A DNA stretch of 64,000 nucleotides, taken from Gemmatimonadota bacterium. GTDB taxonomy: Bacteria; Latescibacterota; UBA2968; UBA8231. Made by a program: the position numbers and the translations under genes. Below are positions 1 through 64,000 of this stretch, in pieces; positions within the stretch are counted from its first letter, which is position 1; each line of letters begins with the position of its first letter. The stretch spans positions 62,001 to 126,000 of the forward strand of contig JABHFS010000137.1 of NCBI GenBank assembly GCA_018672475.1, written 5' to 3'. The notes under the pieces were generated by a model. The model was given only the letters and a program-made list of their open reading frames with translations, did no database searches and had not been told where the DNA came from.

Positions 1-1
1 G

Positions 2-184
2 GAGGCGCTGTTACAATCTCTAACGGCGGGTGCGTTGGCCAAGCGGAGGGGCGGATTGGATGAGTTCAGTACGCATCGACGAGATACCCAGGCGTTTTTT
101 CAAAAACCCCTTATAAGATATATTGGCCGCAATATTCCAGATCCCGACAACAACAGCCGGCCCATTGTTAACCCTCCCTTTTAA
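2..184 (+). CDS. 3' end of an unidentified gene (partial)
   Basis: The second frame is open from the window edge to a TAA at 182-184, giving about 60 residues ending in PDNNSRPIVNPPF. The piece is polar, with no membrane segment. The next gene starts about 60 bp later on the same strand. I do not recognise the family, and a stretch this short could be open by chance, although the Ala/Leu-rich start (EALLQSLTAGALAKRR) looks protein-like. The upstream part lies outside the window. Confidence 0.35.
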   Translation, partial: EALLQSLTAGALAKRRGGLDEFSTHRRDTQAFFQKPLIRYIGRNIPDPDNNSRPIVNPPF

Positions 185-242
185 CTGGGCACTGTAAACT
201 TATCCCAACGATCCGAATCTCTCTACTTCACATACAGGCACG

Positions 243-1988
243 ATGAATACATCTCCGGGCAAATACCGAAAATTCCTCACCGCGTACCTGATGCCCCAGT
301 GGCAACTGGCCCTGCTACTCGGCACCCTACTCTTCACCACCATCGGCCTCGAACTTTTCAGCCCTAGGATCCTCGCTCGTTTTATCGACGACGCCCGCGA
401 AGGCGTCGCAATCGAAATCCTCAAAAACTCGGCCTTTCTCTATATCGGCATAGCCCTAGTCCGCCAAGTCGTCTCGGTTGCCGCCCGCTATCTGAGCGAG
501 CGCGTCGGCTGGGCGGCGACCAACGCCTTGCGAGAAGATTTGACCCTGCACTGCCTGCGCCTCGATATGAGCTTCCACAACCAGAACACGCCCGGACAGC
601 TCATCGAACGCATCGACGGCGACGTGGCCAACCTCGCCAATTTCTTCTCCGATTTCGTCTTCAGGATAGTCGGCAGCTTGATCCTGCTCTTCGGCGTGCT
701 CGGCTTGCTCTATTGGGAGGATTGGCATATCGGCGCCGCATTGACCGTCTACGCCATAATCGGCATGGCCTGTCTGTTCAAAATGCGCTCAATCGCCGTG
801 CCGCAGTGGAAAGCCGCGCGCCAAGCCAGTTCGGATCTTTTCGGCTTTCTCGAAGAACAACTCTCCGGCACCGAAGACCTCCGCTCGAGCGGCGCGACCG
901 GCTATGCACTGCAACAATTCTACAAACACGCCGGCAACCGCCTCAAACAAGAACGCATCGCCGGCCTCAAAAGCATCTGGCTGCGCAACACCAATGCCTT
1001 CGTCAACGTACTCGGTTATATCATATCCCTGATATCCTGCTTCTACCTCTTCAATGACGGGGCCATTACCATCGGTAAAATCTACCTGGTCATCGCCTAT
1101 ACCGGCATGCTCTCCGGCCCGCTCAGGCGGTTGACCCGTCAGATGGAGGATTTGCAGAAGGCCAGCGCCAGTCTATCGCGCATCGAAGAGCTACAACTAC
1201 TAGCCACCCGTGTACACGACGGGCCGGGCTACCCATTGCCCTCCGGTCCGATCGCGATAGAGTTTCGCGAGTTGACCTTCGGCTACAAAGAAGACGAGCC
1301 GGTCCTGCACGACCTGTCTTTTCGCCTCGAATCCGGCCGCATTCTCGGCCTCTTGGGCCGCACCGGCTCCGGCAAAACTACCGTCGCCCGACTGCTCTTC
1401 CGCCTCTATGACCCACAAAGCGGCGCGATCCATATTGGCGGCACCGATATTCGCCAAGCCAAGATCGCCGCTCTGCGCGACCAAGTCGGCATGGTCACCC
1501 AGAGCGTGCAGCTCTTCCGCGCCACCATCCGCGACAATCTGACCTTTTTTAACCCGGAAGTCGCCGACGACCACATCCTGCACGTCATTGAGGATATCGG
1601 CCTGCTGCCCTGGTACGAACAACAACCGCAGGGCCTCGACACACAACTACAAAGCGGCGGCCAGGGGCTCTCCGCCGGCCAAGCCCAACTATTGACCTTC
1701 GTCCGCGTCTTCCTCAAGGCCCCCGGGCTAGTCGTACTCGACGAGGCGACCTCGCGGCTCGACCCGGCCACTGAGGGGATGATCGAACGAGCAATCGACA
1801 AGCTCCTAGCCCGCTGCACCGCCATTATTATCGCTCACCGCTTAGCCACCGTACGGCGCGCCGACGACATCTTGATCCTCGACGAGGGCCGCGTGCACGA
1901 ACACGGGCCTCGTCGCGATCTCGAGAAAGACCCCAATTCGCGCTTCTCCGAGCTCTTGCGCACTGGCCTGACCGAGGTGCTTTCTTGA
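243..1988 (+). CDS. ABC exporter half-transporter (TMD-NBD), subunit 1
   Basis: Membrane exporter subunit: an N-terminal six-helix transmembrane domain (about residues 15-310) followed by a nucleotide-binding domain. Walker A is GRTGSGKTT near residue 372, the signature is LSAGQ (not the usual LSGGQ) near 476, and Walker B is LVVLDEAT near 496 with its catalytic Glu intact; an H-loop IIAHR follows. The length, 581 residues, is normal for the MsbA/MdlA class. The stop codon overlaps the start of the next ABC gene, so the two are translationally coupled and probably form a heterodimer. The substrate cannot be read from sequence; lipid, drug or peptide export are all possible. Confidence 0.93.
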   Translation: MNTSPGKYRKFLTAYLMPQWQLALLLGTLLFTTIGLELFSPRILARFIDDAREGVAIEILKNSAFLYIGIALVRQVVSVAARYLSERVGWAATNALREDLTLHCLRLDMSFHNQNTPGQLIERIDGDVANLANFFSDFVFRIVGSLILLFGVLGLLYWEDWHIGAALTVYAIIGMACLFKMRSIAVPQWKAARQASSDLFGFLEEQLSGTEDLRSSGATGYALQQFYKHAGNRLKQERIAGLKSIWLRNTNAFVNVLGYIISLISCFYLFNDGAITIGKIYLVIAYTGMLSGPLRRLTRQMEDLQKASASLSRIEELQLLATRVHDGPGYPLPSGPIAIEFRELTFGYKEDEPVLHDLSFRLESGRILGLLGRTGSGKTTVARLLFRLYDPQSGAIHIGGTDIRQAKIAALRDQVGMVTQSVQLFRATIRDNLTFFNPEVADDHILHVIEDIGLLPWYEQQPQGLDTQLQSGGQGLSAGQAQLLTFVRVFLKAPGLVVLDEATSRLDPATEGMIERAIDKLLARCTAIIIAHRLATVRRADDILILDEGRVHEHGPRRDLEKDPNSRFSELLRTGLTEVLS

Positions 1989-3763
1989 AAACCTACGAGG
2001 TCATCTGGAACGCCATCCGCGTACAACCCTGGAACTGGTTTTTCAATCTAGTCGGGATCACTGTCCTCTATCTGAGTTTCCAGATACCCGCCCTGGTCCT
2101 GCGTGAATTCTTTAATCTGATCACCGGCGACGCCGAGGTCGACTTCGACTTCTGGACGCTGGTCGCCTTTATGGCCGCCTCCGCACTCGTGCGCATCGGC
2201 GGCGAACTCGGCATCGTGCTGACCAACGTGCCGATGATGTATAATATCGCCGCCTGGCTGCAAAAGAACATGTTTAACCGTATCCTGCACCGGCCCGGTG
2301 CCGCCGCCCTGCCCAATTCCTCGGGCGAGGCGATCAGCCGTTTCCGCGGCGATCCCGAACAGGTTTATATCTTCCCGTTGTGGATTAACGACGTCATCGG
2401 CTCCGTCGTCTATTCAAGTATCGCCTTAGTGATCATGCTCGGCATCGCGCCCAAAATCACCTTGGTCGCCTGCATCCCCGTGGTCTTCGTCGTGCTGCTG
2501 ACCACTGCCATGACCCGCCACATCTCCCATTACCGGCGCCTGAGCCGCGAGGCCACTGGCGCGGTGACCGGCTTTATCGGCGAGACCTTCGGCGCTGTGC
2601 AGGGCATCAAAGTCGCCAACGCCGAAAAAACTATACTCGGCCGCTTCCGCACCCTCAACCACGAACGCTCTCAGACTGCGCTCAAGGACCATCTCTTTGA
2701 CGAATTGCGCGAAGCCGTCTACTCCAATGCCGTCGCGCTGGGCACCGGTATTATCCTGATCATGGCCGCCACTGCCATCCGCGAAGAGCGCTTCACCATC
2801 GGCGACTTCGCGCTCTTCGTCTATTATCTCGAATTCCTCACCGAGATGACCTGGATGCTCGGTTACATAATCGCCAAATACGAGCAAACCGGCATTTCAG
2901 TCGACCGCATGGTGACCTTGCTGCAAGGCGGCTCGCCGCGCCAACTGATCGAGCGCGGACCAATTTACCTGGCCGGACAGTTGCCCGAGATTCCCTATAT
3001 CGCCAAGGGCCGCGAGCACCATCTCGAAGAATTGCGCGTCACGGGGCTCACCCACCAATTCGCCGATTCCACCCATGGCATACAAGACGTCGATTTCGCC
3101 TTCGAACGCGGCACCTTTAACGTCGTCACCGGCCGTATCGGCTCGGGCAAAACGACCCTTTTGCGCACGCTGCAGGGATTGCTGACCCCGCAAAGCGGCA
3201 CCATCCACTGGAACGAAAAGATCGTCGATGACCCCGCCTCCTTCTTCGTGCCGCCGCGATCGGCCTATACCTCGCAGATCCCCTGGCTGTTCTCCGCCCC
3301 GTTGCGCGAGAATCTCTTAATGGGCATGCCCGAATCCGAGACCGATCTCGAAGCGGCCATTCACGCCGCGGTCTTAGAAAAGGATCTCGTCGATTTTGAC
3401 GACGGCCTCGACACTTTGGTCGGCCCCAAGGGGGTGCGCCTGTCAGGCGGGCAGATCCAGCGCACCGCCGCCGCTCGGATGTTCGTGCGCGACCCCGAAC
3501 TCTATATCTTCGACGACCTATCCTCCGCCCTTGACGTCGACACCGAAAAAACACTCTGGGAGCGCCTTTTCGCGCAGCGCCAAGCCACCTGCCTCGTCGT
3601 CTCGCACCGCCGCCCGGCCCTGCGTCGCGCCGACCAGATCGTGGTGCTCAAGGACGGCCGCATTGAAGACCGGGGTTCGCTCGACGAATTGCTTGAACGG
3701 TGCGAGGAGATGCAGCGATTGTGGAAGGGGGATTGGGGTGATGAAACGTCTGATGCCGAGTAG
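1985..3763 (+). CDS. ABC exporter half-transporter (TMD-NBD), subunit 2
   Basis: Partner of the preceding gene, starting at a TTG that overlaps its stop by 4 bp. A transmembrane domain occupies about residues 15-310. The nucleotide-binding domain has Walker A GRIGSGKTT near 383, signature LSGGQIQR near 485, and a Walker B ending in FDDLSSALD, where Asp stands in for the catalytic Glu. Asp at this place, paired with the altered LSAGQ of subunit 1, is the arrangement of one degenerate and one active ATP site known from heterodimeric ABC exporters such as TM287/288. Length 592 residues. The gene is followed by a small hairpin and then a convergent gene. Confidence 0.93.
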   Translation: MKTYEVIWNAIRVQPWNWFFNLVGITVLYLSFQIPALVLREFFNLITGDAEVDFDFWTLVAFMAASALVRIGGELGIVLTNVPMMYNIAAWLQKNMFNRILHRPGAAALPNSSGEAISRFRGDPEQVYIFPLWINDVIGSVVYSSIALVIMLGIAPKITLVACIPVVFVVLLTTAMTRHISHYRRLSREATGAVTGFIGETFGAVQGIKVANAEKTILGRFRTLNHERSQTALKDHLFDELREAVYSNAVALGTGIILIMAATAIREERFTIGDFALFVYYLEFLTEMTWMLGYIIAKYEQTGISVDRMVTLLQGGSPRQLIERGPIYLAGQLPEIPYIAKGREHHLEELRVTGLTHQFADSTHGIQDVDFAFERGTFNVVTGRIGSGKTTLLRTLQGLLTPQSGTIHWNEKIVDDPASFFVPPRSAYTSQIPWLFSAPLRENLLMGMPESETDLEAAIHAAVLEKDLVDFDDGLDTLVGPKGVRLSGGQIQRTAAARMFVRDPELYIFDDLSSALDVDTEKTLWERLFAQRQATCLVVSHRRPALRRADQIVVLKDGRIEDRGSLDELLERCEEMQRLWKGDWGDETSDAE

Positions 3764-3781
3764 AGCACGTGCATCTCACGT

Positions 3782-3806
3782 TGTGGGTCGGGCGGCACGA
3801 CCCACA
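3782..3806. terminator. Hairpin between convergent genes
   Basis: A perfect 9-bp inverted repeat (TGTGGGTCG and CGACCCACA, 7-nt loop) lies 19 bp after the ABC operon. It has no T-run on either side, so it may be an mRNA 3' end stabiliser rather than a classical terminator. Between it and the convergent oxidoreductase there is also a 12-bp palindrome, GGCAAGCTTGCC, near 3868-3879. Confidence 0.35.
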
Positions 3807-3954
3807 GCGCTCGCTTACTCGCCGCCGCCTATCTCTCCACGATCCAGCCGACACATCTGTCCGGGGCAAGCTTGCCGGGGACGAAACAAGTAAGCTCCCC
3901 GATGAAGCGCGGTCGCCTCATGGCATGGTAGGAGCAGGTCGCTATAGTTCGACC

Positions 3955-4986
3955 TCAACACTTAATCGCTACTGCACGCCCCTTCTTCGAACTTTCGATT
4001 GCGCCAAAAACCATCGCCAGGCTCTTGATATTGTCGGTGCAGACCGTCTCCGGCGTCCCGCCTTTGCGCACGCAGTGGATAAACTCGTCGATCAGCCCCG
4101 CATGCCCGCCGACCCGATCCTTTTTGGCCAGCGCCGGCACCTTCAACTCCCGCATGTCCGACATAAAGCTGCCGCTTTTTTTGACGCTGGCGGCACGGAT
4201 ATCCTCGCCGCCATCCCATTTCGCCGTGCCCTTGGTGCCAACGACGCGCCAATCGCTCTCCCAACTCGTGCTCAAACCCTCGGCACACCAACTTCCGCGA
4301 TAAGTAAAAATAATCCCGTCGGTCATCTCAAAAACGCAGATCGCCGAGGCGTCGTGCTCGTACCATGAGCCCTGGGGATTCCACTCGCGGGCATAGACCG
4401 ATACTGGGTCGGCGCCGGTCAGCAGACGGGCCTGGTCGAATGTGTGGATCGCCATATCCAGTAGCAACACGTGCTCCATATGGTCGCGGAAACCACCGAA
4501 GTGCGCGCCGATGTAAAAGTCGCAATTGACCGTGGTGATCTCGCCGATAGCGCCTTTGTGCAACAACTTGCTCATCCGGCGGATGGCGGGGTTGTAACGG
4601 CGATTTTGGATCACCGCGTAAATCTTGCCGGCCTTTTCCGCCGCGCGCAATGCCCGGCGCGCCTTGGCCATCGAATCGGCCAGCGGCTTCTCGCCGAGCA
4701 CGTGGCAACCGTGTTTGAGCGCAGTAGTCGCGACCTCGGTATGCGCCTCAGGGATCGTCACGTCGAACACCACGTCCGGTTCCATCTCGCGCAGCATCGA
4801 TTTTAAATTATCGCCGATCAGCGCGTTCTCCAGGCGGAACTCCTCAGCACGCCAACGCGCGTTGCGTTTGTCGATATCTACCAAACCGACCACTTCCACG
4901 TCCTCGTGCTCACTCGCGGCGTCGAGCCAAGCACGGCTCATCCCACCGCAACCCACCAGTACTGCCCGCGTCGCCGTCTTAACCAT
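3955..4986 (-). CDS. Gfo/Idh/MocA-family NAD(P)-dependent oxidoreductase
   Basis: Cytoplasmic dehydrogenase of the glucose-fructose oxidoreductase/inositol dehydrogenase family. The N-terminal Rossmann fold shows VGCGGMSR at residues 11-18 and an acidic end to strand 2 (GLVDID). The family motif EKP is at 99-101, and the C-terminal half has the alpha/beta substrate domain with HMEHVLLLDMAIHTFDQAR, where the His/Asp pair fits the catalytic region. Length 343 residues is typical. The likely substrate is a sugar, polyol or inositol derivative, but the family does not fix it. It is transcribed alone, convergent with the ABC genes. Confidence 0.93.
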   Translation of the reverse strand: MVKTATRAVLVGCGGMSRAWLDAASEHEDVEVVGLVDIDKRNARWRAEEFRLENALIGDNLKSMLREMEPDVVFDVTIPEAHTEVATTALKHGCHVLGEKPLADSMAKARRALRAAEKAGKIYAVIQNRRYNPAIRRMSKLLHKGAIGEITTVNCDFYIGAHFGGFRDHMEHVLLLDMAIHTFDQARLLTGADPVSVYAREWNPQGSWYEHDASAICVFEMTDGIIFTYRGSWCAEGLSTSWESDWRVVGTKGTAKWDGGEDIRAASVKKSGSFMSDMRELKVPALAKKDRVGGHAGLIDEFIHCVRKGGTPETVCTDNIKSLAMVFGAIESSKKGRAVAIKC

Positions 4987-5300
4987 AATTATTATCCTCC
5001 CAGATTAACAACAATAACTCTCGGCGTCGAAGGCATAGACGACGTCCGGGGCGTTTTCGAGGATCGAAGGCAGGGCCGGAGAAAGAATCCATCGCGGAAG
5101 TACCCGACGGCTCAGGCAAAGGCCTTAGGGATTTTCGGTTGGATAGGCTGCCGATCGGAATAGGCTTTATTGATCTCTTGGATATCATACCGGGTATTAT
5201 ATGGATTACACCTTGTCGCGCCAAGGATAAGACATAGTTCCTATACGGTTATCTTTCTAACCGAAAAATATTATGGCGTGCAATGCAGGTAGCGCGCGAT
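4987..5300. other. Intergenic, no gene recognised
   Basis: About 310 bp between two minus-strand genes. It is AT-rich at both ends. A short plus-strand reading around 5040-5230 gives a hydrophobic patch (RLPIGIGFIDLLDIIPGI) but has no credible start, stop or family match, so I do not call a gene. Confidence 0.4.
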
Positions 5301-8300
5301 TTATTTTCTTCTGCGGCCAAAGGCCGATGCCATAATCCGCTGTGCTACTTCGCGAAAATCGTCGAAGAAAGTATAAAACAGCGGCACCAGCATCAGCGTC
5401 AGCACCATCGACGCCAACAGCCCTCCCATCATTGTCCGCCCCAAGGGCGCATAGGCGATGCCGATCATCTTGGAATTGCCCACCGCCATCGGCAATAAAC
5501 CAAAAGCGGTGGTAAAGGTCGTCATCAGAATCGGCCGGAAGCGGTGCTGCCCGGCTTCGAGCAGCGCATCGAAACGCGATTTACCGCCGGCCCGCAACCG
5601 ATTGGCCAGATCGACCAACACGATCGCGTTGTTGACCACCACGCCGATAAGAATGATCGAACCAATCATCGACATGACCTCAAAGGGCGTACCGGTCAGA
5701 TAGAGGACCCAGTAGACCCCGAGAAACGAAAATGGAATCGACACGATCACCGACAGCGGCAAGACGAACGACTCGAAGAGCATGCCCATCAGCAGGAAGA
5801 CAAAGATCACCGACATCATGACCGCGAAATACATCGACTCGTTCTGCTCTTCTAGCCGTACGAAACGATCGCCCTTGTCCCAATTGTAGCCGCGCGGCAT
5901 CTCGAAACCCTGCATCGCCTGATCGATCTGAGCAAAGAGTTCCTGCGCCGAATCCTTGCTCGCGCGGGCGCTGACGGTAAGCATCGTCCGGCGGTTTTCG
6001 CGTTTTATCCCACCGAGCGTGCGCTCAACATAGATATCTGCCAACGATTCGAGCGGCACTTCGTGGTCGGCGGCGGTACTGAAGGTCATATTCCGCAGGT
6101 CCTGCAGATTCTGGTCGGCGTAGCTTTCGAATTGCACGCGGATATCGACCTCGCGACCGTCTTCGGTATGAAACTTGTTGACATTGACGCCGCGCAACGC
6201 GTAGGAAATCGTGTTCGATATCTCCCAGGGATTCACCTCATAACGCTGTACTTGCTCCCGGTCGAGGCGCACCTGCAACTCGGTGCCCCCACGATCCATA
6301 TCGGTATTGACCGACAGCAGGCCGGGGATGCTCTCTATCCGCCGCTCAACTTCTTCGGCCAAACCCATCAGTACCCGAGTATCTTCGCCATATAAGGTCA
6401 CATTGACCCGAGCATCCTGCTCAGCGTTTTCCCGGTTGACCTGCAAACTGACACCCGGTGGAATCTCGAGCCGGCGGCGAATATCCTGCTCGACTTCTTT
6501 GTACGCGAGATACCCTTGCTCCCGCCACCCAATCGACATGCTCAGGTCATGCCAAGCAACCTGATACCACTCCAGTTCTTCTTCTTCAGCGAAAAAAAGC
6601 ATCACCTGCCCTTGCTCGCTGCTGAATGAGGTCCGCAACCATTCGACATTATAGTTGGCCTTATGCGCCATCAACGTGTCTTCGACCGCGAGCATATATT
6701 CTTCGGCCTCTTCCAGCGATTGCCCCGAGGGCATCTCAAAAGAAAATACCAACTGCGATTCGTCCCGCTCCTGCTTGTCCGTCCGCATCATACCGTTCAT
6801 CGGGATCTGGATACTGGCTAATAGCAATAATGCGATGACAAAGGCGTCGAGACGGTTACGCAACACCCAAGCCAGCGAGCGCACATAATATTTTCGACAC
6901 CAGACAATCAGCCTCGGCTCGCCCTTCTGCTCACCCGTCGCGAACTTCAATGTCGCCAAGGGGATAAAGAGCAAGGCGATCGCCAACGAAGCCACAAGGC
7001 CGACGATCACTGGCAAACCAAGACGCAGCATCCAAAACGAAAGCTCCTCCACATCTCCCATCAGAATCAACGGCAAAAAGACCACCACCGTCGTCAAAGT
7101 CGCCATCGTCACCGCCAACCCGACTTCTCCCGCCCCTTCAATCGAAGCTGTACGTGGATCGATACCCTGTTGGCGTTTGTGATAGATGTTTTCGACGATG
7201 ACGATCGCATTGTCGACCACTAGTCCAAGACTCAGCATCAGCCCCATCATCGTCGCCATATTCAGCGACCAGCCGATAAAATAGAGTACGGTTATAGTGA
7301 CCAGGATCGACAGGGGAATCGCCAGAGTGATGATCATCGTAATACGCACCGCACGCAAAAAGAAAAAGAGCACGATCGCCGCGAAGAGCCCGCCCCACAA
7401 ACCCGAATTCTGTAAATTATAGACCGATTTTACTACTTGTTCGCCCTGATCCCAGAAGACCCTAAAATCGAGCCCTTCGAGTTTGGGGTGGGTCTTCAGT
7501 TTCTCCATCGCCTGCTGCACACCGCGCGAGACCTCAACGATATTGGCACCGGAGGCCTTGATCACGGCGAAACCCTGCGACTCGCTGCGGTCGATGCGGT
7601 TGACCTCGTCTTTTTTCGGCCGCTTGTAGGCGACCTCGCCAATATCGTCCAACTGCAACCGGCGCTCTGGATCGACGACCGTGCCCGCAATCTCCGCGAG
7701 ATCCTGATAGCGCCCTACTGAGCGCACATAGATCTTCTTGCCGCCCTCGATTACCCAACCGCCGGGCATCGTCAAATTCTGGTCGCGCAGGCTGGAGACC
7801 GTCTCAGAGACATTGACCCCGTGGCCGCGCACCTTGCCCTGATCCAACTCGACTAGCACTTCCTTGCTCTGCAAACCCCACAACTGCACATTGCCCACCC
7901 CGGTGACACGGCTCAGCGCCGGATCGAGGTAGTTTTCGATAAGTAAGGGCGCGTCGACCTGATCCCCAGCGAAAACAAAAGCGCCCTGCATAATCGGCAC
8001 ATCGTTCTGGTTCCAGCGTCGGACCCCGATCTGTTCGATCTCATCGGGTAGGTCTGGCATGACCCGATCCAAGCGGTCCTTCATCTCGGCGAAGGCCAAC
8101 TGCACGTCGGTGCCCCGCTGAAACTCGACGCGGAGAAAACAACTATTGCTCGAAGCATTGGCATAGATGGTCTTGACCCGATTGACCTGGGCGATGGCTT
8201 CTTCGAGGTGGTGCACGACTTTCTGCTCGACCTCGACCGCACCGGCGTTGGGATAGGAGACCCAGACGAAGAGTTGCGGCCAGTTCAAGCCCTCGGGCAG

Positions 8301-8423
8301 GAGCGTCAGCGGAATACGCGTGTAGGCGATATAACCCACCACCAACAGCGAGACCAGCGACATGACTACGGTCACCGGCCGGTTGACCGAAAAACGCGGC
8401 AGTGGGTATTTATTGTCGTGCAT
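5301..8423 (-). CDS. RND-family efflux pump, inner-membrane subunit (AcrB/MdtB-like)
   Basis: Proton-driven multidrug or lipid exporter of the inner membrane, 1040 residues, the full length of the HAE1/AcrB family. The N-terminus reads FSVNRPVTVVMSLVSLLVVG (TM1). TM4 carries GLVVDNAIVIVENIYH, with Asp-Asn where AcrB has Asp-Asp. The second half repeats the fold with GVVVNNAIVLVDLANRL. Two large periplasmic loops separate the helices. There is no adaptor (membrane fusion) or outer-membrane gene beside it, so partners must be encoded elsewhere. Upstream on the same strand lies a decayed second RND gene, suggesting the locus once held a tandem pair. Start chosen at ATG, MHDNKYPLP. Confidence 0.96.
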   Translation of the reverse strand: MHDNKYPLPRFSVNRPVTVVMSLVSLLVVGYIAYTRIPLTLLPEGLNWPQLFVWVSYPNAGAVEVEQKVVHHLEEAIAQVNRVKTIYANASSNSCFLRVEFQRGTDVQLAFAEMKDRLDRVMPDLPDEIEQIGVRRWNQNDVPIMQGAFVFAGDQVDAPLLIENYLDPALSRVTGVGNVQLWGLQSKEVLVELDQGKVRGHGVNVSETVSSLRDQNLTMPGGWVIEGGKKIYVRSVGRYQDLAEIAGTVVDPERRLQLDDIGEVAYKRPKKDEVNRIDRSESQGFAVIKASGANIVEVSRGVQQAMEKLKTHPKLEGLDFRVFWDQGEQVVKSVYNLQNSGLWGGLFAAIVLFFFLRAVRITMIITLAIPLSILVTITVLYFIGWSLNMATMMGLMLSLGLVVDNAIVIVENIYHKRQQGIDPRTASIEGAGEVGLAVTMATLTTVVVFLPLILMGDVEELSFWMLRLGLPVIVGLVASLAIALLFIPLATLKFATGEQKGEPRLIVWCRKYYVRSLAWVLRNRLDAFVIALLLLASIQIPMNGMMRTDKQERDESQLVFSFEMPSGQSLEEAEEYMLAVEDTLMAHKANYNVEWLRTSFSSEQGQVMLFFAEEEELEWYQVAWHDLSMSIGWREQGYLAYKEVEQDIRRRLEIPPGVSLQVNRENAEQDARVNVTLYGEDTRVLMGLAEEVERRIESIPGLLSVNTDMDRGGTELQVRLDREQVQRYEVNPWEISNTISYALRGVNVNKFHTEDGREVDIRVQFESYADQNLQDLRNMTFSTAADHEVPLESLADIYVERTLGGIKRENRRTMLTVSARASKDSAQELFAQIDQAMQGFEMPRGYNWDKGDRFVRLEEQNESMYFAVMMSVIFVFLLMGMLFESFVLPLSVIVSIPFSFLGVYWVLYLTGTPFEVMSMIGSIILIGVVVNNAIVLVDLANRLRAGGKSRFDALLEAGQHRFRPILMTTFTTAFGLLPMAVGNSKMIGIAYAPLGRTMMGGLLASMVLTLMLVPLFYTFFDDFREVAQRIMASAFGRRRK

Positions 8424-8560
8424 AGGCGCTTCCCTGATTGAGCGAACTTATCCGGAACAAGTGCCTCCGGAGAATATACGCTTCACATTTTCATTATAAG
8501 ATATTGCGTATTCGAATTAAACATTGCCTATAAAACAATGCAACTACACATGGAACGCTG

Positions 8561-9010
8561 TCACACTCGCTCATTCAGCCTTGCAGCTCTAAATCCTACA
8601 CGAATAAAAAGCGAATACAGTACTGGTATTACACCCAATGTCAGCGCCGTGGCGAAAAACAAGCCTAAGATAATCGCAATGGCCATTGGTTCGAACATCG
8701 AGCCGCCGCCGTACTACAACGGCAGCATACCGCCGATCGTCGTGCAAGTCGTTAGAAAAATCGGCCGAAAACGCCCTTGGTAAGCCGCGAGGATCGCATC
8801 CAGTAGCGACAGCACGTTGTCGTCTTGTTTGATCTTGATCCGGTCGATCAACACGATGGCGTTATTGATAATAATGCCCGACAACGCGATGACACCCAAG
8901 AAGGTGATAAAGCCGAAATAGGATTAGGCGATCGGCAACCCGATGACCACCCCTATTAATCCCAGTGGTATGATCATCAGGGTAATCAGGGATTTTCGTA
9001 TCGGGTTTAA
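8561..9010 (-). pseudogene. Decayed RND efflux pump gene (C-terminal part)
   Basis: Conceptual translation on the minus strand gives typical RND C-terminal segments: LITLMIIPLGLIGVVIG, then GVIALSGIIINNAIVLID, FRPIFLTTCTTIGGMLPL, and AIAIILGLFFATALTLGVIP. The frame is broken by a TAA just before SYFGFITFLGV and by a TAG just after GGMLPL, and it stops at 8561-8563. Upstream of about 9010 the reading dissolves. This is the last quarter of a second RND transporter with at least two nonsense mutations and its first three quarters missing. It differs in sequence from the intact neighbour, so it is not a fresh duplicate. Confidence 0.85.
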
Positions 9011-9276
9011 CCTCAGAAAAGTGCTGCAAGCTGAATTATGGCAAACGCAGCATCGCCTCGGAGACTGCGACAAACTAGGTCGTATTGAACATCATCATCG
9101 CGTATTATAGACTGGCCGGTTTGGCATTGAAGGGCAATGAGAATTTCGGTGGGCCCTGGCCTATAAAAATGCCCCAGGTCCTGACGCACTCCGCTTGTTA
9201 ACGACGGGACAAACTAAAAACGCGTCCAGAGTATATCCCCCGGACGCGCTCAAGTATTGATCTATATGTTTGAAAT

Positions 9277-10014
9277 TCATCCCTGCGGCGGTGGCGGCAA
9301 ATTTCGGCTAATCGTTTCAACACCGACTCCACCGACCAACCAGAACATCCACAATAGCACAATCGCGATAATAGCCTTCTCCTTGGGCACATCCACCATC
9401 GCACTCAACCCAACCCCCATAATGCCGATCTGCCACAGATCGAAGGGATTGACCGCCGACAACACCCGACCGACAAAAGTAGCTGCCACACCATCCGAAA
9501 GCAACGCGCCGAACCCCAACTTCAATCCGGGATCGCCCGTCGACCATATCAACGCCGCCTGCAAAACCCACTCAACAGCAACCACCGATGCAGCATAGGC
9601 CTTGACCACCAACATCTGTCGATAGTTGACCTCGACCAGAAACAAGGAGCGCGCCATCGCCATCAGCACCCCCCCGACGATGACCAACGAGGTAAAGGTC
9701 CCCACCGGAATGGTCATCCAGCCGTGCGCCCGCAACATCGCCGTGCTTTGCTCGTAGCGTTGCCGCCCTTCTTCACTCATGCTTTCTAGACGCCGCTGCA
9801 CCGCTGGAGCCTCCAGGTCGGTCAATACATCCAAGGTCAGTTGATGCGCAGCAAGCCCAACCAGACACACCAATAGCGTGGGCAATAACCAATCCTGCGC
9901 GGTCTCCCGCCCACGCACCGCCGCAAATGCGGCGCGCGGTGCATAAAAAACCAACTGAATCCGCTCAAATAATCCCTGCACCCAAACCACGAACCCCGAT
10001 CCCGTCTCACTCAT
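9277..10014 (-). CDS. Yip1-type integral membrane protein
   Basis: 245 residues with about five hydrophobic segments: near 43-62 (LLPTLLVCLVGLAAHQL), 103-122, 130-155, 180-200 and 212-232 (IIAIVLLWMFWLVGGVG). The N-terminal amphipathic stretch FERIQLVFYAPRAAFAAV and the following loops match the bacterial YIP1 family (PF04893) pattern, a membrane family of unknown function. The protein ends in a short Pro-rich tail (PPPPQG). It lies just downstream of a dead histidine kinase, same strand, 35 bp away. Confidence 0.7.
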   Translation of the reverse strand: MSETGSGFVVWVQGLFERIQLVFYAPRAAFAAVRGRETAQDWLLPTLLVCLVGLAAHQLTLDVLTDLEAPAVQRRLESMSEEGRQRYEQSTAMLRAHGWMTIPVGTFTSLVIVGGVLMAMARSLFLVEVNYRQMLVVKAYAASVVAVEWVLQAALIWSTGDPGLKLGFGALLSDGVAATFVGRVLSAVNPFDLWQIGIMGVGLSAMVDVPKEKAIIAIVLLWMFWLVGGVGVETISRNLPPPPQG

Positions 10015-10049
10015 TTTTCAGCCTCTCTATTTTGCCCATCTGTCCTCCT

Positions 10050-10490
10050 TCAAGCCGCGGCGATACGTCGATCCCGCTTCGGCAGGTCAATCTGCACCTG
10101 GATGCCTTCACCAACCTCGCTCTCGATGCAAATCCGGTCGCCGTGATCTTAGACGATGCGATAGGCCGCCGACAACCGTGCGTCGGTGCGAGAGCCCAGT
10201 TCAAAAATCGCATCCAATTATTCGCGGGAATCCCCCGGCGCGCAGTCGATGCGCTCGCTAACAACATAATCACCTACGATCTCGACGCCACCGCCGAGCT
10301 GCTGGCCCAATAGCGCCAGCGCACTGTCCAGCCCCTCGTGGATATCGGCCAACTGCAATGGGGCCTGATCCAAACGGACAAAGCTCTTGAGACTTTCGAC
10401 GATGCGCACGATGCGCTTGCCCGCCTCCCGGGTCGCCGCGTTATTGCCCTTGAAGATCTCCAGGGCCTACAACAACGGCCGGCTCGGCCT
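10050..10490 (-). pseudogene. Decayed sensor histidine kinase (C-terminal part)
   Basis: Minus-strand translation gives fragments of a kinase core: EAGKRIVRIVESLKSFVRLD, IHEGLDSALALLGQQLGG, and a last strand of the HATPase domain, ICIESEVGEGIQVQIDLP, ending at a TGA at 10050-10052. The pieces lie in more than one frame with stop codons between them (a TAG upstream of the dimerisation helix, a stop after CAPGDSRE, another before DHGDRI). The middle HATPase region with the G1/G2 boxes is largely missing. The remnant resembles kinases of the kind that use EGLDSTLALL before the N box. Confidence 0.75.
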
Positions 10491-10621
10491 CAGCGCTTTG
10501 ATCCATGGGGGTAGCCTTTAGCGTATGTGCAGGACCGCATCGAATAGTTAATATACATGCCGTACCACAGGCGCCCAAAGCACGGACCGGACGCCTGTCC
10601 TAATTTTCCCAGGAGACCAGT

Positions 10622-11320
10622 ATGGTATATGTAGTAGGCCACCGGGGCGCCGCCGGCGTCCTCCCGGAAAATACGCTCGCTGGCTTTCGCTACGCGATCG
10701 AACTCGGCGTCGACTATGTAGAATGCGACGTGCACTTGAGCCGCGACGGCCAACTCGTCGTGATGCACGATGCCACCGTCGACCGCACCACCGATGCCAC
10801 CGGCGCGATCTGCGACCTCGACTTCGACCGCATCCGCGCGCTCGACGCCGGCAAGGGCGCACAGGTACCCACCCTCGACGAAGTGCTGGCCCTCGTGCAA
10901 GGCCAGGTCAAATTGCTGTGCGAGCTCAAAGGCGAAGGCGTCGAAAACTCGACCATTGACGCGGTAAAAGCCCGCGGCATGACCAGCGAGGTCTATTTCA
11001 CCTGCTTTAATATGGATCGCCTGGAAGCGGTGCGCCGCCTCGGCGACGACCTTCTGATCGGGGCCATCCTGCCCGACCCGGAAGAAAAAGACATCGCCCG
11101 CGCCCTCGAACTCGGCGCGGCGGGCATCGGCATCCAATACCGCAACCTCTGCCTGCGACAAGTCGAACGCGTGCTCGACGCCGGGCTGGATCTGCGCGCC
11201 TGGAACCCAGATACCCTGCCCGAGCAACGGGCCATGATCGCCCTCGGCGTCAAAGGCATCAGCAGCAACCGTCCCGACATCTTGCTCGATTATCTCAACA
11301 AGCAGAAGGCCGACGCCTGA
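10622..11320 (+). CDS. Glycerophosphodiester phosphodiesterase
   Basis: TIM-barrel phosphodiesterase (GDPD family) that splits glycerophosphodiesters into glycerol 3-phosphate and an alcohol. The family signature is clear: HRGAAGVLPENT at residues 7-18, YVECDVHLSRDG with the metal-binding Glu/Asp at 34 and 36, and the catalytic His in VVMHDATVDRTT near 49. Length 232 residues is at the short end of the family. There is no signal peptide, so it acts in the cytoplasm. A Shine-Dalgarno-like AGGAG sits 7-11 bp before the ATG. The MATE reading frame opens at its 3' end, so the two genes may be coupled. Confidence 0.95.
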   Translation: MVYVVGHRGAAGVLPENTLAGFRYAIELGVDYVECDVHLSRDGQLVVMHDATVDRTTDATGAICDLDFDRIRALDAGKGAQVPTLDEVLALVQGQVKLLCELKGEGVENSTIDAVKARGMTSEVYFTCFNMDRLEAVRRLGDDLLIGAILPDPEEKDIARALELGAAGIGIQYRNLCLRQVERVLDAGLDLRAWNPDTLPEQRAMIALGVKGISSNRPDILLDYLNKQKADA

Positions 11321-11412
11321 ACCACACCACACCGGCTTCTTCATCCCGGTTTAACCGCTCGCTGGTCCGCCCGGTTTTCGCCCTAGCCTTTCCAGTCGCC
11401 GCGTCCTCGCAA

Positions 11413-12687
11413 TTGGACACGCTGGCCGGCCTAGCCGATGTCTTTCTAGTCCGCGACCTGGGCGCCGACGCGATTTCCGCCGTCGGCGTCTCTCAGATCG
11501 TCACCATGGTCATCGGCGTCATGATGATCTCGGTCTCCACCGGTGCCTTCACCATGGTCGCCCAGGCCATCGGCGCCGGCTCGCCAGTCGAAGCGAGCGC
11601 CACCACCAAGCAAGCATTCACCCTCGTCACACTTGTCAGCATCGCACTGAGTCTGATCGGCATCATCACCTCCCGTTTCGCCCTGGAGATGCTCAGCATG
11701 CCCCCCGCGATCATCGAGTTAGGCACGGCCTACCTACGCGTATTCTTCGCCGGCCTGGTCTTCATGACGCTCAATTTCACGCTCAGCAATTGCCTTTACG
11801 GGGCCGGCGAGACGCGTATCCCCCTCTATCTCAACGGCGTTATGGCGTTGCTCAAAATCGCCTTGAGTTATTTGCTGATCTTCGGCATAGGCCCCTTCCC
11901 GGAATTGGGCGTCACCGGCGCGGCCCTTTCCACGGTAATCAGCCGGGCCGCTGGCTTCTTACTCGGCATGGTCCTACTCTACAACGGCCGGCTGCCGCTA
12001 TGTCTGTTGCCCGGCACCTCATACTTTCCCGACCGGGCGCGCGCCCAGCGCATGTTGCGTATCGGCATCCCCTCCGCGATGCAGGGCCTCTTCCGCAACG
12101 GGTCGGGCGTGGTCTTCCTCAAGCTCATCGCCCTGACGGCGGCCCCAGTCACCGCCGTCGCCGCCTACTCAATCGGCAACCAGATGGAACGCATCATACG
12201 CCGAACCTCTTTGGCTTTCGGCACCGCCGCCACGACGCTTGTCGGCCAAAATCTGGGCGCCCAGAACCAACAAGCCGCCGTGCAAAGCGGATGGACCGCC
12301 ACCCTCGTCGGCGCGTTAAGTATGGCCTTACTCGGTCTACCGTTGGCCTGGTTCGCCCCTGAGATCATGGGATTCTTCACCGTCGAACCAGCCATCATTC
12401 GAGTCGGTGTCATCTATATCTACGCCATCGCACTGGCAGAACCGTTCCAATGCCTAGCCATCGGCGCCGGCGGAGCACTGCGCGGTGCCGGCGACACCAA
12501 ACCCGCCTTATACTATACGATCATTAGCCAGTGGTTGGTCCGCCTGCCGGTCGGATACGCCTTGGCCTTCTGGTTGCACTGGGACATCTCGGGCCTTTGG
12601 GTCAGCCTGGTCGCGTTCAGCGTCCTGCAAGCCCTATTAACCATTCGCAAATTTACCGATGGGTCTTGGCAGAATCGGGAAATCTGA
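11413..12687 (+). CDS. MATE-family efflux transporter
   Basis: Twelve-helix Na+ or H+ antiporter of the MATE/NorM type exporting cationic drugs or metabolites. Family features include DVFLVRDLGADAISAVGVSQ in the first helix region, QAIGAGSPVEA in the first loop and LYGAGETRIPLYLN between the halves, with the repeat GGALRGAGDTKPAL in the second half. The TTG at 11413 gives 424 residues but cuts into helix 1: the frame is open upstream and reads FNRSLVRPVFALAFPVAASS, a normal MATE start. The true start is probably 50-95 bp upstream, possibly a CTG at 11317 or 11362. Confidence 0.93.
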   Translation: MDTLAGLADVFLVRDLGADAISAVGVSQIVTMVIGVMMISVSTGAFTMVAQAIGAGSPVEASATTKQAFTLVTLVSIALSLIGIITSRFALEMLSMPPAIIELGTAYLRVFFAGLVFMTLNFTLSNCLYGAGETRIPLYLNGVMALLKIALSYLLIFGIGPFPELGVTGAALSTVISRAAGFLLGMVLLYNGRLPLCLLPGTSYFPDRARAQRMLRIGIPSAMQGLFRNGSGVVFLKLIALTAAPVTAVAAYSIGNQMERIIRRTSLAFGTAATTLVGQNLGAQNQQAAVQSGWTATLVGALSMALLGLPLAWFAPEIMGFFTVEPAIIRVGVIYIYAIALAEPFQCLAIGAGGALRGAGDTKPALYYTIISQWLVRLPVGYALAFWLHWDISGLWVSLVAFSVLQALLTIRKFTDGSWQNREI

Positions 12688-12710
12688 AAGGTAAAACCCG
12701 TCCCTGCGAA

Positions 12711-12988
12711 GCGAACAGCTAGCTGTAGTCCGTGCAACACTGCGCCGACTACAAGCCGAAATCACTCGACTGGTAAAAGCCGTCAACGACGAAATAATCG
12801 TGCAATCCTTCCATACACCCACGATATTTTCGCCATCGGCATCACCGTACTCTCCATCGCAATCTCCTTGAGCGGCATGGGCCTTATCGCCAATCGCAAA
12901 TTTCCGTGGGTCACCGGGGCTCTGTTTCGGCATTGTCGGTTGCAGGATCGCGATCTATGGCCTGTTCGATTTCTTCCTTTCCTGCTAG
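12711..12988 (+). pseudogene. Decayed small membrane protein (DUF4337-like)
   Basis: Fragments in three frames line up as one small protein. A helix VRATLRRLQAEITRLVKAVN is followed, after a frameshift, by HDIFAIGITVLSIAISLSGM, then after another shift by GLCFGIVGCRIAIYGLFDFF and a TAG at 12986-12988. The order, coiled-coil helix and then two short membrane helices, resembles the C-terminal half of DUF4337-type proteins. At least two frameshifts make it non-functional. Confidence 0.6.
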
Positions 12989-13112
12989 CGCCTGCCCTAA
13001 GTCATCCACTATTGAAAAATACGTACAAACACCCTTAAAATATTGCCCAACATTGGCTTATGGGTATTCCTTGTGCTTGCACAAATATTGACTATATTAT
13101 CCCTATTGCTCG

Positions 13113-13285
13113 TCTCTACAAGAGTTGTAGAGATACATGTACCACGTTGGCAGTCGTTCGGATCCGCGTAGATTCCTACCATAGGCCTGCTGTAGTTTTC
13201 CCTACTGAAAAGCCTGCAGCAGTAGATTCCTACTCACAACCATTCGTACGCCCTGTTCCAACCGCATATTTTAAAGGATTTCATC
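13113..13285 (+). promoter_or_regulatory. Structured leader upstream of the cold-shock gene
   Basis: A 9-bp perfect hairpin (TCTCTACAA, loop GAG, TTGTAGAGA) lies at 13113-13133. A 12-bp self-complementary word, GTAGATTCCTAC, occurs at 13168-13179 and again at 13222-13233. Between them two related GC-rich words, GCCTGCTGTAG and GCCTGCAGCAG, flank a T-rich loop. cspA-type genes often have long structured 5' leaders that change fold in the cold; that this stretch does so is inference. An AAAGGA Shine-Dalgarno precedes the ATG. Confidence 0.4.
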
Positions 13286-13495
13286 ATGGCAGACCGCGAG
13301 AGGGGAACCGTTAAATGGTTCAACGACGCTAAGGGCTTTGGCTTTATCGAGCGCGAAAGCGGCGACGACGTTTTCGTTCATCACAGCGCTATCCAAGCCG
13401 AGGGTTTCCGCACGTTGCCCGAAGGACAGCAAGTCGAGTTCGAAGTTGTCCAAGGTCCCAAAGGCCCCGCGGCTGAAAGCGTCACCACGCTATAA
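13286..13495 (+). CDS. Cold-shock-domain protein (CspA family)
   Basis: 69-residue single OB-fold nucleic-acid-binding protein. It has both RNA-binding motifs, RNP1-like KGFGFIER and RNP2-like DVFVHHSAI, and the usual start [14 protein letters not shown]. It binds single-stranded RNA or DNA and acts as an RNA chaperone, often at low temperature or in stationary phase. It is preceded by a structured leader, followed by a strong terminator, and then by an RRM-type RNA-binding protein, so the pair form a small RNA-handling locus. Confidence 0.97.
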
Positions 13496-13515
13496 CCGAC
13501 CGCATTCGATTCTGC

Positions 13516-13558
13516 AAAAGAGGGTGATGTAGAATTTACATCGCCCTCTTTTCTTTTT
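13516..13558 (+). terminator. Rho-independent terminator after the cold-shock gene
   Basis: An inverted repeat AGAGGG-t-GATGTA / TACATC-g-CCCTCT with a 5-nt loop is followed by a T-rich run (TTTTCTTTTTT). It ends transcription of the cold-shock gene just before the ribosome site of the next gene. Confidence 0.88.
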
Positions 13559-13569
13559 TAGGAGTTTTA

Positions 13570-13839
13570 ATGAAAATCCGTATAGACGATCTCGCTGGCG
13601 ACGTCACAGAAGACGACCTCCGCACACTCTTCGAACTCTTCGGCGCGGTAGCGGCCGTCTCCATCGACACGCGGCGGCGTTGGGCTCAGATCGACATGCC
13701 CAGTAAGTCGGCTGCCCGCGAAGCCATCGATGGACTCAACGGGCAAAACCTCAAAGGTTTTGACATGACGGTCGCCGAGATGGCGGATCGCCCCCCCTCG
13801 CGGCCAAAGGGCAAACCCCGAAAAGGCCGACGACGCTAG
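13570..13839 (+). CDS. RRM-domain RNA-binding protein
   Basis: 89 residues forming one RNA recognition motif. Strand 1 (RNP2 position) reads IRIDDLAG, then helix 1 EDDLRTLFELFG, and RNP1 position RRRWAQIDMP; helix 2 is KSAAREAIDGLNG and strand 4 FDMTVAEM. The aromatic residues normally found in RNP1 are mostly replaced (only Trp remains), so binding may rely on the basic tail PSRPKGKPRKGRRR. Similar short RRM proteins in bacteria are found next to or co-regulated with cold-shock genes. An AGGAG precedes the start. Confidence 0.9.
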   Translation: MKIRIDDLAGDVTEDDLRTLFELFGAVAAVSIDTRRRWAQIDMPSKSAAREAIDGLNGQNLKGFDMTVAEMADRPPSRPKGKPRKGRRR

Positions 13840-14539
13840 TCCTTTTAGCCGGGGCAAGGATACAATCCGGCTGACATCTTTGATTGATATAGCGGCCCAA
13901 CATCGCCGGTTCGTCGATGCCGAGCGGCCCACTTTTCGTACCACTGCGCCTGTAGCCTAAACCACCGGCTGTATTACCCCCCCCGTGGTCCATCAGGGCT
14001 TCGTGTGATCCTTCCAATAAGCTTTCCGCCCTTGCAAAATTCCGCTCGGCCGTCCCTAAGCCGAGCCCAATCGGCGTGAGATCATCACCGGGGTCTATAT
14101 GTGCTACACGCTGAGCCGCAAAAGACTACTGAGCTGGTTAATACTCGGTGGCAGTTTCACCTAAGCGGTCGCGATGATCCTCTATCTGGTCTATGCTCCT
14201 TAGACGCAATTGCAATTGTATCTGCATCGCCCCGCCCGCTAGATCTTCTGCCGCTGCCAAAATTCCGATGCCATTCTGCTAGATCGCATCGTCCGGCACC
14301 TCAAAACGCAACACATTCTTTTCCGGCGACCGATAATACAGAGGCGCGTCCGCCCCCCGTTCAACGGCCAGTTGATGCACCGTACCGAAATAACGCCGCG
14401 GCCGCACCAACACCGTGCGCAATTCCGCGCCGTCCAACGACCCCCTAACTCCGGAACGCCCCAGCGAATCGGCTTCGGCCAAGGGCGGAAAATCCGTCGA
14501 ACTGGCGAAAGCTCTCTTCCTGCCAGTTGTCCGGAACGC
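13840..14539. other. 700 bp without a readable gene
   Basis: No frame gives a recognisable protein. A short plus-strand piece near 14090-14200 reads as a hydrophobic segment interrupted by stops (RKRLLSWLILGGSFT, stop, AVAMILYLVYAP). A minus-strand frame at 14279-14482 (68 residues, with RYFGTVHQLAVERG) is open but matches no family I know. Both may be remnants of genes once downstream of fliM. I see no RNA gene or clear terminator here. Confidence 0.4.
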
Positions 14540-15799
14540 TCAGTCGGCTAGTGGTTTGCTCCGGTTGCGGTATTTCGTCTCTTCGGTCGCCGGTATCGCG
14601 CCGGCCACCTTCACCGAATTATGCCCGTGTTTGCTCACACAGGGATACGCCAGATACTTGGGCTCTTCGGCGAGGTAGACCACCGCCGGTTCGTCCACTA
14701 GCGTTTCCAACGTCATCACGTCACCGACCTTGAGCTTGCGCGCGTCGGCGACTGAGATCTGCCCGGTGCCCAACTCGGCCTTGACCGGTAGTTCCATGCC
14801 GCCCATGCGCAAGCGGTTCTGTCGCAACAACTCAGCCTGATTCAGGCGTTTACTGCGCACATAGCTTTGCTGTCCCAAGCGCGGCAGAATCGACTCCAGC
14901 GTAAAGAAAGGATAGCAGAGACTGATTAAACCCGAGGCATTGGTTGAATTCACCTCGAAGGCCAGCAGGATCACGATCTCCGAAGCCACCGTGACCTGCA
15001 TAAACTCCGGGTTTGTTTCAAGTTCAACATCGGTAATCTCCACCTTCAGGATCGGCTCCCAGGTCGCCTCCAGATCCTCGATCATCTTCTTGACCAAGGT
15101 ATTCATCTCACCGATCTCAATAGGCGTCACCTGCCGGGCCTCGACACCTTGCGACGACCCCTTACCGCCAAAGGAACGATCGATCGTCGCGAAAGTCACC
15201 GGCATCGAGATATCGAGAATCGCCTGGCCATTGGTCGGCCCGAGCGTAAATTGATACGACAGCGCCGGATTGGACAGACTCATAATAAACTCGGCATAGG
15301 TCGTCTGGTCGACAAAGGCCGTGTCGACATCGACGACCGCTTGAAAGGTCTCCGACAACGTCGAGCTTAACAGCCGGGCGAAATTGTCGTGTAAATTCTC
15401 CAACATGCGCAACTGGTCTCTGTTGACGCGCGCCGGGTGTTTGAAATCGTAGGACATCACCATGGTTTTTCTCGCCTCTCTCGCTTTGTTTTCTTCTACC
15501 TGCCGCTTCTTGTCGGCTTGCTCGGCAATGCGCCCTTTGACTATCGTACGCAACCCGGTGCGCTGTCTCTTGCTAACGCCCTTACCTTCAATCGCCGCAT
15601 CGAGCGCCGCTAACGCGCTCTTTTCGCACGCATCAGCCTCCAGGTCGCTCATGCCCAAGCCATTTATTTCCCTGAAGAGCGTTGCAATTCCCTTGTTATC
15701 GACGCCGTATTTGGCCAAGCGATCCGCCAACGACGGCATATCGCCATCATTCGCCGACAGCAACGCGTCAATCTCTTGCTGTGACAGTATATCAGCCAT
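14540..15799 (-). CDS. fliM: Flagellar motor switch protein FliM with a long N-terminal insert
   Basis: C-ring protein that carries the CheY-P binding site and helps set motor direction. Residues 1-16 are the CheY-binding peptide (LSQQEIDALLSA). The middle domain begins at YDFKHPARVNRDQL (117-130) and contains TYAEFIMSLSNPALSY. The C-terminal SpoA domain (about 335-400) ends the fold with VGDVMTLETLVDEP. Between peptide and middle domain lie about 100 residues, much more than the usual linker, including a folded-looking stretch (KGIATLFREINGLGMSDLEA) and a basic helix. Length 419 against about 330 in the family. It is last in the cluster, 12 bp after fliG. Confidence 0.95.
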   Translation of the reverse strand: MADILSQQEIDALLSANDGDMPSLADRLAKYGVDNKGIATLFREINGLGMSDLEADACEKSALAALDAAIEGKGVSKRQRTGLRTIVKGRIAEQADKKRQVEENKAREARKTMVMSYDFKHPARVNRDQLRMLENLHDNFARLLSSTLSETFQAVVDVDTAFVDQTTYAEFIMSLSNPALSYQFTLGPTNGQAILDISMPVTFATIDRSFGGKGSSQGVEARQVTPIEIGEMNTLVKKMIEDLEATWEPILKVEITDVELETNPEFMQVTVASEIVILLAFEVNSTNASGLISLCYPFFTLESILPRLGQQSYVRSKRLNQAELLRQNRLRMGGMELPVKAELGTGQISVADARKLKVGDVMTLETLVDEPAVVYLAEEPKYLAYPCVSKHGHNSVKVAGAIPATEETKYRNRSKPLAD

Positions 15800-15811
15800 T
15801 TTATCGCTCCT

Positions 15812-17053
15812 CTATACCCACTGATCTTCGTCGAATTCACCCCGCACAATCGTCACCTCGCCCTTTTCCTCTAATTGGCGCACTTGCTGCACGATCCTAA
15901 GCTGCGTCTCTTCAACCTCCGACAGCCGCATCGGCCCCATAAGCTCCATTTCTTCGGTGATAAAGGTCCGCACCTTCTCCGACATATTGCTCAGAATTTT
16001 TTCTTTGAGTTCACCCGAAACCGCCTTCAGCGCGATAATTAAATCTTTCTGGTCTACTTCCTTCATCAGAACCTGGACTTCCCTGTCAGTCATTTTTTTA
16101 ATATCGTCGAATACGAGCATTAAATTCCGCACCGACTCGGCGACCTTCGGGTCCTGCGCATCCATACTGTCGAGCACATTCTTTTCGACGCTCGATCCCG
16201 TCATATTAAGCACATCGGCCACCACCTTAGGCCCGCCGACACCCTGCATCCCCTTGGCGAGGCGGCCGAACATGCGGTATATCGCCTGCTCGGCACGCTC
16301 GAGCACCTCCTCCGACACATCCTCCATCGTCGCCATGCGATAGGCCACATCCGACTGCATACGCTCAGGCAACCACGACAAAATCACCGCGGCATGGCCG
16401 GCTTGCAACTGCGATAGCAGCAGTGCGATGGGCTGCGGATGCTCGTGGCTGATATAGGGCGCGATCTGCCCCGGATCCATCTGCGCCAATAGTTTGAAGG
16501 CCGAGCCGGTGCTCATATCAAAGTTCTCCTCCTCGACCACTCTATCAGCCCACCACGGCGCCACCACCTCGCCCAACAGAGCCTTGGCGTATGCTGCGCC
16601 GCCAAGCTCCAGATATTCACCGCTCTCGATGCGCGAGCGCACGGTCTCTAACGCGTGCATGCCCGCGTTGTGCGCCACCTCTTTGAGTTGGGCGACGGCC
16701 TTGCCCATTTGTGCTGCCTCTTCGCGGTCTAGCCGCCCGAGCACTCGCACGCCAACCTCTTTGCCCGAAGCGACAAAGAAGGCCGCGACGATTTGCGAAG
16801 CATTCATGCCCGCCAGCGGCCCATCGCCCTTTTCGTCCCGATGTAGAATCGAACGCAAGACGGCCGCCGCTTCGTTGGCGTGTTGCCAGATATAGGCGTG
16901 GATGCTGCCTGCAGGAATCGTTGCGGACAGATCCGTGCCGGCGGGCTCTTCTGGCTCTAGCGTCCAACCGCGTGACACGGGCGCTGCCAACACCCGCACC
17001 TCTCCCAATTCTTCCTCACTTGGGAAGACCACTTTTTTTATTTCCGCGCCCAT
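15812..17053 (-). CDS. fliG: Flagellar motor switch protein FliG with N-terminal extension
   Basis: C-ring protein linking the MS ring to FliM and to the stator. The middle domain has the EHPQ motif at 204-207 (SHEHPQPIALLLSQLQ), and the C-terminal domain has the torque helix region DDIKKMTDREVQVLMKEVDQ and GPMRLSEVEETQLRIV. A FliG N-domain-like part spans about 85-170, preceded by some 80 residues not usual in FliG (413 residues in total, against about 335). The start ATG overlaps the stop of the preceding fliN-type gene (TGATG), which couples their translation. Confidence 0.95.
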   Translation of the reverse strand: MGAEIKKVVFPSEEELGEVRVLAAPVSRGWTLEPEEPAGTDLSATIPAGSIHAYIWQHANEAAAVLRSILHRDEKGDGPLAGMNASQIVAAFFVASGKEVGVRVLGRLDREEAAQMGKAVAQLKEVAHNAGMHALETVRSRIESGEYLELGGAAYAKALLGEVVAPWWADRVVEEENFDMSTGSAFKLLAQMDPGQIAPYISHEHPQPIALLLSQLQAGHAAVILSWLPERMQSDVAYRMATMEDVSEEVLERAEQAIYRMFGRLAKGMQGVGGPKVVADVLNMTGSSVEKNVLDSMDAQDPKVAESVRNLMLVFDDIKKMTDREVQVLMKEVDQKDLIIALKAVSGELKEKILSNMSEKVRTFITEEMELMGPMRLSEVEETQLRIVQQVRQLEEKGEVTIVRGEFDEDQWV

Positions 17054-17316
17054 CAGCTCACCTCCTCGGGATAAAGGGTCAGCGAGGTAACGCGCACCGC
17101 CATCAGATCGGTGACGACCACGACCTCTCCTTCCGCAAAGAGATGGCCATTGAGGCGAATCTCAAAGGCCTCACCGGCCAACTTGTCGAATTCGATGACA
17201 CTGCCGACTGCTAGTTTGCGCGCCTCGGCCAACGTCAATCCTTTGCGCGCCGCCTCACAGCACACTTCAACCGCCACATTGCCCAGATGCGCCAAGCGCT
17301 CCTTCTCCTGGTTCAT
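17053..17316 (-). CDS. FliN/SpoA-type flagellar switch protein, short form
   Basis: 87 residues covering one SpoA (surface presentation of antigens) domain: LTLAEARKLAVGSVIEFDKL, then EIRLNGHLFAEGEVVVVTDL and a hydrophobic last strand. FliN forms the base of the C-ring. The N-terminal 10-15 residues replace the usual acidic FliN leader. It lies between a second fliN-type gene and fliG with nearly no spacing, so the cluster encodes two different FliN-like subunits, comparable in principle to the FliN/FliY or SctQ-type pairs of other systems. Confidence 0.88.
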   Translation of the reverse strand: MNQEKERLAHLGNVAVEVCCEAARKGLTLAEARKLAVGSVIEFDKLAGEAFEIRLNGHLFAEGEVVVVTDLMAVRVTSLTLYPEEVS

Positions 17317-17319
17317 AGC

Positions 17320-17637
17320 CTATACCTCCTCCAGGACCTCGGTGAGCCGCACGCCAAAATTCTCCCCCACGGTCACAATTTCACCGCGGGCAAAGAGCTT
17401 CCCATTGAGCAGAATGTCCACCGAATCGCCAACTTTCTTATTTAGCTCGATAAGCGACTGCTCGCCGATATTGAGCGCTTGGTCTAGCGTTATGCGCGTG
17501 CGCCCCAACTCGACCGAAGCCGTCAACTGCACCGTGTCAAGCGCGTCGATATTGTCCTTGGCCAGCGCCGGAGCCGTCTGCTTGGTGGCTGGAGCCTTCT
17601 TCGTCGCTTTCTTCTTTACAGCTTTCTTCGTCGCCAT
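17320..17637 (-). CDS. fliN: FliN-type flagellar motor switch protein with Lys/Ala-rich leader
   Basis: 105 residues. The C-terminal 75 form a standard FliN SpoA domain (VQLTASVELGRTRITLDQAL, then SVDILLNGKLFARGEIVTVG). The first 27 are a Lys/Ala/Thr-rich leader (KKAVKKKATKKAPATK) unlike the acidic leader of most FliN and similar to disordered histone-H1-like tails. This is the better FliN candidate of the two. It is 3 bp upstream of the short FliN gene. The upstream reading frame of the broken FliG-C gene runs into its 5' part, but the two do not share a frame. Confidence 0.92.
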   Translation of the reverse strand: MATKKAVKKKATKKAPATKQTAPALAKDNIDALDTVQLTASVELGRTRITLDQALNIGEQSLIELNKKVGDSVDILLNGKLFARGEIVTVGENFGVRLTEVLEEV

Positions 17638-17667
17638 AACGCCATCCCCTTCTATTGTAATTGTCGC

Positions 17668-17968
17668 CTAAAACTGAATCTTGCCTTGTTCCGCCATCGT
17701 TATACATATGCATAACGATCCGCGCCTGTGAATCGAGTATCTGCCCCGGCTCGCAGCGCACAAGGCCAACTTCTTCACTGATAAAGACCTGCACCCGCTC
17801 CGACATATTGCACAAAAATTTCTCCCGCACCGCCGAGCTGACGCCCTTTAAAGCAATCACCAAATCACGCTGATCAATCTCACGCATCGACTGCTCGATG
17901 ATCTCGTCCGCCAATTCGACCAGCCCTTCAAAATCCAATGCCCGATCCAACTGCTCGACAGGATCCAT
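17668..17968 (-). pseudogene. Stand-alone FliG C-terminal domain, frameshifted at the end
   Basis: From ATG 17968 the frame gives a FliG C-terminal domain without N and M domains: LVELADEIIEQSMREIDQRD, LVIALKGVSSAVREKFLCNM and SERVQVFISEEVGLVRC, alignable to residues 310-395 of the intact FliG. In this frame the reading then runs on past QARIVMHM to 17537, into fliN. In the neighbouring frame the expected FliG ending appears, MAEQGKIQF followed by TAG at 17668-17670. A one-base indel near 17700 therefore breaks the gene, unless it is a sequencing error or a programmed shift. Confidence 0.7.
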
Positions 17969-18160
17969 CAGGGGCTTGGGCGGATTCTTCTGCGCGATAG
18001 TATCCCCTCGCGCAGGGGAAAGGCCACCAACGTCGCGGCGATACCGCCGCCCACCACTACCAGCAAAGCCGTCCCATCGAGCCCTACACTGCTACCATCC
18101 ACCGCCCCTGCCAGAGATCAGTGCACCGCCGACTAAGCCTATTAAGGTTGCAATATCCAT
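17968..18160 (-). pseudogene. motA N-terminal fragment, frameshifted
   Basis: Reading from ATG 18160 gives MDIATLIGLVGGALI, the typical first helix of the stator protein MotA. After a frameshift the next segment is VDGSSVGLDGTALLVVVGGG then IAATLVAFPLREGIL, the second MotA helix with its conserved Phe-Pro-Leu. The MotA frame ends at a TGA overlapping the ATG of the FliG-C fragment (TGATG). The remaining roughly 200 residues of MotA, with the cytoplasmic loop and helices 3-4, are absent, as is motB. Confidence 0.8.
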
Positions 18161-18278
18161 GATCTATCCTCGCCGATCAAAGTTTAGAGCGTGTTGAGTC
18201 AAAAAATAACCTCTCATCACTTCACATGCACAAACGAATACATCGAAAAAGACCGTACGTCAAGATATTTGCTACAAT

Positions 18279-18318
18279 TAAAAACCGGCCCCAGGCAGTT
18301 GCCTGAGGCCGGTTTTTC
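18279..18318. terminator. Bidirectional-looking terminator upstream of the motA fragment
   Basis: Inverted repeat AAAACCGGCCccAGGC / GCCTgaGGCCGGTTTT with a 4-nt loop, flanked by A- and T-runs. On the minus strand it lies 19 bp after the PhyH gene and serves as its Rho-independent terminator, insulating it from the flagellar cluster downstream. Confidence 0.9.
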
Positions 18319-18336
18319 CGCTTGGTCGCAATGGTC

Positions 18337-19161
18337 TCAGCTCTTGGGGCGATAGGCCCGAAATAAATCCCGCTGCTCGTCCGTCAGCCGCGCAAAAGTC
18401 TCCGGCGTGATATGTTGCTGCTCGTCCATCGTCGCAATATTCTGCGACATCAGCCAATATGGACCATAGCCCACATGCAGCGTTTTACGTACCTGGTCGG
18501 ATCGATTGATCAAACCGCCGTGGCGCAGATTTTCGGTAAAGAAGATCGCATCCCCCGCCTTGACCTCCAGCCCGATCATATTCGGGTCCTCGTCGGGATT
18601 ATTGCTGTGCGGCGAAGGTAAATTGGTCTTGTGCGTGCCCGGCACGACACAAAAGGCGCCCTGCTCATTGCTGCAATCGTGGAGAAAATAAACCATCCGT
18701 ACCATCATACAGTCGATGCCGCGCTCGGTATAACTATAGCGGTATTTTTGGCTGGCGTTGACCGTGCCGCCGTGACAACCGGTGGAGTTGCCCTTATAGC
18801 GGATGCGGATCTCGGAGTTGTTGATCGTCGGCCGCTCCTTGACGATACCGTTGACATAATCCATCGTGCGCGGATGGTCGAGCAACACATCGAAGGCCGG
18901 ATCGGCGCTCCAAAAATCCTCGACCATCAGCGTCTTGCCCTCCGCCCGTTCGCCATTAGCATGGTAACCGCGCTCGGGGTTGGCATAGTAATTGGCACCC
19001 CAACCGCTCGTCTTGCGCGGCGACTCGTCTATACGCGCCAGCGCATGTTCTTCTAAATCGTCTACCGCCGCGGCCAAAGACGCGACTTGTGCCGCCGTCA
19101 ATAGGCCCTCGATCACGATATAGCCCTGGCGGTCGAATTCAAATGTCTCGATCTCATTCAT
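18337..19161 (-). CDS. PhyH-family Fe(II)/2-oxoglutarate oxygenase homologue, H-G-G variant
   Basis: 274-residue protein with the double-stranded beta-helix fold of the phytanoyl-CoA dioxygenase family. The first metal-ligand site reads C-H130-G-G instead of H-x-D/E. The second ligand His is in ENLRHGG (H214) and the 2-oxoglutarate-binding Arg is probably R225 (QVRKTLHVGYG). The supporting motif FCVVPGTHKTN is intact. Loss of the carboxylate at the third ligand is seen in Fe/2OG halogenases (H-x-A/G), but may also just mark a subfamily. It lies 5 bp downstream of an amidohydrolase, same operon; SD GGAG before ATG. Confidence 0.9.
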   Translation of the reverse strand: MNEIETFEFDRQGYIVIEGLLTAAQVASLAAAVDDLEEHALARIDESPRKTSGWGANYYANPERGYHANGERAEGKTLMVEDFWSADPAFDVLLDHPRTMDYVNGIVKERPTINNSEIRIRYKGNSTGCHGGTVNASQKYRYSYTERGIDCMMVRMVYFLHDCSNEQGAFCVVPGTHKTNLPSPHSNNPDEDPNMIGLEVKAGDAIFFTENLRHGGLINRSDQVRKTLHVGYGPYWLMSQNIATMDEQQHITPETFARLTDEQRDLFRAYRPKS

Positions 19162-19166
19162 CTATC

Positions 19167-19982
19167 TCAGCTCCAGTTCAGTAATTTATTCAGGTTTCCA
19201 CCTTTGACCAGGGCGCGTTCCGCTGCTGTGCAACCTTCCATATGCACGTCAACGATCGCCGGCACGCCGCTGCCCCAAACCAGCCGCTCCGGCCCAAAAG
19301 CTTCGATTACGCGCTGAGTAAACGGCTTGGCGCTCTCGTAGAGCGGCGCGTCTTGCGCAAAGTGGTTCAGGCCAGAAAGCTTCATATACACATTATTGTA
19401 TTCGGCTTTGCAGCTGCCCAATTGCAATATATCTGCAAACTCGACCGCATTGCCCATATGCGGTTCGGCCAGATGGTCGATCAGCGCCACGGTCTCGGGG
19501 ATGTCGCGCAGAACGCTCGCGATTTGTGCGCCATAATCGGGTCCGATGTGCAATTCGACGATCAAACCGAGTTCGACCGCCTTTTCCCACAGCGCGCGCA
19601 CGCCTTTGTCGTCAAAGCGGTCGAGATACATATTCTTGCCACGGTGCGCGTGAAAACGCGTCGAAATAATTTTAGGCTCGCGGGCGACCAGGTCGGCCAG
19701 TTTATTCGGCGCGTCCGGGTCGTTAGGGTAAAACAGCGACGTACCCCTAAGCCTTTCCGGCTCGCGCTCCAGGCATTCTAACACCATGCGATGGTCGTCA
19801 CCATAGGGCTCGGGGTGCACAATGACGGCCCGGTCGATCTTTTCCTCATCCATCCGCTGCAAATAAGCGCCCATCGGATCGGCGGGATGCACCGACATAT
19901 CCGGAGTGTAGGCGGCCTGCGGATGCAGCGGATAACGATCGGTGTCGGGACTGAAAATATGTTGATTCCATTCGATGATCAT
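19167..19982 (-). CDS. Amidohydrolase-2-family TIM-barrel hydrolase
   Basis: Metal-dependent hydrolase or decarboxylase-like protein (amidohydrolase_2, PF04909 type). The start ATG at 19982 is chosen over one 36 bp upstream because AGGAG lies 8 bp before it. The N-terminus is IIEWNQHIFSPDTDRYPL, in which the usual D/H-x-H of this family is reduced to N-Q-H. Later motifs are STRFHAHRGKNMYLD, IVELHIGPDYG, VALIDHLAEPHMG and RLVWGSGVPAI (GSG where GSD is usual). The reduced metal ligands suggest altered or zinc-light chemistry. It leads an operon with the PhyH gene downstream. Confidence 0.85.
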   Translation of the reverse strand: MIIEWNQHIFSPDTDRYPLHPQAAYTPDMSVHPADPMGAYLQRMDEEKIDRAVIVHPEPYGDDHRMVLECLEREPERLRGTSLFYPNDPDAPNKLADLVAREPKIISTRFHAHRGKNMYLDRFDDKGVRALWEKAVELGLIVELHIGPDYGAQIASVLRDIPETVALIDHLAEPHMGNAVEFADILQLGSCKAEYNNVYMKLSGLNHFAQDAPLYESAKPFTQRVIEAFGPERLVWGSGVPAIVDVHMEGCTAAERALVKGGNLNKLLNWS

Positions 19983-20115
19983 CCCGGTCTCCTCCGAGTA
20001 GAAAGCCAACGATACCATACTCGCTGACCGCTGTCAAATGCCACTGCCGCAAAGTCTTGACAATCAAGTACGAGCGGGCTACTTTCTATAGATACCTGGT
20101 CTACAAACGAATTTT

Positions 20116-20191
20116 GGCCCGTTCGTCTAGAGGCCTAGGACGCCGGCTTCTCACGCCGGTAGCACGGGTTCGAATCCCGTACGGGCTACCA
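20116..20191 (+). tRNA. tRNA-Glu (anticodon CTC)
   Basis: A full 76-nt cloverleaf. The acceptor stem pairs GGCCCGT with ACGGGCT (one G-U), the D arm is GTCTAGAGGCCTAGGAC as in bacterial tRNA-Glu, the anticodon stem CCGGC/GCCGG holds loop TTCTCAC with anticodon CTC, and the T arm is ACGGG-TTCGAAT-CCCGT. The CCA end is encoded. A terminator follows 8 bp later. The low-GC island begins directly downstream, and tRNA 3' ends are common integration sites. Confidence 0.97.
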
Positions 20192-20198
20192 TATGGTG

Positions 20199-20232
20199 CG
20201 CGTCCCCATTTTCTGGGGACGCGTTTTTTTGT
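20199..20232 (+). terminator. Terminator after tRNA-Glu
   Basis: A GC-rich inverted repeat (GCGTCCCC and GGGGACGC, loop ATTTTCT) is followed by seven T residues, 8 bp downstream of the tRNA CCA end. Confidence 0.92.
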
Positions 20233-20457
20233 GCGGTTGAGCGGGACCTAATAGTTGGCCCAGTTAGGGACTGAATATTTTGGTTTGTATAAAGTCTTCC
20301 GGGCTCAAATATCCCAGTTGATGATTGATATGACTTGTCTGGTGTTACGGGTAAATAGAGGATGGATTTCGTCCGTGTTTGATTGGAAAGCACAGAGGGT
20401 CTATGTTAGAGGCATTCCAATACGTCGTCTCGCCTTTCATAAGATCGGTCGTTCAAT

Positions 20458-20646
20458 ATGATCCGCTTCAAGGAGGAAGCTCTTGAAAAACTGCTAGAAG
20501 AGCGCAAACCCCATTTTAGTTCCCACACCTATCAACACCTCCAAAAAATCATAGCTCGAGGCGCAAAGGGCATTGACCCCAACACGCTGTCCCGTCTCTG
20601 CGGTGATCTCGAGTGCTTGCCCAACGATATTGTCGAATACCTATAG
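20458..20646 (+). CDS. Small XRE/HTH_26-type DNA-binding protein
   Basis: 62 residues ending in the hallmark of the HTH_26/YozG-like group of Cro/CI-type regulators: TLSRLCGDLECLPNDIVEYL (43-62), with a shared start MIRFKEEALEKLLEER. The middle (TYQHLQKIIARGAKGIDPN) should hold the recognition helix but is less typical. It is probably a phage- or island-type regulator, and it is the first gene after the tRNA. AAGGAGG lies inside the start of the frame rather than before it, so the start is not certain. A terminator follows at 20755. Confidence 0.72.
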   Translation: MIRFKEEALEKLLEERKPHFSSHTYQHLQKIIARGAKGIDPNTLSRLCGDLECLPNDIVEYL

Positions 20647-20754
20647 CTCGCATTCGTCCAGACCTATTTTTTCATAAACTCTTGTGCAATCCCCGCTGAA
20701 GCGATCTGGCGGAGTTTCCCTTTAGTATCCAATAACGGGGAGTATGCAACCTTG

Positions 20755-20795
20755 GGGGACCGTGCGAGTATTCGCACGGTCCTTTCCATTTTTCT
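20755..20795 (+). terminator. Terminator hairpin downstream of the HTH gene
   Basis: Perfect 11-bp inverted repeat GGACCGTGCGA / TCGCACGGTCC with a 4-nt loop, followed by TTTCCATTTTTC. It lies about 110 bp after the HTH gene. Confidence 0.85.
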
Positions 20796-20830
20796 TAATT
20801 GAAAGTTGTAAATCATATATTTGCCGTAAA

Positions 20831-20873
20831 TTCTCACTGGATTGGTTCGACAACTCAAGCACATGGGCTACCA
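20831..20873 (+). other. Possible degenerate copy of the tRNA-Glu 3' half
   Basis: Three words of the intact tRNA recur here in the same order and with nearly the same total spacing: TTCTCAC (anticodon loop, 20831-20837), GGTTCGA (T loop, 20844-20850) and GGGCTACCA (acceptor end, 20865-20873). The T stem no longer pairs. As with the intact tRNA, a terminator hairpin starts 6-8 bp after the CCA. This may be a tRNA pseudogene or an old attachment-site duplicate. Confidence 0.5.
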
Positions 20874-20878
20874 ATAAG

Positions 20879-20917
20879 AAACCCTCCTGAACGCTATGCT
20901 CGGAGGGTTTTTCTTTG
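20879..20917 (+). terminator. Terminator after the tRNA-like remnant
   Basis: AACCCTCC / GGAGGGTT with a 14-nt loop, then TTTCTTTG. From here to the end of the next gene at 21226 there are about 300 bp of AT-rich DNA in which I see no gene; on the minus strand that stretch is the 3' side of the signalling operon. Confidence 0.85.
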
Positions 20918-21225
20918 TGAATTTATGACCGACCAACGACGATTAGCCCTACCCCGCAACCTCTTCCACCTTCTGCCGCAGCATTAGCCTATATCCCATT
21001 GCCTGCATAATCGAGCATTTTATCGAGGTATGGATTACCCTTAATGGGAAGGGCTTTTGTGGTCCTTTCCGGGGCATGCCCACTTCCTCAGCGAGAGCCG
21101 ATATGTTAACATACGCAGCGTCAATGTAATTTCAGGTAATCACTCGCAAGAACCTCATCATACCTCAAATGAAAGTAATTCTTAGAATCATTAGCTGGAG
21201 CAGTCACAATGCTACGGCAACTGCC

Positions 21226-22146
21226 TTAATCTTCCTCCAAACGCACGATCATCTCATCTATATCAAAATTGGGGTTCTCTAACTCTTCGGCCATATGGGC
21301 AAAACTTAAAAGCGACTTACTCTCCCCTATAAAGTCAGCGGATACTAGGAGGTCTATATCTGCTCCACCTAGCCAGAGTAGCACATTGTCCTGCGATGAG
21401 CTTAGAACAAAAAGAATGCCAATGCTACTTTCCCCAGTATAGAATTCGTTGGTGAAAACATCTACACTATGATCATATTTTACCAACTCGGTTAACTCTT
21501 CATCTGAAATCGCCGGCACGACATCGGTCGCCTTTGCTATAAGATCCCATGTTTTATCTGACTGGCGAAAAACAGCTACGTCGGTGCTTTCATAAACCTT
21601 GCTTAAGGTATCGACGATAGTAGTACAGGCCTCATCTATACTTTGTATTCCAATCTTATTTCGGATCAATTCATTGAAGATCTCTAACTCTCTGGCATAT
21701 ACTTTCATTTGTTCATTGGCAGCCATTAAGTCACGATTGGCCACAAACAATTCGCGTCGGAGTAATTCTCTCTCTAAATGTGCACCAACTCGAGCGCGGA
21801 CTTCGCCCACATTGAATGGCTTGGTGATATAATCAGTCGCTCCTATCGCAAAGCCGCGTTCTTTGCTAGCGATATCGGTCAATGCCGTTAAAAGCAGTAT
21901 AGGGATATGACGAGTCGATTCGCGTTCTCTCAAACGCTTACATACTTCATACCCATCAACATCGGGCATCATAATATCAAGAAGGATCAAATCGGGAACA
22001 GATTGCTCCACTAGATCAAGGCATTCTTGACCTCCAGATGCACAGGTAATATCATACGACTTGCGAAGTGCCAGATCTAGCAAATTGTTATTCATTTCCT
22101 GGTCATCAACACACATGATACGTAGTCGGGTAATTTCTTTTTCCAT
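21226..22146 (-). CDS. Response regulator with coiled coil and GAF-like output domain
   Basis: 306 residues. A receiver domain (about 8-125) has the acidic pair in CVDDQE, phospho-acceptor Asp in LILLDIMMPDVDGYEV, Thr in LLTALTD and Lys in ITKPFNVGEV. A coiled-coil linker (130-165, HLERELLRRELFVANRDLMA) leads to a GAF-like domain (DEACTTIVDTLSKVYESTDV and following). There is no DNA-binding or enzymatic output. It is the last gene of the signalling operon, 92 bp after the large FapA gene, and probably passes the signal by protein contact. Confidence 0.9.
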   Translation of the reverse strand: MEKEITRLRIMCVDDQEMNNNLLDLALRKSYDITCASGGQECLDLVEQSVPDLILLDIMMPDVDGYEVCKRLRERESTRHIPILLLTALTDIASKERGFAIGATDYITKPFNVGEVRARVGAHLERELLRRELFVANRDLMAANEQMKVYARELEIFNELIRNKIGIQSIDEACTTIVDTLSKVYESTDVAVFRQSDKTWDLIAKATDVVPAISDEELTELVKYDHSVDVFTNEFYTGESSIGILFVLSSSQDNVLLWLGGADIDLLVSADFIGESKSLLSFAHMAEELENPNFDIDEMIVRLEED

Positions 22147-22238
22147 ATCTGCCTTTAATTAAATACTAATTTGCGTAAATGTTAAAAAAGAATCGCAGGG
22201 GGTGACACTGCCATGCCAATCTTAAGTGAAAAATCAAA

Positions 22239-24797
22239 TTATTCGGGTCGATTATCCATCGAATTATATTCAAACTTTTGACCTTTCGTTTCACTCTCGA
22301 TTTCCCGATAAAGGTTAGCTATCCTCACTATAACACCTTCATTTACTTTATCTGTGATAGATATAATGCCATTTTTCGCAAGCGGTTCGTAATGCTCCCT
22401 TAGTTCAAGAGCAGCACTAAGCGACTGTTTTATCATGTTCTTCATCTTTAGAATCTGTTCAATCTCGTTCTTAACTTGAGATTTTCGATCACCGGCTTCT
22501 CTTAATTTGCGAGTGATAATCTCTTTATTTACCTCAGTAATCCCAAGTGAGGTACATAGATTTTTTGTCCTTAACTCCCATTGCTCTATTTGCTTATCAC
22601 TTTGGTCAAGACGCATCTGCACACTTAAAGGCATCTCAATACTAAGTTCTGTTTTTGCTCCTCCCGTCGAACCCGCGATCTTGGTATCAATACCTTCAGT
22701 TGCACACGTCCGACCGCCAACAATACTTCCCCCTCCCTTACCCGCACCCTGTAAAACTACGACCCTTTTGTCAGCCCTTAGATTCGCATTATACACATAA
22801 GCAGCTATTTCAATACTGGCACCTGACAGTACAGTGCTTTCTTGTACAAGTTTCGTGATGAGATTGCCATGTGTTACTACTTTCGTCGTCTTACCGATGA
22901 TGCCTTGAGTGATCTCTATATCACCTTTCGAAAAGACATATGCACCGGGCTCAACCATCCCTCCAATAAGGACATTACCACCAGAGCGCACCTCAAATCC
23001 CGAACCAACATTGCCTTTTATTTCAATATCTCCCGAGACATCTAAATTGCCAGTTCCATAATCAACATTGCCTTCAACGGTAAACACCTCACTTACGTGA
23101 ATTGAATTTTCGCCAACATGCAAGTTTCCAAAGATCGTCGCATATAACTGCTGGTCGCCTTCTTTAGAATCACCAGTCGCAGCAGGGTCCGCAGCAGCAG
23201 GATCCGCAGAATCCGCAGCAGCAGGGTCCGCAGCAGCAGGATCCGCAGCAGCAGGATCCGCAGCAGCAGGATCCGCAGAATCCGCAGCAGCAGGGTCCGC
23301 AGCAGCAGGATCCGCAGAATCCGCAGCAGCAGGGTCCGCAGCAGCAGGATCGCCACCCGTGGCTTTACCGACACGGATATTTTCACCGATTTCGATATCA
23401 ACCTTCTCGACCTCGTTTGCAACTACTGGTTCGTCATATATATTTTTTCCATCAATTTTTGGAGTAGCCGAGATTAAAGTTGCGACGAACTCATCAGCAT
23501 CAATTTTTGTTACCGAATTTCGCTCTTTGTAATCAATTCGACCATCCGTTTGCACGGTGCCATGGCGAACATCGATGTCTTTCTCACATATCAACATGAT
23601 GGGCTTAGCATCTATAGCGCGTTCACCTTCGACTAACTTAAGCACCATGACTTCCTTGCCTGTATTCTGTATATCTGCAACTTTTTCTATCGCAGTTTCA
23701 ATAATACCGTGCCGTATACCCATCTTGTTTAACCATTTCATCACAACTTCAGTATCGCGCAATGGGGCAGCAGAAGTCTGAGTGAGTAGAATCAAATACG
23801 CCTGCATCTTATCCTCACTTACCCATATCGGAGGTATTATACTTAGATGTCCCTGGCAAACACAGACATACCCACTTAGGTCGGCAACTAAAAGGCCAGC
23901 ATCCTCTAATTTTACGTTTTCACCGACTTCCATCTCAGCGCTCTTGCCTTTTACCCGATCCTCTTTACCCCATAGGTCTCTTCCTGGGAACCCTTCCTGA
24001 GGTGGATGTATTTTCGCCACTTTATCGCCAGTGGCCACTAAAACACCCTGCAATTCCAGCATTTCGATTTCGTTGATTTCACTGAGAGCAAATGCCGAGT
24101 GAGTAGAACTACAACTACCCTCGATTTGGTCTGGAATCGTTAACCATTCTACATATCCGTCTGCTCCCGATTCCGGTATTTCCCCACAAGCAATTTGGAA
24201 GCGCCCTTTAGCCTCAGCAGTCTTTTCCGCATGCATATTGTCCCAAATATCCTTGAACACCACTACATCTACATCTATTGCTTCATCGATTCCAACGTCT
24301 TTGCGCAATAGCGTCTCAAGCAAATCGAGATCTGAAGACATATCACTGAGGGAAGGCAGACGCAGTTCTAACAGCCAGAGGATACGCTGATCAGGAGATA
24401 CTTCTATTACAATTTCTCCATCACCCTCGGCAAAAGGGTAGTGTCTTATATCTTCTTTTTTTTCACCAGCATCGCTATCATCCGTCTTCCCCTCAGTTTC
24501 TGCCCCTTCCTTAGTTTCTGCCCCTTCCTTAGTTTCTGCCCCTTCCTCAGTTTCTGCCCCTTCCTCAGTTTCTGCCCCTTCCTCAGTTTCTGCCCCTTCC
24601 TCAGTTTCTGCCCCTTCCCCCACTTCCACAAGGCTTTCGCTCTCTTCTATTAATTTTGTTAGCTCCGACTCTAGGGATTCTAAACCATCTGAACCTTCTT
24701 GCGAAAAATTCTGCCAGTATAAATCATCGACCGCTTTTTCGCGTTGATTTTTCGAGTTCCGTCCACGCACATTTTTCTTGCTAGAATCCCGATTCAT
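22239..24797 (-). CDS. FapA/DUF342-family protein with two internal repeat tracts
   Basis: 852 residues. The DUF342 (FapA) signature is visible: an N-terminal region with MGIRHGIIETAIEKVADIQN, then a right-handed beta-helix part with repeated turns (VEGNVDYGTGNLDVSGDIEI, GNVLIGGMVEPGAYVFSKGD, ITQGIIGKTTKVVTHGNLIT), then a C-terminal coiled coil. Two low-complexity tracts interrupt it: seven EGAETE units (61-102) and a DPAAA/DSA tract (about 482-540) set inside the core. Usual FapA length is 450-650. In Vibrio, FapA is reported to affect polar flagellar assembly. Here it sits in a two-component operon with a second FapA. Confidence 0.88.
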   Translation of the reverse strand: MNRDSSKKNVRGRNSKNQREKAVDDLYWQNFSQEGSDGLESLESELTKLIEESESLVEVGEGAETEEGAETEEGAETEEGAETEEGAETKEGAETKEGAETEGKTDDSDAGEKKEDIRHYPFAEGDGEIVIEVSPDQRILWLLELRLPSLSDMSSDLDLLETLLRKDVGIDEAIDVDVVVFKDIWDNMHAEKTAEAKGRFQIACGEIPESGADGYVEWLTIPDQIEGSCSSTHSAFALSEINEIEMLELQGVLVATGDKVAKIHPPQEGFPGRDLWGKEDRVKGKSAEMEVGENVKLEDAGLLVADLSGYVCVCQGHLSIIPPIWVSEDKMQAYLILLTQTSAAPLRDTEVVMKWLNKMGIRHGIIETAIEKVADIQNTGKEVMVLKLVEGERAIDAKPIMLICEKDIDVRHGTVQTDGRIDYKERNSVTKIDADEFVATLISATPKIDGKNIYDEPVVANEVEKVDIEIGENIRVGKATGGDPAAADPAAADSADPAAADPAAADSADPAAADPAAADPAAADPAAADSADPAAADPAATGDSKEGDQQLYATIFGNLHVGENSIHVSEVFTVEGNVDYGTGNLDVSGDIEIKGNVGSGFEVRSGGNVLIGGMVEPGAYVFSKGDIEITQGIIGKTTKVVTHGNLITKLVQESTVLSGASIEIAAYVYNANLRADKRVVVLQGAGKGGGSIVGGRTCATEGIDTKIAGSTGGAKTELSIEMPLSVQMRLDQSDKQIEQWELRTKNLCTSLGITEVNKEIITRKLREAGDRKSQVKNEIEQILKMKNMIKQSLSAALELREHYEPLAKNGIISITDKVNEGVIVRIANLYREIESETKGQKFEYNSMDNRPE
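23176..23351 (-). repeat. In-frame DPAAA/DSA tandem repeat in the large FapA gene
   Basis: About 176 bp built from 15-bp DPAAA units and 9-bp DSA units, in the order 2+1, 2+1, 4+1, 2. Units are nearly identical at nucleotide level (GCAGCAGGATCCGCA on the plus strand), with much higher GC than the surrounding gene. All unit lengths are multiples of 3, so gains and losses keep the frame. Confidence 0.93.
24492..24617 (-). repeat. In-frame 18-bp tandem repeat (EGAETE x7) in the large FapA gene
   Basis: Seven consecutive 18-bp units differing only at one position (C/T, giving Glu or Lys in EGAETE/EGAETK). The tract makes a strongly acidic, probably disordered N-terminal arm. Near-identity of the units points to recent slippage. 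Confidence 0.95.
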
Positions 24798-24885
24798 ATT
24801 ACCCTACATTTGGTTGGCAATAAATTGGCAATAAAATTAATCATATCGCTATTTTATGCTATCGCACACATATCAGTTGCCTAAA

Positions 24886-26349
24886 CTACGTGAGTTTGCT
24901 AAAAGCATCGCTGATAATCAATTTCATCTCGTTGTTGTCCCAGGGTTTAGGGATCAACGTATAGACATCAGCTTCGGAAAAAATACGCGACAACATCTCA
25001 TCATCAGCATACCCAGTGAATGCAATACGTCCAATATTTGGAAAGCGCGCTTTCACCTTATTTAGAAATTCTAACCCATCCATATGTGGCATACGGATAT
25101 CAGAGACGACTAAGTCCACATCATGATCTTCTATGATTTCTAATCCTTGCATGCCACTATTGGCAAATAGGAGATTCCAATTCTGCTTGCGCAATAAACG
25201 CCGCACCGATGATAGCACCTTCGTTTCGTCGTCAACGAATAGCACGGTACGCCTACCTGGCTTTACAATATTTAGCGTATCACCAAACCGTTTAGAGTAA
25301 GTATCTTGCGGTAGATTCGCAGCTTCGTTCGTTTTATCGTCCAGTTCATCCAGAGGTCTATCATCCCAATACTGAAAGGGCAATACGAGTTCAAACTTAC
25401 TACCGGAACCATCCTCACTTTCTACCTGTAAACTACCTTTCATCACATTTGCCCATCGCAGAGCTATAGCAAGTCCTAAACCTGTGCCACCATAACGACG
25501 TGTTATCGTACCATCGGCTTGTGCAAATGGAATGAAAATTTGATCAAGTTTTTCCCTTGCAATACCAATCCCTGTATCCTCAACTGAAAATAGAAGACTT
25601 ATATCATTCTCCGTTTTGACGACACAACGAACTTCTAAACGAATAAAACCCCGATGAGTAAATTTCACTGCATTACTAAGTAGATTATTTAGTATCTGAA
25701 TCAGACGTCCAGAGTCACCTACTATAGATTCTGGAATGTCCTCTTCTAATTGCAGTATAAATTCGACCCCCTTGTTATCAGCCTGGACCTTAGATACGGA
25801 AACGCAGGAATCTACTATATCACGAATAGAAAAAACGTCGGAATTCAAAGTAGCTTGGTTTGCATCAATCTTTGATATTTCTAGTACATCATCTACCACT
25901 CTCGTTAGCTGATCCGACGCATTTCTTAAGATAGAAAAGGCTTCTTCTTGATCGATATCATCACTTTGTTCCGATAACAGCTGCACCGCACCGACAATGC
26001 CATTCATTGGCGTACGGATTTCGTGGCTAACATTGGCCACAAATTCACTCTTCATTCGATTTGCTAATTGGACTGCATCTAATGCCTTCCTCATTATAGC
26101 AAGAGAGCGTATTATAACCACCTGTTTCCTGCCTACTACACTAGCTAAAATACCTAAAATTAGTGGTGCTGTATCGATGATCCAGTGCAGCGACTGCGTG
26201 CGTTGCACTACCAGAATATTAGTAAAAGTGAAATCAAAATTGTGGGAAATAAGGTCTTGACACGTAGCTGCTATTGGAAATATGCAGCCAAATAAAAATC
26301 CATATGTTGCGTACTTAATGGTATATCTTCCAGGATCAACTGACTGCAT
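24886..26349 (-). CDS. Hybrid sensor histidine kinase with C-terminal receiver
   Basis: 487 residues. Two hydrophobic segments near 12-32 and 57-75 anchor it in the membrane with a short exposed loop. The HisKA domain holds FVANVSHEIRTPMNG (phospho-His near 113). The ATPase domain has NLLSNAVKFT (N box), VEDTGIGI (G1) and RRYGGTGLGLAI (G2). A receiver domain closes the protein: VLFVDDET, Asp in VVSDIRMPHMDG, and KPW. The FTGYAD motif in the receiver is typical of RpfG-type receivers. Between two FapA genes in the same orientation, it is likely co-transcribed with them. Confidence 0.95.
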   Translation of the reverse strand: MQSVDPGRYTIKYATYGFLFGCIFPIAATCQDLISHNFDFTFTNILVVQRTQSLHWIIDTAPLILGILASVVGRKQVVIIRSLAIMRKALDAVQLANRMKSEFVANVSHEIRTPMNGIVGAVQLLSEQSDDIDQEEAFSILRNASDQLTRVVDDVLEISKIDANQATLNSDVFSIRDIVDSCVSVSKVQADNKGVEFILQLEEDIPESIVGDSGRLIQILNNLLSNAVKFTHRGFIRLEVRCVVKTENDISLLFSVEDTGIGIAREKLDQIFIPFAQADGTITRRYGGTGLGLAIALRWANVMKGSLQVESEDGSGSKFELVLPFQYWDDRPLDELDDKTNEAANLPQDTYSKRFGDTLNIVKPGRRTVLFVDDETKVLSSVRRLLRKQNWNLLFANSGMQGLEIIEDHDVDLVVSDIRMPHMDGLEFLNKVKARFPNIGRIAFTGYADDEMLSRIFSEADVYTLIPKPWDNNEMKLIISDAFSKLT

Positions 26350-26539
26350 ATCTTGTCCTATATTTAGTTGACATAAGCTCTACACATCATAAAAACGCAG
26401 TTTGATACCCGTCACTCGCAATAGGGCTAACTTGCCTAGCGTGAAGTATGCGAGACCGACTAAACAGGTTGTGATAATTTGATGCAATTTCTTGATTCGT
26501 TGTTTTGTATGAAAAATAATTTGATTGCCATTTCATCCC

Positions 26540-28018
26540 TCAATCTTCTACATAGTGAATCGGTCCATTTACATCATTCAAGCGAAATTGCCCTTTTGCC
26601 AACTCTGTAACAGTCATAAATTTCAACTCACCGAAGCAAATTTGAACGCGAGGATATACGCTTCTACGTACTTTAATCTTAACTTGGGCAAATCCATCGC
26701 GTTGTGTCGTTACAATTCCTTTGATATGAAATTCTAAACTATTGCGTAATTTTTTTAGTTTTCTGATCTCACTCAATCGAGCGAGTAATACTTTGCGGCG
26801 CCCTTCAGGCGATTTTCGGATTGCTTTTTTCAACGTATCAGGCGTAAAATTTTGTCCAATCAACGTCTCGACCAACCGACTGGCTTGGCGACTACGCAGA
26901 TTGCAAAATGCAATGCCCTCGCGATAGCGGCTTAATCGATCTTCCATTTCCGGCTTGACACCAACGCGGACTAGGGTCTCTCGGTTATTTACACTGCCCA
27001 TAGACGGCACATCCAGATTTTGACTTACACTGAGTTCGCCCCCAGATAAATTAAGGGGGTTTTTCGCTCGGTTGTCTGTTATTATAGCATTACCTCCGAC
27101 AACCACCTTAGAGTCAGTTATATAATTTGTCACTCTCATCTCACTGCCAACATTCACCTTAGACTCTTGCACGTAAATCGAAAAAAAGTCGCCTCCGCAT
27201 TTTATCCTTGCACCGATAACACCACTGGACACTGCTAGGTCACCTTTGGCTAAAACTTTAGCACCCCGTTCAACCGAGCCATGCACTACAACATTGCCGC
27301 TCGCTTCGACACGAAAGCGACTACACACATCGCCAGTGATCTCAACATCACCATCAAATTTTATGTGACCAATGCGATAATCGACATCGCCATCGTGAAA
27401 GAAATAAGGCAGTACCGAAATAACCCCTTTATCGATTCTCGGCCATCCAGCCAGAACTGCATAGTATAAATTTTTATCTTCAGATTCTTCAATACGGACA
27501 TTGACGCCAGCCTTTAGAGTCGTAGGCTCTTTATCAGGTAAGGAGATTTCGCGAGCGAAAATATCATGACCCATTTGAATTTCTTGATCTAAAGATAGAC
27601 ATGCCAAAAGTTCGTTCTCTTTCGATTGCGGCACAGCATCACGAGAGCGAAAATCCATCGAGCCATCTTCTATCATTTTGCCAGGGCTCGGCAGAGACTT
27701 GAAATGGACCTCTAAAGAATTTGCCATCGAAGGGCTTGTACCTTCAGCCACCAGAAAACATTGGATTACCTCCTCTCCTTTCTGTACTGATTCTATCGCT
27801 TGTACAAACTCTGCCTCACGAATCCCATAGCAAATACCTTTCTCTTCTAATTTCTGTTCCACCAATTGCCAGGATATATTCGCGGTAACCGTATTGATAT
27901 GAGCCTGCATCCCATCATCAGAGATTAATATTTCCAAGGATAATTCAGGCAATTCGGCATCCGAGAGGTTTTCCAAGCCTTCTTTGAACGAAGCATTTTC
28001 AGCTAATCGTTTGTCCAT
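26540..28018 (-). CDS. FapA/DUF342-family protein, compact form
   Basis: 492 residues, within the normal range of the family and without the repeat tracts of its paralogue. Recognisable parts: EEKGICYGIREAEFVQAIES (N-terminal domain), beta-helix turns DVDYRIGHIKFDGDVEITGD, GNVVVHGSVERGAKVLAKGD and LAVSSGVIGARIKCGGDFFS, and a C-terminal helix ILARL-type segment with RKVLLARLSEIRKLKKLRN. The start lies 16 bp inside the upstream receiver gene, so translation is coupled. It probably forms a scaffold or sensor partner of the operon's kinases; that role is inferred. Confidence 0.9.
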   Translation of the reverse strand: MDKRLAENASFKEGLENLSDAELPELSLEILISDDGMQAHINTVTANISWQLVEQKLEEKGICYGIREAEFVQAIESVQKGEEVIQCFLVAEGTSPSMANSLEVHFKSLPSPGKMIEDGSMDFRSRDAVPQSKENELLACLSLDQEIQMGHDIFAREISLPDKEPTTLKAGVNVRIEESEDKNLYYAVLAGWPRIDKGVISVLPYFFHDGDVDYRIGHIKFDGDVEITGDVCSRFRVEASGNVVVHGSVERGAKVLAKGDLAVSSGVIGARIKCGGDFFSIYVQESKVNVGSEMRVTNYITDSKVVVGGNAIITDNRAKNPLNLSGGELSVSQNLDVPSMGSVNNRETLVRVGVKPEMEDRLSRYREGIAFCNLRSRQASRLVETLIGQNFTPDTLKKAIRKSPEGRRKVLLARLSEIRKLKKLRNSLEFHIKGIVTTQRDGFAQVKIKVRRSVYPRVQICFGELKFMTVTELAKGQFRLNDVNGPIHYVED

Positions 28019-29094
28019 TTTTCAGCCTCCCTTAAAACCTCATCAGCCACTCCCTCCCAGATCGGCAGATCTCTTTGTAATTGATGGCTATGTACCGCAA
28101 GAGCTATATACGAGATAAACTCCTTTAGTATACTGGTATCATCTACGCCAATTAAGAAATCCTTGCGTCTTCGTCCAACTTCAACCAGCCCAATCATATT
28201 TTGGTATCGCAATAACGGCAATATACAAAGACTACGAACGCCAAATCCTTCACGTACAAAGTCGACCTCTCTCTCATATACAGGAGTCTTTTGATCAAGT
28301 GCTTGTTTAATTGCTCTCGCTTTTGTCAATGATAAGGCTTGCAATTCCTCAACACGTAAAGGGGGAATTCCGTTGTATCTTGATTTTCGCAATTCTGCTA
28401 TTTCATCTATTTGAGCTAAATCTGTCAAACTCGATGTACTTTCAGGAGCAGAATTTAATCCCACAGCCGCGTAAGGAACAACATCGCCATTCGGTTCAAC
28501 CAAGTACAATACGCCAAAATCACTTTCGCATAGAATCAGAGTCAACTGCAACGCAACATATAGCGTTTGCTGTGTATCCTCTACGCTGAGTATCTGCCAT
28601 GACAAAGTATCTCGTGCTTTTAATTCCATAACTTTGCGATTCAGATCACTGGTACGCTCTCTAACTTGTAGCTCGAGATTGCGCTGGTAGGCTTTATTTT
28701 CAAGTATTAATCTGCGATGCTCTAATGCTCGCATTACAGTCGACATCATATCCTTTATGTCAAACGGCTTCAAAAAATAGTCATAAAAGTCATGTGCAAC
28801 CGCCAACCTTGCACTCTCTACGTCAGCGTAAGCCGTCATGAGGATTACGGGCCTATCCGGTTCATCTTCTAATAATTTTTGGCCTAGTTCTACTCCGCTA
28901 ATTCCGGGCATATTTAGGTCAGTGATGATTAAATCTATTGCTTGTTTTTCGGCAATAACCATTGCTTCTTCACCAGAACGAGCTACAAAAGCTTGGTGCC
29001 CAATTTCCTCAACTAGACGGAGCATTAGATCTAGATGATCGGGCTCATCGTCAACGACTAAAATTGCCGCGCCCTTCTCATTTTCATTCATCAT
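28003..29094 (-). CDS. Receiver-coiled coil-GAF response regulator
   Basis: 363 residues. The receiver domain (about 10-130) contains LVVDDEPDH, Asp in LIITDLNMPGISGVEL, Thr in LMTAYADVES and Lys in YFLKPFDIKD. A coiled coil follows (LENKAYQRNLELQVRERTSD), then a GAF-like domain (LCESDFGVLYLVEPNGDVVP and LCILPLLRYQNMIGLVEVG). There is no DNA-binding domain. Its ATG overlaps the stop of the upstream kinase by 4 bp and its end overlaps the FapA gene by 16 bp, so it is firmly part of the operon. The architecture matches the other regulator at 21226. Confidence 0.92.
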   Translation of the reverse strand: MMNENEKGAAILVVDDEPDHLDLMLRLVEEIGHQAFVARSGEEAMVIAEKQAIDLIITDLNMPGISGVELGQKLLEDEPDRPVILMTAYADVESARLAVAHDFYDYFLKPFDIKDMMSTVMRALEHRRLILENKAYQRNLELQVRERTSDLNRKVMELKARDTLSWQILSVEDTQQTLYVALQLTLILCESDFGVLYLVEPNGDVVPYAAVGLNSAPESTSSLTDLAQIDEIAELRKSRYNGIPPLRVEELQALSLTKARAIKQALDQKTPVYEREVDFVREGFGVRSLCILPLLRYQNMIGLVEVGRRRKDFLIGVDDTSILKEFISYIALAVHSHQLQRDLPIWEGVADEVLREAEKWTND

Positions 29095-31343
29095 GACTGT
29101 TGCCTTTTATTTTCACTCAAAGTTGAGTATACCATACTCGCTAATCTTCTACGATCTATGGGCTTCTCAAGCCATCCATCATTAAATTTCCGAGCCTGTT
29201 TCGGTAAGTCCTTATCCCCTAGATAACCAGACATAATTATTATTGGCGTACCTATGTTTCTCTCTGCCAAAGCAGCGCAAAGTTCTTCGCCTCCGACATT
29301 TGGCATTACGAAATCTGATAGAATCAGATCTATTTCATTTAGCCTATCATCGGATAAATCGAGCACTTCGCGACCATCTTCAGCACAGACCACCTGGTAG
29401 TTAAGGGTCTTCAAAAGCTTTTTAGTCGCGTCCCTAACGCTCTGCTCGTCTTCAACTACGAAAATGGTTTCCCCACTACCGATCGGAATTTTATCACTTA
29501 ATCCCTTATCGTTCTTTTTTTCATGCCGGGTAAAAGGTTCGCTAGAATGGTGCAAATGTCCAACATTGGAGGCATATTGTGGAAAGAAGATAGAAAACGT
29601 AGTTCCTTTATCGAGTATACTATCTACATGGATATGGGCATCGTGTTGTTGCACGATACCATGTACCTGGGCCATGCCCAACCCCGTTCCACCCGAGTCT
29701 TTCTTCGTTGTAAAAAAAGGTTCAAAGATGTGACTAACCACCTCATGAGTCATTCCACAACCCTCATCTGATATCTGTAATATAAGCCATTTTCCTGCAT
29801 CGAGGTCAGGCTGACGATTATCGATCGCAACGGCGGTATCTATATTTTGCAACCGCACTCCTAACACTCCCCCATGCGGCATAGCATCTCGCGCATTTAA
29901 CGCCAAGTTGGTGACTAGTTGCTGTATTTGTGTTACATCGCCTTCAATATTCTGCGATGCTACATCTAAGTCGAATGCAATTTCTATATTAGCAGGTAAA
30001 AGACGCTTAAGAAGCTTTGTTGTTTCCTTAACGAAAACCCCGAGCTCAATCACTTGCCGATTAACGACATTCTGACGACTAAAATCGAGGATTTGACGCA
30101 CTAGCTCATTGCCGCGCTGCCCTTGAGTGTAAATGCGATTAAGATCTTCCTTATATTTTTCAGCAATATCGTCACGTAGACACAATACCTGTGCAAAACC
30201 CATCATTACAGATAATATGTTGTTGAAATCATGTGCCATTCCAGCGGCCAATTGACCTATGGCAGCAAGCCGGTCTTGTCGCTTGCCAATTTCCAACATT
30301 TGACGTTCGCGGGTCACCTCCATAATACTAATCACGCTACCAGCACGCCCTCCATTGCGATCTATTGAGCTTGCAAATGCCTGAAAAATGCGGTTTGAAT
30401 TTGGCAATGGGATATCCTGAAACTTATCCCCTGTAAAATCCGCTATCATCTGCGCTAAATCTGCAGTCCCTATCGCTGTGATTGGATGCGAGCCAAAATC
30501 ATCACAAAATAATGAGAAATCTTCAGATGCCTGCTTGTTATATATAACTGGCATGTTGTTTGAGTCGAGCAAACAAATTCCATGTGGGAAGTTCTCAACT
30601 ATTGCATTTAACTCTGAATTGAGCTTGCTAATCTCTGCTGCCGCTTTAACCCTATCTGTTATATCTTGCCCTACACCAATGACACCGACTACGGACCCAA
30701 GGATATCACGACGTGTAGTCGAGTTGAGTAATACTACGATACGATCCCCTGTTTTCGTATAAAGCGGGAGTTCGTAGTTGGATGTTTCCTTTCCCTGCAA
30801 CGCTTCTTCCAGCACCAAGCGCGTGTGATGCTTGTAGTCGGCGGTGATGTAGGTCTCGACCAGGTCCTTGCCCAGCACTTCGTCTTTGCTGTACCCCGTG
30901 ATACGGGCAGTGGTCTGGTTCCACTCGTTGACTCGCCCCTCGGCATCGATGCCGAAAATGGGAGCATTGGCCCTATCGATCAACTGGGCCAGATCATTAG
31001 CTCTTTGTTCCGATACAGCATTGGCCTCCCTGCGTTTTGCAGAAAATAGTGACAGGACCACACCGAACCCCAAAAACAAGAAAAAGAAGATCGTACGGAT
31101 ATACATCTCAAAAGGTTCTATGTCATAAATGAGTATATCCCAGAATTCTTCTTGTTCGGAGAAAAATAACCAGTCCACTACCGAGTCTATAACCCATGCA
31201 AACAACCCAAACACAGCTGAGAGGCCAATAATCAAGTATTCGTCTTTCGCGCGCTTCACTTTGGGTGAAATGTAACCGCCCTTTTGCGCCGACTGATCCA
31301 ACTCTGCAGTACCTTGCTCTTTCATTTTATCCGTGTATTTCAT
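29091..31343 (-). CDS. Membrane PAS hybrid histidine kinase with C-terminal receiver
   Basis: First gene of the signalling operon, 750 residues. Two membrane helices lie near 35-60 and 88-103 (TIFFFLFLGFGVVLSLF). A PAS domain follows (about 115-235; IFGIDAEGRVNEWNQTTARI and GVIGVGQDITDRVKAA), then a second PAS-like segment (240-340). The kinase core has GMAHDFNNILSVMMGFAQ with the phospho-His, LVTNLALNARDAMP (N box), DEGCGM and GGTGLGMAQVHGIV. The receiver at the end has VVEDEQSVRD, LILSDFVMPNVGG and EKPID. The H-D-F-N-N variety is common in PAS hybrid kinases. The stretch encoding the first PAS domain is GC-rich, unlike the rest. Confidence 0.95.
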   Translation of the reverse strand: MKYTDKMKEQGTAELDQSAQKGGYISPKVKRAKDEYLIIGLSAVFGLFAWVIDSVVDWLFFSEQEEFWDILIYDIEPFEMYIRTIFFFLFLGFGVVLSLFSAKRREANAVSEQRANDLAQLIDRANAPIFGIDAEGRVNEWNQTTARITGYSKDEVLGKDLVETYITADYKHHTRLVLEEALQGKETSNYELPLYTKTGDRIVVLLNSTTRRDILGSVVGVIGVGQDITDRVKAAAEISKLNSELNAIVENFPHGICLLDSNNMPVIYNKQASEDFSLFCDDFGSHPITAIGTADLAQMIADFTGDKFQDIPLPNSNRIFQAFASSIDRNGGRAGSVISIMEVTRERQMLEIGKRQDRLAAIGQLAAGMAHDFNNILSVMMGFAQVLCLRDDIAEKYKEDLNRIYTQGQRGNELVRQILDFSRQNVVNRQVIELGVFVKETTKLLKRLLPANIEIAFDLDVASQNIEGDVTQIQQLVTNLALNARDAMPHGGVLGVRLQNIDTAVAIDNRQPDLDAGKWLILQISDEGCGMTHEVVSHIFEPFFTTKKDSGGTGLGMAQVHGIVQQHDAHIHVDSILDKGTTFSIFFPQYASNVGHLHHSSEPFTRHEKKNDKGLSDKIPIGSGETIFVVEDEQSVRDATKKLLKTLNYQVVCAEDGREVLDLSDDRLNEIDLILSDFVMPNVGGEELCAALAERNIGTPIIIMSGYLGDKDLPKQARKFNDGWLEKPIDRRRLASMVYSTLSENKRQQS

Positions 31344-31480
31344 ATTCAGATCTCTCGGTTACCAAAGCCCGAATATCTAAGAGACTGTTTTAAACAATGT
31401 AAATAGTTGCCGTTGAAGGCACGAAATCACTCGGCCATATTCAGGTATCTACAAAGATACCCTGAAACGAAAGGGCCAAA

Positions 31481-31663
31481 ATGAGTACGCACGACCAATG
31501 TCCGACAGATGTGACCGATGGGCAATGGCACCTTCTTCAGATCCAACAGCGACTGTACACACCCTTTTCTTGGTCGAAAACCCATCTCAAATCTAACCTG
31601 AGAGCCTATACTACTCCAACCGCTCAGCCCAGCAATGCATCTTTCGTGCACCAGAGCCTGTGA
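31481..31663 (+). mobile_element. Remnant of an IS5-type transposase N-terminus
   Basis: Starts with an ATG and reads CPTDVTDGQWHLLQ, close to the YPSDLTDAQWALLEPLLP start of IS5/IS1182-group transposases, then loses similarity and stops after 60 codons. No inverted ends seen. The whole 31344-32326 interval has no intact gene: this piece, a second remnant at 31982, and otherwise AT-rich DNA. Confidence 0.45.
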
Positions 31664-31981
31664 ATTAGCAAAATCATAATACTGCTGCTGCCCTAAATGG
31701 AACTGTGATCTATTTCTCACACTCATTTGACCATATACCTTAAGTATATATACAAAAAAAACTTGACTTGTGTGAGCTAGCGTATTCCATCTACTATCGG
31801 TGCCTACTTTCTAAATCAGGAGAAACCGTGTTAGAAGCGGTTTTAAAACAATCATTTTTCACGCAAGCCGCTCAACCCAATACTGTGGACATTTTTTTAT
31901 TTTGAGTGAATTTGCATGATGTAGTAATTCGTCAGTGCGTACTCATCAATAGGTTATACGTTTTAATATTTTATTACGTAA

Positions 31982-32167
31982 TTACTTATTTATAAATGAC
32001 TTGAAAATATAATATACGACATTGTCAACCAAGAGCCGAATCATAGCGACTTGAATGAAGGCTTCACTATTGCGGGTCAAGACTTCGCAATCCCTTGAAT
32101 GGCGGCGGTAATTCAACAACCAGGCAGCGCCGTCACGAAAAAAGGTTGACGACGTGATCTTTGTCAC
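31982..32167 (-). mobile_element. Remnant of an IS5-type transposase C-terminus
   Basis: Minus-strand translation gives AWLLNYRRHSRDCEVLTRNS then EAFIQVAMIRLLV, the conserved last helix region of IS5-family DDE transposases (usual pattern ERTFAWLNNYRRLSKDYE). The upstream RWVVER motif is garbled and the rest of the gene is missing. It is on the opposite strand to the other remnant, so the two are not one broken copy without an inversion. It marks the right edge of the AT-rich island. Confidence 0.65.
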
Positions 32168-32326
32168 ATCGAAAAGGATTCACAGCATCGATCTTGTAAT
32201 GAAGCCTCCCCGCAGCAAGCTGCGGGGTAGCAGACCCGAAAGGCTAAAATAAAACGGCAAACAAGCGGCAGGTTGGCGCCGCGACAACATAGTTTTCATC
32301 TCATCCATTCTTCATAGGAGTCTCTC

Positions 32327-33067
32327 ATGTTGAATAAAGTCATCTTCGCCGCCTGCGCCCTCGCGCTGAGCACCAGCCCCTTGCTCGCCGGTCACCACAA
32401 AGGCCCCATGGGCCCGCCGCCTGCCGGGATAATGATCCCGTTACCGGCCGGCGCCATGATGCCGGCGCCCGAAGAAGGCCCTGACAAACTGGCCGATTTC
32501 GTGTTGGACCATCTAGACAAGGACGGCGACGGAAAAATCAGCAAAGACGAGCTACTGGACGCGCTGAAAGGCGGTATGCCGCACCACGGCGACGGCGACA
32601 GCGACGGCGACAGCGACGGCGACAGCGAAATGAGCGGCATCTCCGAAGGCGACGAGGGTCTCGAATCGCTGCCGCATCCCGAGGAGTGCGGCGAAACGCT
32701 GACCTCCTCCGAGATGGGGCCAATCGCCGAGGGCGTATCCTGCGGCAGCAGCGACAGCGTCGGCAACCAGCTCAACCGCACCGTCTGTAATCTCGCGCCC
32801 TACAACTCCAACGCCATCAGCATGCCCGAGGGGCGCGCCGCCGACTGCTTCCGCATCGCCGCGATCAAGGGCAATAACATCACCTTCGAGATCGTCAAAG
32901 AGTCGGACGGCAGCGTGATCTTCGATACCTCTATGGGCACAATCGCCTTCGACAGGCTGGTGCTTATCGGCGAGCCAGGCGACACGGTCTATCGCATCAA
33001 CCTGACCGGCGCCGACGAGGCCGACGCCAGCGTCACGCTCGAATTTATCGACCACCCCATGTTCTAA
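32327..33067 (+). CDS. Secreted EF-hand-containing protein
   Basis: 246 residues. A signal peptide (VIFAACALALSTSPLLAG) is followed by a Pro/Gly/Met-rich linker. One EF-hand (DHLDKDGDGKISKDELLDAL) lies near 62-85 and predicts Ca2+ binding. A short Asp-Gly-Asp-Ser tract (HGDGDSDGDSDGDS) follows. The C-terminal 120 residues (four Cys, beta-rich, ending in VTLEFIDHPMF) resemble the pre-peptidase-type beta-sandwiches found on secreted proteins but I cannot name the family. GGAGTC precedes the ATG. It stands alone between the IS remnants and a terminator. Confidence 0.85.
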   Translation: MLNKVIFAACALALSTSPLLAGHHKGPMGPPPAGIMIPLPAGAMMPAPEEGPDKLADFVLDHLDKDGDGKISKDELLDALKGGMPHHGDGDSDGDSDGDSEMSGISEGDEGLESLPHPEECGETLTSSEMGPIAEGVSCGSSDSVGNQLNRTVCNLAPYNSNAISMPEGRAADCFRIAAIKGNNITFEIVKESDGSVIFDTSMGTIAFDRLVLIGEPGDTVYRINLTGADEADASVTLEFIDHPMF

Positions 33068-33094
33068 AGAACGCTGAACAAGGTAGGCCGCTAT

Positions 33095-33136
33095 AAAAAG
33101 CAAGCGCACCGGGTAAAACCGGTGCGCTTGCTTTTT
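33095..33136. terminator. Strong terminator after the EF-hand gene
   Basis: An 18-bp perfect inverted repeat (AAAAAGCAAGCGCACCGG and its complement) with a 6-nt loop, carrying A- and T-runs at its two ends so that it could work in both directions. Confidence 0.95.
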
Positions 33137-33258
33137 ATGCCCATTCGAGGCTGAATCTGAATACCGCCCTATTTGATCCGCGTAGGCAGGATATGTAATA
33201 TACCTGTGCATTGCCCTTATCCGCAGAAAAATCGATTTCGCCACGGAGAACGACAACC

Positions 33259-34152
33259 ATGATCACCGACGCACAATTGACCGCATATGAAGAACAAGGG
33301 GCCGTAACAATTGACAGTCCCTTCACTGAACAAGAATTGGATCGAGCGGAAGCCGCCTGGGACCGCCTAAAACAAAATAGCCAACCGCCCTACGAAGACC
33401 CGGATTATATCGACATAATCCAGCACCCGTTTTTTGAGCAGGTCGCCCAAAAAGTATTGCGTGCCAATACCGTGCATTTATGGTGGGGTTTAGCCCCGCA
33501 TGAACGCGCGCCGTCCGAGCCGCCCTATGGCGATTATAAAGAGCAATGGGCACGCGGCTGCCACACCGATATTCAGGCTACATTGGAAGATTTCGAAGCC
33601 ACCCCCCGCCGGATGCGGGCCGAGCTGTGGTTTTGGCTCAACGACGTGCCCACCGACCGCGGCGCGATGCGCATCCTGCCCGGCAGCCATCGGCCGATCA
33701 TGGCGCACTGGAGCAAAGTCCTCACATCCGAACAAAAGACCGAACTACCGCGCGTGCACGGTTTGCGACCGATCCCGGTTCCCGATACGGCGACCGCCTT
33801 CCCCGAGCACGTGCCCGATCTAATCGACACGCCCTGGTCTGCATGCGAACCCACTCCCTTCGTCGCCAAACGCGGTCAGATTCTGATCTTTTGCAGCGCC
33901 GGCCTGCACTCGGCCTGGCAGAACGAAGACAGTGTGCCGCGCAAGGCGATGGGCACCTCGTGGGTCGCCGAGGGTGTATCTTGCGGGCTGCCGAAAAATC
34001 AGCGCGATGACGTAATGGACTTCTTCCCCAAACTGCGAGCGAAACTGCACCCGGATCGCGCGCATATCGCGCCAGACAATTTCGACTGGCTTTTTGAGAG
34101 CAACTATCAGCCGCAGTGGCCGGAGACTTTTCTGCCGACCGAAACCTCATAA
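33259..34152 (+). CDS. PhyH-family Fe(II)/2-oxoglutarate dioxygenase
   Basis: 297 residues from ATG 33259, chosen because GGAGAACG lies just before it; an in-frame start 48 bp upstream lacks a ribosome site. Metal ligands H102-T-D104 (RGCHTDIQ) and H217 (SAGLHSAWQN); Arg for 2-oxoglutarate probably R228 (SVPRKAMGTSW). RILPGSHRP is the usual turn before the second half. It likely hydroxylates a small organic molecule; the substrate is unknown. The gene converges on a methyltransferase with 9 bp between their ends. Confidence 0.92.
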   Translation: MITDAQLTAYEEQGAVTIDSPFTEQELDRAEAAWDRLKQNSQPPYEDPDYIDIIQHPFFEQVAQKVLRANTVHLWWGLAPHERAPSEPPYGDYKEQWARGCHTDIQATLEDFEATPRRMRAELWFWLNDVPTDRGAMRILPGSHRPIMAHWSKVLTSEQKTELPRVHGLRPIPVPDTATAFPEHVPDLIDTPWSACEPTPFVAKRGQILIFCSAGLHSAWQNEDSVPRKAMGTSWVAEGVSCGLPKNQRDDVMDFFPKLRAKLHPDRAHIAPDNFDWLFESNYQPQWPETFLPTETS

Positions 34153-34161
34153 ATCGTCAAT

Positions 34162-34803
34162 CTATGCGCACGCGCGCGCCCAGACGATATAGAGAGGATC
34201 CGCTTGCGTCGGACAGTTCCGCGTGCAGATGTCACGCCAATTTTCGCCGAAATAACTTTCGACCAACTCGACATGTTGCACATCATCCATGGCCAACCAC
34301 AGCGCTATGGCTTTTTGCGGGAAACAGCGATTGGAAAAACTGAGAATAAACGGGGCACCCGGTTTGAGCACCCGGTTTACTTCGCGAAAGACCGCCAAAG
34401 GTCGAGTCATATATTGCACCGAGACGGTGCAAGTGACCGCGTCAAATAACTGATTCGCAAAGGGCAGTTCCGGCGCGGCGTTCAAATTGTGCACCAACCA
34501 TTGATCTAATTGCGGATTATCCGCCAGTTCCTCGGCGTTCATGCCCAAGCCGGTGACATGGCCGGGATTTAGATCTGGCGGATAATGCGAACGCCAACTA
34601 CTCATCAAATCCAAATAGCGCCCACCCGGTTCCAGATATTCGGCCAGAAAGCCAGTCAACGCCGCAATCGCCCCTGCGTCGATATGCACAACTTTGCGCG
34701 GCTGTTCGTAAAAGAGAGCATCAGCGGTTTCTTCGGCTCGCTCGAAACATTGCGCTGTTAGATCTTGTGGATCAATCAAGCCAAAGTCTCCCGTCAACGG
34801 CAT
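34162..34803 (-). CDS. Class I SAM-dependent methyltransferase-like protein
   Basis: 213 residues. The Rossmann methyltransferase core is visible: motif I region GGRYLDLMSSWRSHYP (the usual GxGxG is replaced by LMSSW), acidic turn VTGLGMNAEEL, motif IV FDAVTCTVSVQYM, and LREVNRVLKPGAPF-type helix VFREVNRVLKPGAPFILSFS. Proteins with the D-L-M-S-S motif I are common in bacteria and plants and often are unassigned methyltransferases. It follows the TIM-barrel gene at 34813 by 9 bp and is probably co-transcribed. Confidence 0.87.
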   Translation of the reverse strand: MPLTGDFGLIDPQDLTAQCFERAEETADALFYEQPRKVVHIDAGAIAALTGFLAEYLEPGGRYLDLMSSWRSHYPPDLNPGHVTGLGMNAEELADNPQLDQWLVHNLNAAPELPFANQLFDAVTCTVSVQYMTRPLAVFREVNRVLKPGAPFILSFSNRCFPQKAIALWLAMDDVQHVELVESYFGENWRDICTRNCPTQADPLYIVWARACA

Positions 34804-34812
34804 CGACCGCGC

Positions 34813-36393
34813 TCAAGCGAAATACTCCTCGTCTTCGCGCAACGCGTTGCGGTGCGGCAGATATTCGACGATCAGATCTATATCGGCCAGCGTCACCGGA
34901 TGGATCAACTGCGCGTCTTTCTCCAGCACTTCCGCGCTCAGAATATTAACCCCCACTAGCGGCAAACGCTGAAGCTGCTTTAAATCCACGTGCAGCCGGT
35001 AGGCGTCGACTGCATAGTCTGGCCGGGGCCGCAATTGGTAAGTCCAGTCGGCTTTACGCCACGCTTCTTCGGGTATCTCTTCGCCATTCCAGATCAACCG
35101 GATCCGGTCCGCGTAGGTCAGATGCTGCAACAAGACGCGCAACTCGCAGCGCCATACCTCACCCGCTGCCGCCCGCCCCGCCACATCGTCGCCGACTTCC
35201 AACCTGCACTCGTGCGCCGGCGCATCACACGCCAATTGCGCCGGCAGTTGTTCGGCCAATCCATAGGACGCGGCCGTATTCGCGTTATAGGGCAGACCGA
35301 GCCGGTATTTCTTATCGAAACCCGCCAACAGATCCGGATACCCCATAAAACGCAGTCGGCCCGTCGCCTCGTCGTCGTAGGGATAGCGCTTAGGCGCGGG
35401 ATAGTAGGTGTGAAACAACACGCCTTGCGCCCCCGCGGCATAGGCATTGGCCGCCGCGGCCCGCACTACGGGGCGTGAAAGCTCCGGGTGATTCGCCGAT
35501 TCGATGCCCGCCAATACCCGCACTGGCGTGCCTGCCGCGGCCTCGACAATATCCTGCAAACCGGTCGTATCGTTTGCAAAACCGCCGACGACCTCCATGC
35601 CGATCACCGCGTCGACTATCCCTTCTTTAATCCAGGTTTCCACATCCATCCCCATCGCCTTGTTGCCGGCAAGTGTCGCACCTATCCGAATCACCAATCG
35701 CTTGGCCCGCCCCTGCGCGTTTGCCGCCTCATCGCAGACCTGGCGTATCGCCCGCATCCACTCGGTCAAGGTCTCTGTATGCTCGGCAACCTCGGCCCGG
35801 CCAATAAACGGCGCATAATCGCTCATATTCAGCTCGATGCCGTCTGTCGGATAATCGCCGACCAGCTCTGCGACCACTGCCAAGCGGTCTGCCCGCACTT
35901 GATCGACGGCAAAAGACAATCGCTCGGGATTGTCGTATTGGGCTTGCGGATAATCTGGTTCTTCGCCGACCCGCCATTCGGGGTGCCCTGTCGTGAAATC
36001 GGCAACCCGGCAGTTTGTGACGCGATCGTGCGGTGTGTGCAGCATATTCAATAGCAGGTGCGGCAAAAAGTTAAATCCGCGCCGTTGTGCGTGCTCGCAT
36101 ACCAACATCAGCGGATCGGTGCCGCTCTCAATCATCGCCTTGGCGTTTTGTGCCGCCCGCCACCAGATATCGTGGTCGGTCAAATCAACATTGTGGCCCC
36201 AGTGCTCGCCGACTTTGGAATCGTAGAGCAATACGCTGCAATCGCCCACCGCGTAGCTGACGGTATCGATGCCGAGATCAAGCAATTCATCGATGGGTTC
36301 GACATACTGTTTAACGCCCATCGGCGGCTCGTAGAGATATACGCTCGTATGGCGCCCGTCGGTATAAAACATCACCTCGTGGGTTTTGCTCAT
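34813..36393 (-). CDS. TIM-barrel protein, putative glycoside-hydrolase-like
   Basis: 526 residues, no signal peptide. The N-terminal two thirds look like a (beta/alpha)8 barrel: VMFYTDGRHTSVYL, LGIDTVSYAVGDCSVLLYDS, CEHAQRRGFNFLPHLLLNM, GIELNMSDYAPFIGR (acidic end after strand 4), RVLAGIESANHPELSRPVV and GVLFHTYYPAPKRYPYDD. These resemble the glycosyl-hydrolase-like (GHL10/DUF4015-type) barrels. The C-terminal third is a beta-rich accessory domain (LRVLLQHLTYADRIRLIWNG). Substrate unknown. Expressed with the methyltransferase and divergent from the mannonate-dehydratase-like gene 178 bp away, which suggests shared control. Confidence 0.7.
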   Translation of the reverse strand: MSKTHEVMFYTDGRHTSVYLYEPPMGVKQYVEPIDELLDLGIDTVSYAVGDCSVLLYDSKVGEHWGHNVDLTDHDIWWRAAQNAKAMIESGTDPLMLVCEHAQRRGFNFLPHLLLNMLHTPHDRVTNCRVADFTTGHPEWRVGEEPDYPQAQYDNPERLSFAVDQVRADRLAVVAELVGDYPTDGIELNMSDYAPFIGRAEVAEHTETLTEWMRAIRQVCDEAANAQGRAKRLVIRIGATLAGNKAMGMDVETWIKEGIVDAVIGMEVVGGFANDTTGLQDIVEAAAGTPVRVLAGIESANHPELSRPVVRAAAANAYAAGAQGVLFHTYYPAPKRYPYDDEATGRLRFMGYPDLLAGFDKKYRLGLPYNANTAASYGLAEQLPAQLACDAPAHECRLEVGDDVAGRAAAGEVWRCELRVLLQHLTYADRIRLIWNGEEIPEEAWRKADWTYQLRPRPDYAVDAYRLHVDLKQLQRLPLVGVNILSAEVLEKDAQLIHPVTLADIDLIVEYLPHRNALREDEEYFA

Positions 36394-36571
36394 AACTACC
36401 TTCCTCTCCAGCCGCGTTGGCTTGTTAAACTCTGGGCAATTGTCGTCGCGCGCGGTGAAAATACCGCTCAGCAGGCAGCGTGGTCAAGGTCTGCAGATAA
36501 CGCGCTTGACCCCAATGGCGATTTTGCAGAAAATCTGATCACCGGTTATCACCTCAAAAAAGGAACGACAC

Positions 36572-37561
36572 ATGCGACAAGGCTCCTTCAAATTATCCAT
36601 GACCTTGGGCCAAAGCCCCAGCGATTATCCCGAACGGGTAAGAATTTGCAAAGAGATGGGTGTCACCGCCTGCGTAACCGCGCCAAACCTCAACGGCATC
36701 GGCCGCGACCAGTACGCCGCCGCGATGCAAAAACAAAAGGACGAGTGGGCTGACGTCGGCTTTACTCTTCCGGTCTATGAAACGATGACCATAGTGTCCG
36801 GCCAGCATATCCGCCGCGGCACGCCGGGCCGCGAAGAAGAGCTGCTCAACTATATCGCCGCCATCGAGGCCATGGGCAAAGTCGGCATCCCCGTCCTGTG
36901 TTACAACCTCGGCGAAGGCGGCAGCCGCACCGATTGGGTGCCGACGCGCGGCGGCGCGATCTCTTCGCAATTCGACTACGCCGCCTCCAATACCGAACCC
37001 CCCTTAGACCAGCCGCAGACAGCAGAGGAGCTGTGGGACAATCTGACCTGGCTCTTAGAACGCGTCGTGCCCGTCGCTGAAAAGGCCAATGTGCGCATGG
37101 GCTACCACCCCAACGACCCGCCGATCTCGCCCTATCGCGGCTCCGCCCAGATCATGGTCAGCATCGAGGCCTACCGCCGCTTGCTCAATATCGCGCCGAG
37201 CCCAAACAACGGCATCACCTTCTGCCAGGGCAATTTCAAGGCCATGGGCGCCGACATCTACTCCGCCGCCCGCGAATTCACCGAGCAGGGCAAGGTCCAC
37301 TTTATTCACTATCGCGATGTCGAGGGCACGGCGGGCACCCGATTTACCGAAACTTTCCATGACGACGGCCCGACCGATATGGCGCGCATGCTGGAAATCT
37401 ATGCGCGCGCTGGCTTCGAAGGTCCGATCCGCCCCGACCACTCGCCGACAATGGGCAACGAGGACGCGGAGACGACCCGCGGCTACGGCATGCAGGGCAA
37501 GATCTTTGCCTTCGGTTATATGATCGGCATGATGCAAGCGCAAAACCTAACATACGAGTAA
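36572..37561 (+). CDS. Mannonate dehydratase-like TIM-barrel enzyme (UxuA family)
   Basis: 329 residues. Family signatures of UxuA are clear: MGYHPNDPPISPYRGSAQI, ITFCQGNFKAMGADI (Cys ligand), VHFIHYRDVEGTAG (His ligand) and RMLEIYARAGFEGPIRPDHS (last metal His). UxuA removes water from D-mannonate to give 2-keto-3-deoxygluconate in hexuronate breakdown, with Mn/Fe. It lies 6 bp ahead of a PhyH gene and is divergent from the TIM-barrel hydrolase-like gene, so a role in sugar-acid use is plausible; strict mannonate activity is not certain. AAGGAA precedes the start. Confidence 0.9.
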   Translation: MRQGSFKLSMTLGQSPSDYPERVRICKEMGVTACVTAPNLNGIGRDQYAAAMQKQKDEWADVGFTLPVYETMTIVSGQHIRRGTPGREEELLNYIAAIEAMGKVGIPVLCYNLGEGGSRTDWVPTRGGAISSQFDYAASNTEPPLDQPQTAEELWDNLTWLLERVVPVAEKANVRMGYHPNDPPISPYRGSAQIMVSIEAYRRLLNIAPSPNNGITFCQGNFKAMGADIYSAAREFTEQGKVHFIHYRDVEGTAGTRFTETFHDDGPTDMARMLEIYARAGFEGPIRPDHSPTMGNEDAETTRGYGMQGKIFAFGYMIGMMQAQNLTYE

Positions 37562-37567
37562 ACGACA

Positions 37568-38392
37568 ATGAAGATTCGCAAAGAATTCTTACAACATCAT
37601 ATGGTCCATCTCAAAGGCGCACTCCCCCCGGAGATGTGCGAGGAATGGGTAGCGGATTACTTCGCACGGACCGGCATCGACGAATCCGACCCGAGCACCA
37701 TACCCGACGATACCAACGGCTTCGCGGCAAGTACCCGCACCATTCCCATCCCCGAAGCCTCGCCCATGGCCTGGGATGCGATCTGCGAACTATTGGGCGG
37801 CGAAGATAAGATCGACGAGCGCACCCGTTTTTTCTCCAATGGATTCAACCTCAACTACAACCTCGGCACCGACGAGCCTTGGCAAGGCCCCAGCCCCGAT
37901 CGCCCCGGCTGGCATAAGGACGGCTGGTTTTTCCGCCACTTCCTCGACAGCCCCGAACAGGCGCTCTTGTGCCTGGTGGTCTGGCGCGATATCGGACCGC
38001 AAAGTGGCGGTACCTTTTTCGCGCCCGACTCGGTGGCGCCTATCTGCCGTGAACTGCTCGCCCACCCGGAGGGCCTACACCATACCTACCCCTTCGGCAA
38101 GTTAGTGCAAAACTGCGAGGATTTCCGCGAAATGACCGCCGGCACCGGCGACGTGATCATCCTGCACCCCTACGTACTGCACGCCCGGTCGCAAAACCCC
38201 TCGGGCCGCATCCGCTTTATGAACAACAAGGTCGTCTCGCTGCAGGAGCCGATGTGCTTCAACCGCCCCGACGGCAATTATAACGCGCTCGAAGCAAGTA
38301 TCCTACAGGCGCTCGACAGCGAATCACTCGATTTTCAAATCACCCGCGAGCGCAAGCGCAGCGAGGGTTTCAGCCGAATGGACGAGGAATAA
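37568..38392 (+). CDS. PhyH-family Fe(II)/2-oxoglutarate dioxygenase
   Basis: 274 residues. Metal ligands H116-K-D118 (RPGWHKDGWFF) and H205 (PYVLHARSQ), with R214 or R216 for 2-oxoglutarate. The spacing LCLVVWRDIGPQSGGTFFAP before the second ligand is typical of PhyH proteins that act on larger substrates. It is the second gene of a four-gene plus-strand group (mannonate-dehydratase-like, this gene, a small gene, another PhyH), 6 bp after the first. Confidence 0.93.
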   Translation: MKIRKEFLQHHMVHLKGALPPEMCEEWVADYFARTGIDESDPSTIPDDTNGFAASTRTIPIPEASPMAWDAICELLGGEDKIDERTRFFSNGFNLNYNLGTDEPWQGPSPDRPGWHKDGWFFRHFLDSPEQALLCLVVWRDIGPQSGGTFFAPDSVAPICRELLAHPEGLHHTYPFGKLVQNCEDFREMTAGTGDVIILHPYVLHARSQNPSGRIRFMNNKVVSLQEPMCFNRPDGNYNALEASILQALDSESLDFQITRERKRSEGFSRMDEE

Positions 38393-38511
38393 CAAGCAAC
38401 GGAGTATCCACAGCCGCTTGACCGCATATCTGCAATAGTCTTTTATTTTCTTAATTGCGCACCCGTTCCGGGGATCCGCCCCATAATCGTTTATTACAAA
38501 AGGTTTTTTTC

Positions 38512-38796
38512 ATGCCTGCCGTACAAGATATCCTCGTATTTTTCCAGACCACACCAGCACTCACCTCGCCCGCCGTCGCCTGGGCCCGCTACGAGGCCTC
38601 CAAAGGCCCGATCAGCGATCTAACCGAGGAAGACGAGCCCCCGTATGCAAACGCTTTGGCAGCGATGCGTGACGGATGGGAGGTCCTACAGATGTCCGAG
38701 CTGAAACACCGCTCAGCCGAAGAAGGCTACGACCTCGGCCCGCTGCCCTACCAGACGGTCTTGTCGAAGTTCAACGAAATGCAGGAAGAGGAGTAA
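38512..38796 (+). CDS. Small conserved-looking protein between two PhyH genes
   Basis: 94 residues from ATG 38512; the frame is open further upstream without a better start. The protein is acidic and helical, with VFFQTTPALTSPAVAWARYE, PYANALAAMRDGWEVLQMSE and a last stretch GPLPYQTVLSKFNEMQEEE. There is no signal or membrane segment and no family that I recognise. It ends 5 bp before the next PhyH gene, so the pair are co-translated. A role as a small partner of the oxygenase is possible but unproven. Confidence 0.75.
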   Translation: MPAVQDILVFFQTTPALTSPAVAWARYEASKGPISDLTEEDEPPYANALAAMRDGWEVLQMSELKHRSAEEGYDLGPLPYQTVLSKFNEMQEEE

Positions 38797-38801
38797 AGCC
38801 C

Positions 38802-39623
38802 ATGAATGAACATCTGATCTCGTCCAAGCAAATGGCGCAATTCGTCGCATCCGGTTATCTGCGCCTCGACGAGATGGTCCCCAAGGAACTATCCGACGCT
38901 TGCCTCGTCGAAATGCGCGACCACCATTTTGGCTATCTCAACGTCGGCGCGTCCTTTGAGGACACCTGGCCCAAGGGCACCGCGCTCGGTGACACCTTTC
39001 GGCTGCCGCAGGTACAGGGGCTGATCCACTCGTTGGTCGGCCCCGATCCGCTCTACGACCACCACGCCGCGCATCTGGTTAAGGGCGGACAGACCCGAGG
39101 CCCGGACATGCACCAGGACTCAGTCATCGATTTTCGCGAGAACTACTTCGATATCCAACTGTCGTTCTTCCCAGTTGACACGCCCGACGCGATGGGCGGC
39201 ACCTTTTTGGTGCCCGGCACCCAGTATCGTAGCGTGCGCACCGGCGAGATCCACATCTACCAGCATATGCGCGGCAAGATCTGGGCCACCTGTCCGGCGG
39301 GCACGATCTTCGTGTGGAATACCGGCGTCTGGCACGGCGCGCGCAGCAACCACACCGACCAAGATCGCTATATGTACAAGCTGCGGCTCAATCCGACGAG
39401 GCCCCAAGTTCGCAACTTCGACACCGCGGACCTCGACGACCCAGAGATCCGCCAGATCCTCAATACCAACCACGGCTGGGAGGGTAACGAGCACCGCTAC
39501 GAACTGATGCGCCGCGTGCAAATGTGGCGTTTCGTCTCCGGCCAACCCGACTACGACCAGGGCGAACGCTTTATGCGGCGCATCGAATATCGGCCGCAGG
39601 CCGAAGGCGTAGCGGCAGGTTAA
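38802..39623 (+). CDS. PhyH-family Fe(II)/2-oxoglutarate dioxygenase
   Basis: 273 residues from ATG 38802, which follows GAGGAG in the end of the small gene; a longer start would overlap that gene. Ligands H104-Q-D106 (GPDMHQDSVIDF) and H178 (NTGVWHGARSN), with an Arg in RYMYKLRLNPT. GTFLVPGTQYR is the conserved turn. The C-terminal 80 residues (EGNEHRYELMRRVQMWRFVS) form an extra helical part beyond the core. Last gene of its operon, followed by a terminator. Confidence 0.93.
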   Translation: MNEHLISSKQMAQFVASGYLRLDEMVPKELSDACLVEMRDHHFGYLNVGASFEDTWPKGTALGDTFRLPQVQGLIHSLVGPDPLYDHHAAHLVKGGQTRGPDMHQDSVIDFRENYFDIQLSFFPVDTPDAMGGTFLVPGTQYRSVRTGEIHIYQHMRGKIWATCPAGTIFVWNTGVWHGARSNHTDQDRYMYKLRLNPTRPQVRNFDTADLDDPEIRQILNTNHGWEGNEHRYELMRRVQMWRFVSGQPDYDQGERFMRRIEYRPQAEGVAAG

Positions 39624-39644
39624 GTTTTAAGTCCAAACACCGCA

Positions 39645-39682
39645 CAAAAAACGAGTCCTCAAATTCGAGGACTCGTTTTTTA
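39645..39682. terminator. Bidirectional terminator between convergent genes
   Basis: A 10-bp inverted repeat ACGAGTCCTC / GAGGACTCGT with loop AAATTC, with A-run on the left and T-run on the right, lies between the PhyH gene (plus) and the binding-protein gene (minus). It can serve both. Confidence 0.93.
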
Positions 39683-39731
39683 TTTATAGCCTGCTGAATC
39701 GACCGAGAATATAGGCGCCAGATCAATTCAC

Positions 39732-41486
39732 CTACCCCTGCGCCGGCTCCAGTTCCAATAACACCAACAGCCAGGTCCGGTGCCAATACGCGCTATTGAT
39801 ATAGGGATTCTCCGCCGTCGGCCAGTTGGTCCAATAGGTCTCGTTGTGCGGGATGCGATGATACCACTGTACGATCGGAATCGACGGCAGTTCTGCAAGC
39901 CAGATATCCATCGCCTCGTGAAATAACCCCACCAGCTTCGGATCATCCGGCGCGATCCGCCCCATCTCGTCGATCAGCGCGTCGAAAGGCTTGTTCTGCC
40001 AGCGCCAGAAATGCTCGGCGAAAGTACCCGTGGGTTGCACAAAACGACTATGGTAAAGTCGCAACGTGAAATATGGGTCGCGCACCGAACCGCCGTGCCC
40101 CTGCATATACGCCTTGCTCGTGCCCTGGGTCAACCGCGTGTAAGTGTCCGAGGTCTGGCGGAAATCCGCGTCGAATCCCGCTTTTTCTAACTGCGCCACC
40201 AGCACCGGAGCCAAATCGACAAAGATCGGATAAATATCCACGACCATCTTGAACGGCTCGCCATCCTTCGCCCAGATGCCATCCTCATTCTTTTTCCAGC
40301 CCTTGCCGCGCATAATTTCCGCCGACCGCTCTAGGTCATAAGTACCCACCGGATATTTCTCTAGCAGATCGGCGACCGCCCCGGTGTATTTCCTCAGCGG
40401 CGGATAATCCGGAAAGGGCAATAAGGTCGATGTGCCGCTGCCTTGCCAACCGACTTCGATCAATTGCGCGCGGTCGATAGCATGGTTGATCGCCCAGCGG
40501 ATGTCCTTGTCGTCAAAGGGCGCTTCCAACGCGTTGAACCCCAGGGATATCGGCCACCAGTCTAAATAGCCGAAAGGCGCCTGCCGCCCGGTCCACGATG
40601 AGACCTTGGGGTTGCCCTCAATAATCGTGCGGATATTGGGCGGCCGCATATCCAGGCACGAGTCTAGGTTATTGGTCAGCAGGTTTTGCACCCGCTTGGT
40701 CTCCTCCATAAAGGGCAGGTAGATAATGCGTTCGACCTTGGGCATTTCTTTAAAACCTGCCTTTTGTGCCCACCACCCCTCGCGCAGATCCCAAATCCGC
40801 TGCTGCGGCGTCGACAATACCATCTCATATGGCCCGCTGACCACCGGCCAGCCCTTGGCCATATCGAAATTGGTGAAGGTCTCGGCCTTTTTGCCCTGCC
40901 AGATATGCTTGGGCACAATCGGCACGCCATTGCCGAAATTGTGCGTGAAGTAGGTAAAAATAAAACGCGGGTTGGGCGACGTCAGGCTGATGCGGGCGGT
41001 CAAACTATCTATGGCCACCGCTTCTTTGACCCAGGTCTCCATATCGGTGGAAAACAACAATACGGGCGCGTTTGCCTTGAGCATATTGATGGTGAAGACG
41101 AAGTCGTGCACCGTCCACGGCATGCCGTCGCTCCACTCGACGCCGGGCCGAATCTTCACGGTGACTTCGGTGAAATCCTCGTTGTATTCGTGGCCCTCAG
41201 CGATCCAGGGGATGATATTGTCTTCTTCTTTGAAGGCATTGTAAAAGTAGAGCGGCTCGTAGAGAAAGTTCCAGCCGGTGGGTGCCGTATTGCCGGGAAT
41301 AAAGGGGTTGAAGGTGTCGTAATCCTTGATTTGGCCAGCGCACACCGCATAGGTAAGGCAATCGAGGATCATGGTGCGGTTGCGCGGCACCTGTTTGAGG
41401 CTCGCGCCCGTCTCCTCTCCCGACCCACCACAGGCGATCGTGAAGGACATAATAAGTATCGATAGTAGCAGTGGTTTCATACACAT
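39732..41486 (-). CDS. Solute-binding lipoprotein of the oligopeptide/nickel ABC type (SBP family 5)
   Basis: Periplasmic or membrane-tethered binding protein, 584 residues from ATG 41486. A lipoprotein signal (LLLSILIMSFTIACGGSG) places the lipidated Cys at 19. The family-5 body shows PIVPKHIWQG, GVEWSDGMPWTVHDFVFTIN (the typical W-SDG-p-tA-dDv motif) and DDKDIRWAINHAIDRAQLIE. Binding proteins of this type take up peptides, oligosaccharides or nickel. No permease or ATPase is next to it, so it depends on genes elsewhere. An in-frame start 87 bp upstream would bury the signal peptide. Confidence 0.93.
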   Translation of the reverse strand: MCMKPLLLSILIMSFTIACGGSGEETGASLKQVPRNRTMILDCLTYAVCAGQIKDYDTFNPFIPGNTAPTGWNFLYEPLYFYNAFKEEDNIIPWIAEGHEYNEDFTEVTVKIRPGVEWSDGMPWTVHDFVFTINMLKANAPVLLFSTDMETWVKEAVAIDSLTARISLTSPNPRFIFTYFTHNFGNGVPIVPKHIWQGKKAETFTNFDMAKGWPVVSGPYEMVLSTPQQRIWDLREGWWAQKAGFKEMPKVERIIYLPFMEETKRVQNLLTNNLDSCLDMRPPNIRTIIEGNPKVSSWTGRQAPFGYLDWWPISLGFNALEAPFDDKDIRWAINHAIDRAQLIEVGWQGSGTSTLLPFPDYPPLRKYTGAVADLLEKYPVGTYDLERSAEIMRGKGWKKNEDGIWAKDGEPFKMVVDIYPIFVDLAPVLVAQLEKAGFDADFRQTSDTYTRLTQGTSKAYMQGHGGSVRDPYFTLRLYHSRFVQPTGTFAEHFWRWQNKPFDALIDEMGRIAPDDPKLVGLFHEAMDIWLAELPSIPIVQWYHRIPHNETYWTNWPTAENPYINSAYWHRTWLLVLLELEPAQG

Positions 41487-41704
41487 AGTGTTCACTCTTC
41501 GTTGAGATGGCTGTTTCAGATATTGTATTTCCTGGTACGACCGCAAGATAACTCTATCTCCGTCGCATCCCAAATCAACGGCCTGCCGCCAACGGATAGA
41601 TCACGGGCAGATGCCCATCACCCCGGCTCGAATACCACAGCGTTTTTGTTTATATTCCCACCGCCTTTACGTATACCACAAAGCAACCACAGGACGATGC
41701 TACC

Positions 41705-42514
41705 ATGGCCCTAAGCGAAGAAGAACGCTTCCGCTTCGACCTCACCGGTTTCCTCGTGCGCCCAGCGATCCTAAACTCCGACCAAATCGCGGCGATTGTC
41801 GAGCATATAGACCGCATCCAGCACGACCCGCAGTCACTCTCACCCGCCGAGCGCGACGTGCCGGGCGGGCCGAGCAACGTGCTGATCGACCACCCGCAGG
41901 TCGTCGACGTGCTCCGCGAACTCATCGGCCCCGATATCCGGCTGGAAAACTGCACCTGCCTCTGGCGCGAAAAAGGCCAACGGCACGGCGAATTACACGG
42001 CGGTGGCCCACAACAAGCCGATCCGATTTTCGGCTATCGCGTCAAAAATGGGCGCATCCACGCCGGTATGGTGCGGGTCATCTTCGAGTTGACAGATATC
42101 GCCATGCAGGACCAGTCCACACACTTCCTCATCGGCAGCCACAAAGCGGAATTCCCCATACAAGAAAAGCATCTATCATTAGAAGAAGGCCAACGCAGCC
42201 CCTACCTAACCTCTTACGAGTGCCCCGCCGGTAGCGCCGTGTTCTTCACCGAAAACCTATGCCATGCTGGACCCGTATGGCAACGCGACACACCGCGAGT
42301 CGCCGTGCTCAATGCCTATTCGCACCTGGCGACCCACTGGCACCGGCTCAAGACACCGCCTGCCGTCATCAACGGCCTGCCGCGCGAAAAACAAGCCTAC
42401 TTCCGCCAACCCTGGATCACTGACTTCCACACCAACCCCGTCGTCCACAATACGATGGAACGCTTTATCGACGGCGACGACGATCCCGTCAGCAGCGAAC
42501 ATATTACCGAGTGA
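41705..42514 (+). CDS. PhyH-family oxygenase homologue, H-G-G variant
   Basis: 269 residues. The first metal site reads L-H98-G-G-G instead of HxD; a nearby H94-G-E96 could in principle substitute, but alignment with the PhyH protein at 18337 puts H98 at the ligand position in both. The second His is in ENLCHAGP (H187), and the Arg is in TPRVAVLNAY. FLIGSHKAEFP is the conserved turn. Together with the gene at 18337 it makes a separate branch of the PhyH set here. It is a single gene between a binding lipoprotein and a membrane oxygenase. Confidence 0.9.
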   Translation: MALSEEERFRFDLTGFLVRPAILNSDQIAAIVEHIDRIQHDPQSLSPAERDVPGGPSNVLIDHPQVVDVLRELIGPDIRLENCTCLWREKGQRHGELHGGGPQQADPIFGYRVKNGRIHAGMVRVIFELTDIAMQDQSTHFLIGSHKAEFPIQEKHLSLEEGQRSPYLTSYECPAGSAVFFTENLCHAGPVWQRDTPRVAVLNAYSHLATHWHRLKTPPAVINGLPREKQAYFRQPWITDFHTNPVVHNTMERFIDGDDDPVSSEHITE

Positions 42515-42560
42515 CGCGCGCTTTATTACTCCAACAACTACATACCGTCGCGGCACCAAC

Positions 42561-43367
42561 TTATTTCCAAAACGGGTATAGCAACCGCCGCAACAATCCC
42601 CGGGGAAAAGATTCTATCTCCGAAAAACCAAGACGGGCCGGCTGCTGCACTTCCTCCGGCAAATACGCCGAACCGAAGAGCCAGTCCCAGAGGCTAAAAA
42701 TAATCGCGTAGTTCTGCCCCGACTTGCCGTGCAGCACCACGTCGTGGTGCCAGACGTGCATCCGGGGGGAATTGACCAGATAACCGAGCGGCCCCCAGCC
42801 GATTTTCAAGTTTGCGTGGTTGAGGTGACCGATCAGCGTGGCGAAAATGGCCAGCCAGAGCACGACCTGGCCATCGATGCCCAATACGACCAAGGGCAAA
42901 TAGGTCAAGCTCTTATAAACGACGATTTCCATCCAATGAAAGCGCATATTGCCGATCCAGTCTAGCTCGACAATCGAATGGTGCAACTTGTGAAACTGCC
43001 ACAGCCAGGGCACTCGGTGCAACAACCGGTGCACGCACCACTCAAGAAAGTCTTTCAATACCAGCAACACCGCGAATTGCACCCATAACGGACTCCCTAG
43101 CAACAGCTGGACCGACTGCAACCCCTGCCACGGCCACCCTCCCACGACTCCCGCCCCCTGCTGCAAAAGCCACCCAGCAGCCGTAGCCACCAGCAGACCT
43201 GCATAGTGGCCATTAAAAACCAACCAGAATAGATCCTGCCCAAATTGGTCCCGCCAGACCTTCTGGTCCTCCCGCCAAGGCAGCAAACGCTCCAATAACC
43301 AACAAAAGAGCGAAATAGCCATCAGCCAAAAAAAATAATGCCGTGTATCCCAGAGCATGCTCAACAC
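42561..43367 (-). CDS. Fatty acid hydroxylase/sterol desaturase-family membrane oxygenase
   Basis: About 268 residues with four to five membrane segments. The eight-His diiron motif of the family is present: HRLLH, HKLHH, HLNHAN and HVWHHD in order (about 125-210). These enzymes insert oxygen or double bonds into lipids such as sterols, carotenoids or fatty acids, or cleave ether lipids. The start is placed at GTG 43367, preceded by GAGAGGAA; ATG 43358 is an alternative. The C-terminus (SEIESFPRGLLRRLLYPFWK) is basic. It converges with the PhyH gene. Confidence 0.93.
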   Translation of the reverse strand: MLSMLWDTRHYFFWLMAISLFCWLLERLLPWREDQKVWRDQFGQDLFWLVFNGHYAGLLVATAAGWLLQQGAGVVGGWPWQGLQSVQLLLGSPLWVQFAVLLVLKDFLEWCVHRLLHRVPWLWQFHKLHHSIVELDWIGNMRFHWMEIVVYKSLTYLPLVVLGIDGQVVLWLAIFATLIGHLNHANLKIGWGPLGYLVNSPRMHVWHHDVVLHGKSGQNYAIIFSLWDWLFGSAYLPEEVQQPARLGFSEIESFPRGLLRRLLYPFWK

Positions 43368-43464
43368 AATGTCGCGTTCCTCTCCCCGATTTGTGTAATT
43401 CGTTTTCCTCCACAATCGTATTACTCTTAGCGATTCATATTACCCGCTAAGCTGGGTGCGAACG

Positions 43465-43589
43465 GCCCTATTGTGGGGCGCGTCTCCCGGCGTTTTTAGT
43501 CCACCGGGCCGTCGCCCCTCGGGTCGTCGTCACGACCACTCGCCAAAACCACCCCGAAAAACACCCTACGGCGCACCCCGCAATAGGGC
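43465..43589. repeat. Intergenic palindromic element, copy 1
   Basis: Outer arms GCCCTATTGTGGGGCGCG (43465-43482) and CGCACCCCGCAATAGGGC (43572-43589) pair at 16 of 18 positions. Inside is a core at 43498-43545 that matches copy 2 near 56766 at about 39 of 48 bases without gaps. The core has a hairpin GGTCGT-CGTC-ACGACC at 43522-43537. The rest of the 43416-43809 interval is AT-richer and empty of genes. Confidence 0.75.
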
Positions 43590-43809
43590 TTCTGAGACTT
43601 TGTCGGATTCTAGTAGGCCCTATAACACGATCAAATTCTTTCACTCGAGTGTCAAGCAGCCCACTTATTGCGTGCCCTACTCATCTTGTCTAATCTATCT
43701 ACGTAATTGGGCTGTGATCGAGCGAAGAGGTCTCCCCTCGATCACGCCATCCACCTGCCACCTTAACCGTTGATGCCAGACCTTATAGGCAAAAGAGAAA
43801 GGTCCTGCC

Positions 43810-44718
43810 GTGGAATACCGCCGCCTAGGAAAAACCAACACAGAAGTCAGCTCGATCGGCCTAGGCTGCGTCACTTTCGGCCGCGAAATCGACCAACAAA
43901 GCGCCTTCGCCGTAATGGACCGTGCCCTCGAACACGGCATCAACCTCTTCGACACCGCCGAAGCCTATGCGGGCGGTGCCTCCGAAGAAACCATCGGCCA
44001 ATGGTTCACCGACCGCCAATCGCGCGACAAAATCGTATTGGCCACCAAGGTCGCCGGAGCGCAGACCCGCGCGCATATCTTCGCCTCCGCCGAAGACAGC
44101 CTGCGCCGTTTGCGAACCGATTACATCGACCTCTTCAAAGTCCACAACTGGGACCCTGAAGTACCGCTAACAGAGACCATTGAGGCTTTAAACACGCTGG
44201 TCGAACAAGGCAAAGCCCGCCATGTCGGCTGCAGCAACTACGACGCACAGCAACTCGCCACCGCGCTCGCGACCGCCGACGACAATGGCTGGGCACGCAT
44301 GCAGGCGACCGAGCCGAATTACAATCTCGTCGTCCGCGATATCGAAGAAGCGTTATTGCCGCTGTGTGCAGAGCAACAAATAGGCGTCATTTCATACAGT
44401 CCGCTCGGAGCCGGTTTCCTCACTGGAAAATATCACCGCAACGCAGAGGTCCCCACCGGCACCCGCTTCGACGTGATCCCCGGTCATCAGGACATCTACT
44501 TCAAGGACAAATACTTCGACATCGTCGAGGGCCTGCGCGCCAAAGCAGGCGAATTGGATCGCTCAATGATCGAACTCGCCCTGGCCTGGGCCATTGGCCA
44601 ACCCGGCATTACCTCGGTCCTTATCGGCGCCCGCGGCATTGAGCAAGTCGATCAGGCCTTCGCCGCAGAAGCCGCCGGATTATCCGACGAGCTGCGGACT
44701 GAACTGAGCAATTTTTAA
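43810..44718 (+). CDS. Aldo/keto reductase
   Basis: 302-residue NADPH-dependent TIM-barrel oxidoreductase. The catalytic tetrad is visible: Asp and Tyr in NLFDTAEAYAGGASEETIG, Lys in VLATKVAGAQ and His in LFKVHNWDPEV. ISYSPLGAGFLTGKY and TSVLIGARGIEQVDQA (cofactor phosphate region) close the fold. Start GTG 43810 with AAAGG before it. It begins a four-gene plus-strand operon with a second reductase, an amidohydrolase and a BNR protein. Confidence 0.95.
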   Translation: MEYRRLGKTNTEVSSIGLGCVTFGREIDQQSAFAVMDRALEHGINLFDTAEAYAGGASEETIGQWFTDRQSRDKIVLATKVAGAQTRAHIFASAEDSLRRLRTDYIDLFKVHNWDPEVPLTETIEALNTLVEQGKARHVGCSNYDAQQLATALATADDNGWARMQATEPNYNLVVRDIEEALLPLCAEQQIGVISYSPLGAGFLTGKYHRNAEVPTGTRFDVIPGHQDIYFKDKYFDIVEGLRAKAGELDRSMIELALAWAIGQPGITSVLIGARGIEQVDQAFAAEAAGLSDELRTELSNF

Positions 44719-44729
44719 GGAGATTGACG

Positions 44730-45722
44730 GTGCAGAAGCGTCTATTGGGCCGCAGTGGCCTGTCGGTCTCCGCACTCGGTCTCGGCACGGTCGAGTTGGG
44801 CATGGATTACGGCCTCCGGGTCCCCAATGCCTACGAACAACCCACCGAGACCGACGCCATCCGCATCGTACACGCAGCGCTCGCGCACGGCATTAACCTG
44901 ATCGATACTGCCAGGGCTTATGGCGAAAGCGAAGCGATTGTCGGCCGGGCCTTGCGCGGCCGGCGCGAGCAAGTCGTGCTAGCGACTAAGGTCAAGACCC
45001 AAGGCCCAGATCGAATCGCCCTCAGCAGCGACCACCTGAAACAACACATGCTCGACAGCCTGGATACGAGCCTTAGGCTTTTGCAGACCGATTGCATCGA
45101 CCTATGGCAGATCCATACTATCGACGACCCCTTCCTCTCCCAGGCGGACATTGCGGCGGAAGTATTCTATGCCGCAAAAAAAAGCGGCAAGGTACGCGCC
45201 ATTGGCGGCTCCACCTATGGCACTGCCATGCCGCTGAAAGCGCTATCTACCGATCTTTTTGACGTATTGCAAGTAGGTTACTCGGTGTTCGACCAACGCC
45301 AAGCCGACGAGACTTTCCCCTTAGCAGCGCAAAAAAACGTCGGCATTGTCGCGCGTTCTCTTCTGCTCCAGGGCGTGCTCACTGAACGAGGCGACTACTT
45401 GCCCGAACCTTTGGCGGTTTTGCGCGAACGGTCCCGCCAATTTCGCCAGCTAGCCGCCGAGGTCCAACCCAGTGCAAGCGCTGCGCAACTGGCCCTGGCC
45501 TTCGGTCTCGCGCACCCGCAGATAGGCACCGCCCTAATCGGGGTACGGACCGAATCCGAGCTCAAAGAAAACTTGCGCGCCGCGCACACGACCTTGCCCG
45601 AGGCCTTGCTCGCCGAGCTGTACGCATTGCGCATCGACGATGCGAATTTGCTCGACCCGCGCTGGTGGGAGCAATTTCTGCAAGACCAGACCTTGCTACA
45701 TAAAGACCCGGCCCAACCATGA
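44730..45722 (+). CDS. Aldo/keto reductase, second copy
   Basis: 330 residues from GTG 44730, which has AAGGAG 7 bp before it; a TTG 6 bp upstream is too close to that site. Tetrad residues: Asp and Tyr in NLIDTARAYGESEAIVG, Lys in VLATKVKTQ and His in LWQIHTIDDPF. GTALIGVRTESELKENL is the cofactor region. Only moderately similar to the preceding reductase, so the two are old paralogues. The stop overlaps the start of the amidohydrolase (ATGA). Confidence 0.95.
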   Translation: MQKRLLGRSGLSVSALGLGTVELGMDYGLRVPNAYEQPTETDAIRIVHAALAHGINLIDTARAYGESEAIVGRALRGRREQVVLATKVKTQGPDRIALSSDHLKQHMLDSLDTSLRLLQTDCIDLWQIHTIDDPFLSQADIAAEVFYAAKKSGKVRAIGGSTYGTAMPLKALSTDLFDVLQVGYSVFDQRQADETFPLAAQKNVGIVARSLLLQGVLTERGDYLPEPLAVLRERSRQFRQLAAEVQPSASAAQLALAFGLAHPQIGTALIGVRTESELKENLRAAHTTLPEALLAELYALRIDDANLLDPRWWEQFLQDQTLLHKDPAQP

Positions 45723-47020
45723 CCGCAACGGCGCATACCGCGGATCGCGTCTTCGACGGGGAGCGCATCTTGGAAAACCAGGCCGTGCTCATTGAGGACA
45801 AAGCCGTCACCGACATCATAGCGCTCGGCGACCTGCCGGCCGATATACCCCTGCAACAATATCCCGGCTGCACCCTGATCCCTGGCCTGATCGATACCCA
45901 TATGCACTTTATGCGTTGGCAAGGACCGCTCTTCCTCGCCTATGGGGTGACCTCCGTGCGCGACACCGGCAACGATTTGGCCTGGATCCTGCAATGCCGC
46001 GACGAATGGCCGCAAAAACCATGGCCGCGTATCCTCTGCTTAGGTCCGCTGCTCGACGGCACGCCGCCGGGCCACGCATTCGTCGCCCACGCCATCACTG
46101 ATACCGATTCCGCCGTCGCGGCCGTGCAACAGACCGCGGCAGCCGCGGTGGACGGAATCAAACTCTACGCCAGCATCGCCGCCGAGTGGATCGCGCCGAT
46201 GACCGAAACCAGCCATGCCGCCGGGCTCAAGGTCTCGATGCACTGCCTACCGCACGGTGTGCTGGCTGCCGGTCGCGCGGGCATCGACGAATTCTACCAT
46301 CTCGACGGTATCCTCGCCGATATCTGGCCAGATCACCCACCCGGCTGGCTGGCTGTTTGGGGTGATCCGGACTTCGACAAAACCTGGGATCGCCAGCGCG
46401 AAGTCGCCGATGCAATCGCCGCGATGCATCTAGTCTCGACTCCCACGCTCGCCTACTGGGACAGCCAATGGCGAATTCGCGTTGCCGAGCCTTTTCCCGA
46501 GGAGCGCCAGTATATGCCGGCCGACCTCTTCCAATGGTCCGCCGCCGAACCCGACGCCGAACTCGGGGCCGTTTGGCAACGCGCCCAGCAAGCGGCTTCG
46601 CGCTTTCAGGGCCTTTTACTGGAAAGGCAAGTCCCCACGCTCGCCGGCAGCGATACGCCCTGCGGCGGCATCCTACCCGGCCAAAGCCTCTGGCGCGAAC
46701 TCTCGCTACTGGTAACAGCAGGGCTTAGCCCCATCGGCGCGCTGCGCTCAGCGACGAGTACCGCAGCCGACTTCCTCGAACGCCCCGAGTTGGGCCGTTT
46801 GCAAAAGGGATGCGCCGCCGATTTTGCCGTCGTACGCGGCGACCTCGGCCAGCAGATTCCCGAACGACCCGAGCTGGTATCGGTCATGCGAGACGGTACG
46901 AGCTATGCACCCAACGCATTATTGCAAGCCGCAGAAACGGTTGCCCCGTCATGGCGAGACGAGCCCTGGGCACGTCAATTCGCAGAGCACTGGGCCAAAC
47001 GCACCGCCGCACGCCCATAA
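45719..47020 (+). CDS. Amidohydrolase-family metal-dependent hydrolase
   Basis: 433 residues of the urease/imidazolonepropionase-like amidohydrolase superfamily. H-x-H is in GLIDTHMHFMRW; the bridging Lys probably in DGIKLYASIA; further His in KVSMHCLPHGV and EFYHLDGI; the metal Asp in PTLAGSDTPCGG. Likely substrates are cyclic amides, lactams or N-acyl compounds. Translationally coupled to the second aldo/keto reductase, and followed after 22 bp by the BNR protein. Confidence 0.93.
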   Translation: MTATAHTADRVFDGERILENQAVLIEDKAVTDIIALGDLPADIPLQQYPGCTLIPGLIDTHMHFMRWQGPLFLAYGVTSVRDTGNDLAWILQCRDEWPQKPWPRILCLGPLLDGTPPGHAFVAHAITDTDSAVAAVQQTAAAAVDGIKLYASIAAEWIAPMTETSHAAGLKVSMHCLPHGVLAAGRAGIDEFYHLDGILADIWPDHPPGWLAVWGDPDFDKTWDRQREVADAIAAMHLVSTPTLAYWDSQWRIRVAEPFPEERQYMPADLFQWSAAEPDAELGAVWQRAQQAASRFQGLLLERQVPTLAGSDTPCGGILPGQSLWRELSLLVTAGLSPIGALRSATSTAADFLERPELGRLQKGCAADFAVVRGDLGQQIPERPELVSVMRDGTSYAPNALLQAAETVAPSWRDEPWARQFAEHWAKRTAARP

Positions 47021-47042
47021 GCAATTTACAGGAGAACGCCCC

Positions 47043-48134
47043 ATGGCCGAAAAAACAAAAGACACCGATTTCAGCTACAAACCCGCAGCCAAAAGACGAC
47101 AGAGCCAAATATTTTTCGACCCGCACTCCTATTCGGCCTTCCCGCACGTGATCCAACTCGAAGGCGACGAACTATTGTTGGCCTTTCGCCAAGCACCCAA
47201 ACAGGATGTCGTGCGACACACGCATCCGCGTTCGCTCATCACTCTGATCCGTTCCTATGACAATGGCCAAAGCTGGGATATAGAAAATGCCGCGCAAATG
47301 GGCGCCGGCGGCGGGCAGGAATTGGGGCTGATCTATTTTGGCAAGGGCAAGGTCGGCGGTGCGCTCGCCGCGCACGAGGTAGTACCGGTACGCGAAAGCC
47401 AACGCGCGGGCATCGCACACCTCCACGAACACGAATACCCCTTCGACAATGTCGGTGGGGTCTGGTGTTGGAGCGACAATTACGGCCTCACCTGGCGCGT
47501 CGAGCACTCAACCCTCTTCACCAACAAGATGCAGTCTTGCGCGCCACCAGTGCAATTATCCGACGGGACCTTATTGGTCCCGACCTACGGCGCCGTCGGC
47601 CGGGCCACGCGCAGTTCGGCCATACTGCACCGCTCTACGGACGGCGGCCAGACCTGGAGCAGGCTCTCCACTATGGCGCAAGGCCAACCCAAAACCCGTC
47701 ACTACCACGAACCCGTCGTGCTCGAATTGGCCCCCGGCCACCTACTCGGCCTGCACCGCGTCGCCGACCCCAAAGGTCCGAGTGGACTGTTCTGGCGCAA
47801 CGAATCCTTCGACAGCGGCGAGACCTGGAGTAAACCCGAAGTGACCGCAATCCGTTCAGGCGCCTGCCCGCGCCTGCTCAAACTGCACGACGGCCGCCTG
47901 CTATTGACCTATGGCCGCCGCTTCGAGCCCTTTGGCCTCTATGCCTCGCTATCAGAGGACAATGGCCAAACCTGGGGCGCAACGAGTTGGCTGCTGCGCC
48001 CAGCCCCCAACGCCAACCAGGGCTATTCCTCATCGATCGAACTCGATGACGGCCAGATCTTCACCGCCTGCTACGCGCAAAACAGCCGCGGCACCACCGG
48101 CATTACCGGCACCGTCTGGCACTTGCCGGACTAA
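47043..48134 (+). CDS. Sialidase-fold (BNR/Asp-box) protein
   Basis: 363 residues with five Asp-box-like repeats: SYDNGQSWD, SDNYGLTWR, STDGGQTWS, SFDSGETWS and SEDNGQTWG, which mark a six-bladed propeller. An Arg-Ile/Val-Pro motif of true sialidases is not evident, though RHTHPRSLITLIRS and RGTTGITGTVWHL contain candidate Arg residues. No signal peptide, so it probably acts in the cytoplasm on imported oligosaccharides, or is a non-sialidase hydrolase. GGAG precedes the ATG. Last gene of the operon; its end overlaps the convergent LLM gene by 4 bp. Confidence 0.9.
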   Translation: MAEKTKDTDFSYKPAAKRRQSQIFFDPHSYSAFPHVIQLEGDELLLAFRQAPKQDVVRHTHPRSLITLIRSYDNGQSWDIENAAQMGAGGGQELGLIYFGKGKVGGALAAHEVVPVRESQRAGIAHLHEHEYPFDNVGGVWCWSDNYGLTWRVEHSTLFTNKMQSCAPPVQLSDGTLLVPTYGAVGRATRSSAILHRSTDGGQTWSRLSTMAQGQPKTRHYHEPVVLELAPGHLLGLHRVADPKGPSGLFWRNESFDSGETWSKPEVTAIRSGACPRLLKLHDGRLLLTYGRRFEPFGLYASLSEDNGQTWGATSWLLRPAPNANQGYSSSIELDDGQIFTACYAQNSRGTTGITGTVWHLPD

Positions 48135-49153
48135 CGAAAGCGCGGCAATACCTCTTCAGCGAAAAGCCGCAACCCGCCTCGCTCCGGCGCGTCCATAAAC
48201 CACAGCATAAAGTGGCTGATGCCCCGGTCGATATAGACCTGCATCTGCGCTTCGATCTCATCGGGTGTACCAATAAGAAAAGTCTTGGCCAACTCCTCGG
48301 GCGCCACATCGCTTTCCCCCGACAAAAAGGCGCGCATATCCTCCCGCAAATCTTCGCCAGAGCCCTTGTCGACGAGTTGCTGCAACAATGCGCGCACTCC
48401 CGCCTTGTCCGGCGCAATAAGAATCTGCGTCTCATAGCTCAACTCTATTTCATCAAACGACCGCCCAATTTCATCACAGGCCGTCTGCAAACCGACCAAT
48501 CTTTCATCGAGTTGTTCTAGCCCGATCGGCGTCGCGTTCCACCCTTGCGCAAAACGCGCACAGGCGGCGTACATATCCGGCCGGCTGGCGTCGATCCAGA
48601 TCGGCGGATGCGGTTTTTGTACGGGTGACGGATTGCAGGTCGCCGCGCTAAGCTGGTAGAATCTCCCCTCGTAATCGACCACACCTTCTGCCGTCCACAG
48701 CGCAATACTCAATTCCAACGCCTCCACCATCTGCGCCACCCGCTCTTCTTCCGCCTCGGGCCAATCCACCCCATAGGCCCGTTGCTCGTTTTCACCGGCA
48801 TTCGGCGCTAAAAAATAGATCAAGCGGCCATTGGAAATCTGATCAAGCGTCATTGCCGCCCGTGCCGTCACCGCGGCATGGCGCAACGAATTTGCCCCGT
48901 GAATTAAGCCCAGCTTCGCCCGCTCGGTCATCCCGGCCAACGCCGCCATCGTCGTCCACCCTTCCATAATCGCCTGATCCTTGCCCAATTGCAGGTGATC
49001 GGCGACCCACAGCGAGTCGTAGCCGAGCGCATCGGCTTCCACCGCCATGGCCATAGTCTCGGTCACGTCTAATGCTTCGTAATTCGGGGTGCGAAACCTC
49101 CACTGGCCCGCGGCGGCAAAAATAGGCACGCAAAAACCACAGCGAATATCCAT
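48131..49153 (-). CDS. LLM-class flavin-dependent oxidoreductase
   Basis: 340 residues with the bacterial luciferase-like monooxygenase (TIM-barrel) fold. Characteristic stretches are AVEADALGYDSLWVADHLQL, MTLDQISNGRLIYFLAPNAG and KPHPPIWIDASRPDMYA, with FLIGTPDEIEAQMQVYIDRG near the end. Such enzymes use FMN or F420 to oxidise diverse substrates. ATG 49153 is chosen because AGGAG lies before it. Transcribed alone, tail to tail with the BNR gene. Confidence 0.95.
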   Translation of the reverse strand: MDIRCGFCVPIFAAAGQWRFRTPNYEALDVTETMAMAVEADALGYDSLWVADHLQLGKDQAIMEGWTTMAALAGMTERAKLGLIHGANSLRHAAVTARAAMTLDQISNGRLIYFLAPNAGENEQRAYGVDWPEAEEERVAQMVEALELSIALWTAEGVVDYEGRFYQLSAATCNPSPVQKPHPPIWIDASRPDMYAACARFAQGWNATPIGLEQLDERLVGLQTACDEIGRSFDEIELSYETQILIAPDKAGVRALLQQLVDKGSGEDLREDMRAFLSGESDVAPEELAKTFLIGTPDEIEAQMQVYIDRGISHFMLWFMDAPERGGLRLFAEEVLPRFR

Positions 49154-49259
49154 AGAAAAACTCCTATATAAAGATGAGTAGATCCAAATCAACCGACTCG
49201 GCGCCGTTGCGGCAAGGTCGCCATGCGCATTATTTTACCTGGCACAAAGGAGACCCGCC

Positions 49260-50345
49260 TTGGCACAAGACATAAAAACTACCCGACAACAGGACCCCTG
49301 GTACCGCGACCCGGCTACAGCCATCCGCGTATCGACATGGACCGAAGCCCCCCGTGGCCAGGCGACACGCTATACGCACCCCATCGCCGGTGACGACCCG
49401 CTAACCCGCGAACGCGGCCTGCCCGTAACGGTAATCACCGGCAACGAAGACGGCCCAACGCTATTGCTGATCGCCGGCGAGCACGGCAACGAATACGAAA
49501 ATATCGTCGCCGTGCAGGAAACCCTGCAATCGCTTGACCCGGCCACCCTCAAAGGCCGCGTCGTCGGCGTGCACTGCTGTTCGCTCGACAGCTATCTAAA
49601 CCGCACCCGCATCGCTGAGGCCGACGGGCAAAACCTCGCCCGCTGCTACCCCGGCAAAGCAGACGGTACGCTCACCGAACGCGTCGCCTACACCCTGCAA
49701 AATGACTTCCTCGGCCCATCCGGCCCCAACAAACCCGTCTGCCTAGTGCCCCTGCACACCTACGGCCCGGGTATGTTGGGCGCAACGCTTTCCGGCTACA
49801 ATATCTACCCAAACGACCCAGAATTGACCGAAGCCCAACGCAGCGCCAGCCTGGCAACAGGGCTGCCTTTAGTCTGGGGTCATGAATTCGATGCGAGCCA
49901 CGCAGCCGCCACCCCCTTAGGCGAGGATGCCAGCGGCCGCACCGCGCTCTACGCCGCCTTTCTCGCCGGAGTCCCCGCTATATATTGGGAGACCACCTGG
50001 GGCATGCGCGGCGAAGAAGAATATAAACGCGGCTTGCGGCGGCTAATGGTCCATTTCGACATGCTGGCCGGCACCAATGAAGCCATCGTGGCGCGCGAGC
50101 AGATCGAATCGGTCGGCCATGGCGCTGGCAATATGGCTTCGCACAACCAAGCACCCTGCGAAGGACTGTGGCGACCGACAGTGCAGATCTGGGATCGGGT
50201 AAAAATGGGAGATCTGCTCGGGGAAATCCGCGATCTTTACGGCGAACCGCTGGCGCACATCCGCGCGACAAAGGACGGCGTAGTCATCGCCTTATCGAGA
50301 ATGCAATATATCGCCCAGGGCGCGCAATGCGGCATAGTAGTATAA
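49260..50345 (+). CDS. Succinylglutamate desuccinylase/aspartoacylase-family protein
   Basis: 361-residue zinc carboxypeptidase-like hydrolase. The metal site H-x-x-E is in LLIAGEHGNEYENIVAVQE; a later ligand His is probably in VPLHTYGPGM. GVPAIYWETTWGMRG and the C-terminal beta domain (VKMGDLLGEIRDLYGEPLAH) complete the AstE/AspA pattern. The family cleaves N-acyl amino acids or similar amides. Start is TTG 49260 with AAGGAGA 8 bp before; no closer ATG or GTG. Confidence 0.92.
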   Translation: MAQDIKTTRQQDPWYRDPATAIRVSTWTEAPRGQATRYTHPIAGDDPLTRERGLPVTVITGNEDGPTLLLIAGEHGNEYENIVAVQETLQSLDPATLKGRVVGVHCCSLDSYLNRTRIAEADGQNLARCYPGKADGTLTERVAYTLQNDFLGPSGPNKPVCLVPLHTYGPGMLGATLSGYNIYPNDPELTEAQRSASLATGLPLVWGHEFDASHAAATPLGEDASGRTALYAAFLAGVPAIYWETTWGMRGEEEYKRGLRRLMVHFDMLAGTNEAIVAREQIESVGHGAGNMASHNQAPCEGLWRPTVQIWDRVKMGDLLGEIRDLYGEPLAHIRATKDGVVIALSRMQYIAQGAQCGIVV

Positions 50346-50491
50346 AATTGATAGACCTTAGACCACGGGCGTAACACAACCTTAATAGATCACGGATCAC
50401 ACCAGCGAAAGCCCCGCAGGCTCTGCATCTTTTTTCACGACCACAGCATCAAACACATAATCGACTCACCACCCATAATAAATGAGGACCA

Positions 50492-51127
50492 ATGCACATC
50501 GCCTTAAGCATCGCCCTAAGCGCTCTGCTTGCACACACCGCACACGCCGCCTCCACCCAGACCAGCAGCGCCTTTGATCAGTCCGGCGTGATCGTCGAGG
50601 TGCACTCCTTCTTCAAAGCCGCCGCCCAGGACCGCGATCCGGCCGCCGCATCCGCAGACGGTGTTGCGGGGCGCGCGTTGGTCACGGCATCCGGCGTCTA
50701 CGCTTTCTTGGAAACGCCAGAAAACCAGCAACAACTCGCAAAAACGAAGCCGGGTTCGGTAGTACATATCAAGGGGAAATTACTGAAAAAAGGCGCACTG
50801 CTGCATATCGACATGCTCAAAAAAACCAGCCAGGTCTCGCTCGATCTGGACCTGGCCGGCATCCGCAACGCCCCAGGACAAACCATCGCGCTCAAGGGGA
50901 CCAATAAGTGCCAATGCGGTTTGGATGTAGCCGACCTGCCGCACAGCTGCACCCTCGGCCATCTGCACCACCTCGAAGCCAACGACGGCAAGACCTACCA
51001 CTACCTGCAATTTGCCCAGGGCAAAGACACCTTCTTGGGGCACAACACGCATTTCAAGGATGTCGAGGTCAAAGGACGCGTCTTTCCGGGGCAGTTTCTG
51101 CTCATCGACAAAATGAAGGTGAACTAA
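50492..51127 (+). CDS. Secreted protein of unknown function with Cys cluster
   Basis: 211 residues. A signal peptide (ALSIALSALLAHTAHA, cut after AHA) sends it to the periplasm. The mature part has two beta-rich OB-like halves with VVHIKGKLLKKGALLHIDML and DVEVKGRVFPGQFLLIDKMK, and between them KCQCGLDVADLPHSCTLGHL, with C-x-C and a third Cys beside several His that could bind a metal. I do not recognise the family. It stands alone, with no partner gene on either side. Confidence 0.82.
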   Translation: MHIALSIALSALLAHTAHAASTQTSSAFDQSGVIVEVHSFFKAAAQDRDPAAASADGVAGRALVTASGVYAFLETPENQQQLAKTKPGSVVHIKGKLLKKGALLHIDMLKKTSQVSLDLDLAGIRNAPGQTIALKGTNKCQCGLDVADLPHSCTLGHLHHLEANDGKTYHYLQFAQGKDTFLGHNTHFKDVEVKGRVFPGQFLLIDKMKVN

Positions 51128-51250
51128 GCTGACAGATGGCAGGATGCGGAGAGCAATCACATCTTATGACCCGCTTGACAAAAAAAAGGCCTAACGCTGG
51201 CACGCGAGTACATCTCTGAAGCATATCATTTTTCCGCACCGGCCTCCTCT

Positions 51251-51679
51251 ATGCTACTGGTAATCGGCCTGTTTATAGTGGGTTGCGATAGCGATAAGCC
51301 CATGCGGACGCAGACCAGCGAACTCGAAGCCGCCAATTTACTACAGGCACTGCCCGTTACCTTTCAATGGGGCATTGTCGCCGCACAGGCCGGTGAGGGT
51401 TTTTTACCAGGGGTCAGCGGCAAATTCAGCGTCGTAGGAGACCGGTGGCTCTTTGACCGCTACTCACCCGAAGGCGAGGTCCTTATCGACGGCGAGTTGA
51501 CCGTCGACGCCGAGCAACAACCGATGGTCATACGCGGCGAACTCGACCTCTCGGGCGCCCTGTCCGGCGTACTCTTGATCGACCTGTCGTATAATTCGAG
51601 CAATGGCGTCTTTGACGGGGCCATTACCGTAGACGGCGTGCACGTCGCGGTATCAGAACGCCTTTGCTGTGTCAATTAA
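51251..51679 (+). CDS. Small predicted lipoprotein
   Basis: 142 residues. The very short signal (LLVIGLFIVGC) fits a lipobox with Cys 12 as anchor. The rest is beta-rich, with FSVVGDRWLFDRYSPEGEVL and VLLIDLSYNSSNGVFDGAIT, suggesting a small beta-sandwich. Family not recognised. No clear ribosome site is seen before the ATG, so a longer start is possible. The last codons form the left arm of a perfect inverted repeat at 51668. Confidence 0.7.
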   Translation: MLLVIGLFIVGCDSDKPMRTQTSELEAANLLQALPVTFQWGIVAAQAGEGFLPGVSGKFSVVGDRWLFDRYSPEGEVLIDGELTVDAEQQPMVIRGELDLSGALSGVLLIDLSYNSSNGVFDGAITVDGVHVAVSERLCCVN

Positions 51680-51709
51680 ATGAGGACCCTGGGTCTTTCA
51701 ATTGACACA
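51668..51709. terminator. Hairpin overlapping the lipoprotein stop codon
   Basis: TGTGTCAATT (51668-51677) pairs perfectly with AATTGACACA (51700-51709), with a second short stem GGACCC/GGGTC inside. It lies between convergent genes. No T-run follows, so it may protect the mRNA end or be Rho-linked rather than act as an intrinsic terminator. Confidence 0.5.
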
Positions 51710-51738
51710 GACATGGCACACAACCACAGCAGAAGCCC

Positions 51739-52908
51739 CTATTCCACCACCCAAGCCCCCGGTCCGCCATCGTCTCCGGTTTCCACCGCGTACTTCACCA
51801 ACGCGTCTTCATCCAATACCACCCCCAAGCCCGGCCCCTCGGGCACTTTCACATAACTGCCCTCATAGACCAACGGCTCGACGATCAGATCGTCCTCGCG
51901 CAAAAAATTACCGACAATATCGCTGCCCAGCGTGCAGGATGTTACCGCCGCGCAAGCGTGCGTATAGGAAGCGTCCAAGATGCCCAGATCCAAACCCGAA
52001 CCCCGCCACACTCGGATGCCGGCTATCTCCGCCATATAACCGGTCTTGATAAAACCGCTCATTGTACCGCGCAGATTAAATATATCCGCCGCTCCGGCGG
52101 CAATCGCCGCCAATACGTCTTCCGGGTGCTCCAGATGCAACCCCAACGGAATATCCATCGCCTCCCTGATGCGCACATAGTCCGCCAGATTATCCTTCGG
52201 GATCGGATCTTCAAAGACTTCGATCGACAAACCCGCTAAAGATTCCGCGATCCGCAGCGTATCCTCCACCGTCTCAAAACGCATATTCGGATCCATCGTC
52301 AGGCGAAACTCCGGCCCACAAGCGTCGTAGACCGCCTGCGCCCGCTCTACATGCGGATCGTCCAGAGAGCACTTGATCTTGATGCCGGTAAAACCGCGTG
52401 CTTGCGCGTCCTTCGCCTTTTGCCCCAAATCCTCTGGCGAACAGCGACCGGACCAATAATGCACCAGTACCCTGTCCCTAACCGCACCGCCCAATAGCTG
52501 GCATATCGGCACGCCGAACGCCTGCCCGACGATATCGGCCAACGCAACTTCAAAGGCGTGGATCGACGGATTGTGCTCGATCGAACGCACCGGCACCGCC
52601 TCTACGGCACCGACGTCCCGCACATTGATCACCTCCGGATGGTAGGGCAAGTCGAGCCGCAACAGCGACAACCGGGTCGGATCCTGACCCAATAGCCTCT
52701 CGGCCGCCACACGCACCGCGGCATCGGGCGTGCCCTTCCACGTCTCCCCAAGACCAACCAGCCCATCATCGGTATGCACTTTGAGGATGTGCTTGTCGAG
52801 CCCACTGGTAAAAGAAGCCAACGAATCGGCCGGAACACTTGCACTGCTCTTCGTTTCGGCCTTCATCGGCACGTGCACGCGAAACACTTCGATACGATCA
52901 ATTTTCAT
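51739..52908 (-). CDS. Mandelate racemase/muconate lactonizing enzyme-family protein
   Basis: 389 residues of the enolase superfamily. The capping domain is N-terminal; the barrel shows the K-x-K site in GFTGIKIKCSLDDP, first metal Asp in RLTMDPNMRFE, second metal Glu in IEVFEDPIP, and a third ligand probably Glu in PLGLHLEHPEDV. GSGLDLGILDASYTHACAAV is typical of the barrel end. These enzymes abstract an alpha-proton from a sugar acid or amino acid derivative. Last gene of an operon beginning with an SDR and two PhyH genes. Confidence 0.93.
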   Translation of the reverse strand: MKIDRIEVFRVHVPMKAETKSSASVPADSLASFTSGLDKHILKVHTDDGLVGLGETWKGTPDAAVRVAAERLLGQDPTRLSLLRLDLPYHPEVINVRDVGAVEAVPVRSIEHNPSIHAFEVALADIVGQAFGVPICQLLGGAVRDRVLVHYWSGRCSPEDLGQKAKDAQARGFTGIKIKCSLDDPHVERAQAVYDACGPEFRLTMDPNMRFETVEDTLRIAESLAGLSIEVFEDPIPKDNLADYVRIREAMDIPLGLHLEHPEDVLAAIAAGAADIFNLRGTMSGFIKTGYMAEIAGIRVWRGSGLDLGILDASYTHACAAVTSCTLGSDIVGNFLREDDLIVEPLVYEGSYVKVPEGPGLGVVLDEDALVKYAVETGDDGGPGAWVVE

Positions 52909-52914
52909 AAAAGC

Positions 52915-53176
52915 CTATTCTCGATGTTCAGTCGCAGCAAAATTCGCGACAACACCAGCCGCAGTTCGCCCCAATCGCCCGACAGCGCCCGTCACCAAGG
53001 TCCCGAGCACGATATACCAGGGCCAAGCGACCCCGGTATGGTATTTGACGGACAAAGACCGCGATGATGCTGAGCCCCGCCCCCAATAGATTACTCCACT
53101 TGCGGCTTAACCACAGCCCCAGGCCGATCGTCGCTGCGAGATAGGCGGCAATAACAACCCAGTCCAACGCGCTCAT
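52915..53176 (-). pseudogene. Sodium/solute symporter gene reduced to its two ends
   Basis: From ATG 53176 the frame reads MSALDWVVIAAYLAATIGLG, the first helix of SSS-family Na+/solute symporters. It runs after about 45 codons into a different frame that gives KYHTGVAWPWYIVLGTLVTG and a TAG at 52915-52917, the typical last helix of the same family. Some 400 residues between are missing and a frameshift separates the pieces. Its place between an enolase-superfamily gene and two PhyH genes suggests it once imported their substrate. Confidence 0.85.
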
Positions 53177-53187
53177 ATTAAAGCTCC

Positions 53188-53970
53188 CTAAACCATTCCC
53201 TGCGGGTCTGCATCAAACGGCTGTAACGCAGTGAAATCGCGATTATTCTGATACCAGGCGCGCTCATCGCCAGTACAAGCATTGCTCACGGCATTGTAAA
53301 TCAGATAGAGGATCGCCCGCCGCCAGGGCGAGACATTGTTGGCCGAACCGTGCACCAGATTGCTGTGACAGAAGCAGACCGAGCCCGCCGGCCCGATCAG
53401 TGGTTCAATCCCCTTGTCGTCGGCCAACACCACCAACGCATCGCGGTCCATATGGTATAACGCATAACCTGCGGCATCTCGGTGCAGTTGCGCATCGAGC
53501 AATCCATGGTGCTGCGATTCGGGCACCACCAAGAGCGGCGAAGTCACCGCCGTGCAGTCGTCGATAAAAACCGCCACCATCACACAGCGCGGCTCCGGCA
53601 TCTCGTCGGCATAGTGCCAACCGGGAAAATCCTGGTGCCAATCCCAAGCCGCACCGCCGCCAAAACCCTGCTTGGGGTTTATCCGGCTCTGGTGCAGATA
53701 GACCTCATCCTGTAAAAGCTGGCGCACCGGCTCGAGAATCTTCGGGTGCCGTATCAGACGGCTAAAAGGCTCGCTGTAGATATGCGCACCAAAGGCCAAT
53801 CGCACAGCGGCGGGATCCTCTTTTTCGCGAATAATCTCAGGACCCTCACGGCCGAGGATATCCGGCAGTGTCTCCTGCAGCTCGACAACTTCCCCATCCT
53901 GTAATAAACTAGAAAAAAAGAGCAAGCCCCGGCGATCATGCTCGGCGATCTGGGCTTCATTCAGGCGCAT
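53188..53970 (-). CDS. EctD-like PhyH-family dioxygenase
   Basis: 260 residues. The region VYLHQSRINPKQGFGGGAAW then DWHQDFPGWHYADEMPEPR resembles the signature of ectoine hydroxylase EctD (its F-x-WHSDFETWHxEDG motif), with ligands H112-Q-D114 and H207 (SNLVHGSANN). The Arg is R217 or R218. It probably hydroxylates an ectoine- or proline-like compound, but several EctD residues differ, so the substrate is open. It starts 6 bp after the preceding PhyH gene, in an operon with the dead symporter and the enolase-superfamily enzyme. Confidence 0.9.
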   Translation of the reverse strand: MRLNEAQIAEHDRRGLLFFSSLLQDGEVVELQETLPDILGREGPEIIREKEDPAAVRLAFGAHIYSEPFSRLIRHPKILEPVRQLLQDEVYLHQSRINPKQGFGGGAAWDWHQDFPGWHYADEMPEPRCVMVAVFIDDCTAVTSPLLVVPESQHHGLLDAQLHRDAAGYALYHMDRDALVVLADDKGIEPLIGPAGSVCFCHSNLVHGSANNVSPWRRAILYLIYNAVSNACTGDERAWYQNNRDFTALQPFDADPQGMV

Positions 53971-53976
53971 CGCGAC

Positions 53977-54711
53977 CTAAGCCCTAAGCCCCGACTGGCA
54001 ATCATACCCCAATAGCCGCTTTAAAGTCGGGGTCGCCCGCTCGACAACCTCCGGACTCACCAATTTGAAATTGTCCTGCTGCGGCTTAATAAACGAACGA
54101 CAAAAATACCCCAACAGAATCATCCGCTCCCGTTCGCTATTATTGGCGCCGCTAGCGTGCCAAGTCGCCCCATGGAAAATGACAATATCACCCTTGCTGG
54201 CAGAAATTTTCACCACATCGTCATACTGCTTTTCCGGGTCGGGCCCATATCCGCGCTTATAACTGCCCGGCACCATCAACGTCGCCCCATTCTCCTCTGT
54301 AAAATCGTCGAGCACATAAATCGTATTGGAATAGAAAGCACCCAGCGGCAGCGGCTTGGGAAAACTGGCCACCGGGTAGTCGGCGTGTAGACTGCCCGCC
54401 GGCGCTCCAGGGCCGATGAGATTGACCGTAAAACTGCTCAAGACGCAATCATCGCCCAATAAATGTTGTTGCAACTCCAATACCTGCGGCAACTGGATCA
54501 TCTCTTCGTAGATCCGCCCCTTGTTCACCAGACTCCACACCCGCTGCGACTTGCCGTCGTGGTAGATATGCTCGCTGCCGGCGGCTCGTTCCTCGGCGGC
54601 CAACACAACGGAGCGATCGCGCAGTGCATTGGCCTGGTCTGGGGTCAACGCTTCTTTCAACACCGCAAAACCGTGCTCGTCGAGTTCGGCGACGGCTTCT
54701 TCTTTCGTCAT
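53977..54711 (-). CDS. PhyH-family Fe(II)/2-oxoglutarate dioxygenase
   Basis: 244 residues, short for the family. Ligands H109-A-D111 (GSLHADYPV) and H185 (FHGATWHASGAN), Arg in RERMILLGYF. TLMVPGSYKRGYG is the conserved turn. Second gene of its operon, between the SDR and the EctD-like gene. An oxygenase pair with an SDR and an enolase-superfamily enzyme suggests a small oxidative catabolic pathway. AGGAGAAT lies ahead of the ATG. Confidence 0.92.
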   Translation of the reverse strand: MTKEEAVAELDEHGFAVLKEALTPDQANALRDRSVVLAAEERAAGSEHIYHDGKSQRVWSLVNKGRIYEEMIQLPQVLELQQHLLGDDCVLSSFTVNLIGPGAPAGSLHADYPVASFPKPLPLGAFYSNTIYVLDDFTEENGATLMVPGSYKRGYGPDPEKQYDDVVKISASKGDIVIFHGATWHASGANNSERERMILLGYFCRSFIKPQQDNFKLVSPEVVERATPTLKRLLGYDCQSGLRA

Positions 54712-54778
54712 GCTCTATTCTCCTAGAGATATTCACAATCAGCATTCGATATTTATCTGTAGACCGTCCTCCCGCAGC

Positions 54779-55531
54779 TTATCCCCGTGCAACAAACGGC
54801 ATCTTAGTCGCCATTATCGTCATAAACAGCACATTGGTATCCAATGGCAACTCCGCCATCTGCACCACCGCGCGCGCCACATGCTCGACATCAAAACGCG
54901 GCTCGACCATATTCGAACCATCCGCCTGCGGTACCCCATCGTTCATGCGTTCGGTCATATGGGTCGCCGCATTGCCGATATCGATCTGGCCGCAAGCGAT
55001 ATCGTATTTGCGGCCGTCGAGCGAGGTGGCCTTGGTCAGTCCGGTGATCGCGTGTTTGGTCGCGGTATAAGCCGCCGAATTGGGTCTAGGTGCCGTCGCC
55101 GAGATCGAACCATTGTTGATGATCCGCCCGCCATGCGGTTGCTGGTCTTTCATGATTTTGAACGCCGCCTGGGAGCACAGGAAAACACCCGTTAGATTGA
55201 CGTCGACGACCGACTGCCAGTCCGCGTATTCCAAGTCCTCAAACAACACTGCCGGTGCCCCACGTCCCGCGTTATTAAACAGCACGTCGAGCCGACCATA
55301 GTCTTCCTCAACCTGAGCGAAAAGTGCGTTTACCGACTCGGGGTCGCCAACATCGGTCGGCACGGCTAAGGTCGATGCCGCTCCCGCCAACTGCGCCGTT
55401 TCTTCCAGCGCGTCCTGCCGCCGACCGACCAGGACCACCGCATAACCCGCCTCAGCCAACGCCAAGGCGCTGTGGCGACCGATCCCGCTACCCGCTCCGG
55501 TAACAAGGGCGACTTTGTCGTGTGTACTCAT
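54779..55531 (-). CDS. Short-chain dehydrogenase/reductase
   Basis: 250-residue classical SDR. Cofactor motif TGAGSGIG in [24 protein letters not shown] in [10 protein letters not shown], and active-site Ser, Tyr and Lys in [12 protein letters not shown] and [12 protein letters not shown]. Arg after strand 2 (VLVGRRQDA) favours NADP. First gene of the operon that continues through two PhyH genes to the enolase-superfamily enzyme; it may oxidise or reduce the product of the oxygenases. Confidence 0.95.
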
Positions 55532-55733
55532 CTACCAGTCTCCTTTATAATGTGTTCGTCGTAGTCAAACGTCTGTGCTCTCTAAAATCCCAATGCAGCG
55601 CCGAAATCACCAGATCTCGGACGCTTCGCAATATAGAGCGCGCAAGACCACTGATCAAGCAAGCCATTGACGGCTGCCGCGCCAATGCCCACAATCTCCT
55701 GTGGCATATTTTAACCCATTGGGAGATTGTGTT

Positions 55734-56681
55734 ATGAAGCAAGTGAAATTCGGCATCATCGGCTGCGGCGGCATGGGCACCCACCACGCCAAAACGATCC
55801 ACGCCATGGAGGGCACAAGCCTCGTCGGCGTCGCGGATATGATCAGCGAAAAAGCCACTGCACTAGCCAACGAACTCGGCACCAAAGCCCATACGAACTT
55901 TCACGAATTACTGCCGCATGTAGACGGCGTGATGGTCTGCACTCCCCCCTTCGAGCGCGTCGATGTCGTCGTCGACTGCGCCGAGGCCGGTGTGCATGTT
56001 TTCGCCGAAAAACCCATCGCGCTGGACCTTGCTACTGCCGATCAGATGCTCGCGGCGACCGACAAGGCCAACGTTATCATGATGACCGGCTATGTGCTGC
56101 GCTTTACCCATCCCTTCCAAATCCTGCACGACACCTTCGCGTCCGGCGAACTCGGCCGCCTAGTCAACTGCTGGTCTCGGCGTTTTATGCCCTTTGACAC
56201 CTCGGAACGCTGGTACGGCGACCAGGCCAAAAGCGGCGGTGTCGCCCTGGATTTTGCCAGCCACGACATCGACTGGGTGCGCTGGGTCGGCGGCGAGGTG
56301 CAACGCGTCTTCGGCCGGGTCGACCGGGTCCGTCCCGGCATCATGGCCGACGAACATGTGCACGCACTCTTCACCTTCGCCGAAGGCCTGGGCGCGATCG
56401 ACGACAGTTGGGCGCCCGGCCTGGGCATTAGCTCCATTGGCCTGGTTGGCAGCGAAGGCGCGATGATCGTCGGAGCCGACGGCGAGATCCGCAAGAAAAT
56501 CGGCGACGCGGAGGAGGAGGTCATAACGCCAGAGCCGGGCGAAACCATCCAGGCGCATTTCGCCCGCTGTATCCGCGACGGACTCACACCCAAGGTAACC
56601 GGCCACGACGCACGGCAAGTACTGGCGACCGTGCTGGCGATCCAGGAATCGTCGCGAACCGGTGAGGCAGTGGCGCTGTGA
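55734..56681 (+). CDS. Gfo/Idh/MocA-family oxidoreductase
   Basis: 315 residues from ATG 55734, which follows GGGAG; an ATG 33 bp upstream lacks a site. Rossmann motif FGIIGCGGMGTHHAK, EKP in HVFAEKPIALDL, and the substrate region GGVALDFASHDIDWVRWVGG with the catalytic Asp/His. Second member of the family in the window, only distantly similar to the one at 3955. Divergent from the SDR operon across about 200 bp. Sugar or inositol dehydrogenation is likely. Confidence 0.94.
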   Translation: MKQVKFGIIGCGGMGTHHAKTIHAMEGTSLVGVADMISEKATALANELGTKAHTNFHELLPHVDGVMVCTPPFERVDVVVDCAEAGVHVFAEKPIALDLATADQMLAATDKANVIMMTGYVLRFTHPFQILHDTFASGELGRLVNCWSRRFMPFDTSERWYGDQAKSGGVALDFASHDIDWVRWVGGEVQRVFGRVDRVRPGIMADEHVHALFTFAEGLGAIDDSWAPGLGISSIGLVGSEGAMIVGADGEIRKKIGDAEEEVITPEPGETIQAHFARCIRDGLTPKVTGHDARQVLATVLAIQESSRTGEAVAL

Positions 56682-56729
56682 TTGCATATATTGAGGAACG
56701 TTGTTGAGCATTTATTGGGGGCGGGGGTT

Positions 56730-56877
56730 GGGGCTGCCGGACTGAGCGCGCTGGGTATTTTTAAACGTCCCCCGCGCCGTCGCTCCTCGGGTCGCCGACG
56801 CGACTACTCCCCCTGCCACACCCAACCAGGCCCTTTTCCTCGCCCCGCCCTTGAAAATACCCAACGCGGCCAGCCCC
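56730..56877. repeat. Intergenic palindromic element, copy 2
   Basis: Outer arms GGGGCTG / CAGCCCC and CTGGGTATTTTT / AAAATACCCA pair, although their sequence differs from copy 1. The core at 56766-56813 aligns without gaps to copy 1 (43498-43545). Its hairpin GGTCGC-CGAC-GCGACT (56790-56805) keeps the pairing of copy 1 with a T-A pair changed to C-G. Confidence 0.75.
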
Positions 56878-56911
56878 TCCGCTGAAACATACACCGCAAA
56901 GGATGCTCCCA

Positions 56912-57748
56912 ATGCCTAAAATCCTGCAACTTCAAGACATAGAGCAATATCAGCGCGACGGTTACTACTTTCCGCTCAAAGTCCTCGACGACAATGAGGT
57001 CGCCGCTAATCGGGCTCGTCTCGACGCATTCGAAAAGACCCAGGGCCAGCCCTTAGCCGGCGCCCAGCGCAACAAATCCCACCTGCTCTTCAAATGGGTC
57101 GACAACCTGATGCGACACGGCACTATACTCGACGCGGTCGAAGACCTGATTGGTCCCGACCTGCTCTGTTGGAACACATTGTTCTGGATCAAGGAGGCCA
57201 ATAGCGGCAGCTTTGTCTCCTGGCACCAGGACTTGCGCTATTGGGGGTTGGACACCGCCGATCTGGTCAGCGTGTGGCTGGCCCTCTCACCAGCCAGCCT
57301 CGAAAGCGGGTGCATGAGGGTCTTGCCCGGTAGCCACCAGGGCGAGCTCTTGCCGCACAAGGACGAATACGCCGATGGCAACTTGCTGACCCGCGGCCAG
57401 GAAATCGCCGTCGACGTCGACGAGCACAAGACCGTAGCGATGCCGCTCAAGCCCGGCGAGATCTCGCTGCACAACGTGCGACTGGCCCATGCTTCAAGCC
57501 CGAACCAATCAGCCGATCGACGCATCGGCCTCTCGCTGCACTATATGCCCACCAAGAGCAAACAGGTCGTCGGCGAGTGGGACAGCGCGGCACTGGTGCG
57601 CGGCGAAGACCACTACGGACACTTCAAGCACGCGCCGCAACCCAGCAAAGACTTCGACCCGGTCGCGGTCGAGTTTCACCGACAAGCCACCGATGCCGTT
57701 CGCGAGATCCTCTTTACCGACGCCGAGAAGGTCCGCCCAACGATCTGA
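56912..57748 (+). CDS. PhyH-family Fe(II)/2-oxoglutarate dioxygenase
   Basis: 278 residues from ATG 56912; AAAGGA at 56898 favours it over the ATG 9 bp upstream. Ligands H105-Q-D107 (FVSWHQDLRYWG) and H193 (VRLAHASSPN), Arg R203 (DRRIGLSLHYMP). The WHQDLRYWGL pattern and MRVLPGSHQGELLPH are typical of PhyH proteins in natural-product and choline-type clusters. It follows the palindromic element and converges on another PhyH gene. Confidence 0.94.
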   Translation: MPKILQLQDIEQYQRDGYYFPLKVLDDNEVAANRARLDAFEKTQGQPLAGAQRNKSHLLFKWVDNLMRHGTILDAVEDLIGPDLLCWNTLFWIKEANSGSFVSWHQDLRYWGLDTADLVSVWLALSPASLESGCMRVLPGSHQGELLPHKDEYADGNLLTRGQEIAVDVDEHKTVAMPLKPGEISLHNVRLAHASSPNQSADRRIGLSLHYMPTKSKQVVGEWDSAALVRGEDHYGHFKHAPQPSKDFDPVAVEFHRQATDAVREILFTDAEKVRPTI

Positions 57749-57802
57749 ATAGCCCCACGAAACCGGCCTACGGGGCCTCTGTTCGCCGTCTAAGGAACCG
57801 AG

Positions 57803-58615
57803 TCAAGCCGGCTGTAAAGCCCGCCAGCGATCGTAATAAGCGTGCAAGCCCTCGGGCAGCGCCGCCCGCACCTCGTCTTTCAGCCGCCACTCGAAACGCT
57901 CGTCGACCTTCTCCGCCACTGGATCGTCTTCCGAGTACTTATGCCAACTCGCCGCCAGCGTCAAACGCTCGACATCCTTTTTCATATTACCGCGATGTAC
58001 CGTATTGCCATCCCAGAAGATCACCTGCCCCGCTTTCACCCGGATAATCTCTTGTCCGCTAATATCGTCGTGCGGCGCGTCGTTGAGCACCCGCCGTTCC
58101 TCCTCTGTGCGCGGGCGGTGTTGGCTACGCGGCACGATCTGCAAACAATCGTCGTCGACTAGCGCCAGATACCAACGCAAATTTTTCATCGGCTTGCGGA
58201 TAATGCCCAGTTCCGTTTCCGGATCGAGGTCTTTGCCACCGATATCCCGATGCCAGCCGCCGGGTAAATCCTCGTTGTGCGTATTGGTCCGCAGATCGAT
58301 CCAGCCCAATCGCAACTCCTGCCCCAAATAGGCCCGCGCCCGTGCGATAAAAGGCGCATACAACAAAAAGTCGGCGAAAACAGGCTCGGCGAAGTCCGGC
58401 GAGATCAAGCCGCGAATACACCACGGCTCGCCGGGGTCACCATAATGGGTATAGACATCAACCTCACCCGCCCGCACCTTGGCCTTTACCCTACGACAGG
58501 CTGCCGCAATCTCGTCGAACATCTTATCCGGCACCAAACCGTCGATGATCGTCCAACCCTGGCTGCCGTACTCCTCCATCTCCCGATAAATCTGCTCGTC
58601 GATCGCTCCAGTCAT
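57803..58615 (-). CDS. PhyH-family Fe(II)/2-oxoglutarate dioxygenase
   Basis: 270 residues from ATG 58615, which follows AAGGAG; the frame is open 126 bp upstream but without a site. Ligands H122-R-D124 (PGGWHRDIGG) and H207 (DGNTVHRGNMK), Arg in ERLTLAASWHKY. LQIVPRSQHRP is the conserved turn, with Arg for Gly. It lies 128 bp downstream of the sulfatase on the same strand and may be co-transcribed with it. Confidence 0.92.
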   Translation of the reverse strand: MTGAIDEQIYREMEEYGSQGWTIIDGLVPDKMFDEIAAACRRVKAKVRAGEVDVYTHYGDPGEPWCIRGLISPDFAEPVFADFLLYAPFIARARAYLGQELRLGWIDLRTNTHNEDLPGGWHRDIGGKDLDPETELGIIRKPMKNLRWYLALVDDDCLQIVPRSQHRPRTEEERRVLNDAPHDDISGQEIIRVKAGQVIFWDGNTVHRGNMKKDVERLTLAASWHKYSEDDPVAEKVDERFEWRLKDEVRAALPEGLHAYYDRWRALQPA

Positions 58616-58743
58616 GATCCTTATCTCCTTGCGTCGTTTGCGCGTTGCGAAAACGTATTCACCCCGATCCGACCGCACCCAACCAGCAACGGAAAATCGA
58701 GGCCGTGTGGCACTAACATCGAAGCGCCATGCCGAACCCATTT

Positions 58744-60357
58744 TCAGCTTATCACAAACTCCGCCGCGACTTCTTCGCTAGGTTTGTAACCGATACGGAT
58801 AGCCTGGGCACGCACGCGCGTCTTGCCGGCAGGCAAGCGGATCGGTTCGTGATAGAGCAACCAGCGTGCATCGGCACCACCATCTAAAGTATAGGCGATC
58901 GAGGCACCCTGGGTGCTGCTCTGCATCTGCAAAACCGCCGGCCCCTTAAAATATCCGCCGTGCGGATTTTCTTCAAGACCGTAGTTTTCCCCCCCCAACA
59001 CTATCATCAAAGGTACCAACGTCTCGGGCTGCTCACCATCGGGATACATTTGCCGGTACATAATATCCTCCGGCACCAGCCCGAGGTCACCCACCTCCCG
59101 TTGCCATTCGTCCAGCGCCGTGCGCAACCGCCGCAACTCGTCCGCATACGCCGGGTCCGATGCCAGGTTGGCGATTTCGTGCGTATCGGCCTCGGTATCG
59201 AAAAGTTCTTCGGCCGGCCTTTTGCTCTTGAGCATCTCCGCCGGCGGCCCCGAGAGTTCGCCCGCGACGTGCAACCGCCACATTTCCTGCATGATCGGGT
59301 GAATATTGCGGTAGCGGTTGTAGAGCATATAGGGCTGTTCTGGATGGTAGTGGCGGATGTATTTGAAACGCTTGTCGCGCACCGCCCGCACCGTGTCATA
59401 CATCTCGTCGTAGCGATCGCGCGCAGCGTATACATATTCGCGCGGCGCCTCGGCTTTGGCGCCAAGAAAAGCTCGGCCCTGCATATGCCGAGGCATTTCC
59501 ACCCCACAAAGCGACATGACCGTCGGCGCCAAGTCGATAGTACTGACCAACTCATCGCGAACGGTGCCCCCCGGCAAGCCATCCGGCCAGCGCACAATCA
59601 GCGGACTGCGGATCCCCGAATCGTAGGGCCAGCGCTTGCCGCGCGGCATCGGCCCGTGATCGGTCCAGACAAAGACTATGGTATTGTCGGCCAGACCGTC
59701 TTCCTCCAGTGCCCGCATCAACTCGCCCAGTTGCCGGTCGGCGAACTCGATATTCATATAATTCCGAGCGATCGACTCGCGCACTTTTTTCGTATCGGGA
59801 AAATACGGCGGCACCTCGATCGACTCGAGGTCAAAGTCCAGCTCCGGCCAGACCGGCTCACCATTCTTCTCTTCCCACATATTGCTCTCGTGCGTCTGCC
59901 CGAGGTTGAACACCGCAAAAAAAGAGTCATCCGTATCGGGCCGGTTGCGCCAGTGCCCTGTCGCGCCGCAGTCGTCCCAAGCCGTAATCGGCGGCGCGAA
60001 CTGATAGTCGGTCTTGGCGTTGTTGCTGCAGTAATACCCGTCGGCGCGCAGATACTCACTAAAACATTTCACATAGTGCGGTATCACCGCTTCGTAACTA
60101 TACGCCAACGAACCAATCCTCTCTCCCGAGCCGGTGCGGTGGTGGTGCGTACCGATCGACACCGGATACATGCCCGTGATCACCCCGCTGCGCGCCGGCG
60201 AACAGACCGGTGCCGTCGAAAAGGCCCGCATCCACAACGCACCCTCCGCAGCCAACTGGTCCAAGGACGGCGTCCGCGCGACCTTATCGCCATAACAGCC
60301 GAAATGCGGATAACAATCCTCAAAAGAAACCCACAGAATATTCGGTCTTTTTACCAT
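58744..60357 (-). CDS. Sulfatase with C-terminal CHB_HEX-like domain
   Basis: 537 residues. The N-terminal alkaline-phosphatase-like fold has the metal region NILWVSFEDCYPHFGCYGD and the formylglycine motif C52-S-P-A-R (APVCSPARSGVITG), so it needs an FGE or anSME activator. FVWTDHGPMPRGKRWPYDSG supplies later metal residues. The last 60 residues (IAYTLDGGADARWLLYHEPI) resemble the chitobiase C-terminal Ig-like domain. No signal peptide is seen. It likely desulfates a glycan or small sulfate ester. Confidence 0.94.
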   Translation of the reverse strand: MVKRPNILWVSFEDCYPHFGCYGDKVARTPSLDQLAAEGALWMRAFSTAPVCSPARSGVITGMYPVSIGTHHHRTGSGERIGSLAYSYEAVIPHYVKCFSEYLRADGYYCSNNAKTDYQFAPPITAWDDCGATGHWRNRPDTDDSFFAVFNLGQTHESNMWEEKNGEPVWPELDFDLESIEVPPYFPDTKKVRESIARNYMNIEFADRQLGELMRALEEDGLADNTIVFVWTDHGPMPRGKRWPYDSGIRSPLIVRWPDGLPGGTVRDELVSTIDLAPTVMSLCGVEMPRHMQGRAFLGAKAEAPREYVYAARDRYDEMYDTVRAVRDKRFKYIRHYHPEQPYMLYNRYRNIHPIMQEMWRLHVAGELSGPPAEMLKSKRPAEELFDTEADTHEIANLASDPAYADELRRLRTALDEWQREVGDLGLVPEDIMYRQMYPDGEQPETLVPLMIVLGGENYGLEENPHGGYFKGPAVLQMQSSTQGASIAYTLDGGADARWLLYHEPIRLPAGKTRVRAQAIRIGYKPSEEVAAEFVIS

Positions 60358-60483
60358 CGTTCGTCCCACTCGATAAAATGGATGCCTGCCCGCCCACTTG
60401 AACCCCACTGCTCAAGCGTCTAATATAGCTAAACACCGCTGATCGTAAATATATCTGGCACGCTCCAACCTGGACGGCGAAAC

Positions 60484-61395
60484 ATGCACTACGACAAACA
60501 CCGACGCACCTTCGACTGCGAACCAACACTCACCGACTCGCAGGTCCTGCAATTCTGTCGCGAGGGTCACCTAACCTTCCCCGGCGTCGTCCCCGACGAG
60601 ATAAACCAACGCGCCTGCGACTGGCTCGACGGCAAGATCCCCGCCGACCCCAGCCATATCCCCCAAGGCATGACAATGGCGGACCTCGAACGCATCCGTG
60701 CGACCCACGAACCGAGCACCATCTTTCTCGAAGGCTGGTTTATCGAACACGTGCTGCTCAACCCGCAGTTAGCCGGTGCGATGCGTTCGCTCTTAGGCCC
60801 CGATATCGGCCTGCCCATACTCGCCAGCCACCACCGGGTCGAGTGCCCAGAAGAGCCGCAGGGCTGGCACCAGGACGCCGACCATATCTTCGGCCCCGAT
60901 CTGCGTTTTTTGGAGGTCTTCTACTTCCCGCAGGACACGCCCGTGGAGATGGGGCCGACCGAGCTGGTGTCCGGCTCCCATATCCAACCCACGGCCCGGG
61001 ATAACGCCGAGGGTGGCGTCTTTTGCGAAGGTCCAGCCGGCACTATCGGCATCCACCACCAGAGCATCCTGCACCGCCGCGGCGCATCCACCGCCACGGG
61101 TATCCGCCGCATGCTCAAATACAATTATTGGCGCACCGCGCCACCGGCGCGCGACTGGATCATCGAAGAAGACTTCGACTTCCAAACCGCCTATTACGGC
61201 GGCCACGCCACTGCGCGCTACTACGCGCATATGTTCTACTGGTTATGCGGCAAGGGAAACGAATATCGTATTAGCGGCGGGCAGAGTTGGCCATGGAGAT
61301 CAGCCAACCAAATCGGACCTTCATATGGCTATGCTGCAACAGAGGGCTATCTGCCCAACTGGCGCAAGGACAATCGCGACGGCTACGCCCACTAA
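60484..61395 (+). CDS. PhyH-family Fe(II)/2-oxoglutarate dioxygenase
   Basis: 303 residues. Ligands H129-Q-D131 (PQGWHQDADHIFG) and H197 (QSILHRRGAST), Arg in GIRRMLKYNYWRT. ELVSGSHIQPT is the conserved turn. The tail (WLCGKGNEYRISGGQSWPWR) is longer than in the other PhyH proteins. Divergent from the sulfatase across about 130 bp. The 209 bp after it hold no gene that I recognise. Confidence 0.92.
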   Translation: MHYDKHRRTFDCEPTLTDSQVLQFCREGHLTFPGVVPDEINQRACDWLDGKIPADPSHIPQGMTMADLERIRATHEPSTIFLEGWFIEHVLLNPQLAGAMRSLLGPDIGLPILASHHRVECPEEPQGWHQDADHIFGPDLRFLEVFYFPQDTPVEMGPTELVSGSHIQPTARDNAEGGVFCEGPAGTIGIHHQSILHRRGASTATGIRRMLKYNYWRTAPPARDWIIEEDFDFQTAYYGGHATARYYAHMFYWLCGKGNEYRISGGQSWPWRSANQIGPSYGYAATEGYLPNWRKDNRDGYAH

Positions 61396-61604
61396 AATCG
61401 AATTTAATCGATTAGCAAAAATTCTATCCGGCGATTCTTCGCTTTATTTTCCGGCGTGTCATTGGCGGACCATACTATACGAGCATTAGAGCGTATTCAT
61501 GCACGACTGGATCGTTGTATGTCCTATGATTAGGACGGTAAAATCCACCCAGAACAAGATGAATTCCTGCGGCCAACAGCATCCCTGGGCAAAACCGGCC
61601 CGCC

Positions 61605-62333
61605 TTACAAATCCGCGGGAAAAGTAATCGCCGGTTTCCAGCCCAACCGCTCTTCGGTCCTCGCCACATCTACCGCCTTATAACCGCCGGGTGTCGCCAT
61701 CACATAAAAGCACTCATATCCTATATCGTCGGCTTCTAAGGCGCAAACTAATGCCGAAGCCACGTCGCGCCGATCGATATGTCCCCAAGAATGCCCCTCC
61801 ACCGCATGCCCGTCGGTAGTGATCATCTTCTCCGCGTCGATAATGCCCCAAGGCCGTATGCAGGCGATCGACATTCCGTGCTGCTGGTGAAAATTGCGCG
61901 CCGTCTCCTCCTGCAAAAGCTTCGACAGCGCATAAGTGCCGCTGGCCCTGAGCGGATAGAGGTCGTGGGTGAGAAAGGTTTCCGGTGGCCCCGGATAACC
62001 GGTGTGCACCGCGCCGGACGAAGTATGCACGAAACGTTTGATTCCGTGCACCCTGGCCGCTTCAAAAAGGTTATACGCCCCGACGGTATTGATCGTAAAA
62101 CCGGGACCGCCGTCGTTGTAAGCGGCATTGGGCGCCATGATCGTATTGACCACCGCGTCGTGGCCGGCGACAGCTTCTTCGACGGCCTTATAGTCAAGCA
62201 CATCGCCGAGGATTGCATCGGGATGGCCTTCTATAAGGCGCACGTCGAAGGCGGTGACTTCGTGATTTTCGCTCAACTGGTCTAAGGCTACTCGGCCGAC
62301 GAAACCGGCCGCGCCGGTTAATAAAACGCGCAT
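61605..62333 (-). CDS. NAD-dependent epimerase/dehydratase-family protein
   Basis: 242 residues, short for the extended-SDR family because the C-terminal substrate domain is reduced. Cofactor motif GAAGFVG in MRVLLTGAAGFVGRVALDQL, and Ser with Tyr-x-x-x-Lys in HTSSGAVHTG and YALSKLLQEE. Start ATG 62333. It likely acts on an NDP-sugar or a sugar acid (uronate-dehydrogenase-like sequences have similar length). It lies 16 bp downstream of the SCO1-type gene, an unexpected pairing. Confidence 0.92.
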   Translation of the reverse strand: MRVLLTGAAGFVGRVALDQLSENHEVTAFDVRLIEGHPDAILGDVLDYKAVEEAVAGHDAVVNTIMAPNAAYNDGGPGFTINTVGAYNLFEAARVHGIKRFVHTSSGAVHTGYPGPPETFLTHDLYPLRASGTYALSKLLQEETARNFHQQHGMSIACIRPWGIIDAEKMITTDGHAVEGHSWGHIDRRDVASALVCALEADDIGYECFYVMATPGGYKAVDVARTEERLGWKPAITFPADL

Positions 62334-62349
62334 ATTTTTATATCCCCAT

Positions 62350-63150
62350 TCATTTAAGTTTCCTACGCTGCAAACCGTACTCATAAACCGGCTGTTCCCC
62401 GGTGCTCCCACTTAGCCTGGTTCCCGGCCGCGGATTCCCCACATTCCAAAAGTTAAACTCCTCCGGCTGCCCTTTACGCCAGGTCCCACAACCATAATTG
62501 CCCAAATCGCGCGCGGACAATAGTGCGTCATCTTCCACCCGACGCGCTTCCGCTTCACCCCCGCTCTTACCCAACGCCCGAATAACCTCCGCCATCTCCT
62601 CCGGCCCCATTTCGTAATCAAATAAATACCGCAGCCGTCCTTGCGCATCCAACAGATAAACATCCGTATTATGATTGACCAGATAGCGCCCATCCTCGCC
62701 GCGCTGTTCAATCTCGTATTCCGCGCCATATAACTCAACAACCCCATCCACCGCTCTCCGGCTCCCCGTCAGCCCAACAGTCTCAATCGGGAAATACGCT
62801 AGATATTCCCGCAATACCTCCGGCGTATCCCGCTCGACATCGACGCTGATAAAAACCGTCGCCAAGCGATTATCCCCCATCAACTCATGCACCCGCCCCA
62901 GCCGCGACAATGTCGTCGGGCAGAAATCCGGGCAAAAGGTATAACCAAAAAATAACAGCGCCGCCTGCCCGCGCAGATCCTTAAGCGCAAAAGGTTCCCC
63001 CGCCTGGTCCACCAACACAAAATCACCGCCCAAATCGACATAGGGACGCACATCGAGCCGCGCTTTCGTTTCTTCCGCCGGCGGCCGTTCAGCCTCGCAG
63101 GCCACCCATACCAGGCAACCCACCAGAACCGCGCCGAGATTCAATCGCAT
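62350..63150 (-). CDS. SCO1/SenC-family lipoprotein with C-terminal extension
   Basis: 266 residues. Lipoprotein signal ends at C18 (CLVWVACEAER). The thioredoxin-like domain has the copper motif FCPDFCP (C73 and C77) and the third ligand His in YLVNHNTDVYLLD (H160). SCO proteins deliver copper to cytochrome c oxidase or act as thiol-disulfide reductases. The usual domain ends near 195; a further 70 residues (DLGNYGCGTWRKGQPEEFNF and a basic end) are not part of the family. No oxidase gene is nearby. Confidence 0.93.
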   Translation of the reverse strand: MRLNLGAVLVGCLVWVACEAERPPAEETKARLDVRPYVDLGGDFVLVDQAGEPFALKDLRGQAALLFFGYTFCPDFCPTTLSRLGRVHELMGDNRLATVFISVDVERDTPEVLREYLAYFPIETVGLTGSRRAVDGVVELYGAEYEIEQRGEDGRYLVNHNTDVYLLDAQGRLRYLFDYEMGPEEMAEVIRALGKSGGEAEARRVEDDALLSARDLGNYGCGTWRKGQPEEFNFWNVGNPRPGTRLSGSTGEQPVYEYGLQRRKLK

Positions 63151-63400
63151 ACTGTCGCTCCATACACCATATGCAAAATCTAAACACCTCAGCCAACATC
63201 GACAATATCCCAGTCACCCCATCGATCCCGCCCATCACACCCTTTACAGGCCTTGTCCTGATCTTCGTAAACTTCCATCTTCTCGTAGCCCAATTCCCGG
63301 CCTTTATGTCGAGGCTGTAATCCCTTTTAATATTCTAATACTCTGGTCTTTCCCTTTTTCAATCCTTTGGCTTTTCAACGAATACCACTGAACTACCGCA

Positions 63401-63535
63401 GGGGCAATCGAGGGTATGCCCTGGGCGGATTGCGGTCCCGATTTTGCAGGATTGCGAAATCAGAACAGACCGCCCCTCGGAGCGAGCCAGGGATGGCGAG
63501 CTATAATGAGCGACGGGCAGCCCCTCGATCGCCCC
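63401..63535. repeat. Intergenic element with long imperfect inverted ends
   Basis: The ends GGGGCAATCGAGGGTATGCC (from 63401) and the complement of 63514-63535 match at 18 of 22 positions. Inside, GGGCGG...GGTC pairs with GACCGCCC, and the word CGCCCCTCGG is shared with the core of the element at 43.5 kb. It lies in a 411-bp gap, the rest of which is AT-rich and without genes, just before the last gene. Confidence 0.6.
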
Positions 63536-63561
63536 GTACGCCATGCCAGCGACAAACGCCC

Positions 63562-64000
63562 ATGCCAAAAGACCTGCGCAAAATCATTACCTCCCCCACC
63601 ATCAACACCCCCAACCCCTTCGTCGGCTTCGGCGGTTTCTGCGGCTGGCCCCGCATCTGTCGCCTATCAAATGGGGATCTCTACACCACCTTCTCCGCCG
63701 GCTACTGGCACGCCTCGTGGGTCAACCCGCGTCCCGACCTACCCACCGAATACGCCGAATACATGGACAACGCGCTACCCGGCGGATCTACTTGGCACGC
63801 CCCTTCCGGCGGCCATATCATGTGGACTCGCAGCAGCGACGACGGCGCCACCTGGACGCCGCCGCGCGACCTCGCCGTCATCCCACACGCCTACGCCGCC
63901 GGCGCCATCGCACAACACTCCGACGGCACCCTCTACGCGGCCGCGCTAATCCAGCGCAGCCACTTCCACGCCGAACGCATCCCACAAGCTCCCCTTGCCT
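63562..64000 (+). CDS. Sialidase-fold (BNR/Asp-box) protein, 5' part
   Basis: The frame opens at ATG 63562 and runs off the window after 146 codons. It shows FVGFGGFCGWPRICRLSNGD, with a possible Arg-Ile motif, then SGGHIMWTRSSDDGATWTPP, an Asp box (SSDDGATWT), then HAYAAGAIAQHSDGTLYAAA, as in exo-alpha-sialidase/BNR proteins. No signal peptide. It is the second such protein in the window but does not resemble the one at 47043 beyond the repeat motif. Confidence 0.85.
   Translation, partial: MPKDLRKIITSPTINTPNPFVGFGGFCGWPRICRLSNGDLYTTFSAGYWHASWVNPRPDLPTEYAEYMDNALPGGSTWHAPSGGHIMWTRSSDDGATWTPPRDLAVIPHAYAAGAIAQHSDGTLYAAALIQRSHFHAERIPQAPLA

Follow-up and report, generated by a model that had tools for sequence, protein, structure and literature searches.

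The locus analyzed here raises the question of what two-component signaling proteins might have to do with FapA. The window, a stretch of 64,000 nucleotides from a bacterium of the phylum Candidatus Latescibacterota, contains two genes for FapA that stand among genes for two histidine kinases and two receiver proteins. FapA is found in many flagellated bacteria, and its action is poorly understood. In Vibrio vulnificus EIIA-Glc has been reported to sequester FapA away from the flagellated pole (PMC7914778), and FapA to be recruited by HubP (PMC12918733). According to the first-pass annotation of this DNA, the pairing of two FapA proteins with a complete phosphorelay is not known as a described system. 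We also found no description of it in the open-access subset of the literature; given that scope, the missing description is not proof of novelty.

Organization of the six-gene cluster

The six genes all lie on the minus strand between 21226 and 31343, in the order HK1, RR2, FapA1, HK2, FapA2, RR1, in agreement with the first reading. HK1 (29091..31343) is a membrane hybrid histidine kinase of PAS-HisKA-HATPase-REC architecture with the phospho-acceptor motif GMAHDFNN. It overlaps RR2 (28003..29094) by 4 nt, and RR2 overlaps FapA1 (26540..28018) by 16 nt, so these are the three genes said to be joined by their ends. The remaining genes follow after gaps of 190 nt (FapA1/HK2), 88 nt (HK2/FapA2) and 92 nt (FapA2/RR1). 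HK2 (24886..26349) is a second membrane hybrid kinase, HisKA-HATPase-REC, with the motif NVSHEIRTP. The description of both as hybrid kinases was borne out by Pfam, which places the HisKA, HATPase_c and receiver domains of each above cut-off; the remaining features were taken from the translations. FapA2 (22239..24797) and RR1 (21226..22146) complete the cluster. Its best reading is as a pair of modules in parallel, HK1>RR2>FapA1 and HK2>FapA2/RR1, each opened by its kinase. Upstream of the cluster we found no convincing sigma28 or sigma54 promoter, and sigma70-like sites there are at background level only.

Both FapA proteins match the beta-solenoid family PF03961 (DUF342) with 153.1 and 153.6 bits against a cut-off of 31 (E = 1.5e-44 and 1.1e-44), and FapA_N (PF20250) with 65.8 and 114.8 bits against a cut-off of 27. 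FapA1 comprises FapA_N, the beta-solenoid, a coiled coil and a C-terminal beta domain (Pfam and a structure model with pLDDT 85.3). The best match of its modeled solenoid, and its nearest solved fold, is the C-terminal beta-helix of MinC in the MinC:MinD structure (PDB 4v02; probability 0.99, rmsd 1.7 Å over 76 columns). FapA differs from MinC in adding the N-terminal region, the coiled coil and the C-terminal domain, and the matches to MinC_C (PF03775), at 24.6 and 21.2 bits, are below the cut-off of 33.2, placing neither protein in the MinC family. FapA2 is longer, at 852 aa, and has an additional FapA_N-like region as well as two repeat tracts of low complexity. The latter (23156-23381 and 24455-24636) are tandem repeats of 15/9-nt and 18-nt units encoding A/D/P-rich and AETEEG-type segments, and are possibly variable in length.

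The receiver proteins had both been described as receiver-GAF proteins. For RR2 Pfam gives REC and GAF (GAF 2.4e-5). For RR1 it gives REC alone, but the C-terminus aligns with the coil-GAF family of RR2, and a structure model (pLDDT 81.5) has a REC domain followed by a helix of 52 residues and an alpha/beta domain that resembles GAF. The original description therefore stands. The nearest PDB entries to the RR1 model include REC-GAF proteins, with 6ob8 and 6oaq giving the best whole-length match. These are fragments of a dual sensor kinase with REC followed by GAF as in RR1; that protein is a photosensory kinase, whereas RR1 and RR2 lack a kinase domain. Both receivers conserve the acidic pair, the phospho-acceptor Asp, the Thr and the Lys. 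Neither protein has an output domain beyond GAF in its sequence, Pfam matches or alignment, consistent with the earlier statement that DNA-binding and enzymatic domains are lacking.

fapA recurs beside receivers and kinases

Among 64 genomes of the phylum, 24 have matches to PF03961, with up to 11 per genome. The first-pass annotation had listed, first among what would refute its reading, a failure of the neighborhood to recur in other genomes. It does recur: of 38 FapA loci in the class, 23 carry a receiver or kinase gene at most three genes away from fapA. Within these loci receiver or kinase genes make up 47/194 of the genes near fapA and 6/155 of the distant ones, an odds ratio of 7.9 with p = 5e-8, a value that is indicative only because the genes and genomes are related.

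The receiver genes that adjoin fapA in the class have the coil and GAF region in common. Searching the 64 genomes with a profile of this region gave 27 strong matches, of which 25 lie no more than 3.7 kb from a fapA, all 25 on the same strand; one of the others is on a 5.4 kb contig. Since 19 of the 27 had been used to build the profile, the fair figures are that 6 of the 8 unseen matches are near fapA and that 0 of the best 24 matches below 50 bits are. RR2 (145 bits) and RR1 (122 bits) were both in the training set. If a FapA-linked REC-coil-GAF protein is defined by a profile match with a same-strand fapA within 5 kb, both belong to this group. A coil-GAF neighbor is present at 27 of 59 FapA genes and absent from about half. 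In 19 of 20 pairs fapA directly follows the receiver gene, at a distance of −17 to +60 nt; only RR1 departs from this order, lying downstream of FapA2. No fusion of FapA with a receiver occurs among the loci read. On the enrichment of receivers and kinases and the linkage of coil-GAF to fapA, a chance neighborhood is rejected.

The composition of the loci varies. In a relative (L105) two kinase-receiver-FapA modules face each other, and in other classes of the phylum a stand-alone receiver adjoins fapA (L092, L094). Regulators of the RR-HDOD, RR-HTH or sigma54 type are encoded in several sister modules as well, and at one locus of the class the neighbor is an alginate-export gene. In the source genome the third fapA locus (L032:1051-10619) reads H-NOX, HK, HK, RR, RR-HDOD, RR-GAF, FapA, RR, and thus opens with a haem-NO-binding gene. 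Among the mutants that a Borrelia screen lists as sensitive to nitric oxide is one in the DUF342 gene bb0267 (PMC5333916).

Beyond the phylum, the order in Haliovirga abyssi (Fusobacteriota) is solute-binding protein, REC-REC, HK-REC, FapA, and in Acetoanaerobium (L113) che genes and a sigma factor precede fapA. The fapA copies on Vibrionaceae plasmids instead neighbor type I secretion genes together with genes for an EAL-domain protein and a transglutaminase-like cysteine peptidase. A FapA profile scan of named genomes returned three Latescibacterota loci and no others, and a scan of genome contigs with a single protein gave no match, so the spread outside the phylum rests on plasmid records, which sample it thinly. 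The coil-GAF profile found no match in plasmids.

Kinases and receivers pair by type

The cluster had been said to carry a complete phosphorelay. In a multistep phosphorelay an HPt domain stands between the hybrid kinase and the response regulator, and Pfam finds none in the cluster. Several HPt domains are encoded elsewhere in the genome, all of them on other contigs. The completeness of the relay is therefore unsupported.

The type of kinase tracks the type of receiver over 12 loci. Six with RpfG-type receivers have HK1-like kinases, and six with PleD-type receivers have HK2-like neighbors; at L106 there are HK1-like kinases too, further along the locus. The receiver of RR2 clusters with the RpfG-type set in the receiver tree, and that of RR1 is PleD-type. 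By this rule HK1 would serve RR2 and HK2 would serve RR1. Taken with the lack of an HPt in the cluster, these sequence relationships fit two parallel modules of different subfamilies, HK1/RR2 and HK2/RR1. A recent tandem duplication of the two halves is rejected, because the halves fall in different subfamilies.

A second copy of the sensor part of HK1 (residues 34-210, 73% identical) is present at G000:C118:21463-21993 (L165) and reaches the end of contig C118. A further such module may be hidden at this assembly break.

The GAF domain, not the receiver, is inherited with FapA

We compared tree distances for 20 pairs of receiver-GAF and FapA proteins. Those of coil-GAF and FapA correlate with r = 0.76, or 0.86 without the window, whose FapA proteins and receivers are the most divergent members of their families. 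The receiver correlates weakly with FapA (r = 0.34), and as weakly with the coil-GAF region of its own polypeptide (r = 0.31). When partners were shuffled within genomes only, r = 0.76 was reached in 2 of 5000 trials. Raw p-distances gave 0.81 for coil-GAF/FapA, 0.60 for receiver/FapA and 0.56 for receiver/coil-GAF, and this order was reversed in none of 500 column bootstraps, even with coil-GAF trimmed to the length of the receiver.

Because a receiver is linked more tightly to the GAF domain that follows it than that GAF domain is to FapA, genetic linkage alone does not explain the agreement of the trees. The GAF domain is co-inherited with FapA, the receiver is not, and the kinase follows the receiver. 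In terms of these trees, the pattern is that of an exchangeable input, made up of kinase and receiver, joined to a fixed output, made up of GAF and FapA. Different kinase-receiver inputs have been attached repeatedly in evolution to one GAF-FapA output, which points to a candidate partner protein for FapA and to the domain concerned.

FapA is confined to genomes with flagellin

FapA, which the first-pass annotation linked to polar flagellar assembly in Vibrio, goes with flagellin genes throughout the phylum. All 24 genomes with FapA have flagellin and none of the 34 without flagellin has FapA, while 6 have flagellin without FapA (p = 2.4e-12, for genomes that are not independent and in several cases incomplete; G034 and G062 are counted as positive on weak matches only). 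Since groups lacking both flagellin and FapA are spread over several families, common descent is not the full explanation of the link.

In some genomes the two are physically close. In G041 (L098), from another class of the phylum, the order is motA, motB, fliL, fliM, fliN, fliO, fliP, an unassigned gene, fliR, fapA, an unassigned ORF, REC, flhB, and in G046 and G047 a cheZ-like gene, fapA and a single-domain cheY-like receiver follow one another. The fapA of L098 beside flagellar genes, and that of L113 beside che genes, resemble the flagellar superoperons of Borrelia and other lineages, in which fapA occurs with flgV, sigma28, flhF and flhG (PMC11607428). The window modules differ in standing apart, and in carrying kinases and receiver-GAF genes, which the passages of that paper do not mention.

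In the window fliM, fliG and fliN (14540..17637, minus strand; Pfam and NCBIfam) lie outside the modules, at least 3.6 kb from RR1. Close to fliM and fliG, the minus-strand interval 17053-17968 contains fliN (17320-17637), another short frame resembling FliN (17053-17316, E = 2.8e-10) and a truncated FliG_C frame (17537-17968) that overlaps fliN in a different frame. Judged by their sequences, these frames are duplicated pieces of switch genes.

A model for control of FapA and its alternatives

CheY is a receiver without a DNA-binding output that acts by protein contact on the flagellar machinery, at FliM. The receivers of the cluster similarly have no DNA-binding output, and a CheY-like gene stands beside fapA in two genomes as described above. 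The target that we propose here is different, FapA reached via a GAF domain, and hybrid kinases take the place of CheA as inputs. In our model HK1 or HK2 would sense a signal and set the phosphorylation of the matching receiver, RR2 or RR1. The receiver is joined by a long coiled coil to the GAF domain, the inherited partner of FapA, and phosphorylation would alter the binding of the receiver-GAF protein to FapA. The availability or location of FapA would change as a result, and with it the assembly, number or placement of flagella. We think it on balance likely that two parallel kinase/receiver-GAF modules act in this way on FapA to control flagella; we infer the phosphotransfer, the physical contact of GAF with FapA and the direction of the effect on flagella.

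The receiver-GAF protein would replace EIIA-Glc as the phosphorylation-dependent controller of FapA, with a two-component instead of a sugar phosphotransferase input. Comparing the logic only, V. vulnificus is alike in having a flagella-tied protein of the FapA family under the control of a phosphotransfer-type partner, as far as described in PMC7914778 and PMC12918733; the proposed controller here is instead an adjoining receiver-GAF protein with its own histidine kinase. V. vulnificus has one FapA per genome, whereas here there are several. If the model is true, two-component sensing would control the flagellum while bypassing both transcription and the CheY-motor switch, and the function of FapA could be approached via a dedicated partner rather than via a sugar-transport protein with pleiotropic effects.

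Some observations count against the model. As many as 11 FapA matches in one genome are unusual for a simple assembly factor, the RR-HDOD and sigma54-type regulators of sister modules could be the real outputs, and the divergence of the window members, the position of RR1 and the coil-GAF neighbor at only 27 of 59 FapA genes all weigh in the same direction. The first-pass annotation had suggested that the beta-helix proteins are scaffolds or outputs of the relay. If FapA were a passive scaffold, its solenoid and coiled coil would gather kinases, receiver-GAF and RR-HDOD proteins, and the signal would exit via another protein and not through the flagellum. The HDOD, HTH and sigma54-type regulators would then find a place, and many matches per genome would correspond to many separate clusters. 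We nevertheless regard this as rather doubtful, since FapA is confined to flagellin-bearing genomes, fapA lies within flagellar or chemotaxis gene sets in other classes, and the window modules encode no output protein besides FapA; FapA as the output is the best reading. It is unlikely that FapA is instead an effector of surface attachment or biofilm formation, with a motile lifestyle keeping both FapA and flagellin. The Vibrionaceae plasmid genes form a Lap-like adhesin set and the alginate-export gene could be read in the same way, but such neighbors are not recurrent in the phylum, the window cluster has no adhesin or export gene, and the link of FapA to flagellin is complete.

A single branched phosphorelay, as the first-pass annotation implied, would connect each hybrid kinase to each receiver by way of an HPt protein encoded at another site, and would make use of the C-terminal receivers on both kinases and of the HPt domains found on other contigs. 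Yet the cluster has no HPt, kinases and receivers pair separately by type in two halves of different subfamilies, and the kinases of several sister modules have no receiver domain, making such a relay improbable. That the neighborhood is meaningless, unrelated genes having assembled in a mobile low-GC island, is scarcely credible. The low GC content, the tRNA-Glu at the edge and the break in synteny do indicate a transferred block (see below), but the pairing recurs at many unrelated places with genes that overlap or nearly abut, and the trees agree; the recurrence tests have largely refuted this explanation already.

A broader form of the control model is more tentative. FapA might be the general phospho-output platform of the phylum, a MinC-like solenoid that receives many kinase-receiver inputs via the GAF adaptor, so that several signals, by neighborhood including that of H-NOX, converge on one flagellar decision. 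The repeated occurrence of fapA beside a sensor kinase and a dedicated phospho-switch protein does suggest that FapA passes a range of environmental signals directly to the building or placement of flagella. FlhG is described as a homologue of MinD (PMC11607428) and the FapA1 solenoid matches MinC best, so FapA may act on FlhG, and the decision might pass through it; this step is speculative.

Origin of the block and its surroundings

The cluster has a GC content of 43% and GC3 of 36-44%, against about 57% and 66-83% for its neighbors. The low-GC block starts at the 3′ end of a tRNA-Glu (CTC) gene (20116..20191, plus strand; ARAGORN, BLAST and GC), which forms its low-coordinate edge. Synteny with the congeners G001, G004 and G006 ends at 20191, with the tRNA kept in all three, and a contig of G008 also ends at this junction; synteny of the right flank restarts near 33245 in G001, G004, G005 and G008. 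Within the genus FapA is present in the source genome and G008 only, and the strong copy of the latter (L051) has no adjoining kinases. The third FapA locus of the source genome is likewise GC-poor (44-51% against 52-58%). Composition and gene order suggest that the cluster was likely gained by transfer. No integrase was found, and no empty site is demonstrable, the flanks being far apart in the single-contig G004 and the contigs of G005 and G008 stopping at the junctions or close to them.

The closest relative has next to its right flank (L157:2951-3341, G005:C750) a different low-GC kinase fragment, with 82 bp of similarity to HK1 where the contig ends. The site may thus be variable. Elsewhere in the window, phytanoyl-CoA-dioxygenase-like genes with sugar-isomerase-like neighbors were recognized by eye at 18337-19161, 33211-34152, 37568-38392 and 38676-39623. 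Between the tRNA-Glu and RR1, at about 20473-20660 on the minus strand, a frame of ~62 residues has by eye the appearance of a small Cro/CI-type DNA-binding protein.
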